The notes under the pieces are model-generated. The model was not told where the DNA came from. It did no database searches and saw only the letters and a list, made by a program, of their open reading frames with translations. Both the position numbers and the translations under genes were made by a program. A stretch of DNA of 38,721 nucleotides from a virus. Of the stretch, positions 1-38,721 are shown one piece after another; the stretch's first letter is position 1; each line of letters starts with the position of its first letter. The stretch is from IMG/VR virus record IMGVR_UViG_3300030085_001600, positions 1 to 38,721 of that record. One strand, 5' to 3'.

Positions 1-1883
1 AGTAAATCTGAGGTAGAAAGGTCTGGAGAATACGTACTTGCATTAGTCCTTAACATTCTTAATGGGTCGTATTGTTCTGGCATTTCTATATCACCTATCC
101 ATAAGACGTTTCCTGGCCTCCCCTTTTTATCATATATTTGTACACCAAATCTATATAATTCTCCTCTTCTGTATCCCACTCTGTCTCCTATAGCTGGGTC
201 TTTAGAGCCACCAAGATTTATACTTGATTGATACACATTATCTGTATTATTTGTACCTCCATCGGTTATATTGTCTGTTTGTATATCTTGATACGACCCC
301 GCATTTATAAAAGGAATTTTATTTGTATTATTTTGACTATCTAACTCTCTTTCTCGTATACCAAAAGTTATTCTACATCCACCAAGTTCATTAGAATCAT
401 AATTATAACTTTCAGCTCCCAAAGTTATACCATCACTTAAATATCTAAATTCGTGTGATTGTTTTTTTTGCACATCTACACGACCATCATCTCTTATATT
501 AGAGTTTGTACTTATCGAACCTTGACCTTTGTATGTTCTCCATTTCGGACTACCATCATCCCATGTCTGTCCTAATGAAGGTGTAACTTCAGTTACTACA
601 CCACTAGTTTTTTGATATTCTTTTATATCTGAATCTGTTGTTGTTATTCTACCTACATTTCCTGAACCACTTGGTTCTACAACATTATACCTCCTAACTT
701 TAACATTCCATTCTCTTTCAGATATGGAGTTGTCTCTTGTTCTTAAATTACCAGCAAATAAAATATTATCCTTAATAGCTATATCTTTTGTTACATCCCA
801 AGTATTATTTTCTATTAATATAGCGTCTATACCGTTTTCTAAATCTCCACTCCAATTAGTATGTGAAAATGTAACCTCAGTAGAATTAGGTTGATAGTTT
901 TGTACTGAAACAAATGCGACACGTATACCACCATTATTTTGTTCATGTAATATAGCGTATAGTTCAATAGCATCAAAACTATCGTCTAAGTCATATATAG
1001 TTATTTCGAAACCCTGAGCTCCGACATCTACCGCTGGGTCACCTGATGGCGCTCCGTAGAAACCAGAGTATGTACCAGACTTATTTGTTGTGTGGTATAA
1101 ATTACTGAATGGACTCATTACAGATTCTCCACCATTCCTAGACACATATTTATAACAATACTGTATTTTACCTATTGGTAAACTTCCAGACAATGTTCTT
1201 TCAATCACAGGCTGTGATGGACTATGCATTGGTGTTAAATCTAAAACATCTGGTGACAATAAATTTTTACCTCTTTGATTTATATTTAGAGAACGCAAAG
1301 GATTTATGTTGTCTGTCCAATATATTCTAGATATACATTCGTTTTCTATTAAACCCTCCACTCTTACTGGGTGGTCTAATCTCATGTTCAATCTAGGATA
1401 CCGACTCACATTTTGATGGTCGTAACAAACATATAAGTCTGTAACTGATTCTACCTCTAAATTTGCATTAAATTTTACATCTAAAAATATAGTTTCTGTT
1501 ACTGCATCCCAATCGTAATTACTTACAGTTTTCAGTACAATAAAAATTACATTAGAACTATAAGAATAGTGTCCAACTATAGAAGCGTCGTGACTGTTAA
1601 ATGTTGACAAACCTCCTGTTGGCGTTCCTGGACCTACTTCATTATTATTACTATCTAATGTTTTAGGGTCTTTGAATATATCAATATCTGTTAAATCTAA
1701 AAACTTTTTGTTACCCTCTATATTTTCTACACTAAACGTATTTCCTTCATCGTTTATTATACGAATATTTAAAGCGTCTCTATAACTACCTTTTGGTTGA
1801 AATCTTGGATTAGCGTCCGATACCATACCACCTGTAAAAGCTTGTGGTTGTGATACAGGTTTATTACCTCTTTGTTCTGCCAT
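1..1883 (-). CDS. Putative muzzle/stabilisation-like tail protein, 3' truncated
   Basis: An open frame starts at the ATG at 1883-1881 and stays open to the window edge, giving at least 627 residues; the C-terminus is missing. The N-terminus (MAEQRGNKPVSQPQAF, then a GGMVSDANPRFQPKGSYRDA segment at about residues 18-37) resembles the start of the crAss-like phage protein first annotated as stabilisation protein and later seen as the tail muzzle. The rest is rich in short beta segments, as expected for a propeller-like tail-tip protein. It follows the 358-aa ring-like gene by 2 nt, so it is co-transcribed with the neck genes. The family call rests on the N-terminal pattern and gene order; another large tail protein is possible. 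Confidence 0.6.
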   Translation of the reverse strand, partial: MAEQRGNKPVSQPQAFTGGMVSDANPRFQPKGSYRDALNIRIINDEGNTFSVENIEGNKKFLDLTDIDIFKDPKTLDSNNNEVGPGTPTGGLSTFNSHDASIVGHYSYSSNVIFIVLKTVSNYDWDAVTETIFLDVKFNANLEVESVTDLYVCYDHQNVSRYPRLNMRLDHPVRVEGLIENECISRIYWTDNINPLRSLNINQRGKNLLSPDVLDLTPMHSPSQPVIERTLSGSLPIGKIQYCYKYVSRNGGESVMSPFSNLYHTTNKSGTYSGFYGAPSGDPAVDVGAQGFEITIYDLDDSFDAIELYAILHEQNNGGIRVAFVSVQNYQPNSTEVTFSHTNWSGDLENGIDAILIENNTWDVTKDIAIKDNILFAGNLRTRDNSISEREWNVKVRRYNVVEPSGSGNVGRITTTDSDIKEYQKTSGVVTEVTPSLGQTWDDGSPKWRTYKGQGSISTNSNIRDDGRVDVQKKQSHEFRYLSDGITLGAESYNYDSNELGGCRITFGIRERELDSQNNTNKIPFINAGSYQDIQTDNITDGGTNNTDNVYQSSINLGGSKDPAIGDRVGYRRGELYRFGVQIYDKKGRPGNVLWIGDIEMPEQYDPLRMLRTNASTYSPDLSTSDL

Positions 1884-1885
1884 TT

Positions 1886-2962
1886 TTAAAAGTCAATTAA
1901 TCCTCTATTGTTATTCAATGGAACTAATGTATTCCATATTCTACCAATTTGTTTTAGTTCTTCTGATGTCGGCATATTATCATCACCTCTTGCTTTACTA
2001 CATAAAAAATACCACCTTTTTTCTATTTCTTTTACAATATACATAGGTAATTGTCCATTTATAAATTCTATGTTTTTATATTGCCACATTATATATTGTG
2101 CTACAGCAGTAGCGTGACTTTCTTTAATCATGGGAAAACCATTAGAATCTGTAGGATACGCAGAATATACTATTGTTATTTCTATAAACTCATCATGTTG
2201 TACATTAAGTCTATTACCCCTAACATAGTATCTAAGGGACTTTTGGTCTGTTTCATCGTCATTCATACCTACTCTACCTTTATGTACAGCTGTGGGTTTA
2301 AATAACTCTCTGTGTTTATGTTTTGTGTCTCCTTTACCTACACGTACGCCTAGTAATTTTACTAAATTGTCTGGTAATCTTAATTGTTGATTTGCATATA
2401 TTCCTTTACCTCCTGTTAAATGACTACCACTACATTTTGCATTTACCTCATTAGAAGATAAGGTAAACTTATTACCATGTAATCCTACTTCGTCTGCTGT
2501 AATAGTAAGTGTAGTTGAATCTACTGTATATGTACAATTTTCTAACAGATTTGCATATACAAGACCTGGTGAACTTGCTGTATTAGTTGTAGTCGTACCA
2601 TTTAACTCTGCAGCTAACTCTGTTAAGGTTTCTGCTAATGTAGATTGTATACGTACCGTGTTAGTTTCGTTTTGTTGATTTAAATTTGTTGCAGGAGTAC
2701 CACCATCTCTAAAAAATATTGTAACTCCATTAAGCGTTATACTGTCCCCATATGATGGATTAGCTGTAAATGTGATAGTACCTGTAGCCGCTTCACCTGT
2801 AGCTGTAAATGTAGACTCGATTTCTTCAAAAGTATCTCTACTACCTATAAGTAATTCTGCTTCAAAAGCCCATTCTACCCAACTATTGATGTGTGAAGTG
2901 TAATCTTTTAATCCTAAATTACGTGCTACTGTATTATATATTCTTTCTATGTGTACGTACAT
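1886..2962 (-). CDS. Neck/ring protein with an inserted beta domain
   Basis: The 358-aa protein begins with a helical segment (residues 1-50, motif INSWVEWAFEAELLIG) and resumes at about residue 187 with a conserved-looking part (ANQQLRLPDNLVKLLGVRVG) like the ring/adaptor proteins next to the muzzle gene in crAss-like phages. Residues about 53-186 are different in character: Thr/Gly/Asn-rich, with the GTITFTANP..GDSITLNGVTI..F pattern of a beta-sandwich module that recurs in many phage virion proteins. I read this as an accessory domain inserted into a ring protein. It lies 2 nt before the muzzle-like gene and 4 nt after the 153-aa gene. The role in the portal-tail ring is inferred from position. 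Confidence 0.55.
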   Translation of the reverse strand: MYVHIERIYNTVARNLGLKDYTSHINSWVEWAFEAELLIGSRDTFEEIESTFTATGEAATGTITFTANPSYGDSITLNGVTIFFRDGGTPATNLNQQNETNTVRIQSTLAETLTELAAELNGTTTTNTASSPGLVYANLLENCTYTVDSTTLTITADEVGLHGNKFTLSSNEVNAKCSGSHLTGGKGIYANQQLRLPDNLVKLLGVRVGKGDTKHKHRELFKPTAVHKGRVGMNDDETDQKSLRYYVRGNRLNVQHDEFIEITIVYSAYPTDSNGFPMIKESHATAVAQYIMWQYKNIEFINGQLPMYIVKEIEKRWYFLCSKARGDDNMPTSEELKQIGRIWNTLVPLNNNRGLIDF

Positions 2963-2966
2963 AATT

Positions 2967-3428
2967 TTATACTGACGCTATAAATACTTCTATTTGATGA
3001 CCAGCCACTCCTTTTACTTTTAATGCAGTAGCAGCGTCTAATGTCGAACCTCCGTTACCACCTTCTACCGTAGTTCCTGTATACATAATACTTGTAGCTG
3101 GAGCTAGTGATGTGTAAGCTGCGTCTGAATCTTCATCATCTAATCCAACTTGTAAAGCGTCTGTTCCGTCTAAATTAGTAACTCTTATATATTTTACATC
3201 TGCTCTTTTAAATGTTCCTACAGATTCTGCAGAACCAAATGTTGCAACTTCAGTTAGATTTGTGTTTGCTAGTTTTAATACTCTTTTAGAAACATTAGCT
3301 ATTGAAGCAAATGTATGTGTGCATGTTTGTGCAAAGTCTCTATCATTACCAGAAACATCATGTCCAACTGATAAGGCTTCTGTTATTGTAACTGTTAGGG
3401 TGCCTGCATTTACATCAGTATCTGCCAT
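2967..3428 (-). CDS. Beta-rich putative virion protein
   Basis: This 153-aa protein is Thr/Ala/Val-rich with no membrane segment or signal. A central stretch (KYIRVTNLDGTDALQVGL, about residues 79-96) followed by LAPATSIMYTG resembles the core of the 129-aa and 142-aa proteins at 34516-34905 and 34072-34500 (KN-D-...-L-PGE-F). It probably belongs to the same group of small beta-sandwich virion proteins, such as capsid decoration, fibre or tail components. It sits between the IHF-like gene and the ring protein gene with gaps of 4-6 nt, so it is in the neck operon. Exact function is not recognisable. Confidence 0.5.
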   Translation of the reverse strand: MADTDVNAGTLTVTITEALSVGHDVSGNDRDFAQTCTHTFASIANVSKRVLKLANTNLTEVATFGSAESVGTFKRADVKYIRVTNLDGTDALQVGLDDEDSDAAYTSLAPATSIMYTGTTVEGGNGGSTLDAATALKVKGVAGHQIEVFIASV

Positions 3429-3434
3429 AATTTT

Positions 3435-3830
3435 TTATTTTAAATTATTAATTACTCTTTTATATATACCTAGTGGCATTATCTTACAATTCTTATATTG
3501 TTTAGGTCTTACCCATACAAGTTTATGATAAAAATCGTCTAGTATAGGAACCTTATATTTTACTAACTCCCCTTTCTCTTTACTTGCTTTCTGGTCCACG
3601 CGCACGTGAAAAGCTCTTTTATGTTTTCTTTTGTCTAAATATACATAACCCATTTTATTAGGTAAATATATTTTATCTTCTTTTACAACTAAATCTCTCA
3701 ATACTATTTCAAAATATCTTTTTACTATTTTGTAAAATGTACTGTAATCTATTTTCTTTATTAATTTATCTCTAACATTCTTGTACATTTCTCGTACTTG
3801 AACATACTTGTGTTTATATTTACTGCTCAT
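3435..3830 (-). CDS. IHF-like ring/neck protein
   Basis: This 131-aa, strongly basic protein has two N-terminal helices (residues about 5-50) followed by a LPNKMGYVYLDKRKHK segment (56-71), the arrangement of the HU/IHF-like proteins that crAss-like phages encode beside their tail genes. In those phages the proteins were first called IHF subunits; my recollection is that structural work places them in the neck rings. The gene overlaps the preceding 293-aa gene by 11 nt, indicating coupled translation. Family assignment is by pattern and synteny. Whether it binds DNA or is purely structural cannot be told from sequence. Confidence 0.55.
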   Translation of the reverse strand: MSSKYKHKYVQVREMYKNVRDKLIKKIDYSTFYKIVKRYFEIVLRDLVVKEDKIYLPNKMGYVYLDKRKHKRAFHVRVDQKASKEKGELVKYKVPILDDFYHKLVWVRPKQYKNCKIMPLGIYKRVINNLK

Positions 3831-4701
3831 TACCTATCTTTATTTTTGTTGTATCCACATTGTCTTCTACTAAATCATTAGGTGTTTTTAATACAAGATT
3901 CATTTCTACTTCTGCTACTCTTGAATTTAACAATGGTATATCTTCCTCGGCTATCGGATAGTAACTACTACTATGACTAAAGTTTTCGTATGTCGTTACA
4001 CCACTAGATACACTTTGTACTTTTTTTGCTTGTGTTGGGTCTGTTAATATACCCCAAACATCAACCCAATAATCGTATATGTTTGTATTGTTATTTTCTA
4101 CAACCTGATACCTTAATCCTGATATTTCTAAATTTAAATTATTGAGGTCTGTATACAATACGGCGTATGGTTCTAAAGTTTTTGTAAATTTATTAGCCCA
4201 TGCAAATTTTACATCATCTTTTGATTTTATAGTTAGTTTTTTCCAACCAGTCCACCTACCAAATGTAGTAGAACCACCTGATGAACTTATTACTCTTTTT
4301 CTTAATCTAATATCTGTTACACCATCTATATTTCCTACATTTATAGTACTTGGTATAGCTAGGTGTTTAGAAAATGTATTAAACTGTTTACCTTCATTCC
4401 AGTCTACACCATTATAATCATTCAAAGCAAAACCATAACTATCTTCTACAGAATTTGATAAAGAAGATTGATTACCATATAACTCGTCTTTATCTGAATA
4501 TTCTATTCTTTCTGACGCTATAGGTTGTATGTATCTTCTGTCTATAGGTTGTCTCGATTTTAATTTTTCCTCTATTATTTTTGCTCTATGATAATGTACC
4601 CAATATTTTATTTGTCTTGTGTCTATGTTGTTTTCCAACTTCTCGTCACCACCAGACATTAATTCTTTAATATTGTATGCTATTTCGTTTAATGTTGCCA
4701 T
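3820..4701 (-). CDS. Neck/ring structural protein
   Basis: This 293-aa protein starts MATLNEIAYNIKELMSGGDE and continues with IDTRQIKYWVHYHRAKIIEEK, a helical N-terminus typical of a protein found between the capsid and tail genes in crAss-like and other Bacteroidota podoviruses. The middle and C-terminus are beta-rich and contain a basic RLRKRVISSSGG segment. It is the first gene after a hairpin pair (4747-4816) and a promoter core (4718-4725), so it likely heads a transcription unit with the IHF-like, beta-rich, ring and muzzle-like genes. Ring or tail-adaptor function is inferred from order; no enzyme motif is visible. Confidence 0.5.
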   Translation of the reverse strand: MATLNEIAYNIKELMSGGDEKLENNIDTRQIKYWVHYHRAKIIEEKLKSRQPIDRRYIQPIASERIEYSDKDELYGNQSSLSNSVEDSYGFALNDYNGVDWNEGKQFNTFSKHLAIPSTINVGNIDGVTDIRLRKRVISSSGGSTTFGRWTGWKKLTIKSKDDVKFAWANKFTKTLEPYAVLYTDLNNLNLEISGLRYQVVENNNTNIYDYWVDVWGILTDPTQAKKVQSVSSGVTTYENFSHSSSYYPIAEEDIPLLNSRVAEVEMNLVLKTPNDLVEDNVDTTKIKIGNEQ

Positions 4702-4717
4702 ATGTGTATATTATTTA

Positions 4718-4725
4718 CAAAATTA
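4718..4725 (-). promoter_or_regulatory. Candidate Bacteroidota -7 promoter core
   Basis: The minus strand reads TAATTTTG, matching TAnnTTTG, 17 nt upstream of the ATG at 4701. It follows the hairpins at 4747-4816, so termination and re-initiation appear side by side. I see no clear TTG at the usual -33 distance. Confidence 0.35.
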
Positions 4726-4746
4726 CAAATTTTATCTCAATAAACA

Positions 4747-4816
4747 GAAATAGGCCCTCACAAATTAATGTTTAGACCTATTTCCTTTGCACAGGGAGCA
4801 AAATATTTTTACCCTG
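4747..4816 (-). terminator. Tandem hairpins between structural transcription units
   Basis: Two inverted repeats lie in the 117-nt gap. Arms at 4747-4754 and 4777-4784 (GAAATAGG/CCTATTTC) form 8 bp with a 22-nt loop. Arms at 4792-4796 and 4812-4816 (CAGGG/CCCTG) form 5 bp. On the minus strand the larger hairpin is followed by a U-rich but interrupted tract. It could be a terminator or an mRNA-processing/stability element at the 3' end of the capsid unit. Confidence 0.45.
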
Positions 4817-4818
4817 AA

Positions 4819-5421
4819 TTATTGTTTTTGTTCTGCGTTTATTATCTGATAATTTGGATTTTCAATATTAGCTGTCATTTTTCTTACAACTATTTTTAGA
4901 ATATCATGTTGATAATGTTCTGGAATATCTTCCCACTCACTAACAGTTAGGTGTGATAAAAATCTTATACTGAACTCGTCAGTAGATGTAAAGTCAATAG
5001 ACCCGCCATTATTAAAGAATAACTTAGGTTCTCCTGATTCCTGTGTTACCGCACATATTGGATTGTTTTCGTCTACACTTTTAAACGGATTACTTGTACG
5101 TGTTAATTCACTAAATTCGTCATCTGATACTATTTTACATGTTACACCATTTAACACAGCATTTGTTAAGTGTAAATAGGATATATCAAATGTAACACTA
5201 TCTGTTGACGCTGTAACATTACCAGTACTTTCAGTTGCTGAATATCTATTTCCAATTATTTCAGAATAATCTTGATTTATTCTCATAAGAGCATACCTAG
5301 AGTTTAAAAACTCTGTTATAGACATATTGATAAATTTATCTTTTTCATCATCTTGAAAATATGGTTGATTTGCTTTATCTAATAATAAATCTAAATATTC
5401 GTACGCATCTGTGAGTGTCAT
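4819..5421 (-). CDS. Putative head-tail adaptor/ring protein
   Basis: This 200-aa protein has an N-terminal helical segment (TDAYEYLDLLLDKANQPYFQDDEKDKFINMSITEFLNS in overlapping parts, residues about 4-40) resembling phage head-tail adaptors that bind under the portal. It is followed by a Ser/Thr-rich beta region and a helical C-terminus (HYQHDILKIVVRKMTANIENPNYQ). It follows the 245-aa gene by 6 nt and is the last gene before the hairpin pair, so it ends the capsid transcription unit. Adaptor/ring function is an inference from position and N-terminal helices; no catalytic motif is seen. Confidence 0.45.
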   Translation of the reverse strand: MTLTDAYEYLDLLLDKANQPYFQDDEKDKFINMSITEFLNSRYALMRINQDYSEIIGNRYSATESTGNVTASTDSVTFDISYLHLTNAVLNGVTCKIVSDDEFSELTRTSNPFKSVDENNPICAVTQESGEPKLFFNNGGSIDFTSTDEFSIRFLSHLTVSEWEDIPEHYQHDILKIVVRKMTANIENPNYQIINAEQKQ

Positions 5422-5427
5422 TCGTTA

Positions 5428-6165
5428 TTACTTTTTTAAATTATCTATTTCTTTTTCTATTTCAGAAATTGCAGAACCAGCTCTTAGTGGATGTTGTTCC
5501 ACTTCTTCTAATTCAATAGTTTCTTCTACAGGTGTTACTCCAGTTCTAAGTTGGTGTTTTAATAATGCGTATGTATCACCATTATCTTTTAACCATACAA
5601 TAGCCTGGTCATCTGTCATACCTATATTAAGTGTATTATGTTTCCATACACCATTTACTTTTGTTAAAAGTTTTTCATTAAAAGCTTTTTTCAAAAATAT
5701 TCTATGTTCTTTATCAATGTCGTTTAATTGTTCTAAGAACTTTGCTGGTTTTGTACTCGCGTGTTGTATTATTTTAGCTCTTAACAACATTTCTTGTAAA
5801 GTACTATCCAGTCCAAGTAATAAAGCAAAATCTTTTAATTCTTGTTCTTTTAGTTGTGAAGCTGTTGTCACAGCTTGTGCTGACAAAATTGATGTTTCTG
5901 CATTCTGTCTTTCTGTTGCAGACACATCTTCAACTATAAACTTTTTTATTAGAGGATGGTCTTTTAAAAACTCATATACAGACTTGTCGTACTCGTCATT
6001 TATATTAAGTGATACAACTGCGTTAAACATTTCATATCCACTTGTTTCTAATCCATTTATGTCTATTAATTTTTGTATTTTACCTCTTTTATCTTTGTAA
6101 GTACCAAACTTACAGTAATTAAATTTTTCTGGTTTTCTTGCTTTAATTAATACGATGTGTTTCAT
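5428..6165 (-). CDS. Conserved virion-module protein of unknown function
   Basis: This 245-aa protein has a compact beta-rich N-terminus (MKHIVLIKARKPEKFNYCKFG) followed by a long helical, charged region from about residue 95 to the end, finishing in an acidic Glu-rich tail and a short Lys tail. No signal, membrane segment or known catalytic motif was recognised. It lies between the major capsid unit and the adaptor-like gene, where crAss-like phages carry unassigned proteins of similar size. A role in head completion or as ejected cargo is possible but cannot be shown here. Confidence 0.45.
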   Translation of the reverse strand: MKHIVLIKARKPEKFNYCKFGTYKDKRGKIQKLIDINGLETSGYEMFNAVVSLNINDEYDKSVYEFLKDHPLIKKFIVEDVSATERQNAETSILSAQAVTTASQLKEQELKDFALLLGLDSTLQEMLLRAKIIQHASTKPAKFLEQLNDIDKEHRIFLKKAFNEKLLTKVNGVWKHNTLNIGMTDDQAIVWLKDNGDTYALLKHQLRTGVTPVEETIELEEVEQHPLRAGSAISEIEKEIDNLKK

Positions 6166-6194
6166 TTTATTTATTTTTTATTAATACTCCCTAT

Positions 6195-6398
6195 TTATTT
6201 GGATAATTTCTTACCCTTATTTTCTTTAATTATTCTTCCGTTTTCTACCCATGTTTTATTGGCAGACTCTGTTCTCCATTTGAATCCAGACTGCCCGCCT
6301 ATGTAAAATCTTTTTTTGTTTTTATCAGCTTCTGCAGCTTTCTTTTTTAAGTAATCTGGGTCACCTGATAAATCTTGTAAATATTTCATTAAATTCAT
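6195..6398 (-). CDS. Small basic protein, unknown
   Basis: A 67-aa Lys-rich ORF (MNLMKYLQDLSGDPDYLKKK at the start) sits alone between hairpin 6419-6438 and the 245-aa gene. It contains a YIGGQSGFKWRTESANKTW segment and a Lys-rich C-terminus. Its strand, spacing (29 nt to the next gene) and codon composition match its neighbours. No family was recognised; it is comparable to the other small basic proteins of the virion module. Confidence 0.5.
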   Translation of the reverse strand: MNLMKYLQDLSGDPDYLKKKAAEADKNKKRFYIGGQSGFKWRTESANKTWVENGRIIKENKGKKLSK

Positions 6399-6418
6399 GG
6401 TCTTCGTTTTAAGAATTT

Positions 6419-6438
6419 GGGGGAGCCTAAACTCCCCC
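6419..6438 (-). terminator. GC-rich hairpin, terminator or processing site
   Basis: A perfect 7-bp stem (GGGGGAG at 6419-6425, CTCCCCC at 6432-6438) with a 6-nt loop lies between the 184-aa and 67-aa genes. It stands out in this AT-rich genome. On the minus strand it is followed by CCAAATTCTTAAAA, a weak U tract, so partial termination or mRNA protection is as likely as full termination. Confidence 0.5.
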
Positions 6439-6455
6439 TAAACTCTAATTATCTA

Positions 6456-7010
6456 TTAAGATTCAGCATCAGCAAAAGGTGTAGCCAATGTACCATCTCC
6501 AACTAGTACTCCAGAAACTAACCAATTAGTTCCATCACATACTATTCGAATATGACCACCTGGGTCGTTACCCTTTGTAGCAGCGTCTAAATTAATAAAA
6601 TCATTACTGTCATTGTCAGAATTAAAATGTTCTGATTTATCGGAAGTATCTTTATCAACAAGGACAAGTCCTCCAATAAAGTAACCATCACCAACTGTAA
6701 TGTGTGTCGCATTAGAAGCTTGAGCGTGATTTATCATAATATCTACATACCAACCAGCTCCTGCTTGAGCAGCAGTTGGTAAAGTCAAGATACCAGCACT
6801 AGTATCACCTGTTACAACGATACTACCACTATCACCGTTCTCTATACTCAAAGCAGAACTCCATGTAATAATGTTAGCTTTTGCTGCTCTTAATTGTGGA
6901 ACAAAGATAGCTTCTTTTCCACTTGCAACCGCGGAACCGTCAGATTGAGAACCAGGTAAAAAACCTCTAATTGCAGTTCTTAGTTTGTTAAAATCAAATT
7001 TTATTGCCAT
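6456..7010 (-). CDS. Capsid-associated beta-rich protein
   Basis: I place the start at the ATG at 7010 (MAIKFDFNKLRTAIRGFLPG, 184 aa), not the upstream ATG at 7061, because the latter lies within the intergenic hairpin region and the former has an A-rich leader like its neighbours. The protein is Gly/Ala/Asp-rich. It has beta segments such as GSIVVTGDTSAGILTLP and HITVGDGYFIGGLVLVD and ends with DGTNWLVSGVLVGDG, a pattern common in phage head-fibre or decoration proteins. It lies two genes after the major capsid gene. Decoration or head fibre is the most likely role, inferred from composition and position. Confidence 0.5.
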   Translation of the reverse strand: MAIKFDFNKLRTAIRGFLPGSQSDGSAVASGKEAIFVPQLRAAKANIITWSSALSIENGDSGSIVVTGDTSAGILTLPTAAQAGAGWYVDIMINHAQASNATHITVGDGYFIGGLVLVDKDTSDKSEHFNSDNDSNDFINLDAATKGNDPGGHIRIVCDGTNWLVSGVLVGDGTLATPFADAES

Positions 7011-7039
7011 TTTTTTTAAATTTTTAAAGTTTATAAATA

Positions 7040-7077
7040 GGAGACCTGCATTAAGGCACAATCTTCTACAGGCCCCC
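7040..7077 (-). terminator. Hairpin downstream of the 98-aa gene
   Basis: The arms 7040-7048 and 7069-7077 pair over 9 bp (minus strand GGGGGCCTG with CAGGTCTCC, including two G-U pairs) around a 20-nt loop. The hairpin follows the capsid and 98-aa genes and precedes a U-rich leader. It is probably an attenuating terminator or an mRNA stabiliser that keeps capsid mRNA levels high. Confidence 0.4.
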
Positions 7078-7094
7078 GTTAATTAATTATATGC

Positions 7095-7391
7095 TTACGC
7101 AGATATTGCAACAGCAGCACACGCAGTAACATTTGGCATAAATACACTATTTATGTCGTCAGCAACTGTATACACTCCTCTTGTTTCAGTTAATATTCTA
7201 CCAAGTTCTTTTAAGACCTCATCACCTTTTCCAGAATCTACAGTAATATCAGCGGTTCCGATTCCGTTGTCGTCACCAGCAAATGATATTTCAATATTAG
7301 TGTCTGATGTAGCGGAAATAAATCTTACAGCATTACCAGGTATTAGAATTTTTTCATCTGCGTCTTTTATTAAAACTAAACAATTTTTCAT
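7095..7391 (-). CDS. Small capsid-associated protein
   Basis: This 98-aa protein follows the major capsid gene by 26 nt. It is beta-rich at the N-terminus (CLVLIKDADEKILIPGNAVRFI), acidic in the middle, and ends in a small-residue tail (TACAAVAISA). No cysteine cluster or membrane segment of note. Its size and location suggest a minor capsid or decoration component co-expressed with the capsid, but no family was recognised. Confidence 0.5.
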   Translation of the reverse strand: MKNCLVLIKDADEKILIPGNAVRFISATSDTNIEISFAGDDNGIGTADITVDSGKGDEVLKELGRILTETRGVYTVADDINSVFMPNVTACAAVAISA

Positions 7392-7417
7392 TTTTTAAAT
7401 TTTTTAAAGGTTAATAA

Positions 7418-8965
7418 TTACGATACAGAAAGGATACCACAAGATAATGGGTTTCTAACTACGATACCAGTTTCAGAAAGCACGTGTGCTTCAAACTTGT
7501 CATCAGCGTTAGCAGCCAACATTGAACTTTGGTCATAAGGGTTTACCATTCCAGAAACATATTTCTTAATCATACTTCTGTTAGTTCCCTCAGCTCCTTT
7601 AGTAACTAACTCAACATTAGATACACCAGAAGTACTTCCGAAGTCCATGAATACCATCTTAGCAGACTCTTTTAATCTGTTGTCACCAAATGAATTAGTT
7701 CCACCAGCAGTAGAGTGTAAGTGTGGGTCATCGAACACTGGACAGTAAGCGATTGTAATTTTGTTTCCTAAAGCTTGGTATGAAACGAAGTTAGCTCCTA
7801 AGTCTACATTTCCGCTTACACCTGACATAGAACCACCAGTAAACGCACCCGCTGGGGCAACGATTAATTCTTTCATAGCTCTATGGAACGCTAATCTACC
7901 TTCAGTACCAGTAAATACTACATACTCGTTACCTTCTGATTGAGTTGCGTTAAGTGATAATTTAGCAATAAACTCAGTGATTATATCTTCAGTTAAAGAC
8001 CCCATTGAATATGAAGCTTGGTTTGAAGAATCAATTTGAGCTAATAAACCATCACCTGTAATAATAGAAGCACCTGCAGTTCCTGAAGTTCCTAAAGCAG
8101 AAGAAACCAAAGCTCCTGGTCTTGCTACAGTGTTTACACCTCCTTCATTAGTTACAGACTTTCTTCCGTACCATCTTTGTAATTCTTGTTGGTACATGAA
8201 CTCGTCCATCATCATTTGTTCTCTTGTAAAGTACCATAATCTAGAACCATTGTTTTCAATCCAAGAAATATCGGTAAGGTCTTTACCTGTTACTGTACAT
8301 TTCTTTCTCATTGTAGTTAAATAGTTCTTATGTGTTGATGGGTAGTAGAAGTTCTCACCTACATCAGCTCCGTTGGAACCATTTGGAAATGCAGAACCGA
8401 TAGAAGCAATAATAGCTTCGTCAGCTACATCTGTTTCTAATAAAGGTTGAGCAGACGCGTCTACCATTTCAAATTTTACAACGAAATCTGTAGAAGCTGC
8501 TGAAGCAGTTGTGTTAGCAATTGGGTCTTCTACAACGATAGCAGTTGCTCCTGATTGGAATCTTACCATATCGAACTTGTTTAAGAAGTCACCAGTTCTA
8601 TCTGTAGCTGTACCATCAATTATAATTTCGAATACATCACCATTAGCATCAGCTCCATCTAAAATAATACCTGTAGTTGATGTTGGTGTATTCGTAAATG
8701 CTGTATCAGCAGATACTCCTTTAAAGAAACCTGTAGAATATGATGGTCTATTGTATCTTCCCATTACCTTCCACTCAAAAGAGTTGTCTCCTAATACTTT
8801 TTCTTGTGCGAACCTTCCAGTTCTTTCTAATAAATACGTAGCTGAGTATCTTGGATATTGCTGAATTAAAGTTCTAGCAATTTCTGGATACTGCATTAAA
8901 GCTGTATTTAGGGCGTTTTCTGCGGTAGTACCATTTCCGTACTCACCTGAATAAACTTTTGCCAT
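7418..8965 (-). CDS. Major capsid protein
   Basis: This 515-aa protein lies in the canonical place after TerL, portal and the scaffold-like gene. The N-terminal part (QYPEIARTLIQQYPRYSATYLLERTGR, in overlapping pieces, then FEWKVMGRYNRP) and the FTREQMMMDEFMYQQELQRWYG helix at about residues 249-270 resemble crAss-like major capsid proteins of the HK97 fold. Length also agrees (about 500 residues). The codon use is noticeably more G/C-containing at third positions than in neighbouring small genes, consistent with high expression. No cleavage site or protease is obvious. It follows the scaffold-like gene after an 83-nt gap. Confidence 0.8.
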   Translation of the reverse strand: MAKVYSGEYGNGTTAENALNTALMQYPEIARTLIQQYPRYSATYLLERTGRFAQEKVLGDNSFEWKVMGRYNRPSYSTGFFKGVSADTAFTNTPTSTTGIILDGADANGDVFEIIIDGTATDRTGDFLNKFDMVRFQSGATAIVVEDPIANTTASAASTDFVVKFEMVDASAQPLLETDVADEAIIASIGSAFPNGSNGADVGENFYYPSTHKNYLTTMRKKCTVTGKDLTDISWIENNGSRLWYFTREQMMMDEFMYQQELQRWYGRKSVTNEGGVNTVARPGALVSSALGTSGTAGASIITGDGLLAQIDSSNQASYSMGSLTEDIITEFIAKLSLNATQSEGNEYVVFTGTEGRLAFHRAMKELIVAPAGAFTGGSMSGVSGNVDLGANFVSYQALGNKITIAYCPVFDDPHLHSTAGGTNSFGDNRLKESAKMVFMDFGSTSGVSNVELVTKGAEGTNRSMIKKYVSGMVNPYDQSSMLAANADDKFEAHVLSETGIVVRNPLSCGILSVS

Positions 8966-9048
8966 TTTTTTAAATTTATTAATTAAACATTATTTTATTT
9001 TGTTCAATTAACTTTCAACTCTAGCAGACTTTGTCTTACTTTTTTTAT

Positions 9049-10047
9049 CTACTCGCTCATGAACGCTTTTGGGTCAAAACCTTTACTTTTCGGTTGATAA
9101 GTATTTCGGCTTCTTCCCGTGTTAAGGCTTGGCGATTGTATTTTGTCCATAAGACTCTTACTACCCTCGTTACGACCTTGTGAACGAAGAATGTCTTTAA
9201 TTTGGTCTTTGTATAACATAAACATGGCCACATCTGCAACATTGGCATGGTCTGACCATAATTCTTTTGACATACTATTAACAGCAAATCTGTACGCTTC
9301 TTCTTTCTGTTGTTTCGTTATTTTCCCGCCCATAAACCTGTCCATATTTTTAAATTGTTTTTGCAATCCTTTTCTAGCTTCCTGAACTCTTCTATTTTGT
9401 TCTTCCTTAGTTTGTTTTGTTTCTCTTACTAAATCTTGTCTTTGTTGTTTTATAGCGTTTTTAATGGTTCTTTTGATTTCTCTACCTTTTAAAGCAATCA
9501 TACCATTTTTCATCATTTTGTCTACAGTGTCATCTATTTCGTCATCTGTTAGACCATCTGCTTTTAGTTCTTCTATAACTAAATCTTTGTTTGAGAAAGA
9601 CAAATAAGTTTCTAATGTTCTTATTTGTTCGTTTGAAACTTCTTCAGTTTGTGGTTCCTCTTGTTTATTGTTAAGAGCGTTAAGACTTTCTCTTATCTCA
9701 TCTTTTGAAGCTCCTTCCATTCCGAGTTGTTTTGAAACTAAGTCCCAATTAATTTCATCTCCTGATTCATTAGTCTCTTCTGTACCGTCCCAGTTATAAG
9801 TTTCTTCTTCTACTTCTGATTCTTCTTTTTCTTTTTTTTCCCAAGACCATCCGTCTTCTTCTTCTTCTTCTGTTTCTACAGATTCATCTGTAGTTTCTGT
9901 TGTTGTTTCCGTAGCTATTGGACCAACTTCTCCTGTTGGTTCGTCTTGTGTAAAAGCTAGTGGATTAAACTTGTTTAAATCGTTTTCTTCTGTAGCAGGC
10001 GTATCATTTACAACCTCTTCTACTAATTTTGAATTTTCTTCTGACAT
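9049..10047 (-). CDS. Putative scaffolding protein
   Basis: This 332-aa protein is very acidic in residues about 1-130 (long Glu/Thr runs around EETEEEEEDGWSWEKKEKEE pieces), then strongly helical and Lys/Gln/Arg-rich (about 140-280), with a disordered C-terminus containing TYQPKSKGFDPKAF. Lying directly between portal and major capsid, this is the typical composition and place of a scaffolding protein. No protease catalytic motif is visible. A promoter core (10075-10082) lies just upstream, so scaffold and capsid could be expressed separately from portal. Functional call by synteny and composition. Confidence 0.6.
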   Translation of the reverse strand: MSEENSKLVEEVVNDTPATEENDLNKFNPLAFTQDEPTGEVGPIATETTTETTDESVETEEEEEDGWSWEKKEKEESEVEEETYNWDGTEETNESGDEINWDLVSKQLGMEGASKDEIRESLNALNNKQEEPQTEEVSNEQIRTLETYLSFSNKDLVIEELKADGLTDDEIDDTVDKMMKNGMIALKGREIKRTIKNAIKQQRQDLVRETKQTKEEQNRRVQEARKGLQKQFKNMDRFMGGKITKQQKEEAYRFAVNSMSKELWSDHANVADVAMFMLYKDQIKDILRSQGRNEGSKSLMDKIQSPSLNTGRSRNTYQPKSKGFDPKAFMSE

Positions 10048-10074
10048 ATTATTTTATTTTTTGTTCCCTATCTG

Positions 10075-10082
10075 CAAATATA
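10075..10082 (-). promoter_or_regulatory. Candidate -7 promoter core before the scaffold gene
   Basis: The minus strand reads TATATTTG, a match to TAnnTTTG, 28 nt upstream of the scaffold ATG and in the short gap after portal. It could allow stronger expression of scaffold and capsid than of portal. A clear -33 element was not found. Confidence 0.35.
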
Positions 10083-10086
10083 CAAA

Positions 10087-12348
10087 TTAATTTACATTTT
10101 TTTCTTTTGCTCTTATAATATCTTGTATTGATGGTTTTTCACTAGGTGGACCTTGACTCTCCGCTGACTTAGAAGCAGCTTCTTTTCTCATGTCTGCCTC
10201 TACGTCACTATCATGCATATCACGCTTGTCATCTGACGACATACGAGCAACTTCTAATCTAGACTCAGCTCCGATTTCCGCCACTCTTATCTTAGCTTCA
10301 TTATCTATCTGTTTCAATTGAGCTTCTCTTTCAAACTTTTGTTGTTCCATTTGTTCTTGCATTTGCATTTGTTGCATTGCTTGTTGTTGTTGTTGTGCAG
10401 CTTGTTCTTTTATTTGGTCCATACCTTTTTCTAAAACTTTTTCAGCTTCAGTCATTGTATCAGCTTTAATAACTTTTAATATATTTAAGAAATCTATTTG
10501 ACCTGATTGTAAAGCTGATTGTGCTAATTGTTGTACCACTTGTTTCATAGCGTCATCTTTACCACTGTCTCCAACATATACACCATAATCCTGTAAAGCA
10601 ATATCAGGCATTACACTGATAAATTTATACGCACCATCTCCTAATATTAAAGCTGCTTTCTTTCCGTCCGCCCAAGCAATCTTCATATAGTTTGCTAGTC
10701 TTTCTAAAACTCTTTGTTTTACTTCTGCATGTGAATAGAACCATGACTCTGTTATAGTAGAAGATTGTACTACACTTCTTTGTACATTACCTACATATTC
10801 ATATTGACCTACAGCACCTTCTCTTTGTCTTGTAACACCAGATAACTGACCAGCCATATCCTCTAACATAATTTTTAAATTAATTAGTTGTTGTACAGAT
10901 TGTGATAATGTAAAATCGACTTGTTGAAACTGATTAAATGAACTTACTTGTCCTCCTTCGTCTTTAGAGTTGATTGGTATAATACCATCTGTTTTTAAAT
11001 GATACAATACAGTCTGCATGTCCATACCTACATTGGTTGGTATTTGTGAAGTATCGTATACCACAGCTTTACCACCTGAACGAGCCATAGCTAATTCTAT
11101 TTGATATATAACTATATTATATAACATCTGTGTATTGTGTAATAAATCTACCATAGATGTATTTGTACCAGTTGTGTTTCCATATATACACCCTACATAT
11201 GATAGTGGTGTTCTACCTGGGTCATCAACTGACCTTACTTGATTATCTCTACGTTTTGCTTTTGTTAAGATTTTACCACCAATTTTTGTAGCTTCCCAAA
11301 TGTCATCCACCCATTTTATTTCTATTTCTTCTCCCTTTCTTTTTCTGTATGTATCCTTTACCATTTTTCTAAATGGTCTGTCTGGGTCATATTTGTTAGG
11401 TGACACCTTAAACTTAATAGCTCTAAGTGATTTCCATTCACATGTTACTACACGTATACGATTTTCTCTACCTCTAGAACTGTCTATCCACATAAACTGT
11501 GTGTTATAGTCATCTAGGTCTTGTCCATACGCGTGTCTCATTTCGTCTATTAACCTTAAGTCTTCTTCTGACAAGAATTGTTTGTATTCATCAGCTATTT
11601 CGTTTGCAGATAAAAATCTCTCTTCACCCACCCAAGCTGCATCATCTATATAATCTGAATGTACACTTGAATCGTATATTATAGCTCTTGGGTCTATCCT
11701 ACGCGCGTGTGGGTCTCCATTTAGTATCTCTACTTTGTAAAACTCCTTACCTGTTACAAGTAAATCTCTAAAACCTTCTTTAAACTTATCTTTTAAGTTG
11801 TATCTATTTAACACATATTCCAAACCATCCTGTGCAACTTCTTCTACCATTTCTCGGTAGTTATATTTCATAAATGTATCTATATCATCAGGAACTGGCA
11901 TACCTTGTCCTTCGTCAGTAATTGGAGCTCCATAATTCTCTTCAAACTCTTTGTGTATATCCTGTAATAAATTTTTCATTTTCAAAGCTACCTTGTAATC
12001 TAGTTTTCTAACTACAGCTTCTTTATTGACAGTAGAGACTTTCATGTCTATAGGTCTTTTAAGGTCTTCACCTACCAATAAGTCAATCTTTGGCGTAATA
12101 ATAGGATAATTAACCAGTCTAGCTGGATAGGTTAATCCATACTGTTCTGTTATATATGTATAGTCGTCTTGGTTTATTTGACCATTATAAATACTATAAT
12201 TTTTAATGTCTTTAGTTCTAGAACTTTCATATGGACTTTCTCCATATGTCATATAACTTATGACCGCCTCTAGAACTCTATTACACCATTCGTCATTTTT
12301 TTCTTTTTCAGAAACCATCATAGATGGAAAACTAGTATTGTATGCCAT
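10087..12348 (-). CDS. Portal protein
   Basis: This 753-aa protein is encoded 2 nt after TerL. The N-terminal region (YSIYNGQINQDDYTYITEQYGL, then ARLVNYPIITPKIDLLVGEDLKRP in parts, residues about 50-120) matches the pattern of large crAss-like portal proteins. The middle has the YNIVIYQIELAMARSGGKAVVYD segment and an INLKIMLEDMAGQLSGVTRQREGAVGQYE segment typical of phage portals. The C-terminus is Gln-rich (about residues 640-700), coiled-coil-like and charged. It forms the dodecameric DNA channel at the head vertex. Length (about 750) agrees with the family. Confidence 0.8.
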   Translation of the reverse strand: MAYNTSFPSMMVSEKEKNDEWCNRVLEAVISYMTYGESPYESSRTKDIKNYSIYNGQINQDDYTYITEQYGLTYPARLVNYPIITPKIDLLVGEDLKRPIDMKVSTVNKEAVVRKLDYKVALKMKNLLQDIHKEFEENYGAPITDEGQGMPVPDDIDTFMKYNYREMVEEVAQDGLEYVLNRYNLKDKFKEGFRDLLVTGKEFYKVEILNGDPHARRIDPRAIIYDSSVHSDYIDDAAWVGEERFLSANEIADEYKQFLSEEDLRLIDEMRHAYGQDLDDYNTQFMWIDSSRGRENRIRVVTCEWKSLRAIKFKVSPNKYDPDRPFRKMVKDTYRKRKGEEIEIKWVDDIWEATKIGGKILTKAKRRDNQVRSVDDPGRTPLSYVGCIYGNTTGTNTSMVDLLHNTQMLYNIVIYQIELAMARSGGKAVVYDTSQIPTNVGMDMQTVLYHLKTDGIIPINSKDEGGQVSSFNQFQQVDFTLSQSVQQLINLKIMLEDMAGQLSGVTRQREGAVGQYEYVGNVQRSVVQSSTITESWFYSHAEVKQRVLERLANYMKIAWADGKKAALILGDGAYKFISVMPDIALQDYGVYVGDSGKDDAMKQVVQQLAQSALQSGQIDFLNILKVIKADTMTEAEKVLEKGMDQIKEQAAQQQQQAMQQMQMQEQMEQQKFEREAQLKQIDNEAKIRVAEIGAESRLEVARMSSDDKRDMHDSDVEADMRKEAASKSAESQGPPSEKPSIQDIIRAKEKNVN

Positions 12349-12349
12349 T

Positions 12350-14167
12350 TTAATTCATTTTTATTGGTATGCCGTTTCTACCACGTTTATAATATTTCAA
12401 TCCTATATCTATTACTTCTTCTTTTTCATGTACTCTCATTCTAAAGTTGTCTATATTATGTATTAGACATATACCAAAAGCCATAGCTCGGTCAGTATTT
12501 TGTAAACCATAATTTGCCAACTCATCTATCAAATCTAAAAACCATATGTCTCTCACATTTTCTCTAATGTAATCATCTATCAAATCTTCCAACAAACTCT
12601 TAACCTGTTTATTCATATGGACACCATATTGGTTTCTTGTCCTAGAATTAGGGTTGTGAGCTGACTTAGGTTTTTCTTTCAAATATTTCAACGCGTTCAT
12701 ACGTTTAAAGTAATCTAAAATACCTATCTTTGTATATTCAACTAACATCTTAGCATTATAATACACAGCTAACTTTAAACAACCGTCCCAAAAATCTTCT
12801 TTTTTAGGCGGTCTATCAGTATATTCAGCTACCACGTAATCACTTGGTATATTTGTATTTGCAAATCTACGATAAATTATTGCACTTCCCAAAGAATTTG
12901 ACGCTCCAGCGGTATCTTGGTCGTAAGAATCGACTCCACCAATGTCAATTCCCTCGTATTCTGTCATTGGGTGAGCTAAAATTTTGTATGGACCCTCTGG
13001 GTGTGGTTTCCATTTTACTTTCATTTCTCCACTATCTGTAAACACCCAATCTAAATATCCGTTTTGTATTTGACTTGTATAGTCTTTACTACTTAGTATT
13101 CTACTTCTTTGTGCATTTAACAATGATATATCAAACCTACTTTGTTTAGTATTCAAAAAAGCTTCTTGTATAGTTAATGGATAGTTTTGTATATGTAGAT
13201 TGTAAGCTTCATTATCACCAGATTGTCTAATATTTTCTCTTTCTTCTTGTAATGTTTCTTCAGCTCCAATGACATCTTCTACACCTGTTTCTACATCAAA
13301 GAAACCATAGTAGGCTTTTGAAGCTGGTATAAACATAGGTATTAAATTATAGGCGTCATGACTATAATACATATCCATAAAATCTTTAGACGCTCTTGAT
13401 ATATCACCTCCAGTACCTCCAATTATCGGTACACCAAACTGTACATTACCATCCATAAAACATGCCTTAGACGACATGTATGCATTTTTCAAATGTTTAA
13501 ACTCTCCAGCTTCTTCGAATACCATTAATGACAAACGCTCTCCCTTAAATACTTCTGGATTATCCATCGTTCTGCATATAACTGTGGACTGGTAACCACC
13601 AATCTCCCACTTACCATCTTTGTTTTTCTGTTTATAGCCCGAACGTAATATACCATCTGTATCCTTTAGTACTGAGTGTTTGAAATTAGGATGAATACCA
13701 TTCAACCCTTTTTTAGTCTTATCAAAAAATGCGTCAGCAGTGGCCTGCAAACCTGCCGCTACACCAATATCATTGTATGGAAAGAAAGTATACTCATGAG
13801 CTACCATACCAGAGTTCATATAAGAAAACCCTTTATCTCTGGCTTTAATAATAATCATACCCTTTCCTTCCTCTTTACAAGTTTCAAAAAGGTTAAAATA
13901 CTCTCTATCCATTTCCCTGTACCATGGATGTATTAATGACTTTCTTCCACCTTTGGAACCGTCATTACCCAATATATAATAAAAATTCAGGTAGAAGTAA
14001 TACTTACCTGAAATAGCTGGCATACCTTTTGGTTTAAAACCATTTATACACCTATCTTGTTGTTCAGACCACCATTCCTGGTATTGAACTGAGTTTTCGT
14101 CTAAATCTGGAAAACCGTTGTTTGGAATTGGCCTGTACCTTTGTGGATTAAATTTAATTTTACCCAT
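12350..14167 (-). CDS. terL: Terminase large subunit
   Basis: This 605-aa packaging motor has an N-terminal ATPase with a Walker A-like KARDKGFSY (residues 108-116), a Walker B-like LMVFEEAGEF (214-223), and a C-terminal RNase H-like nuclease with D408 (GIDIGGVDS), E477 (MLVEYTK) and D559 (NTDRAMAFG) as the likely metal ligands. The Walker A lacks the usual lysine in the GKS/T position, as seen in some other phage terminases. It overlaps the 91-aa gene by 8 nt and precedes portal by 2 nt. No small terminase is recognisable; one of the small upstream genes may serve. Confidence 0.85.
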   Translation of the reverse strand: MGKIKFNPQRYRPIPNNGFPDLDENSVQYQEWWSEQQDRCINGFKPKGMPAISGKYYFYLNFYYILGNDGSKGGRKSLIHPWYREMDREYFNLFETCKEEGKGMIIIKARDKGFSYMNSGMVAHEYTFFPYNDIGVAAGLQATADAFFDKTKKGLNGIHPNFKHSVLKDTDGILRSGYKQKNKDGKWEIGGYQSTVICRTMDNPEVFKGERLSLMVFEEAGEFKHLKNAYMSSKACFMDGNVQFGVPIIGGTGGDISRASKDFMDMYYSHDAYNLIPMFIPASKAYYGFFDVETGVEDVIGAEETLQEERENIRQSGDNEAYNLHIQNYPLTIQEAFLNTKQSRFDISLLNAQRSRILSSKDYTSQIQNGYLDWVFTDSGEMKVKWKPHPEGPYKILAHPMTEYEGIDIGGVDSYDQDTAGASNSLGSAIIYRRFANTNIPSDYVVAEYTDRPPKKEDFWDGCLKLAVYYNAKMLVEYTKIGILDYFKRMNALKYLKEKPKSAHNPNSRTRNQYGVHMNKQVKSLLEDLIDDYIRENVRDIWFLDLIDELANYGLQNTDRAMAFGICLIHNIDNFRMRVHEKEEVIDIGLKYYKRGRNGIPIKMN

Positions 14168-14435
14168 ACCTTAACTTTCTTGGTTTGTCAAAACCAAAAA
14201 CATTTTTGTTACTTAATTTATTTTGCTCCTTTGTTTCGTACCAATTTCTTAAATCTAATTGATACTGTTTTAAACTATAATCATTATACTTATTTGCCTT
14301 TTCTAAATTCCCTGTAGTATAATGTTTTTTAAACTGTGACTTTAAATAGGTTACAATTCTTTTTTTATCTTTACCTTTTATAGATATATCTTGTTCTTTA
14401 AACTGTATTGGTTTTCTGACACTTTTCTTAAACAT
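14160..14435 (-). CDS. Small basic protein upstream of terL
   Basis: A 91-aa basic, helical protein with Lys/Gln-rich segments (KKRIVTYLKSQFKKHYTTGN) and a DLRNWYETKEQNKLSNK stretch. It overlaps terL by 8 nt and the preceding gene by 8 nt, so the three are translationally coupled. The position just before terL makes it a candidate small terminase, but no HTH is evident and the size is small for that role. Otherwise unknown. Confidence 0.5.
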   Translation of the reverse strand: MFKKSVRKPIQFKEQDISIKGKDKKRIVTYLKSQFKKHYTTGNLEKANKYNDYSLKQYQLDLRNWYETKEQNKLSNKNVFGFDKPRKLRYG

Positions 14436-14760
14436 GTTGTTCTTTTAATCTAAACATTCTACCCTGACAACAACACATTCCATTTGGTTTTACGTTACCT
14501 CTGTATCTCATGCCATGTGCAGCTTTTTTTGTTTTTTTGTATCTAGAAACTCTACCTTTTTTATTTTTTTCTTTTTTTGCTCTAGCTTTTTCAGATGGTG
14601 ATAATTCTGACCATGTAGCAGGTGTATCTTTGCTTATACGTTTAGTTGGCCTAAAAGTATTTTCACCTCCAGAATAATCTTTCTTACCTCTAGGTGTTCT
14701 CCAATCTTCCTTAAACCATCTTTTTAATCTAAGTCCAGCTTTTGTTTTTCTTACAGCCAT
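14428..14760 (-). CDS. DUF5872-like small basic protein
   Basis: This 110-aa, very basic protein starts with KAGLRLKRWFKEDWRTPRGK (residues 6-25), the RWFKE-W-G-K pattern of the DUF5872 family, common in marine phages and giant viruses, function unknown. The middle has SKDTPATWSELSPSEKARAKKEK, also typical, and the C-terminal part has a CCCQGR cysteine cluster that may bind metal. Its abundance of Lys/Arg suggests DNA or RNA association or packaging with the genome. It overlaps the next gene by 8 nt. Confidence 0.6.
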   Translation of the reverse strand: MAVRKTKAGLRLKRWFKEDWRTPRGKKDYSGGENTFRPTKRISKDTPATWSELSPSEKARAKKEKNKKGRVSRYKKTKKAAHGMRYRGNVKPNGMCCCQGRMFRLKEQHV

Positions 14761-14762
14761 AA

Positions 14763-15092
14763 TTAATCGTGTTGTGGGTTATTTCTAAAATGCACTTTAC
14801 CTCCTTTATTCCATTTCTTTACTGCTTTTGCAAAATCTGAACCAGGAGGAAAATTTTTTTTAACTGTAGTTTTTATACCTTTTTTTACATCTCTTTTAAC
14901 GTCTCTATAAACTCTTTTTCCTTCTTTGAGTCCTCCTTTTAAACTTTTCATAGCGCTATCAAAACTTCCCATTTCAAGATTTGAAAAAAGTCCATGTTCT
15001 TTCCAATTGTAAGGTTTTCCACTTACGTGACTATACCCTTTTTCAGAAAATGATTTTTTCTTTTTCTTTTTCTTTTTCTTTCCGTCACTCAT
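14763..15092 (-). CDS. Poly-lysine small protein ending in QHD
   Basis: A 109-aa basic protein with nine consecutive lysines near the N-terminus (residues 5-13), a YSHVSGKPYNWKEHGLF segment and a Lys-rich helical middle. It ends in NNPQHD, sharing its last three residues with the neighbouring 62-aa protein and resembling the QLD ends of two others. It is separated by 2 nt from both neighbours. Probably a nucleic-acid-associated virion or cargo protein; no family recognised. Confidence 0.55.
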   Translation of the reverse strand: MSDGKKKKKKKKKSFSEKGYSHVSGKPYNWKEHGLFSNLEMGSFDSAMKSLKGGLKEGKRVYRDVKRDVKKGIKTTVKKNFPPGSDFAKAVKKWNKGGKVHFRNNPQHD

Positions 15093-15094
15093 AA

Positions 15095-15283
15095 TTAATC
15101 GTGTTGTGAGTAGAATACTCCTCCAGATTTATATTTCATTCCTTTTGCTCCTTTCTTTTTGGATTTGTTCCCCCAATTTGCAGCTCCTACTTTACGGCAT
15201 TTGGCCATAGCTCCACTTCTATAAGCAGATGTTTTAGGTCCATAACGAGCTACTACTTTATGATAACAAGCATCTTTTGGCAT
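15095..15283 (-). CDS. Small phage protein of the PKDACYHKV type, ending in QHD
   Basis: A 62-aa protein beginning MPKDACYHKVVARYGPKTSA and continuing SGAMAKCRKVGAANWGNK, a small conserved module I recognise from many marine phage genomes. Two cysteines and two histidine-containing motifs are present. It ends with KYKSGGVFYSQHD; the KSGG-x-Q-[HL]-D type of ending recurs in this phage. The ATG (15283) overlaps the TAA of the preceding gene (TAATG), indicating coupled translation. Function unknown. Confidence 0.6.
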   Translation of the reverse strand: MPKDACYHKVVARYGPKTSAYRSGAMAKCRKVGAANWGNKSKKKGAKGMKYKSGGVFYSQHD

Positions 15284-15453
15284 TATTTTTTCTTTTTAGA
15301 TTTATGTACTTTTTGTATATCAAAACTGGCGGACAAACTTCCACCAGGGTGTTTTTTGAATCCACCCGCAGGGTTTTTCATTAATTTGTAGGTATTGTTA
15401 CCTTTTTTCATCCAGTGAAATCCAGCTGGTGCTTTAACAGTTTTTCTTGCCAT
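15283..15453 (-). CDS. Small GFHWM-motif protein
   Basis: A 56-aa ORF from the ATG at 15453 to the TAA at 15285-15283. The protein reads MARKTVKAPAGFHWMKKGNN at the start, followed by KNPAGGFKKHPGG and a Lys-rich tail. The APAGFHWM-type start is frequent in small phage proteins of this kind. It fills the gap between the 176-aa and 62-aa genes exactly (1-nt gap upstream, TAATG overlap downstream). Function unknown; likely another small basic virion-module protein. Confidence 0.65.
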   Translation of the reverse strand: MARKTVKAPAGFHWMKKGNNTYKLMKNPAGGFKKHPGGSLSASFDIQKVHKSKKKK

Positions 15454-15454
15454 T

Positions 15455-15985
15455 TTATAATTCTTTAATTTTTTTTCTATTTTCTAAGAAAGACAATCCT
15501 TTGTCTCCCGCAATTTTTTGTCTTTCTCCTCTTCTTTCTATAGCGTCAAGTAATGCTTGTCTAGTTTTTAATATTTTTTCTACACCAATCATTAACTTCT
15601 GCAACATTTCTGCGTTCTCATCATTCAAGAAGGTATTATTAATAAGATTTGTGAACTCGTTTATTTTTTTATTAAACGCAATTAATTGTTCGTCTAATGG
15701 GTCAAACTGTAGTTCTTTATACTTATTTATAGCTGATTTCATTTCAGGTTTATTTGCACCCGACCAACTATAAGTATCGTACAAATCTTTTGATACTACC
15801 TTTATTCTTTCATTTTCTATGTAGTGTCTGTATGGACTTTCGTAGTCAAATACAAGAGCTATCCACTTCATAGCTGTTTGTCCTAATTTTTCAGTGTCTA
15901 ACACTTTTTTAAATTCTGGTATTAAAACAATTCCAGAATCGTCTTTATAAATATCTCCCTTTTTATTAATTTGTAATAAATACAT
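15455..15985 (-). CDS. Unknown protein upstream of packaging genes
   Basis: A 176-aa protein with a beta-type N-terminus (MYLLQINKKGDIYKDDSG) and a mostly helical remainder, including a possible coiled coil at about 95-150 and a basic C-terminus (ENRKKIKEL). A KWIALVFDYESPYRHY segment at about 40-55 is distinctive. It abuts the 87-aa gene (1-nt overlap) and the 56-aa gene. Small proteins in this place upstream of terL occur in related Bacteroidota phages, but I cannot name the family. Confidence 0.5.
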   Translation of the reverse strand: MYLLQINKKGDIYKDDSGIVLIPEFKKVLDTEKLGQTAMKWIALVFDYESPYRHYIENERIKVVSKDLYDTYSWSGANKPEMKSAINKYKELQFDPLDEQLIAFNKKINEFTNLINNTFLNDENAEMLQKLMIGVEKILKTRQALLDAIERRGERQKIAGDKGLSFLENRKKIKEL

Positions 15986-16248
15986 TATATTGTTACGTGT
16001 AATAATTTAAATGTATTTTTATACAAATATTTTACAGTTTTCTTACCATACAATAAATCTAATTCAAGGTGTGGATTTTTGTATGTTGATATAGAATTGT
16101 CTAAATATATAAAGTTATTTTCTTCAATTCTATCTATAATTTTATCCACTTCTTGCATTAGTTTATCTAATTGTTTGTAGTTCTTTTCTAGATAAAAAAA
16201 TTCACCTTCCTTAACTATCCTTCCGTACTTTTCATTTATTATGTTCAT
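15985..16248 (-). CDS. Small helical protein, first gene of the packaging unit
   Basis: An 87-aa protein, helical in the first two thirds (LEKNYKQLDKLMQEVDKIID) and beta-like at the end. Its ATG lies only 4 nt from a TATCTTTG promoter core (16253-16260), so the mRNA leader would be very short or absent. It overlaps the 176-aa gene by 1 nt. No family recognised. Confidence 0.5.
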   Translation of the reverse strand: MNIINEKYGRIVKEGEFFYLEKNYKQLDKLMQEVDKIIDRIEENNFIYLDNSISTYKNPHLELDLLYGKKTVKYLYKNTFKLLHVTI

Positions 16249-16252
16249 ACTA

Positions 16253-16260
16253 CAAAGATA
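16253..16260 (-). promoter_or_regulatory. Candidate -7 promoter core, TATCTTTGTAG
   Basis: The minus strand has TATCTTTG followed by TAG; the same 11-mer occurs at 18760-18767 in front of the leftmost divergent gene. It lies between the terminator at 16276-16306 and the 87-aa gene, which supports a new transcription start for the packaging/capsid unit. Confidence 0.45.
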
Positions 16261-16275
16261 ATAATAATTTTTTGT

Positions 16276-16306
16276 AAAAAGAAAAACCCCTCAAAAAATA
16301 AGGGGT
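16276..16306 (-). terminator. Rho-independent terminator after the lysozyme-type gene
   Basis: The arms ACCCCT (16286-16291) and AGGGGT (16301-16306) form a 6-bp stem with a 9-nt loop. On the minus strand the stem is followed by TTTTTCTTTTT. It ends the two-gene unit 16397-18734. Confidence 0.75.
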
Positions 16307-16396
16307 CCTCCAAAACAAGTATGAAAACATGGAAAATAAAGAAGTTGCAAAATTACAAAAATTTTTTGTATTTCACACAAATAATCTTAAACTTTA

Positions 16397-18157
16397 TTAT
16401 TCTGAAGTATATTTGTCCATTAATTGGTTTTCAAACGAATCAGGAGCGGTGTGTGTTTGATACTCAAAGTGATATGGGTCAGAATAAGATTGTTCCATGT
16501 CTTCTCCAGCAAAATATCTATTGATGTCTCTAGAAAAACTATATGGTACATCAAATATTGACCTTAATCTATAAAACTGTGGAAAATGTGCAGACTCCGC
16601 TATAAGGTCAGATACATATTCTTGCATATTTATATTTTCTACAAATTTGCTACCTGATTTTGATGGTTCTGGGAATGCTATATGTATATTTCTTGTAAAA
16701 GGATTAAAATGAGGTCTGAATCGTGAAAATCGGGTTCCCATTTTTTTAGGAAATTGTTTAGCCAACATATGTGGTTCATTTATAATTTTATCCATACCCA
16801 AATCTTCTACCATTTTCATAAGTTTTGTATAATGGACTAATCTGCCGTCAGGCATTTCTACGAATTGGGCTTGACCATCTGAAGCTTTAAAAGCATCATA
16901 TATATTTTTTTGTGGTTGTGATAGTTTGTTATATGATTCTTCTTTTAAATCAACAAACTCTATTTCAGGTAGCATTACGTTAGTAACTGGTTCGTCTAAA
17001 TTTTTTTTTTTACCTCCGTTCTTAAATTTACCACCCTTTTTAAAATTCATAACCATTGTGTTCATATCTTGATTCATAGGTAATGAAACCATTGTGTTCA
17101 TGTTTTGGTTCATTGGTAAAGACACAACGCCTGGTATATATCCTTTATCTTCTCCTCCATGACGTTTTATCCAGTCCCCTAGATATGAATTGTAAAAAAC
17201 TTTATTTCTACCCAACTCTCTTTTTATTTCGTTTGGTTTTCCTTTGTTTTTATATGAATGTCTTTTGTACTCTGCTGCCGCTTTTTTTACATTTCCAGTC
17301 CTAATAGCGTCCATAAACTTTGGAAACTTTTTAACTGCGTTTCCTAAATTGTATTCAAAATCTACCAACATAAGTTTTTCTATTTCGGACAGTTTTTCAA
17401 ATTCACCCTCCCCAAATTTACCATCGAAATCTTCACTTAAACTTTTCATATTAGAGTTAATGTCTTGTCGAAGAAAATCATTCGCTTCTTTTACAGTAAT
17501 ACCGTTTTTATAATCATTTTCTATATCCAATCCTTTGACAGCACTATTAGTTCTTCCAAAACCTATAGTAACTTTACCTCCAACATCTTTGTATGGATAA
17601 TATCTTCCGTTTTCAAAAGCTTTATAAAATCCTCCACCTGGTTTTGGTATAATAGAAGGTGTTTTCTTCATTACAGCGTCGGAAGCTTCTACTGATTTTA
17701 CATAATTTGTATAATACCCATAGTTATCAACTTTAGGAGTTTCTTCTGTTGTAGTTCCTCCGTTCTCATACATCATCACACTAGGATTTACAAATGGATT
17801 TTCGATTGTAGTATCTATATTGTATGGTGTTAAAGACAGAGAGCCACCACCCTTAGTGGCTTTTCTATCTATAATTCCTGACTGCCTAGACACTGAGGTC
17901 CCTACACCAGCCTCTGTTACACCAGAATCACCAACTCTTGGTTCTAAACCATCTCTTGGGTCACCTACATCACCTCTTTCTTGCGGATTGTCTAAAGTAA
18001 CATCAGTAAAGGTAGGTCCACCCATGTTTTGATTGTAAGGGTCAAAGGTACCTCCAGTATTCATTATCTGACGACTTTTTAATATAGCGTCCTCTATTAT
18101 CATAGGTACGTGTTTAACATTACCTATCATGTTAATCATGTCCTTATATGAACCCAT
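16397..18157 (-). CDS. Virion lysozyme fusion protein (GH24 domain)
   Basis: This 586-aa protein has a low-complexity, Gly/Asp-rich N-terminus (1-145), then a T4-type lysozyme domain at about 150-335. The catalytic triad is intact in spacing: E182, D191 (YPYKD) and T197 (VTIGFGR), as E11-D20-T26 in T4 lysozyme. A linker (about 340-390) holds a tandem 12-residue repeat and a Lys/Gly-rich segment. The C-terminal domain (about 395-586) has a DLIAESAHFPQF helix that looks like a degenerate metallopeptidase helix. It is probably a virion-associated muralytic protein used for entry, or a cargo protein, since a separate M15 lysin exists. Neighbours: 1 nt after the 191-aa gene. Confidence 0.7.
   Translation of the reverse strand: MGSYKDMINMIGNVKHVPMIIEDAILKSRQIMNTGGTFDPYNQNMGGPTFTDVTLDNPQERGDVGDPRDGLEPRVGDSGVTEAGVGTSVSRQSGIIDRKATKGGGSLSLTPYNIDTTIENPFVNPSVMMYENGGTTTEETPKVDNYGYYTNYVKSVEASDAVMKKTPSIIPKPGGGFYKAFENGRYYPYKDVGGKVTIGFGRTNSAVKGLDIENDYKNGITVKEANDFLRQDINSNMKSLSEDFDGKFGEGEFEKLSEIEKLMLVDFEYNLGNAVKKFPKFMDAIRTGNVKKAAAEYKRHSYKNKGKPNEIKRELGRNKVFYNSYLGDWIKRHGGEDKGYIPGVVSLPMNQNMNTMVSLPMNQDMNTMVMNFKKGGKFKNGGKKKNLDEPVTNVMLPEIEFVDLKEESYNKLSQPQKNIYDAFKASDGQAQFVEMPDGRLVHYTKLMKMVEDLGMDKIINEPHMLAKQFPKKMGTRFSRFRPHFNPFTRNIHIAFPEPSKSGSKFVENINMQEYVSDLIAESAHFPQFYRLRSIFDVPYSFSRDINRYFAGEDMEQSYSDPYHFEYQTHTAPDSFENQLMDKYTSE
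17052..17123 (-). repeat. 36-bp tandem repeat within the lysozyme fusion gene
   Basis: Two adjacent 36-bp copies, differing at a few bases, encode VSLPMNQNMNTM and VSLPMNQDMNTM (residues 345-356 and 357-368). They lie in the linker between the lysozyme domain and the C-terminal domain, so copy-number change would alter linker length without breaking the frame. Confidence 0.8.
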
Positions 18158-18158
18158 A

Positions 18159-18734
18159 TTAGTCTAATTGTCTATAAGTACCTCCAGATTTATAAGTAGT
18201 TTTCATTTTTCCACCACCCATATAGGTCATCATATTGTTCATCATTCTTCTTCTGTCTTTCATGCCTTGCATTTTCATTCCTCCTGGCGCTTTTTTCATT
18301 TTCATTCCATGACGAGCCATAGAACCCATAGTTTCATCCATTTTTCCACCTTTTGCCATATAACCCATTTTATTTCTTACCTCAGTAGGTAATTTAGCGA
18401 GACCAGGATTCTTTTTAGAATTTACTTTTTTCAGTTTACCACCTTTTCTCATTTTCTTCGTTTTAGGTATGGTTCCTATGTTTTGCATTTTAGACTGAAT
18501 TACCAATAATTTTTTTCTTGCTTGTTCAGGACTTAATTTACCTGAATCCATATCTTTTTTTATTTGTATAATTTGTTTGTCTAAAGATGCTTGTGACTCA
18601 CCTTTTTGTTCTTTTGTCGCACCCTTACCGCCATCTGCCATTTTCTTCTTCATTCCGTAACGAGCTTTCTGCATTGGTTTGTTGTATCCACCACCATGTC
18701 CGTAGGACATTTTTTTCTTTTTTGATTTTTTCAT
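18159..18734 (-). CDS. Met/Gly/Lys-rich protein ending in QLD
   Basis: A 191-aa, very basic protein with Met/Lys/Gly repeats (GYMAKGGKM, TYMGGGKMKTTYKSGG) at both ends and a helical central part (about 48-85, SLDKQIIQIKKDMDSGKLSP). It ends with TYKSGGTYRQLD, similar to the ends of three other small proteins in this window. It is the first leftward gene of the divergent region, with a promoter core at 18760-18767. Composition suggests a nucleic-acid-binding or virion-cargo protein; no known family was recognised. Confidence 0.55.
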   Translation of the reverse strand: MKKSKKKKMSYGHGGGYNKPMQKARYGMKKKMADGGKGATKEQKGESQASLDKQIIQIKKDMDSGKLSPEQARKKLLVIQSKMQNIGTIPKTKKMRKGGKLKKVNSKKNPGLAKLPTEVRNKMGYMAKGGKMDETMGSMARHGMKMKKAPGGMKMQGMKDRRRMMNNMMTYMGGGKMKTTYKSGGTYRQLD

Positions 18735-18759
18735 TTTACTATAGTATTTAAATTTTCTA

Positions 18760-18767
18760 CAAAGATA
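18760..18767 (-). promoter_or_regulatory. Leftward -7 promoter core, TATCTTTGTAG
   Basis: The minus strand has TATCTTTG followed by TAG, 26 nt upstream of the ATG at 18734. Upstream is a 30-nt A/T tract. The same 11-mer occurs at 16253-16260. No canonical TTG at -33 was found. Confidence 0.45.
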
Positions 18768-18829
18768 AAAAAAATTTTTTTATTTTTTTAAAATTGTATG
18801 TAGTTATAAGAGGGGGATACAATATAGCA

Positions 18830-18846
18830 AACCACCCCCTGTGGTT
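18830..18846. promoter_or_regulatory. Inverted repeat next to the rightward promoter
   Basis: AACCAC (18830-18835) and GTGGTT (18841-18846) form a 6-bp dyad around CCCCT, just upstream of the TAACTTTG core. An alternative dyad uses AGGGGG (18811-18816) with CCCCCT (18835-18840). The two are mutually exclusive. This may be an operator or a bidirectional terminator in the divergent region. Confidence 0.4.
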
Positions 18847-18849
18847 GCG

Positions 18850-18857
18850 TAACTTTG
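18850..18857 (+). promoter_or_regulatory. Rightward -7 promoter core, TAACTTTG
   Basis: A perfect TAnnTTTG match 81 nt upstream of the first rightward small gene. A second, imperfect core (TATTTTG) lies about 20 nt further down. It is the best candidate for the early promoter of the rightward region; a -33 TTG is not evident. Confidence 0.4.
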
Positions 18858-18937
18858 TACACCGTACCCTATTTTGCAAGCGTCGTTCCTCCTTTGTTTT
18901 ATATTACACATAGATATTAACCTTAAATTATTTAACT

Positions 18938-19087
18938 ATGTATTACCTTGTATTATTCTTATCAATCTTATTAGCAGTATGTAAACTATTCCTAGTCGCT
19001 GGTCTTGTCTATCTATTATATATATACCTATCATCAGATAAGACACCACCAAACTACTTTAATACTAAACAAATCGGGGACAAATAG
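18938..19087 (+). CDS. Small membrane protein
   Basis: A 49-aa ORF (starting MYYLVLFLSILLAVCKLFLV) with one or two hydrophobic helices over residues 1-32 and a short polar C-terminus (SSDKTPPNYFNTKQ). The leader GATATTAACC shortly upstream also occurs upstream of the 79-aa gene at 19560. As the first gene after the rightward promoter it may be an early host-interaction or membrane-modifying peptide. No family recognised. Confidence 0.5.
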   Translation: MYYLVLFLSILLAVCKLFLVAGLVYLLYIYLSSDKTPPNYFNTKQIGDK

Positions 19088-19111
19088 TCCTCGGTTTACA
19101 AATTATATATT

Positions 19112-19192
19112 ATGAATGTATCTAAAATTGACGTATTGTTTATTATTTGTGCAATTATTGTCTACGAAATTATAAATATAGGGCTATTGTAG
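19112..19192 (+). CDS. 26-aa hydrophobic peptide
   Basis: ATG at 19112 to TAG at 19190-19192, encoding MNVSKIDVLFIICAIIVYEI and six more residues, almost wholly hydrophobic. The end of the coding region forms part of the terminator stem (19181-19195), a compact arrangement that supports it as a real transcript end. It could be a one-helix membrane peptide. Evidence is limited to ORF, leader and terminator. Confidence 0.4.
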   Translation: MNVSKIDVLFIICAIIVYEIINIGLL

Positions 19193-19201
19193 CCCTTTTT
19201 T
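19181..19201 (+). terminator. Rho-independent terminator
   Basis: GGGCTA (19181-19186), loop TTG, TAGCCC (19190-19195), then TTTTTT. It overlaps the last codons of the 26-aa gene and ends the first small rightward unit. Confidence 0.8.
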
Positions 19202-19559
19202 GCACAATTTATGTGTATTTACGATATATACAGCTAATCTCCTACACTCTTTTATGTACTATTTACATAGTTATTTACTATGATAAATCTGTAATTGTTT
19301 GATTATCAGTTAGTTATTGTATATTTATACTATATTATACTATATATTAGTATGTATTATTTATTTAACTGATTAAACTATATATTAATTATGATACGAA
19401 GTTATACAATTATTTTTATATTGTCAAGTGTTTTACCAACTATATTTATTACTATATTACATCGGTAATGTATTTATGTGATTAACAATATATTACGATA
19501 GTCACTTCGTTCCTTCGGTTAGGTATTATTTATGGATATTAACCAATAAATATATTATT
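19202..19559 (+). other. AT-rich gap of about 360 nt
   Basis: No gene is convincing here. A 25-aa hydrophobic frame (19391-19468, beginning MIRSYTIIFILSSVLPTIFI) is the only possibility and is weak. The DNA is extremely AT-rich with many TATA/TAT steps and short palindromes, suggesting an early promoter/UTR zone for the 79-aa gene or a region that melts easily. The last 30 nt repeat the GATATTAACC leader motif seen before 18938. Confidence 0.4.
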
Positions 19560-19799
19560 ATGAACAATGAAACAAACTTTCTAGAACAACTAGAACAAAA
19601 AAACGATTATCTTTATCAACAACTTAAAGAAGAATACAACAAATATCTTAAAGTAAATAGAGATATGAACAATAAGTATCCTGAAGCATACCAACAAACT
19701 GCAACATTCTACGAATGGGTACAGTCAGTATTACCAGAAAAGAAATGTGATGAACCATTACACAATCATCATGATGGATGTCCAGTATGTGATATGTAA
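19560..19799 (+). CDS. Small protein with C-terminal His/Cys metal-binding-like tail
   Basis: This 79-aa protein is helical and charged in residues 1-60 (FLEQLEQKNDYLYQQLKEEY) and ends with EPLHNHHDGCPVCDM, a CxxC pair next to a cluster of three histidines that could bind zinc or another metal. It has its own terminator 8 nt after the stop codon. Small, separately transcribed early genes of this sort often act on the host, but function is not recognisable. Confidence 0.55.
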   Translation: MNNETNFLEQLEQKNDYLYQQLKEEYNKYLKVNRDMNNKYPEAYQQTATFYEWVQSVLPEKKCDEPLHNHHDGCPVCDM

Positions 19800-19806
19800 T
19801 TACATT

Positions 19807-19831
19807 AAGAGAGCTTGTCTCTCTTTTTTTC
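19807..19831 (+). terminator. Rho-independent terminator
   Basis: AAGAGAG (19807-19813), loop CTTGT, CTCTCTT (19819-19825), then a T run. It follows the 79-aa gene directly. Confidence 0.75.
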
Positions 19832-19889
19832 ACGAAGCGTCTGTGACTTTCGGTTCACATACTTTGTATGTTCATTCTTATTACATATT

Positions 19890-19966
19890 GGACATATTTA
19901 TCTAAACTTACGAACACACACACAACTAACATTAGGTGTTTCAAGTAAAGACAATGTCCTTTTTTT
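19890..19966 (+). ncRNA. Structured RNA element with terminal U tract
   Basis: GGACAT (19890-19895) pairs with ATGTCC (19954-19959), followed by seven T. Inside, an ACTT/AAGT helix and a GAACAC/GTGTTT helix (one G-U pair) enclose an A/C-rich loop, so the element folds as a long three-helix hairpin. It lies upstream of the 73-aa membrane protein gene. It may be a terminator with an unusually long stem-loop, an attenuator, or a short RNA. Confidence 0.4.
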
Positions 19967-19995
19967 GCTTAAATATTAACTTAAATATATATATT

Positions 19996-20217
19996 ATGAA
20001 CTTATTTGTTATTTCTTTCTTTACCGCAATTGGATACTTTATTATTATGTACAAAATGTTGGGTAGAGAAAAACTTGTTAAAACACAGGTATTGTGGGAC
20101 ATAGTGTTTACACTTGGTTTACCAATACTATTCATTGGAACATTCAGTGGTCTAGCTACCGCTGTTATGGCTGGTGTACTATTCTCTATCTTCACCAGTT
20201 TATTACCTAAGTCTTGA
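19996..20217 (+). CDS. Small membrane protein with 2-3 helices
   Basis: I start at the ATG at 19996 (MNLFVISFFTAIGYFIIMYK), 73 aa, because the U tract of the preceding structured element ends at about 19966 and the upstream ATG at 19936 lies inside that element. Helices are at about 3-19, 31-48 and 49-68, separated by a basic loop (LGREKLVKTQ). This could be a holin-like or superinfection-related membrane protein. The lysis genes are elsewhere, so an early membrane function is more likely. A small hairpin (GAAAC-TTC-GTTTC) follows the stop codon. Confidence 0.5.
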   Translation: MNLFVISFFTAIGYFIIMYKMLGREKLVKTQVLWDIVFTLGLPILFIGTFSGLATAVMAGVLFSIFTSLLPKS

Positions 20218-20351
20218 AACTTCGTTTCTAGATTTTATTACTAATTACATATATATGTGTGGCCCAATAACACCAGAGTGACTAAGTAACTACGACTAAA
20301 ACTCAAACACAATATATGTCTAATAATATATTAGGTTAATAATATAGGTCG

Positions 20352-20410
20352 AGTTGACACTTGTAAAAAGAATAAATGTCTTTAAAGTAAATAATTTACG
20401 AGTGTCTTCT
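20352..20410 (+). ncRNA. Long stem-loop in the leader of the 80-aa gene
   Basis: GACACTTGTAAA (20356-20367) pairs with TTTACGAGTGTC (20395-20406), 12 bp with one G-U pair; beyond a TT/TT internal loop, GAG (20352-20354... ) and CTC extend the stem. The loop is 27 nt. It lies about 50 nt upstream of the ATG at 20456 in a 238-nt non-coding gap that has little else in it. It may be a regulatory leader, RNase III site or small RNA. Confidence 0.4.
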
Positions 20411-20455
20411 CTTCCTTTTGCAATTAAATAAATGTATAAACAAAATTAAATAATT

Positions 20456-20698
20456 ATGAAAACTATAAGTATAATAGTAGCGATACTATTGGGTATAGGT
20501 ATATCTAATACCCAAAAACAAAACATTGTATGTGTAACAGATTATGAATATAATGTAGATACAATCTATACAGATACTATCTATAAATTTAGTATGGATA
20601 GTACATGGTTGTATATACACAAACTTTGTAGACATAAATTAATTATTAATCAAGATACAGTTATAAAATTAGATACAGTATGGACAAAAAAACAGTAA
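20456..20698 (+). CDS. Small exported or membrane-anchored protein
   Basis: An 80-aa protein with a basic start and a hydrophobic segment (MKTISIIVAILLGIGISNTQ) that looks like a signal peptide or anchor, followed by a polar domain with repeated D-T-[IV] motifs (VDTIYTDTIYKF and QDTVIKLDTVW). Such D-T-rich periplasmic segments are common in Bacteroidota. It overlaps the next gene by 19 nt. A spanin-like or cell-envelope role is possible but not shown. Confidence 0.5.
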   Translation: MKTISIIVAILLGIGISNTQKQNIVCVTDYEYNVDTIYTDTIYKFSMDSTWLYIHKLCRHKLIINQDTVIKLDTVWTKKQ

Positions 20699-20871
20699 GT
20701 AAAATGAAATCGTTTCAAAAAATATTAAATGTTATAGGTGATAGTACTACAAAACATCATCAAGATGTAGCTTATATAATGATAGAAAGATTTGGTAATT
20801 TGTTTTACGATGAATCATTAACAGAAATATTATTAGAAACAGCTAATAAAACATTCGGTTACACAGATTAG
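20680..20871 (+). CDS. Small helical protein, unknown
   Basis: A 63-aa protein, basic at the start (MDKKTVSKMKSFQKILNVIG) and helical. Its start overlaps the end of the 80-aa gene by 19 nt, and the terminator at 20871-20890 begins at its stop codon. No family recognised. Confidence 0.45.
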   Translation: MDKKTVSKMKSFQKILNVIGDSTTKHHQDVAYIMIERFGNLFYDESLTEILLETANKTFGYTD

Positions 20872-20890
20872 AACACTTTGTGTTCTTTTT
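20871..20890 (+). terminator. Rho-independent terminator
   Basis: GAACAC (20871-20876), loop TTT, GTGTTC (20880-20885), then TTTTT. The stem begins at the last base of the 63-aa gene. Confidence 0.75.
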
Positions 20891-20925
20891 ACATTATTAA
20901 TAAGTATTAATTTAAATAAATAAAA

Positions 20926-21273
20926 ATGGCAAAAACAAAAAAAGTTACAAAAAAAGTAGAAGCAGAAACTACTAAGAAACAAGGTAAATTAGTTCCTAAC
21001 ATTAAAATTGCACCACACACATTTAAGAATGGGACTACAATATTAAATATCAGTTGTAAAATACCTGACTTTATAGACTTCTTAAGAAACAACGCAGTAG
21101 TCGGTAAAGACGGTAGTTCGTGGGTTAATATGAAAGCTCTACCATCTTCACAAGGTGATAGATACACAGTTATATTAAACGATTATTTTCACGATGCACA
21201 ACAACTTGCAGACCAAGTATTTAGTGAAGACTTCGAATTAGAAAGTAGAAAACAAGAAAACAAAGTTTCTTAA
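20926..21273 (+). CDS. Small protein with Lys/Thr-rich N-terminus, unknown
   Basis: A 115-aa protein. Residues 1-20 are Lys/Thr-rich and probably disordered (MAKTKKVTKKVEAETTKKQG). The rest is a compact alpha/beta domain with motifs such as IPDFIDFLRNNAVVGKDGSSW and GDRYTVILNDYFHDAQQL. The gene has its own leader and terminators on both sides, so it is a monocistronic unit. It could be a single-strand DNA- or protein-binding early product; I do not recognise the family. Confidence 0.55.
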   Translation: MAKTKKVTKKVEAETTKKQGKLVPNIKIAPHTFKNGTTILNISCKIPDFIDFLRNNAVVGKDGSSWVNMKALPSSQGDRYTVILNDYFHDAQQLADQVFSEDFELESRKQENKVS

Positions 21274-21289
21274 TAATTTACTTAAATTT

Positions 21290-21381
21290 CACACTATGAT
21301 TTGTCCATTTAGGACCATTGAGTGTGTAGAAGAGAGAGTCCATGTGACTCTTTCTTTTTTCTTACAAGTCTTTCAGACTTG
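21290..21381 (+). terminator. Cluster of three hairpins after the 115-aa gene
   Basis: First, CACACT (21290-21295)/AGTGTG (21321-21326) enclosing GTCC/GGAC. Second, a 10-bp stem 21331-21340/21346-21355 with loop CATGT followed by TTTTT, a good terminator. Third, CAAGTCT (21365-21371)/AGACTTG (21375-21381). The first resembles an attenuator or stability element; the second is the likely termination site. Confidence 0.6.
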
Positions 21382-21424
21382 GTGTTTTATTCTCTATTAC
21401 TATTAATCCCTTAAATTTATATTT

Positions 21425-21790
21425 ATGAACAAACAACTAGAACTAACTGATGATTACATTAAAAAATTAAAAACACTATTGCGTATGAAAAAAATTACTT
21501 CTTACGATGTTGCACACGCATCTTTTCGTAAAGCTAACCAACACTGTATAATCAGTTCAGTAGACAAAACAAAACTAGTAATTACTTATCTTAATGGTGA
21601 TACGAAAAAGTTTTTATCTTTTAATAAACTTATGTCTGAAGTACAAATAGTAAATAAATGGTATAAGTCAGCTAGAAGAAAGTATATAAAAAGATATTAC
21701 AAAGTAATAACTAAATGGAACAATAGGCACCAAACCAAAGAACCTATTGAAAATAAAATTGAAAAATTAATCTTAAAGTATAATGTATGA
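21425..21790 (+). CDS. Basic protein, unknown
   Basis: A 121-aa, strongly basic protein. The N-terminal half is helical (ELTDDYIKKLKTLLRMKKIT), then a beta-hairpin-like part (KTKLVITYLNGDTKKFLSFN), then a Lys/Arg-rich helix (WYKSARRKYIKRYYKVITKW). The charge pattern suggests nucleic-acid binding. It overlaps the next small gene by 4 nt (ATGA), beginning an operon of overlapping small genes. No family recognised. Confidence 0.5.
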   Translation: MNKQLELTDDYIKKLKTLLRMKKITSYDVAHASFRKANQHCIISSVDKTKLVITYLNGDTKKFLSFNKLMSEVQIVNKWYKSARRKYIKRYYKVITKWNNRHQTKEPIENKIEKLILKYNV

Positions 21791-21954
21791 TTGTAACTGA
21801 AGAGTTAAAACTAAAATCTAACATAAGAACAAGGTGTGCAAGAATTATTGCCACCTTGAATTCACCTTATGAACAACAAACAGTTGAACAACTTATTAAA
21901 GAAACTGAAAAATTAGTAAAATATTGTATGTATAACCAAATAGATAATAAATAA
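21787..21954 (+). CDS. Small helical protein
   Basis: A 55-aa ORF (ATG 21787, TAA 21952-21954) whose start overlaps the previous stop (ATGA) and whose stop directly precedes the ATG at 21955. The protein is helical and amphipathic (MIVTEELKLKSNIRTRCARI). Exact fit between neighbours is the main evidence. Unknown function. Confidence 0.6.
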   Translation: MIVTEELKLKSNIRTRCARIIATLNSPYEQQTVEQLIKETEKLVKYCMYNQIDNK

Positions 21955-22326
21955 ATGGAAACTAAAGAACAATTACAAACAAAAATTGAAACATTAGAAT
22001 CACAAATTAATAATCTTACACACTCGCTTAACAGAGAGAAAAAAGTTTTGGAAGATATTAACAAACCTGTATTAAGTCGTAAAGTCTATGACCTTATTTC
22101 AGACGCTGTAAAAAATGCGTTATATGATGTAAGTTTTTCAGAACAAGATTTTGATTATGAACTATCTATGGAATATGATAATAGAGTAGAAATATCTCAC
22201 ATGTCATTTAACGAACATGATAGTTTAATTGATGATGTTATACGTCATATAGATAACATGTTTAAAGTAGAAGAAGAAGAAGAGGAAGTAGAATTAGTAG
22301 AATCAAAGTTAGATTATGAATCTTAA
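21955..22326 (+). CDS. Acidic coiled-coil protein, unknown
   Basis: A 123-aa protein with an N-terminal coiled coil (residues 1-40, with KEQLQTKIETLESQINNLTH) and an acidic C-terminal half ending in a Glu/Asp-rich tail (VEEEEEEVELVE). Overlaps the next gene by 11 nt. The acidic tail is typical of phage proteins that bind host DNA-binding proteins or act as DNA mimics, but there is no direct evidence. Confidence 0.5.
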   Translation: METKEQLQTKIETLESQINNLTHSLNREKKVLEDINKPVLSRKVYDLISDAVKNALYDVSFSEQDFDYELSMEYDNRVEISHMSFNEHDSLIDDVIRHIDNMFKVEEEEEEVELVESKLDYES

Positions 22327-22510
22327 TTACGAAGATTGGTATAAATCTACATATCAACATTGTGACGACCCTACAGAACACGATGAAGTAAAAAAATACA
22401 CAGAAGATAATGTAGAATTAAATATGTGTTTAGATTATTTAGACGAACACAATATGTTAGAAGATTTTTTAATATGGGTAAATAAAAATTATGAATATGA
22501 AAACGACTGA
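22316..22510 (+). CDS. Small acidic protein, unknown
   Basis: A 64-aa highly acidic protein (starting MNLNYEDWYKSTYQHCDDPT) with many Asp/Glu and aromatic residues and a helical C-terminus (MLEDFLIWVNKNYEYEND). Overlaps the neighbours by 11 and 20 nt. Composition is compatible with a DNA mimic or inhibitor, which is speculative. Confidence 0.5.
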   Translation: MNLNYEDWYKSTYQHCDDPTEHDEVKKYTEDNVELNMCLDYLDEHNMLEDFLIWVNKNYEYEND

Positions 22511-23372
22511 ACAAATTTTAAATGAATGTAATCTTAATTGGAATGTGGTTAAAAAACCACTTATATACGCTGGTGAGTGTACTCCAGAAGCTAATAATGG
22601 TTTGCATAAAACTGATTATTATGGTATTGTACGTGAAGATACTGGTGAAGTATTTACTACAGTAAAAGAAGGTTATACACCTACACAAAACAGTACTATT
22701 ATAGAAACTATGCAAAATATAGCTGGTAATAATGACTTAATAATTACTAAAGCTATGTCTATTAATGGTGGTAGAAAAATACTTGTACAAATGCAAAAAC
22801 CAGACAACAATGTGACTATTGCTAATCAAGATACGAAACAATATGTATACGCAATTAATTCACATGACGGTACATCAGCACTTAAATTTGGATTTATGAA
22901 TACTGTAATATTTTGTCAAAATCAGTATAGTTGGTTAAATAGCAATGGTCTTAAAGGTTATGTACACAAACAATCTATACAAGATAAAGTAAAAGATTTA
23001 CCTACAATATTAAATTTTGACGGACAAGAAGAACGTATTGCAAAACTACATGAAATGAGTTTTAATCCTGTAACCGCTAAAGACATTATTGGACTTATTG
23101 ATTATCTAACTGGTATGGATTCTACACAATATGGTTGGGCTGATAACTACACTACAAGAAAAATGAACATCAGAGACCATTTACATATGTGTATATCTAG
23201 AGAAACAGATAGACTAGGTAGAAACAAATGGGGTTTATTTAACGGTGTAACTATGTATACAACACATTATAAGTCTGTTCCAAATAGAGAAAACGGTAGA
23301 GAAGAATCTATATACACAGGTACAGGACAAAAAATGTGTGATAATGCATTTAATTGGTTATCAAAAAATTAA
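22491..23372 (+). CDS. DUF932-family protein
   Basis: This 293-aa protein matches the DUF932 (phage/plasmid-like TIGR03299) pattern: an early YGIVREDTGEVFTTVKEGYTP motif at about 44-64, KILVQMQKP, then a NSHDGTSALKFGFMNTVIFCQN segment at about 128-149 and a C-terminal helical part ending in AFNWLSKN. The family occurs in phages and plasmids near recombination and replication genes; function unknown. Two start codons (22491 and 22497) are possible; both overlap the previous gene. Confidence 0.75.
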   Translation: MNMKTTEQILNECNLNWNVVKKPLIYAGECTPEANNGLHKTDYYGIVREDTGEVFTTVKEGYTPTQNSTIIETMQNIAGNNDLIITKAMSINGGRKILVQMQKPDNNVTIANQDTKQYVYAINSHDGTSALKFGFMNTVIFCQNQYSWLNSNGLKGYVHKQSIQDKVKDLPTILNFDGQEERIAKLHEMSFNPVTAKDIIGLIDYLTGMDSTQYGWADNYTTRKMNIRDHLHMCISRETDRLGRNKWGLFNGVTMYTTHYKSVPNRENGREESIYTGTGQKMCDNAFNWLSKN

Positions 23373-23374
23373 CA

Positions 23375-23524
23375 ATGATAAAATTTTCATTAACAAAGTT
23401 CAAATATTTTTTAGACACAAGTGGATATGATATAATAGTATACAAAAAACTATTTTTATTTGTGTTTTATAAACATAAATCATTTGAAGAATTAGATGAT
23501 GCAATAAAATATATTAATCAATAA
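23375..23524 (+). CDS. Small protein, unknown
   Basis: A 49-aa ORF starting 2 nt after the DUF932 stop codon and ending 1 nt before the structured RNA region. It starts MIKFSLTKFKYFLDTSGYDI and ends with a short helix (FEELDDAIKYINQ). It is basic at the start and aromatic-rich. Exact packing between neighbours supports it. Unknown function. Confidence 0.6.
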   Translation: MIKFSLTKFKYFLDTSGYDIIVYKKLFLFVFYKHKSFEELDDAIKYINQ

Positions 23525-23525
23525 T

Positions 23526-23708
23526 AATAAGAGAGTATAGTACGAACATAAGTACCGCCCCACTACGTGTAGTTAGAAGACGCTACTATAGAAGGTCCTG
23601 ATAAAACGGATGCACTTATTGAAGGAAGACTAGTTAGTACTTTACTGCAAATATGGTGAGCAGTTTAGGATAAGTGTGAATCAACGGCAAGTCTATACTC
23701 TCTTTATT
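23526..23708 (+). ncRNA. Putative structured non-coding RNA of about 180 nt
   Basis: A 204-nt gap without an ORF is bounded by a perfect 12-bp inverted repeat: AAGAGAGTATAG (23529-23540) and CTATACTCTCTT (23693-23704). Inside are an 8-bp helix GCACTTAT (23612-23619)/ATAAGTGT (23670-23677, one G-U), an ACTGC/GCAGT hairpin (23644-23648/23660-23664) and an ACTAC/GTAGT hairpin (23562-23573). Base composition is clearly richer in G+C than the surrounding spacers. The long closing stem and branched interior indicate a real structured RNA. Class unknown. Confidence 0.55.
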
Positions 23709-23728
23709 ATAAATATAAATTGTGAATT

Positions 23729-23884
23729 ATGACTAAAGATATAAATTTTTATATAGAATGTTTGAAAAGAGAATTAAATAAACCTTTAAACAAACAAGAC
23801 TTTATGTATATGAGACATTTAGATAAAATTATTAATAAACTCAAATATGACAAAATTAGTAGATACACCAAAAAATCAACATGA
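23729..23884 (+). CDS. Small helical protein
   Basis: A 51-aa ORF (ATG 23729) with a helical, basic sequence (MTKDINFYIECLKRELNKPL). It overlaps the HTH gene by 38 nt, more than usual here, so it is less certain than other small genes. It follows the structured RNA by 20 nt. Unknown function. Confidence 0.4.
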   Translation: MTKDINFYIECLKRELNKPLNKQDFMYMRHLDKIINKLKYDKISRYTKKST

Positions 23885-24101
23885 AGCTGTTTTATGGCAT
23901 CTTAATGAATATAATCGTATAACATCATGGGAAGCAATAAAAGAATATGGAGCTACAAGATTATCAGCTATCATATATAATTTAAGAAATGATGGATATA
24001 TAATTGACACAAATATGAAAACTTCTATTAATAGATTTAATAGAAAAGTAAATTATTCAGAATATGTATTAATCGCTAAAGGCGGAAAAGTAAAATTATG
24101 A
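23847..24101 (+). CDS. Helix-turn-helix protein
   Basis: An 84-aa protein with the pattern of a phage winged-helix/HTH domain (HTH_39 type): QHEAVLWHLNEYNRITSWEA (about 11-30) then RLSAIIYNLRNDGYIIDT (38-55), that is, a helix, turn, recognition helix and wing. It could be a small regulator of early or middle transcription, or a DNA-binding accessory to replication. It overlaps the next gene by 4 nt (ATGA), so they are coupled. Confidence 0.65.
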   Translation: MTKLVDTPKNQHEAVLWHLNEYNRITSWEAIKEYGATRLSAIIYNLRNDGYIIDTNMKTSINRFNRKVNYSEYVLIAKGGKVKL

Positions 24102-24370
24102 CAGGACAAGAAGTTGAAGAATATTTAACAGCAACATACGGGGTGTGTAGACATAACCCTGATTATCTAGCAGAAGCTATAAATCAAACACAACTAGATA
24201 TAGACTACGAAAATGACTGGGATTTATTTCGTTTATTAGTAGAAAACGAACCTATACCATCTTTACATACACACAGTTATGGTTTTCATACTGCAAACGG
24301 TAGAGGTATTATAGAAAAAATTAAAAGTTATTATTATGAATACGAAAATTTAGAAATTTATGGAGAATAA
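24098..24370 (+). CDS. Small acidic protein, unknown
   Basis: A 90-aa acidic protein (starting MTGQEVEEYLTATYGVCRHN) with a His/Gly segment (SLHTHSYGFHTANGRGI) in the middle and a Tyr/Glu-rich end. Overlaps both neighbours (4 and 11 nt). No family recognised. Confidence 0.5.
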   Translation: MTGQEVEEYLTATYGVCRHNPDYLAEAINQTQLDIDYENDWDLFRLLVENEPIPSLHTHSYGFHTANGRGIIEKIKSYYYEYENLEIYGE

Positions 24371-24554
24371 TTTTAATGACATGACTAATGCAAAATTAGT
24401 AGATTTAATTGTATTGATTGACCAAAAGGTTATTGATATAAAAAACTCTGGTATCGAAAACGATAAATTGACAGAGAAACAAATCGATAAATGGAAAACA
24501 ATTAGAAAATCAATAATTAAAAGTTATAATGTATTATGGGAACAAGAAGTTTAA
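24360..24554 (+). CDS. Small helical protein, unknown
   Basis: A 64-aa helical protein (NDMTNAKLVDLIVLIDQKVI, then KQIDKWKTIRKSIIKSYNVL). It overlaps the neighbours by 11 and 19 nt, in keeping with the tightly packed operon. Unknown function. Confidence 0.5.
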   Translation: MENNFNDMTNAKLVDLIVLIDQKVIDIKNSGIENDKLTEKQIDKWKTIRKSIIKSYNVLWEQEV

Positions 24555-24955
24555 CAAAAATAATAGAAAAATGTGATGATGGTTCTAAAAAAACTATTAC
24601 CACCATGTATCGTCAATATGACGGTTATCCTAGTGGACATGGTATAGAATTGGCAGAATGGTTATCAAAATATCATGTTGTAAACGGTATTAGTTTAAAT
24701 GATACAAGATTGATAGCTAATGGTATGGATTGTTTAGCTGCTCAAATGTTTGCACATTTCAAAGATGGTCCAGGTGGTATATATTGTATGCGTCCTGACG
24801 CTAAAGACTATGGTGAAGAATATATTTATGAAATACTAGGTAATGATAGTGAAAATCTATCAATTACAATACGTGATGTATGGAAGAAAAAAATTATATT
24901 TAAAGGTTCACCAGAACAATTATTAACTTTATATGAAAATGTAGAAACAAATTAA
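24536..24955 (+). CDS. MGTRSLT-family phage protein
   Basis: A 139-aa protein of a family I recognise by its N-terminus MGTRSLTKI, the MYRQYDGYPSGHGIELAEWL segment (24-43), NGMDCLAAQMFAHFKDGPGG and the GEEYIYEI motif. The family is widespread in phages of several host groups and has no assigned function. It is the last gene before the strong terminator at 24970-24990, so it ends the DUF932-HTH operon. Confidence 0.7.
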   Translation: MGTRSLTKIIEKCDDGSKKTITTMYRQYDGYPSGHGIELAEWLSKYHVVNGISLNDTRLIANGMDCLAAQMFAHFKDGPGGIYCMRPDAKDYGEEYIYEILGNDSENLSITIRDVWKKKIIFKGSPEQLLTLYENVETN

Positions 24956-24969
24956 TAATATAAATATTT

Positions 24970-24990
24970 GGGGGTCTTTGACCCCCTTTT
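24970..24990 (+). terminator. Strong rho-independent terminator
   Basis: GGGGGTC (24970-24976), loop TTT, GACCCCC (24980-24986), then TTTTA and a T run. It separates the small-gene operon from the helicase operon; a promoter-like TATATTTACCG at about 25005 follows. Confidence 0.85.
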
Positions 24991-25027
24991 ATTTTTTTAT
25001 AGTATATTTACCGTCCCAAAAACAATT

Positions 25028-26305
25028 ATGGATACAAACAATATAGAACAAATACTATTAGGTAAATTAATACTAGAACCAGAATTATTAGAAAAATATA
25101 ATTTTCACGTAGATATATTTCAAACTCCACTAAATAAAGAAATATATACAATTATAGATAAGTATAAACAAAATGGTACTACTATTGATATTATTACAAT
25201 CAGTAAAAAATTAAATCATTTAGATAATTGTACATCGTATTTGTCATCATTATTAGACAAAGGTCATATATATGCCGATGTACAATCATTGATTTTAGAA
25301 TTAGACGAAATATCTAAAACTAATAAATTATTACATATAGCACAAGATATTGATAATAGTGTATCAAATCATAAAACTACAAGTGCAATAATGTATGAAA
25401 TACAAAAAAACTTAGAAGGTATAAATGATAACACTACACAAGAGTTATCAAGTCTATCTGATTTGTTAAAAAATACACTTGAAGATATTAATAAACGAAT
25501 GTCTACAGATGGATTGTTAGGTATAGCTACAGGTTTTGATAAAATAGATAAATTTACAGGGGGATGGCAAGAGTCAGACTTAGTTATTATAGGTGGAGCA
25601 TCATCTATGGGTAAAACTAGTTTTGCTCTTGCGTTATTATTAAACGCCTGTGTATATTCTAATTGTCCATCTGTAATATTCTCATATGAAATGAGTGGTA
25701 CACAATTACTTAAACGATTAATATCTATGGAATCAGGTGTAAATAATTCGTATATAATTAATGGTACGTTGGGTAAAGACGAATACTTACATGTCAATCA
25801 AGCTATAGCTAAAATAGAAAAGTTACCACTTAATATAGACGAATGTAATATAACTTCATTAAATTATCTTATTAAAAAAACAAAAGAATATGTACGTGTA
25901 AAAAATGTTAAACTTGTGTTAGTAGATTATTTACAACTGGTATCATACTCTAATAAAAACTCTACAAGAGAACAAGAAGTTAGTAAAGTTGCAAGAACTC
26001 TAAAGAATCTAGCAAAAGAACTTAATATTACAATCATAGCATTATCACAGTTAAATCGTGGTGTTGGTATGCGTGCAATGGGTAAACCTACATTATCAGA
26101 TTTACGTGAATCTGGTGAAATAGAACAAGCATCCGACGTTGTTATACTAATACATAGACCTGAGTACTATGGAATAGAACATGACGATAAAGGAGAACCA
26201 ACTAAAGGTATGGCTAACATAATATTTGCTAAAGGTAGAAATATAGGTGTTGGTGAAATACCACTTAGATTTAATAGTAGTTTAACTAAATTTGAAAATC
26301 TATGA
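25028..26305 (+). CDS. dnaB: Replicative DNA helicase, DnaB type
   Basis: A 425-aa helicase from the ATG at 25028; the longer frame from 24968 would begin inside the terminator. The N-terminal DnaB domain (1-110) is followed by the RecA-like ATPase: Walker A GGASSMGKT (189-197), Walker B LVLVDYLQL (296-304), SQLNR (340-344) and the conserved ESGEIEQASD (361-370). It forms the hexameric 5'-3' helicase at the replication fork. The length is close to bacterial and phage DnaB. It overlaps the 50-aa gene by 4 nt (ATGA). No primase is found nearby, so host DnaG may be used. Confidence 0.9.
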   Translation: MDTNNIEQILLGKLILEPELLEKYNFHVDIFQTPLNKEIYTIIDKYKQNGTTIDIITISKKLNHLDNCTSYLSSLLDKGHIYADVQSLILELDEISKTNKLLHIAQDIDNSVSNHKTTSAIMYEIQKNLEGINDNTTQELSSLSDLLKNTLEDINKRMSTDGLLGIATGFDKIDKFTGGWQESDLVIIGGASSMGKTSFALALLLNACVYSNCPSVIFSYEMSGTQLLKRLISMESGVNNSYIINGTLGKDEYLHVNQAIAKIEKLPLNIDECNITSLNYLIKKTKEYVRVKNVKLVLVDYLQLVSYSNKNSTREQEVSKVARTLKNLAKELNITIIALSQLNRGVGMRAMGKPTLSDLRESGEIEQASDVVILIHRPEYYGIEHDDKGEPTKGMANIIFAKGRNIGVGEIPLRFNSSLTKFENL

Positions 26306-26454
26306 AAATACAAACTAAAATTATTCTTGCATTTGCATTATTAATGGTGTTTATATATATATCATATACATTAATTTTATACACAGCTATTGGACTTATA
26401 TTTATATATGGGTGTCAACATTTTGTCAATAAAGTTATGAAATATATAAAATAA
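26302..26454 (+). CDS. Small membrane protein with two helices
   Basis: A 50-aa ORF starting within the DnaB stop (ATGA). It is hydrophobic over residues 6-37 (beginning MKIQTKIILAFALLMVFIYI), consistent with two membrane helices, and ends basic (NKVMKYIK). Translational coupling to dnaB is the main support. Function unknown. Confidence 0.5.
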   Translation: MKIQTKIILAFALLMVFIYISYTLILYTAIGLIFIYGCQHFVNKVMKYIK

Positions 26455-26458
26455 ATGA

Positions 26459-26466
26459 TATATTTG
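26459..26466 (+). promoter_or_regulatory. Candidate -7 promoter core, TATATTTG
   Basis: A TAnnTTTG match followed by CGG, 34 nt upstream of the ATG at 26501, in the only real gap of this operon. It resembles the TATATTTACCG upstream of dnaB. It could drive the recombination genes separately. Confidence 0.35.
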
Positions 26467-26500
26467 CGGACTCAATCACTTAAATAAATAAGTGTATAAT

Positions 26501-26740
26501 ATGAGAACTACTAAGTTTAAACAAATTATTAATGAAATATCACACGATTTAGGTGTAGAAAAACAACTGGTAAGAGATGTACTTATACTACTCTTTAAAG
26601 AAATTGCAATAACACTTATCCTGAAGGGTAAGCCAGTGTTGATAAGAAGATTCGTAAAACTTGTAATTGCATTACGTGGATTACGAAAAATCAAAGATGA
26701 TATAAACAATGTGAAAACTAATGAAGATGAATCTAAATGA
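26501..26740 (+). CDS. HU/IHF-like small DNA-binding protein candidate
   Basis: A 79-aa protein from ATG 26501 (an in-frame ATG at 26492 is also possible). It shows the HU-family N-terminal layout: FKQIINEISHDLGVEKQLVRDVLILLFKEI helices in overlapping parts, then ILKGKPVLIRRFVKLVIALRG as the first strand. The DNA-binding arms are short, so it may be a divergent or truncated HU fold. It overlaps the annealing protein gene by about 14-20 nt. A role in replication or recombination is inferred from context. Confidence 0.45.
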   Translation: MRTTKFKQIINEISHDLGVEKQLVRDVLILLFKEIAITLILKGKPVLIRRFVKLVIALRGLRKIKDDINNVKTNEDESK

Positions 26741-27188
26741 ACTAAGAAAAGAACTACCATATAAATGGAGAGTACAATCTGCAAAATATGGTAAAGCTAC
26801 ATGTGTCGCTTACATAGACGCACGTGACGCACAAGATTTACTTGACGAAATAGTTGGACCTGATAAATGGTCTACAGAATACTATGAATCATGTGGTTTA
26901 TTAATGTGTCGTGTAGGTATACATACAGATAACGGTTGGGTTTGGAAATCAGACACTGGTTCTGAATCTAATGTTGAAAAACAAAAAGGTCACGCATCAG
27001 ATGCGTTTAAACGTGCTTGTGTATCATGGGGTATAGGTAGATTTTTATACAGATTACCAATACAAACTCTTAAAACTAAAGAATACAAAGGTAGAGAGTA
27101 TCCATACGCACCTGAGAAAGATAAAATAATATTTGATGGTGACACATTGACTAAATATATTAATTGGAAATTAAAAAATAATAAATAA
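26727..27188 (+). CDS. Rad52/Rad22-like single-strand annealing protein
   Basis: A 153-aa protein (155 aa if started at 26721). It has the Rad52-family pattern: LPYKWRVQSAKYGKATCVAY (9-28), DLLDEIVGPDKWSTEY, a beta meander CRVGIHTDNGWVWKSDTG, and the conserved ASDAFKRACVSWGIGRFLY helix (about 91-110). Length suits phage annealases that keep only the ring-forming domain. It would anneal complementary single strands made by the exonuclease at 28858-29643. It overlaps the SSB-like gene by 1 nt. Confidence 0.8.
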   Translation: MNLNELRKELPYKWRVQSAKYGKATCVAYIDARDAQDLLDEIVGPDKWSTEYYESCGLLMCRVGIHTDNGWVWKSDTGSESNVEKQKGHASDAFKRACVSWGIGRFLYRLPIQTLKTKEYKGREYPYAPEKDKIIFDGDTLTKYINWKLKNNK

Positions 27189-27766
27189 TGAAAGTATTAC
27201 CTTTTGACCTAAATACTACTAGTACGAAACCTAGTGGTAAACAAGAGTACATAAAACCTGGTGCACATCAGTGTAAGGTTGTAAGTATTACAACATCTGA
27301 CCTTATTGATAACTATAAAGGTTCACCATTTATTACATTTAATGTAGAAAGTAATGGTAAACTTGGTAGAGTACAAATGTGGGCAGTAAAACAAACAGAT
27401 AAACCATCTACACAAGATTGGAAAAAGAAACAAATGAAAGACTTTCTTGTAAATGCTGGTGTTACAGATTTTTCTGATGATTCTAAAGCTATAAATGATG
27501 TAATAGGTAAAGAACTTATGATTACATTTATATCAGAAGAATACGTAACTACTAATAAAGAAACAGGAGAACCTGTTATACGTGAATCTGTAAAATATAG
27601 ATGGAGTAATAAATTAGGAGCTAAGTGTGCATATAATTCTGATATGAACAAAAAACTTTCTAATGAAGATAGAGGTAAATATCAAACTATGATGGAACAA
27701 TATAATAGTGTTAGTTCCTCAGTAGAAAACGCAGACGGTAATACATTTGAAGACTTACCGTTTTAA
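27188..27766 (+). CDS. ssb: Single-stranded DNA-binding protein candidate
   Basis: A 192-aa protein with a central beta-rich domain (HQCKVVSITTSDLIDNYKGS at about 28-47, ITFNVESNGKLGRVQMWAV) like the OB-fold proteins called DUF669 or phage SSB. It ends in an acidic tail TFEDLPF, the D-L/I-P-F type peptide by which SSBs recruit partners. It sits directly after the annealase (1-nt overlap) and before the resolvase. Fold assignment is inferred; the C-terminal peptide is seen directly. Confidence 0.65.
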   Translation: MKVLPFDLNTTSTKPSGKQEYIKPGAHQCKVVSITTSDLIDNYKGSPFITFNVESNGKLGRVQMWAVKQTDKPSTQDWKKKQMKDFLVNAGVTDFSDDSKAINDVIGKELMITFISEEYVTTNKETGEPVIRESVKYRWSNKLGAKCAYNSDMNKKLSNEDRGKYQTMMEQYNSVSSSVENADGNTFEDLPF

Positions 27767-27778
27767 TTAATACTCTAT

Positions 27779-28147
27779 ATGGTAAACGAAATATTTATAA
27801 AGGGAAATGTTCCAAGTTCTAAGAATGGAAAAAGATGGACAGGGAAATATCTTATACATTCTAAAACTACTATGAAGTATATTCAAAATACAATGGAACA
27901 ATACATGGAAAACAAAGAAGTATTCATATATTTAGTTAATAATTTGAAACCCCCTTATAACATTTCGTTTACCTTTTATAGAGGTTCTAGACGTAAGTTC
28001 GATTACATTAATCCTGCACAAACAGTACAAGATTTGATGGTTAGGTATCAATGGATAGAAGATGACAACTGTGATTACATTATACCACACTTTAAACCAT
28101 ATGTATACGACAAAGAGAACCCTGGAGTAAAAATAGAAATATTATGA
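27779..28147 (+). CDS. RusA-like Holliday junction resolvase
   Basis: A 122-aa protein with the RusA layout: an N-terminal strand with GNVPSSKNGKRW (9-20), then the acidic motif RRKFDYINPAQTVQDLMVRY (71-90) and WIEDDNCDYI (92-101). D75, D85 and D95/D96 are the expected metal ligands. It would cut Holliday junctions before packaging. RusA-like enzymes are usually about 120 residues. It overlaps the next gene by 4 nt. Confidence 0.75.
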   Translation: MVNEIFIKGNVPSSKNGKRWTGKYLIHSKTTMKYIQNTMEQYMENKEVFIYLVNNLKPPYNISFTFYRGSRRKFDYINPAQTVQDLMVRYQWIEDDNCDYIIPHFKPYVYDKENPGVKIEIL

Positions 28148-28578
28148 ATATATCAAGTATAAATCAATTTATAGAAGATTTTTGTGAATTACATGAAATT
28201 AGTAATCATGAATTATTTTCTAATAGAAGACATAGAGAGACAGTAGAAAAACGAATGATTCTTGCATATTTCTTACGTAAAGGTACACAATTAAGTTGGT
28301 CACACATAGGTAAAATTATGAATAGAAATCATGCTTCTATGATACATTATGTAAATAAAATTACAGATTTAATCGAAGGGTATCCATATATGAAAGAAAT
28401 GTTTGATAAAACTAATAATTTATATGCAGAATATGAATTTAAACTTAAAGAACATAATAATATATACCAAGAATTACTATCAGAAAATGATAAACTTAGA
28501 GCAAGAATTGATAGAAACGAAATTATGATTAAAGAAATTATAGATGATAAAAGAAAAAATTATTTATTAACGACATGA
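28144..28578 (+). CDS. DnaA domain IV-like DNA-binding protein
   Basis: A 144-aa protein. Residues 20-72 match the C-terminal DNA-binding domain of DnaA: SNRRHRETVEKRMILAYFLR, then SWSHIGKIMNRNHASMIHYV, corresponding to the DnaA signature (basic loop, HTH and G-x-x-H-[ST] helix). There is no AAA+ domain. The C-terminal half (about 75-140) is a coiled coil. It could bind an origin and recruit the phage helicase, or act as a regulator. It overlaps both neighbours by 4 nt (ATGA). Confidence 0.7.
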   Translation: MNISSINQFIEDFCELHEISNHELFSNRRHRETVEKRMILAYFLRKGTQLSWSHIGKIMNRNHASMIHYVNKITDLIEGYPYMKEMFDKTNNLYAEYEFKLKEHNNIYQELLSENDKLRARIDRNEIMIKEIIDDKRKNYLLTT

Positions 28579-28877
28579 CAAAAAAACAAACAAAAACTAA
28601 AATTAAAATACAGGGTAAAAACCACATGGTCCCTGTAGAGGTAAAAGATACTATAGACTTTCTTAGTAGAATTATTAGAGCTCACGAAGTAGCTTTACTC
28701 ACATGGTGTCACAAAATATATAATAATAAAGCTGTAGATAAAAAAGATATAGATACACTTTATGATGAAATGCATAAATATATTATGAGAATACCCGATG
28801 CAAAAAACATTTTAAAAGAAATGGAAAAAGTAGATGAAAACAATAAAGTTGTTAAAGATGAGTCTGACGCATCATAA
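28575..28877 (+). CDS. Small helical protein, unknown
   Basis: A 100-aa protein with a Lys/Thr-rich start (MTKKQTKTKIKIQGKNHMVP) and two to three helices (DTIDFLSRIIRAHEVALLTW; DIDTLYDEMHKYIMRI). It lies between the DnaA-like and exonuclease genes, overlapping both. No family recognised; a small accessory of the recombination genes is possible. Confidence 0.5.
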   Translation: MTKKQTKTKIKIQGKNHMVPVEVKDTIDFLSRIIRAHEVALLTWCHKIYNNKAVDKKDIDTLYDEMHKYIMRIPDAKNILKEMEKVDENNKVVKDESDAS

Positions 28878-29643
28878 TTACTACGAAGACAGGGAGTATG
28901 TATCTAACAGTATGTTAAGTAATATATCTGTATCTCCTGAGTATTTTAAACATATGTATGACAATCAACAAAGTCCAACGCCTGCAATGAAACTAGGTAG
29001 TGCAATACATATGATGATATTAGAACCTATGAAGTTTACACAACACTATGCTATACAACCTAAATTTGACAAACGTACAAAACAAGGTAAAATAGATAGT
29101 GCGGAGTTTGAAAAACAAAATCAATTTAAAACTATTATTAGTGAGTCAGATTATGCTTTGTGCGAACAAATATGTTTTACCGTTATGAGAGACGATACAG
29201 TTTCTAAGTTGTTACAAAACGGTGAAGCAGAAAAAATTATTACTTGGACTAATAAATCATATAACGTTAAATGTAAGGGTATGTTAGACTATCATAGAGA
29301 TAATATGATAATAGACATCAAAACAACTAAAGATTGTTCTTACAATGGTTTTATGAAGTCTATGAGACAATATAAATATCACAAACAAGCTGCGTTCTAT
29401 ATGGATGCTGTTAAAGCAGATAGATTCTTTATAATTGCTATAGAAAAAACTGCACCATTTGCTATTAATATATTTGAACTAGGTGATGATATGATAGAGG
29501 ATGGTCGTGATATGTACAATAGTGAATTAGAAATATACAAATATTGTATGGACAATGATTATTGGCCTGGTACAGGTTATGACCCATTGAATAATAAATC
29601 AGAAAGAACAATACATATATTAAGTAATAACTATGAAATCTAA
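28858..29643 (+). CDS. PD-(D/E)XK exonuclease (YqaJ/RecE-like, DUF3799 type)
   Basis: A 261-aa nuclease from ATG 28858 (a longer start at 28834 is possible). Motifs: YVSNSMLSNISVSPEYF (14-30), LGSAIHMMILEP with H51, GMLDY with D144, IIDIKTT with D153 and K155, and YHKQAAFYMDA with Q177. These are the RecB-family nuclease residues used by lambda-type exonucleases. It would chew 5' ends to give single strands for the Rad52-like annealase. It overlaps the previous gene by 20 nt and the next by 11 nt. Confidence 0.85.
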   Translation: MSLTHHNYYEDREYVSNSMLSNISVSPEYFKHMYDNQQSPTPAMKLGSAIHMMILEPMKFTQHYAIQPKFDKRTKQGKIDSAEFEKQNQFKTIISESDYALCEQICFTVMRDDTVSKLLQNGEAEKIITWTNKSYNVKCKGMLDYHRDNMIIDIKTTKDCSYNGFMKSMRQYKYHKQAAFYMDAVKADRFFIIAIEKTAPFAINIFELGDDMIEDGRDMYNSELEIYKYCMDNDYWPGTGYDPLNNKSERTIHILSNNYEI

Positions 29644-30043
29644 ATCAGTATTATTCGAAGGCGGGGTAGAAAAAATATCTACCCTTGCCGACGGTTCATT
29701 AAGAGTACATATAGGTACACCTGAACTATCAGATGAAACTATGGTAAATTTATTTAAAATGAACAGAAAGACAGGATATGTATTACTATCACCATACCCT
29801 GTAAATAAAGACCAACAAGAAGCTGTAGAAAAAGCTAGTAGTTCTATAGAACACGAGTCTACAGAATTTGGTAACAAAACACCAAGTCAAAGACTAAGAA
29901 ATGTATTGTATGTACATTGGGAACAAACACAACCAAAACAAATCAATCCTGATAATGGACAATTAGAATTGGTTGAATTTGATTTATTTTACAAAAGACA
30001 ATTAAATAAAATTGTAGAACATTATAAAACTAAACTAAACTAA
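29633..30043 (+). CDS. Conserved protein linked to the exonuclease
   Basis: A 136-aa protein with a beta-rich N-terminal half (STLADGSLRVHIGTPELSDE, then TGYVLLSPYPV) and a helical C-terminal half with RLRNVLYVHWEQT and FDLFYKRQLNKIVEHYK. I recognise the LRNVLYV-WEQ and FD-YYK-type motifs from proteins encoded next to phage exonucleases in Bacteroidota and Firmicutes, but no function is known. It overlaps neighbours by 11 nt and 1 nt. Confidence 0.6.
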   Translation: MKSKSVLFEGGVEKISTLADGSLRVHIGTPELSDETMVNLFKMNRKTGYVLLSPYPVNKDQQEAVEKASSSIEHESTEFGNKTPSQRLRNVLYVHWEQTQPKQINPDNGQLELVEFDLFYKRQLNKIVEHYKTKLN

Positions 30044-30297
30044 TGAAAAAGAAAGATTTATTACAAGATTGGGAGATAGTTCAACAAGAATACTACGAAC
30101 AATTTAATCGTTCAGAATTAGAAGAACTTTGGGGAGAATGGTTTGGAATGAATGAAGAAATTCCTGAACCATACCAAAACAAAGATGACTTAATTAAAGA
30201 ACTTATTGAAGATGAGTTAAGACACAGAAAAGAAGATACTATTGAAGAACTTAAAGAAACAATAAATTATATAGAAAAATTAAATTTTATTAAATAA
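30043..30297 (+). CDS. Small acidic helical protein
   Basis: An 84-aa acidic protein, helical throughout (LLQDWEIVQQEYYEQFNRSE; LIKELIEDELRHRKEDTIEE). It overlaps the previous gene by 1 nt, and the next ATG follows its stop immediately. Unknown function. Confidence 0.5.
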   Translation: MKKKDLLQDWEIVQQEYYEQFNRSELEELWGEWFGMNEEIPEPYQNKDDLIKELIEDELRHRKEDTIEELKETINYIEKLNFIK

Positions 30298-30420
30298 ATG
30301 GCAGTAAAAAACTTTATATTTAAGGGTAATGGTAGAAAAAAACGCCCAGGGGTACATTCAAAAAACGCTAGTAAAAGTCAAACTAAATTTAAAAAAAAAT
30401 ATCGTGGACAAGGTAGATAA
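30298..30420 (+). CDS. Very small basic protein of the KKYRGQGR type
   Basis: A 40-aa ORF from ATG 30298 to TAA 30418-30420. It is Lys/Arg-rich (GNGRKKRPGVHSKNASKSQT) and ends KKKYRGQGR. Small proteins with a GVH-K-...-KY-RGQGR pattern recur in Bacteroidota phages. It overlaps the DUF3310 gene. Its charge suggests nucleic-acid or ribosome contact, unproven. Confidence 0.6.
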   Translation: MAVKNFIFKGNGRKKRPGVHSKNASKSQTKFKKKYRGQGR

Positions 30421-30727
30421 AAAACACAACAAGTATTATTATGAATTTGATAGAAATTTAGATAATGCAAAACAAAGTAATACAAACCAGTATAATGGTA
30501 AAACAAGAACAGGTGGTTTACAAAGTGACCATAGAATACCAAAATATTATAAAGGTAAAGAAGGTTATGAAGCTAGAAAAGTATGTGATAATTTTGATTT
30601 GTCTTATCATTGCGGTACAGCTGTAACATACATTTTGCGAGCTTATAAAAAACATGATACACCAATTAATTGTATTGAAAAAGCTATAGCTCACTTAGAG
30701 TTTGAATTAGAAAAACTAAAACAATGA
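30404..30727 (+). CDS. DUF3310-domain protein
   Basis: I prefer the GTG at 30404 (107 aa) because the ATG at 30329 would overlap the 40-aa gene by 92 nt. The conserved part matches DUF3310: HRIPKYYKGKEGYEARKVCD, then SYHCGTAVTYILRAYKKHDT and a final CIEKAIAHLEFELEKL helix. The domain is common in phages, sometimes annotated as nucleotide kinase, and is probably a nucleotide-metabolism or MazG-like accessory. Its stop overlaps the next ATG (ATGA). Confidence 0.7.
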   Translation: MDKVDKKHNKYYYEFDRNLDNAKQSNTNQYNGKTRTGGLQSDHRIPKYYKGKEGYEARKVCDNFDLSYHCGTAVTYILRAYKKHDTPINCIEKAIAHLEFELEKLKQ

Positions 30728-30825
30728 TAGCAATAATAACATTTGTAACAGGATTTGTGTCAGGTATGTATGTATCTACACAAATAGAAAAAGAAATAGA
30801 TAAAAATATAAATAACAATGATTAG
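30724..30825 (+). CDS. 33-aa membrane peptide
   Basis: ATG 30724 to TAG 30823-30825. It has one hydrophobic helix (MIAIITFVTGFVSGMYVSTQ) and an Asn/Lys/Asp-rich polar tail. It overlaps the DUF3310 stop by ATGA and the methyltransferase start by 8 nt, so it is translationally linked to both. The position between two cytosolic-enzyme genes is notable. Function unknown. Confidence 0.5.
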   Translation: MIAIITFVTGFVSGMYVSTQIEKEIDKNINNND

Positions 30826-31636
30826 TTATATAGGTGGTAAAAGTCGTATGGCTAAATGGATAAACCAATATATACCAGAAGACATAGAAAACTATGTTGA
30901 AGTATTTGGAGGAGCATTCTGGGTATATATAAAGAACAACATACATCAATTACCAAATATTAATAAAATCGTTTACAATGACGTAAATAGATATATGGTT
31001 AATTTATTCCAATGTTGTACAGAACCACATTTTTTCTTAAAACATATTATAGAAAGTGGTATTAAATCACAAGACAAAGAATTGTTTTACAAATATCAAG
31101 AAGAAATCAAAAATACTTGTAACCTTGGATTTAGTGATTATTCATTTGATATGGCTATGAAATACGCATACATAGCTACACAGGTCTTTAGTGGTAGTAA
31201 AATCATGAAATCTAAATTTATAGATTTAAAAGGTAAATATACAAGTAAATTTGATACATTTGTCAAAAAATTAAATGACCCAGATATAATGCAAAAACTA
31301 CATGCAATAACTGATTGTACTAATTATGACTATACAGAATGTATAGCAAAGTATGACACGAACAAAACTTTTTTCTATTTAGACCCACCATATTACAAAA
31401 CAGAAAACTATTATAGTAATCATGATTTTGATTCTATGGACCATGAAAATTTGTCTGTGTGGTTAAAAAATATACATGGTAAATTTGCACTATCATATTA
31501 TTATTTTGAAGGTTTAGAAGAAATGTACCCACAAAAAGATTTTAAATGGGTTGCAAAAGAATTTACCAAAGCTGCAGGTGCAACTAAAGGTAAAAAACAA
31601 AACAAAGGTGAAGAACTCTTAATAATGAACTACTAA
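30818..31636 (+). CDS. D12-class N6-adenine DNA methyltransferase
   Basis: A 272-aa protein of the Dam/D12 class. Motif X-like MISYIGGKSRM (1-11), motif I VEVFGGAFW (27-35), VYNDVN (52-57) and the catalytic motif IV FYLDPPYYKTENYY (186-199) with D189-P-P-Y. It transfers a methyl group from SAM to adenine N6, which may protect phage DNA from host restriction. No cognate endonuclease is nearby, so it looks like an orphan enzyme. It overlaps both flanking tiny membrane-peptide genes. Confidence 0.85.
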   Translation: MISYIGGKSRMAKWINQYIPEDIENYVEVFGGAFWVYIKNNIHQLPNINKIVYNDVNRYMVNLFQCCTEPHFFLKHIIESGIKSQDKELFYKYQEEIKNTCNLGFSDYSFDMAMKYAYIATQVFSGSKIMKSKFIDLKGKYTSKFDTFVKKLNDPDIMQKLHAITDCTNYDYTECIAKYDTNKTFFYLDPPYYKTENYYSNHDFDSMDHENLSVWLKNIHGKFALSYYYFEGLEEMYPQKDFKWVAKEFTKAAGATKGKKQNKGEELLIMNY

Positions 31637-31728
31637 TGACTGAAGTATTTTACGTATTTTGTGCAATTGGATTTATCATGATTGGATTTGCCTGGGGTTT
31701 TGATGAAGGAAGAAAAGAAAATAAATAA
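31636..31728 (+). CDS. 30-aa membrane peptide
   Basis: ATG 31636 shares its A with the TAA of the methyltransferase (TAATG). The peptide begins MTEVFYVFCAIGFIMIGFAW, one hydrophobic helix, followed by GFDEGRKENK. It is the second tiny membrane peptide next to the methyltransferase. Support comes from the exact coupling and the hydrophobic pattern. Confidence 0.5.
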   Translation: MTEVFYVFCAIGFIMIGFAWGFDEGRKENK

Positions 31729-31738
31729 GTTGTTTGTC

Positions 31739-31817
31739 AACAGGCGGGGTTAGTAATATTTAATAATAACACTGCTGTTATACTTTGGGGTAATTACATT
31801 TCCTCGCCTGTTTTTTT
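31739..31817 (+). ncRNA. Three-helix RNA element with U7 end
   Basis: AACAGGCGGGG (31739-31749) pairs with CCTCGCCTGTT (31802-31812), 11 bp with one G-U pair. Inside are GTAAT (31753-31757)/ATTAC (31793-31797) and a hairpin ATAACA (31766-31771)/TGTTAT (31776-31781) with loop CTGC. A run of seven T follows at 31811-31817. This is a long, coaxial rod ending like a terminator. It could be an intrinsic terminator with a regulatory aptamer-like loop or a small RNA. It lies immediately upstream of the 109-aa gene. Confidence 0.5.
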
Positions 31818-31821
31818 AATT

Positions 31822-32151
31822 ATGGATAATATACAATTAGGAGAAATAGTGTTTTGTGATATTACGTACCAATGGCAACGTAAATTTAGAAACAGAACAA
31901 AAACTGAAACAAAAACATTGTACAATGTAGTATTTGGAATTGAGTACGATGATACATACCCACATTTAGATTATATAACACATAAAAGAGATATACATAA
32001 AATAAACCCTAAAAAACCTCTAGAACAAGATGTTGTGGTTATTGGTTTAAAGATACATGCTCGTGTTGGATTTAAAAATAGAACAAAAGAATACACTGAA
32101 GTTCAACGTAATGAACAAATTAGAGATAACATAACTGGAGCTTATATCTAA
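31822..32151 (+). CDS. Basic protein, last rightward gene, unknown
   Basis: A 109-aa protein starting MDNIQLGEIVFCDITYQWQR, a beta-rich N-terminal half and a basic C-terminal half (RVGFKNRTKEYTEVQRNEQIR). It begins 4 nt after the U tract of the structured element, so its mRNA start or read-through must be resolved at that element. Its stop overlaps the stop of the convergent phosphoesterase gene. No family recognised. Confidence 0.5.
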   Translation: MDNIQLGEIVFCDITYQWQRKFRNRTKTETKTLYNVVFGIEYDDTYPHLDYITHKRDIHKINPKKPLEQDVVVIGLKIHARVGFKNRTKEYTEVQRNEQIRDNITGAYI

Positions 32152-33431
32152 TTAATTTCTACATTATAATTAAGTATACCTTGTAAACCGTTTATTCTAT
32201 GGTAAAGAAAAGCTTGCGCTTTCTTAATATTACCTATGTAACCTTTACTATCGTGCCAATAGTCTGTAGCAGACATAGACGATAGATTACGAACTGTAAT
32301 GCCTTGCAGTTCTTCAATTGCTTGTAGTTTTGTGGACTTGTTAGTGTGTAAATGACCTCTATGTACTTCAACATAGTCTACATCACTCCAAGCGTTTTTA
32401 TATCGTTGTGATATAATACCTGGTAAATCGTTTGTTTTAGGCCCATCACCATGGTCTGATACAACCATATTTTTACCATATACTAACATTTTCATTAAAC
32501 TATCACCATTGTCTACTTTAACATCTTTATGATTTTCAAAATACAGTTCTAATGTATCACCTAAATGCATCATAGATTCTCTATCATGATTACCTGGTAT
32601 AATCATAACATGTACAGGGGCTACTTCTGCTAAATAGTTTATAACTTTTATTAATAACTTCCTACCTGCTCTATACATGTCTATATGATAGTCACTATTA
32701 AACTGTGGTGTACCTTTTGTAGTAGCTGGTATAGGCCAGTCACCATCTGCATTTAAAAAGTCATGACCCGCAATAAACAATATTTTATCTATATAATAAC
32801 CCTGTGCTCTATATAATAAGTGTTCTACTGCATTTACTAATCTTTCTTCAGCGATTTTTAAATCGTATTTGTCACCTTTAATACCTATTTTACCTAAATG
32901 TAAATCAAACGCAGATATTTCTAATAGATATTTATCTTTTTTATCATTTCTATTCCTTTCTTTTTTTGCCACTAAAGGTGATATATCTGATAAATCTTCT
33001 TTAATTTGTTCTTTAATTAACTTTACATTGAACTCTTCTTGTACAGGTTTAAGAAACGCTTTACTTCTATACATAGTAATAGTAACAGGATTACGTTCTT
33101 TGTCAAAACCTGTTACCTCATAAGTACCTATATCATATTTCTCTACATACCATTTATCCAAATCAACTTTACATTGTATAAGTAAATCTTCTAAAGATTT
33201 TACACGTGTACAGTTTTCTGCTGTAGCTATAGCTTGTTGTTTTGATTCTTGGAAATTATATACCTCTTTTTCTTTCGGCATATTATCAGGATTCTTTTCT
33301 CTTATTCTTCTCGCTATAGCTCTTATTTGTTCGTAATTAGTCCCAAATTTTTTTGCAGTATCTGCATATTTACTAGTCAAAAGATGAGGATTGTCTGTGA
33401 GATATTTCTTTATTTTATCAACTAAATTCAT
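32148..33431 (-). CDS. Metallophosphoesterase with N-terminal HTH-like segment
   Basis: A 427-aa protein of the calcineurin-like superfamily. Ligands by motif: D176-x-H178 (AFDLHLGK), H223-D224 (AGHDFLN, where GDxxD is usual), N281-H282-D283 (IPGNHDRES), H327 (VSDHGD) and H360-x-H362 (RGHLHTN). Residues 1-45 form an HTH-like helical segment (TAKKFGTNYEQIRAIARRIR). The family is frequent in phages, and nuclease or nucleotide phosphatase activity is plausible. It is the last leftward gene of the right block, with a stop codon overlapping the convergent gene. Confidence 0.8.
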   Translation of the reverse strand: MNLVDKIKKYLTDNPHLLTSKYADTAKKFGTNYEQIRAIARRIREKNPDNMPKEKEVYNFQESKQQAIATAENCTRVKSLEDLLIQCKVDLDKWYVEKYDIGTYEVTGFDKERNPVTITMYRSKAFLKPVQEEFNVKLIKEQIKEDLSDISPLVAKKERNRNDKKDKYLLEISAFDLHLGKIGIKGDKYDLKIAEERLVNAVEHLLYRAQGYYIDKILFIAGHDFLNADGDWPIPATTKGTPQFNSDYHIDMYRAGRKLLIKVINYLAEVAPVHVMIIPGNHDRESMMHLGDTLELYFENHKDVKVDNGDSLMKMLVYGKNMVVSDHGDGPKTNDLPGIISQRYKNAWSDVDYVEVHRGHLHTNKSTKLQAIEELQGITVRNLSSMSATDYWHDSKGYIGNIKKAQAFLYHRINGLQGILNYNVEIN

Positions 33432-33501
33432 AAATTTATAGGTTTTTGTTATATGTCTATAAAATTATTTTTTAAATGACTGAAAAAGAAATGATTAAAA
33501 A

Positions 33502-33525
33502 AAAGTTATTAACAAAGTTATTAAC
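33502..33525. repeat. Two tandem copies of a 12-bp repeat with quasi-palindromic core
   Basis: AAAGTTATTAAC occurs twice in tandem (33502-33513 and 33514-33525). Each contains the quasi-palindrome GTTATTAAC. The 12-bp period is close to a helical turn. It overlaps the TAACTTTG promoter core (minus strand, 33513-33520) and the last codons of the 180-aa gene. This looks like an operator for the phosphoesterase promoter. Confidence 0.55.
33513..33520 (-). promoter_or_regulatory. Candidate -7 promoter core for the phosphoesterase gene
   Basis: The minus strand reads TAACTTTG within the tandem 12-bp repeat, about 82 nt upstream of the ATG at 33431. A bound regulator would block it. No clear TTG at -33. 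Confidence 0.35.
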
Positions 33526-34063
33526 GTGTAGTTGTATATGTTACAGCAAACTGGTCTTCTGTTCTTATTATAAAATATACAGTTTTGTTTACATTGTTAA
33601 ACACACTAATTTCTGTTGTACTCCTTGCATTTTCTATTTGTGATTTTAAAGACACAGTCCCAGCAGCTGCTACTGTAGCTCTAAACAATGGTGCAATTAA
33701 TGCATCTACAACTACAGTGTCACCAGCAAAAGTTATTGATTCTGGATTTGTATGTGTCCATCCGAACTCTACCACAGCATTACCACTGCTCATATTGTAC
33801 ATTATAACATCTATCAAAGATTGATTTTGATTAATTGATGTTAGTGTTTGTACAGTACTTGACGTGGGTGTAATTAAGGATTCTACAAAATTATTGTTAT
33901 TTGAAACAGAAATGACCTCTGACTTTTGTTTGTCAGTGGCCATCTGTCTATTTCGTTGTGTGACGTTAGTTACTACGTTACCAGTTTGTCTAGGTTCGTA
34001 GGTTTTTGTTTTATCTACGTTAACTAACTTTTTATACCTATCCTTGTCTTTAATTAAAGGCAT
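33521..34063 (-). CDS. Beta-rich putative virion protein
   Basis: A 180-aa protein. Residues 1-55 are basic and polar (MPLIKDKDRYKKLVNVDKTK) and likely extended, like an attachment arm; the rest is beta-rich and Ser/Thr/Asn-rich (NAVVEFGWTHTNPESITFAG; NNVNKTVYFIIRTEDQFA). It follows the 142- and 129-aa genes and shares their composition. Possible fibre, decoration or baseplate component; no family recognised. Confidence 0.5.
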   Translation of the reverse strand: MPLIKDKDRYKKLVNVDKTKTYEPRQTGNVVTNVTQRNRQMATDKQKSEVISVSNNNNFVESLITPTSSTVQTLTSINQNQSLIDVIMYNMSSGNAVVEFGWTHTNPESITFAGDTVVVDALIAPLFRATVAAAGTVSLKSQIENARSTTEISVFNNVNKTVYFIIRTEDQFAVTYTTTR

Positions 34064-34071
34064 ACTATGTA

Positions 34072-34500
34072 TTAGTCGTCAGAACTTATACCTGTATCTG
34101 GACCATCACATATAAGGTATTGTACTTTTTGTGCAGCTGTTGTAGCAGCAAGGTCTAAATTTGCAGAACCATCTCCAGCTCCATCAACATGTATAGGTGA
34201 AAAGAAACATTCACCTGGTTTTAAATCTGCTATAACATCTCCATCTGGTTTAACTGCAACAGGATAATCTGTATCTACGTTTTTAATAAATGTATATATT
34301 AAGTCTTTATTGTGACTAGCTAAATTAATTGTAGTATCACTTGTACCATTTGTTAATATTTCTCCTGTAGATATTAAAGCTGAATCTACAGTAGTGCTTG
34401 CCGTCGTAAAACTAGGTGAAAATGTAAATACTGTATTTCCATCTGAATCAACTAATGATAAACTAGCTGAAACTGTTACTGATAATGATTGTGTTGCCAT
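34072..34500 (-). CDS. Small beta-sandwich virion protein
   Basis: A 142-aa protein, beta-rich with little charge, starting MATQSLSVTVSASLSLVDSD. The segment LIYTFIKNVDTDYPVAVKPD followed by ADLKPGECFFSPI aligns by eye with the 129-aa neighbour (VIYVKNLDDTNFVKIYDG...GILRPGEFLCTII), so the two look like diverged duplicates. A repeat unit in a tail or head fibre is the likely context. It is 15 nt from the neighbour. Confidence 0.5.
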   Translation of the reverse strand: MATQSLSVTVSASLSLVDSDGNTVFTFSPSFTTASTTVDSALISTGEILTNGTSDTTINLASHNKDLIYTFIKNVDTDYPVAVKPDGDVIADLKPGECFFSPIHVDGAGDGSANLDLAATTAAQKVQYLICDGPDTGISSDD

Positions 34501-34515
34501 ATTTAAATATTTTTA

Positions 34516-34905
34516 TTATGCGTTTGCGTCTATTTCTACTGCAGCATATTCAATTGTTACTGTAGCTGTATCTGCTTTTGCTGTTGTTGTTCCTGTTCCT
34601 CTTATAATTGTACATAAAAATTCACCTGGTCTTAATATACCAATTAAATCATTAGCACTTGAAGCTCCGTCATATATTTTTACAAAATTAGTATCATCTA
34701 AATTTTTAACATATATTACCCTACCACTACCTGGGGCTGCCATTACTGTTGAGTCACCATCATGAGCTACATCTATTCTACCTGTAGCTATTTGGTCTAC
34801 ACCTGTAATATTTAATGTATATGAACCACTCTGTGACTGACTGTATCCAGTAGATGAGTTGGCTGTCATATTTATATTTGCGTTAAATGTATAATTTTTA
34901 GGCAT
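34516..34905 (-). CDS. Small beta-sandwich virion protein, paralog of neighbour
   Basis: A 129-aa protein starting MPKNYTFNANINMTANSSTG. It shares the KN-D-...-L-PGE-F core with the 142-aa protein and, more weakly, with the 153-aa protein at 2967-3428. The promoter core at 34921-34928 lies 16 nt upstream of its ATG, giving an almost leaderless transcript, so this gene may head a unit with the 142- and 180-aa genes. Confidence 0.5.
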   Translation of the reverse strand: MPKNYTFNANINMTANSSTGYSQSQSGSYTLNITGVDQIATGRIDVAHDGDSTVMAAPGSGRVIYVKNLDDTNFVKIYDGASSANDLIGILRPGEFLCTIIRGTGTTTAKADTATVTIEYAAVEIDANA

Positions 34906-34920
34906 TTTTTTAATTTTTTA

Positions 34921-34928
34921 CAAAGTTA
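34921..34928 (-). promoter_or_regulatory. Candidate -7 promoter core
   Basis: The minus strand reads TAACTTTG, 16 nt upstream of the ATG at 34905, overlapping the stop codon of the 88-aa gene. Same core as 33513-33520. A -33 TTG is not evident. Confidence 0.35.
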
Positions 34929-35192
34929 AGAATTTTTATTATTATATATACTATCTTTTATTTTTTTTATATCTGCACACTTCTCGTATTCTTCAGTAGT
35001 TATAAAGTGATTTATTATATCATCATATATTTCTTCTTTAATTTCATCATTCTTAGAATATGGTATAAATGGTAATGCACAACCATTATAATCCAACAAA
35101 TCATCTACAACTAATCTTCCCATAATAATATAATATGCATTTTTATACATGTCATTAAAAATTACACCCTTTTGATTTGTCTTTTTTTTCAT
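34926..35192 (-). CDS. Small conserved-looking protein, unknown
   Basis: An 88-aa protein starting MKKKTNQKGVIFNDMYKNAY, mixed alpha/beta, with a C-terminal helical acidic segment (EEIYDDIINHFITTEEYEKC) and a terminal Cys/Asp helix (CADIKKIKDSIYNN). Small proteins with a Y-x-x-C-A-[DE]-[IL]-K-K end are frequent beside phage lysis genes. It lies 13 nt from the M15 gene. Function unknown. Confidence 0.45.
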   Translation of the reverse strand: MKKKTNQKGVIFNDMYKNAYYIIMGRLVVDDLLDYNGCALPFIPYSKNDEIKEEIYDDIINHFITTEEYEKCADIKKIKDSIYNNKNS

Positions 35193-35205
35193 GTATAAAA
35201 TTATT

Positions 35206-35700
35206 TTATTTATTTTTTAAATAATCCTCTATATCTTTAATATACTTAGTTCTACCATTTTTTTTGATAGCAATTACTTCTTGTTTTCTATTTGGTCTAT
35301 GTGATACCCAGCTAATATGTACCCAGTTAGGGTTACCATCAGGATACTCACCACCAAACTCCCATACCATTTGGTCAAATTCTAGATTATCTTTTATATA
35401 ATGATACATTTCTGCGTTTGTTTTATGTCCAAACGTGTCATCTATATCTATAGCTTGACCTTTCATGTGTTGTGAATGTTTACTACCGCCTATAGCTGTA
35501 TTTACAGGTTCCCCCCTAAAAAAACTATTTACTTTTATAGGTCCACCAACCCACTTACGTAATGGTTCAAACAGATTTTCTGCTACTTCTGCCATACATT
35601 TTAATTGTTTAGGATTCGGTGTATTGTCTAAATTTAATCTTTCACCAGTTCTACTGTACGTAGCCTCGTGATATGTTATGTGGTCGCTTATTTTTGCCAT
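35206..35700 (-). CDS. M15-family peptidoglycan endopeptidase (endolysin)
   Basis: A 164-aa protein with the M15 (VanY/L-alanyl-D-Glu-like) motifs. The zinc ligands are H78 and D85 in SKHSQHMKGQAIDID, plus H128 in NWVHISW; E114 (VWEFGG) is the likely catalytic base. There is no signal peptide, so release of the enzyme needs the holin two genes upstream. It would cut peptide cross-links in host peptidoglycan at lysis. It overlaps the DUF6321-like gene by 1 nt. Confidence 0.85.
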   Translation of the reverse strand: MAKISDHITYHEATYSRTGERLNLDNTPNPKQLKCMAEVAENLFEPLRKWVGGPIKVNSFFRGEPVNTAIGGSKHSQHMKGQAIDIDDTFGHKTNAEMYHYIKDNLEFDQMVWEFGGEYPDGNPNWVHISWVSHRPNRKQEVIAIKKNGRTKYIKDIEDYLKNK

Positions 35701-36035
35701 TAGTCTAGTTGTGGTCTCATTGATGAATAATTATTTTTTCTAGGCATTGCACATCCATGTGCACAATTCCATTTTCTTAATGCTTTATTAATTCTTGAAT
35801 TAGGGTCTCTAGCTGTTTTTGCAGATGTTAATCTTTTTTTCATACCCTTCATACGTGCACAAAAAGATTTTCTACGTTTTGCAGCTTTAGAACCTTTTTT
35901 TAGTTTAGAAGGTTTAGTTGTTACAGGTGCTTTTATATTTTGTCCTTTAGCTCTTAATGATGCACGACCTTTTGCGTTCAAACCACCTGAAGGATTTTTA
36001 CCTTCTTTTCTTTGCCAAGCTGGTGTTTTTGCCAT
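35700..36035 (-). CDS. DUF6321-like small basic protein ending in QLD
   Basis: A 111-aa, highly basic protein starting MAKTPAWQRKEGKNPSGGLN and containing RRKSFCARMKGMKK and ALRKWNCAHGCA, the pattern of DUF6321 proteins found across marine phages and giant viruses. The Cys residues and Lys/Arg content suggest nucleic-acid or metal binding; function is unknown. It ends in NNYSSMRPQLD, the fourth protein with a Q-[HL]-D end. It lies between holin and endolysin. Confidence 0.7.
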   Translation of the reverse strand: MAKTPAWQRKEGKNPSGGLNAKGRASLRAKGQNIKAPVTTKPSKLKKGSKAAKRRKSFCARMKGMKKRLTSAKTARDPNSRINKALRKWNCAHGCAMPRKNNYSSMRPQLD

Positions 36036-36038
36036 AAT

Positions 36039-36464
36039 TTATTTTTTTACAGGTTCACTTTTCTTACTACTACCACCAAAGAAAAAGTCTATTATCGTAT
36101 TAACTTTAGATGACATAGCACCAAAAATTGTAGATATAAAACTTATTTCAAACTCACCTAAGTCTATTGATTTAGTTACAAAATAACTAAACATTACAAA
36201 TGTAATACCAAAGTATGCTACCGTAAACAATGTTGCAAGAATTTTTTGTATCATTGCATCATCTTTATACATATCACGTGCAGACTTTCTATCTTCTACT
36301 TCTTTAGCAAAAGCATCTTTTTCTGCTTCTAATAGTACTTTCTGTATAGCTAACTTAGCTGCGTCTTTTTCTTCCTGTGTAGTTATTACCTCGTCTAATA
36401 CGTTACCGACAGAATTAATTATCTTGTCAGCACTCCCTGTAAATATTTTTGTAAAGATACTCAT
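36039..36464 (-). CDS. Holin-like protein (3TM GTA-type)
   Basis: A 141-aa protein with an amphipathic N-terminal half (VLDEVITTQEEKDAAKLAIQ; EDRKSARDMYKDDAMIQKIL) followed by two hydrophobic segments (about 72-95, and 101-125 around the ISFISTIFGAMSSKV end), and a Lys-rich tail. The R-K-S-A-R-x-M-Y-K-D motif before the first helix is a hallmark of the phage holin 3TM family. It sits beside DUF6321 and M15 endolysin genes, a common lysis arrangement. Membrane topology is inferred. Confidence 0.7.
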   Translation of the reverse strand: MSIFTKIFTGSADKIINSVGNVLDEVITTQEEKDAAKLAIQKVLLEAEKDAFAKEVEDRKSARDMYKDDAMIQKILATLFTVAYFGITFVMFSYFVTKSIDLGEFEISFISTIFGAMSSKVNTIIDFFFGGSSKKSEPVKK

Positions 36465-36480
36465 AATTTTTTAATTTTTA

Positions 36481-37872
36481 TTAATATACAAAATTTCTAT
36501 CTGTTGTTGTAAATCTCCCAGGCCTCGTGTTATATATTGTCATTTCATTCAAACCACCTTGTGGATTATATATTACTTCTTTTGTTCTTTTTACATTAAA
36601 TCTACCAGGGTCAAATACATTTGCATATGGTGGTAATAATGGTATTGGTGTTTCAAATGACGCTCCATAGGGATATCCAAATGACCTTAAATTTTTATCT
36701 AAACCACCTTTATATACATATTGTCCTATATCTTTAAAAATATTACCACTATAATCTGGAGCTCCTTTATCATCACCTCCTATAGTATATCTACCTGTAA
36801 AAGGAATTAGTGGATGTATTTTGGAAAGTCTTTGATTACTATATCGTTGATTACTATATTGACTGCCGTATACTCCCATATCTATTATATTTTTTTGGCC
36901 TCTATTTGTAGAAACTCCTAAAATAGGTATATTTAAACTACCTCCATAATTCGTAACTGTAACATCGTCCCTACCACTTGGACTGTCTCCTTGTGCTGCA
37001 TAATCTTCAAAACCTGGAAATATAGTATTTAAAAATTTATTTTTAGTAAACCTACCTTTAATAGGTAGATTTAAATAACTTTGTTCAGAACCACTAGCAG
37101 GAAAAAGTGTACCAAATCCTGCCATTCCACCCAAAGTCATTCCTAATACTGTATTAAAAGGACTACTACCTCCTCTTTTTTTTGTCCCTTCAAGTCCATA
37201 CGTAATATTAGGATTTAATCTTCCTCTAGTAAATAACGAAAAACCATCAGACGGATTAACATTTGTTCTTGTAACATCTGTATAATCACCACCTGCTATT
37301 GGACCATACTCTCCACCTAATTGCATACCTCTTTTAGTAAAACTTACTAATCTATTTATTAAGTCTGGAGCTTGACCAATAACAGGTACATGTAATCTAT
37401 ATGGTTCTGTATCAGGGTCTAATATTTTTTTATAACCCTTACTAGATAATGGACTTTGAAACCCTTTTTTTCTTAATCTATTAAACCTTCTAACATCTCT
37501 TGTACTATAATCTCCTTGATAATTAAAATCTTCTGTAAATCTTCTTTTTCTTGTACGTTGTAATGGAGTTTCTTTTACTTTAATTGTCGCTCCTAATTCA
37601 TTAGGTTTATACTTAACAGTTTGTTGTTTAGCTAATGGTCTGTATTCACCTTTTTTCTTACCTTTTTTATAAGTAGGTCTGACTACAGGTCCTGTAAAAG
37701 TTATTCTACCATCTCTTCCTAATTTTGCCTCAGGTGGTCCAAACTCACCAAAATCATATTGAAATGGTATATTTTTCATCATACCAAATTCAACAGGAAA
37801 CTGATACCTTCTATCTGGTCCTGGTCCTAAACCTTCTCCTGAAGTTGTTAATGTATATGGTCCATTACTCAT
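36481..37872 (-). CDS. Large Gly/Pro/Arg-rich protein, unknown
   Basis: Start chosen at ATG 37872 (463 aa; an in-frame ATG at 37926 overlaps the previous gene). A GGAGG sits 7 nt upstream, partly within the previous gene's last codons. The protein is rich in Gly/Tyr/Arg/Pro, with short beta segments such as PLIPFTGRYTIGGDDKG, TPIPLLPPYANVFDPG and repeats of RYSNQR. It has no membrane segment or known catalytic motif. It resembles a virion structural protein or one with an extended beta fold. No family recognised. Confidence 0.5.
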   Translation of the reverse strand: MSNGPYTLTTSGEGLGPGPDRRYQFPVEFGMMKNIPFQYDFGEFGPPEAKLGRDGRITFTGPVVRPTYKKGKKKGEYRPLAKQQTVKYKPNELGATIKVKETPLQRTRKRRFTEDFNYQGDYSTRDVRRFNRLRKKGFQSPLSSKGYKKILDPDTEPYRLHVPVIGQAPDLINRLVSFTKRGMQLGGEYGPIAGGDYTDVTRTNVNPSDGFSLFTRGRLNPNITYGLEGTKKRGGSSPFNTVLGMTLGGMAGFGTLFPASGSEQSYLNLPIKGRFTKNKFLNTIFPGFEDYAAQGDSPSGRDDVTVTNYGGSLNIPILGVSTNRGQKNIIDMGVYGSQYSNQRYSNQRLSKIHPLIPFTGRYTIGGDDKGAPDYSGNIFKDIGQYVYKGGLDKNLRSFGYPYGASFETPIPLLPPYANVFDPGRFNVKRTKEVIYNPQGGLNEMTIYNTRPGRFTTTDRNFVY

Positions 37873-37873
37873 A

Positions 37874-38158
37874 TTAATATCCTCCTTTTTCACCACCACC
37901 AAAAGACGGAGCTCCTTGTGAACCACTACTTGAACTACCTTCTGGTGTACTACTACTACCTGTACTAATAAAATTACTTGTCATACTACCCTGTGAACCT
38001 GAAGCGGCTTGACCATGTGTTGGCCCTGCCATATATCCAACAACACCATTTATATTGTGTGTATGGTATCCAACTAATCCATTGGTATTACCATACTGTA
38101 AAGCTTCTATTGGTGTTTCAAACACTGGTATATTATCTACATATCCTATTATTGCCAT
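37874..38158 (-). CDS. YHTH-motif phage protein
   Basis: A 94-aa protein with a conserved core: PVFETPIEALQYGNTNGLVG then YHTHNINGVVGYMAGPTHG. This GYHTH-...-G-x-x-YM-G-x-x-H pattern recurs in small phage virion proteins of marine cyanophages, pelagiphages and Bacteroidota phages. The C-terminus is a Ser/Gly-rich, probably disordered tail (about 55-94). Clustered His residues suggest metal-stabilised structure. Its stop overlaps or abuts the next gene (TAA-T-ATG). Confidence 0.6.
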   Translation of the reverse strand: MAIIGYVDNIPVFETPIEALQYGNTNGLVGYHTHNINGVVGYMAGPTHGQAASGSQGSMTSNFISTGSSSTPEGSSSSGSQGAPSFGGGEKGGY

Positions 38159-38721
38159 TATCTTATTACGTAATTTAATCCTAATTTAAAATCATACCAT
38201 TCTCTATTCCAATACTTATTGTATTTACCTTCTACAAAGATACCAAATTGTTTTGTAAATTTCTGTCCAAATATTAAACCTCCTGAATAATCGTACCATT
38301 GTCCATCTACATCATAATGATAATTAAAATCATTACCATCATTATAATGCCAAGGCAATAAGTTACCCCAACTATGTATCCAAAAATCTTTTTTATAGTA
38401 ATAATAATCAAAACCAATAACTATAGAATGATTCCATATTCTATCTAATTCATTTCTCTTTCTTTCTGTATATTGAGATAGTACATCTGGTATTACCACT
38501 TGTTCCCAAACATCATTAGATGTAGCTACTAAATCACCATTAGAGTTATAATACATTTCATGATATACATCTACATTATATCCTTCTTGTAATGCTAAGT
38601 ATGTATAATGTATACCACCATTATCTAACTTCCATTGGTCTAATGGGTCATATCCATATGGTTCTGCTATACGTTGTACAATACCACCATTAAAAACAAA
38701 CCCCCCTACCTTATACTTATA
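38158..38721 (-). CDS. 5'-truncated protein with beta-barrel-like C-terminus
   Basis: The frame ending at 38158 is open beyond the ATG at 38556 up to the window edge (188 codons including stop), so the true start lies outside; the internal Met gives only a 132-aa fragment. The N-terminal visible part includes QRIAEPYGYDPLDQWKLDNG. The C-terminal 85 residues alternate aromatic and polar residues (IVIGFDYYYYKKDFW; GGLIFGQKFTKQFGIFVEG; FKLGLNYVIR), like transmembrane strands of outer-membrane beta barrels. It might be a virion protein or a phage-made outer-membrane protein. Confidence 0.5.
   Translation of the reverse strand, partial: YKYKVGGFVFNGGIVQRIAEPYGYDPLDQWKLDNGGIHYTYLALQEGYNVDVYHEMYYNSNGDLVATSNDVWEQVVIPDVLSQYTERKRNELDRIWNHSIVIGFDYYYYKKDFWIHSWGNLLPWHYNDGNDFNYHYDVDGQWYDYSGGLIFGQKFTKQFGIFVEGKYNKYWNREWYDFKLGLNYVIR

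Follow-up and report, generated by a model that had tools for sequence, protein, structure and literature searches.

Why do small, strongly basic proteins of different families in one viral genome end in the same few residues? The question is raised by the window, the whole 38,721-nucleotide stretch analyzed here (a 38.7-kb IMG/VR virus record), whose major capsid protein (7418..8965; minus strand, as for every window gene named below) is of the crassvirus type (PF23898, 127.7 bits against a cut-off of 27). Sequence comparison with crAss phages gave 27 to 31% identity for the portal protein (10087..12348), which is of the P22-like/crassvirus type, and 28 to 30% for the terminase large subunit (12350..14167). 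The window's clade is a distinct, uncultured marine crassvirus-related branch with shorter genomes, of about 65 to 68 kb; judged by this kinship, its hosts are probably Bacteroidota. The clade was delimited by terminase/portal identity, with the tag playing no part in the definition, and ORFs were called mechanically throughout.

A common C-terminal end on small basic proteins

The initial annotation described four window proteins ending in Q-[H/L]-D, and all four ends were present as described. A 109-aa Lys-rich protein (14763..15092) with a net charge of +21 carries the tail KGGKVHFRNNPQHD and ends in NNPQHD (QHD codons at 14766-14774); both members of its family (2/2) are tagged. A 62-aa protein with an ACYHKV domain, which is part of PHROG 727 (15095..15283), carries the tail KYKSGGVFYSQHD, with QHD at 15098-15106. 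The third, a 191-aa Met/Gly/Lys-rich protein with a net charge of +39 (18159..18734), has the tail TTYKSGGTYRQLD and ends in TYKSGGTYRQLD (QLD at 18162-18170); its gene adjoins that of a 586-aa protein with a phage-lysozyme domain (16397..18157). The fourth, a 111-aa DUF6321 protein (35700..36035; PF19846, 68 bits against a gathering score of 28.5), ends in SSMRPQLD, part of a tail, AHGCAMPRKNNYSSMRPQLD, added past the domain end KWNC (QLD at 35703-35711). The YKSGG stretch said to be common to the 15095 and 18159 proteins was also found. The span drawn around these genes ends at 18196, within the 18159 gene, and is therefore loosely drawn.

The tagged proteins do belong to different families, as had been claimed: the 35700 protein is DUF6321/PF19846, and the 15095 protein matches another part of PHROG 727. 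The 14763 and 18159 proteins gave zero matches in PHROGs or Pfam. In other phages, domains of the 35700 and 15095 types can be fused in one polypeptide.

The tagged genes of most clade genomes occupy a variable pocket near the terminase, portal and capsid genes, bordered by a conserved 72- to 96-aa gene just upstream of the terminase and by a conserved 176-aa gene. In the window these borders are the small conserved gene at 14160..14435, directly upstream of the terminase, and the 176-aa gene (MYLLQINKKGD...) at 15455..15985. The same pocket holds an untagged 56-aa basic protein ending in KSKKKK (15283..15453) and a 110-aa DUF5872 protein (14428..14760) with the variant end RLKEQHV. Relatives of the latter end in KQHD/RQLD or in EQH[D/S/A/K/G], and its KEQHV end looks like a decayed or variant tag. 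At window position 35700, and in the clade genomes G001 and G009, tagged genes lie beside late genes near a 141-aa conserved protein.

Q.D occurs internally at a frequency of 0.0021 per position; at that rate, the probability of at least four Q.D ends among about 60 window genes is about 9e-6. The enrichment in relatives that the initial annotation proposed to look for was found when the complete ORF sets of 205 contigs were sorted into families by body similarity with the last 20 residues removed: 16/751 families had Q.D ends, against 1.6 expected. These two figures rule out a chance origin of the window tags. Every one of the 16 families is small with 24 to 33% Lys+Arg, and essentially no other kind of protein carries the end; one further tagged protein, found in two identical copies, has 19% Lys+Arg. 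We claim at least 15 tagged families, not 16, because one group arose from low-complexity proteins merged by artefact. Clade sequences are kin, so that within-family counts are non-independent events; the strength of the evidence is in the many unrelated families and in the contrast between proteins inside and outside the clade.

The consensus label is roughly [K/Y]xxGG-x(2-4)-Q-[H/L, rarer Y/F/K]-D-COOH. Among 85 distinct tails, in which Q and D are invariant by selection of the set, the residue between them is H (42), L (31), Y (7) or K (3). Gly-Gly usually stands 2 to 4 residues ahead of Q, with a hydrophobic or aromatic residue and Arg, Lys or Pro in between, and is absent from 27 of the 85. 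The last residue is sometimes A, S, N, K, V or G instead of D, chiefly in DUF6321 and long-form DUF5872 proteins.

The tag is separate from the domains that carry it

For four families, clade proteins were compared with out-of-clade sets drawn from similarity searches, and the outside counts cover the matches listed. A Q-[H/L/Y/F/K]-x end was present in 23/23 clade DUF6321 proteins, against 0/111 outside the clade among the matches listed. The corresponding counts were 16/16 and 0/49 for ACYHKV, 19/19 and 0/21 for DUF5872, and 15/15 and 0/40 for GLYANI, the outside figures again being among the matches listed. Of two apparent outside exceptions, one (L429) is a clade contig and the other, a QYR in L376, is an accident of the search pattern.

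The way in which the outside proteins end points to an addition in the clade. Among the matches listed, 88/111 DUF6321 proteins outside the clade stop exactly at [K/R/A]W[NK]C, while in the alignment clade members run 8 to 20 residues past this domain end; the tag is therefore an added tail. In the AlphaFold model of the DUF6321 protein, the domain has pLDDT values of 70 to 80 and the added tail (residues 94-111) values below 50. The DUF6321 tag is thus predicted to be a disordered, flexible appendix on a folded domain. The DUF5872 model, with a mean pLDDT of 52, was of insufficient quality for such a reading, and searches by sequence and by fold found no relatives of solved structure.

Outside the clade, 24 proteins fuse two tagged-type domains in one chain. 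Within it, every such domain is encoded by an ORF to itself and bears a tag, as would be expected if an address is required on each independent protein. Some clade genomes (G006 and G007) have neither the tag nor tagged-type proteins, so that the cargo is dispensable, the absence of genes in fragment records being weak evidence. Since these genomes have none of the proteins at all, no untagged clade version of the four families was ever seen.

The tagged proteins might instead be diverged copies of one ancestral K/G-rich gene that retained its tail. Several of them, such as the 18159 protein, consist of Met/Gly/Lys repeats of low complexity that contain GGK units, as this would predict. However, DUF6321, DUF5872, ACYHKV and GLYANI are unrelated in sequence and are untagged across other phages; simple homology is ruled out for these domains, and we consider common descent very improbable.

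The motif was also sought independently of family, with a pure DNA pattern for GG-x-Y-R-Q-L-D-stop in 2.9 million IMG/VR viral contigs. It matched 25 contigs, of which 24 belong to the clade by terminase or overall protein identity; where a terminase was present, it was 78 to 99% identical to that of the window. In 23/24 clade contigs the motif closes a K/R-rich ORF, no ORF having been called there in the other, and the remaining contig had no K/R-rich ORF ending in this way. Tagged fragments without a terminase (G022, G026, G032 and G033, and the more distant G024, G025 and G029) share clade gene content at 55 to 99% median identity and carry the window's 427-aa protein at 53 to 73%.

A signal in the peptide or in the DNA

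A DNA-level cause would make the peptide a by-product, either of codons that serve translation coupling or of 3' ends copied by recombination. Most tagged genes run up to the start codon of the following gene, two window neighbors have CACAACACGATTAATTATG in common, and the tag His is coded by CAC in 74% of cases against a background of 31%. In contrast, the tag Gln and Asp codons are at background (CAA 81% against 79% and GAT 74% against 72%), and no fewer than 25 distinct 12-mers code for the tag. The gap from a tagged gene to the next gene ranges from -17 to +691, and many clade genes abut, yet the tag is found only on small basic proteins. Codon use and tag diversity rule out a ribosome-binding or translation-coupling artefact, and a DNA-level cause of any kind is barely credible. 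Background Gln and Asp codons, the many 12-mers and the variable gap together show that selection acts on the peptide and not on the DNA. The existence of a shared, clade-specific, peptide-level label on basic proteins is well supported.

What the label may do, and known systems

There is strong support for the suggested sorting tag on basic proteins that are otherwise unrelated: it occurs across families, is restricted to the clade and is under selection at the protein level. The predicted disorder of the tail and the substitution of another label in other phages also back this reading. We propose, with a probability of roughly 55%, that the end is a lineage-specific C-terminal address label, whose probable role is to bring basic cargo that associates with DNA into the prohead. 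The clade has attached one short label, on a flexible tail, to proteins of at least 15 unrelated families, all small and strongly basic; a phage-encoded head-assembly protein would read the free C terminus and collect the carriers of the label in the prohead as cargo alongside the DNA, perhaps for injection. Candidate readers would be the portal, the inner capsid face or an acidic protein in scaffold position (332 aa, net charge -28; 9049..10047), the last being a plausible candidate. A search for a partner gene by presence/absence across 16 genomes isolated none; the untagged genomes also have no cargo, and several of the 16 records are fragments.

Capsid packaging is the function that we infer to fit best: the genes stand between conserved late genes, the proteins are strongly basic, the label goes with the terminase/capsid lineage, and T4 and the encapsulins offer precedents. 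One cyanophage record names a DUF6321-bearing protein "structural protein T4-GC0119", but T4-GC119 is only "hypothetical" in PMC3037559, and this virion evidence was set aside as unsupported. Experimental proof of any tagged-type domain in a virion was not found in the literature and records; no literature was found on DUF6321, and for DUF5872 only one giant-virus gene table.

Alternatively, the end could dock its carriers on a hub outside the virion, for example the phage replication/transcription site, the nucleoid of the host or one of the host's membrane proteins, to which basic proteins that bind DNA would be brought while infection is under way. Every tagged protein is strongly basic, and the evidence points to a partner in common without singling one out. 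However, the distribution of the label follows the terminase/capsid lineage, and the genes lie in the late region by terminase/portal or holin-like/tail genes and not by replication genes, making such a hub unlikely. The initial annotation also raised a degradation or processing signal, that is, a degron limiting toxic basic proteins or a GG processing site in head maturation. Cleavage at double Gly is known from several protease families, and Gly-Gly stands 2 to 4 residues ahead of Q in most GG-bearing tails. Yet a cut after GG would lose the most conserved part, the extreme Q-x-D end; the 27/85 distinct tails lacking GG, a terminal Asp that is atypical for ssrA-type degrons, and the failure to identify a maturation protease also count against it. 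Such a signal fits less well than capsid packaging, and its probability is low.

Some of the domains carry other labels in other lineages. In another set of contigs, from an unrelated pelagiphage-like lineage, a different tail, [K/R]GCGxVxxxRRKxT, is shared by ACYHKV, GLYANI, KAAAKRKF and three or more further basic families. All 6/6 of these contigs with a terminase match were of the 023Pt_psg01 (023Pt/HTVC023P) type, at 46 to 77% identity, against 0/3 untagged control contigs. In crassvirus-like contigs of about 82 kb, DUF5872 and a Met/Gly/Lys-rich protein both end in GGF[IL]xP. A common end was not found in a similar cluster of small basic proteins in pelagiphage HTVC033P. DUF6321 itself occurs in 481 phage records, mostly of cyanophages and pelagiphages; labels therefore follow the virus lineage, and domains cross lineages. 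Tentatively, at somewhat below even odds, we extend the proposal to a lineage-specific cargo code, in which marine tailed phages would share mobile basic virion-cargo domains and each lineage would append its own assembly-read C-terminal label: Q[HL]D here, RGCG...RRKxT in HTVC023P-like phages and perhaps GGF[IL]xP in the ~82-kb crassvirus-like phages. Cargo domains would circulate, and the assembly machinery of each lineage would require a label specific to it. If this is true, a C-terminal motif from genomes alone predicts which phage proteins without annotation are carried in the virion, a role is assigned to the DUF5872, DUF6321 and PHROG 727 domains of hundreds of marine phages, a short transferable tag becomes available for loading proteins into crassvirus-type heads, and cargo swapping between lineages with specific packaging becomes testable.

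DUF6321 (PF19846), DUF5872 (PF19197) and PHROG 727 carry the label in the clade, whereas elsewhere they have domain-border ends, fusions or other tails. The sections of PMC10172136 drawn on here describe a large protein cargo space in the capsid and tail of crassviruses; for phi-crAss001 they mention neither a C-terminal tag common to several proteins nor small basic proteins bearing one. That phage belongs to a related virus group, but its cargos (gp45, gp46 and RNA polymerase subunits) are large proteins. HK97-fold encapsulin shells read short C-terminal peptides on unrelated cargo families (PMC8346489). The family 1 encapsulin targeting peptide is, like the clade tag, short, C-terminal and common to unrelated cargo; it differs in sequence, and the clade cargo would consist of basic nonenzymatic domains in a DNA-filled virus. 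The closest precedent is the internal proteins of T4, which are diverse and share only a capsid-targeting sequence (CTS) that encapsidates them into the scaffolding core, their lysines contacting DNA (PMC3012670). Like the clade tag, the T4 CTS (IPI-III and Alt) is a short conserved terminal sequence on diverse small basic proteins. The CTS, which is cleaved by gp21, is N-terminal, whereas the clade tag is C-terminal with a free Asp end and has no sequence likeness to it.

Codon use and the DUF5872 terminus

Within the C-terminal tag, roughly [K/Y]xxGG-x(2-4)-Q-[H/L]-D, carried by small basic proteins of the clade (marine crassvirus-like relatives of the window), analysis of the tag codons of 113 proteins showed that His was encoded by CAC in 74% of cases, compared with 31% in the background, and that Gln and Asp codon use was at background level. 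The long form of DUF5872, a domain family tagged in the clade, was found at window positions 14428-14760 and in three further loci (L331:5188-5502, L336:5183-5497, and L353:5168-5482). It ends in NMCCCGARMSRLNEQHx, with D, S, A, K, G, or V as the final residue. This end is perhaps a relaxed version of the clade tag; it is rich in Cys and may bind metal. DUF5872 is also present in Chrysochromulina parva virus, an algal giant virus (PMC12085832), and this phage domain family therefore crosses into eukaryotic viruses.

Other shared C-termini

In HTVC023P/023Pt-type phages, at least six families of basic proteins have a second shared label, [K/R]GCGxVxxxRRKxTK, at their C-termini (L357, L359, L360, L361, L365, L366, L376, L381, L402, L287, L311, L196, L213, L218, L241, L222, and L194). 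A third label, GGF[IL]xP..., possibly exists in crassvirus-like phages of ~82 kb on DUF5872 and a Met/Gly/Lys-rich protein (L338:3794-4534 and 5582-5872; L340:5204-5494; L342:4034-4534 and 5201-5488).

Possible virion-associated genes and the protein upstream of the cargo pocket

In Roseobacter phage CRP-403, which is T7-like, the GLYANI-family gene (gp26; L431:17304-17471) is flanked by scaffolding and capsid genes, a position hinting at a head role for the protein. Clade genome G014 contains a 3951-aa ORF (L167/L168; 25388-37243) that ends in YGGSSEKESPIIR and likely encodes a giant virion-associated protein. Clade genome G006 instead has two separate ORFs, one encoding 1430 aa (29580-33872) and the other 1431 aa (15510-19805), the latter with a similar ending.

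Upstream of the cargo pocket, the variable stretch holding most tagged genes, a protein of 194-481 aa (G004:3227-4672, G005:35265-36407, G001:58524-59108, and relatives) has a conserved C-terminus, ...[R/N]FTxGG[RK]F, which resembles the GG part of the clade tag but lacks QHD.
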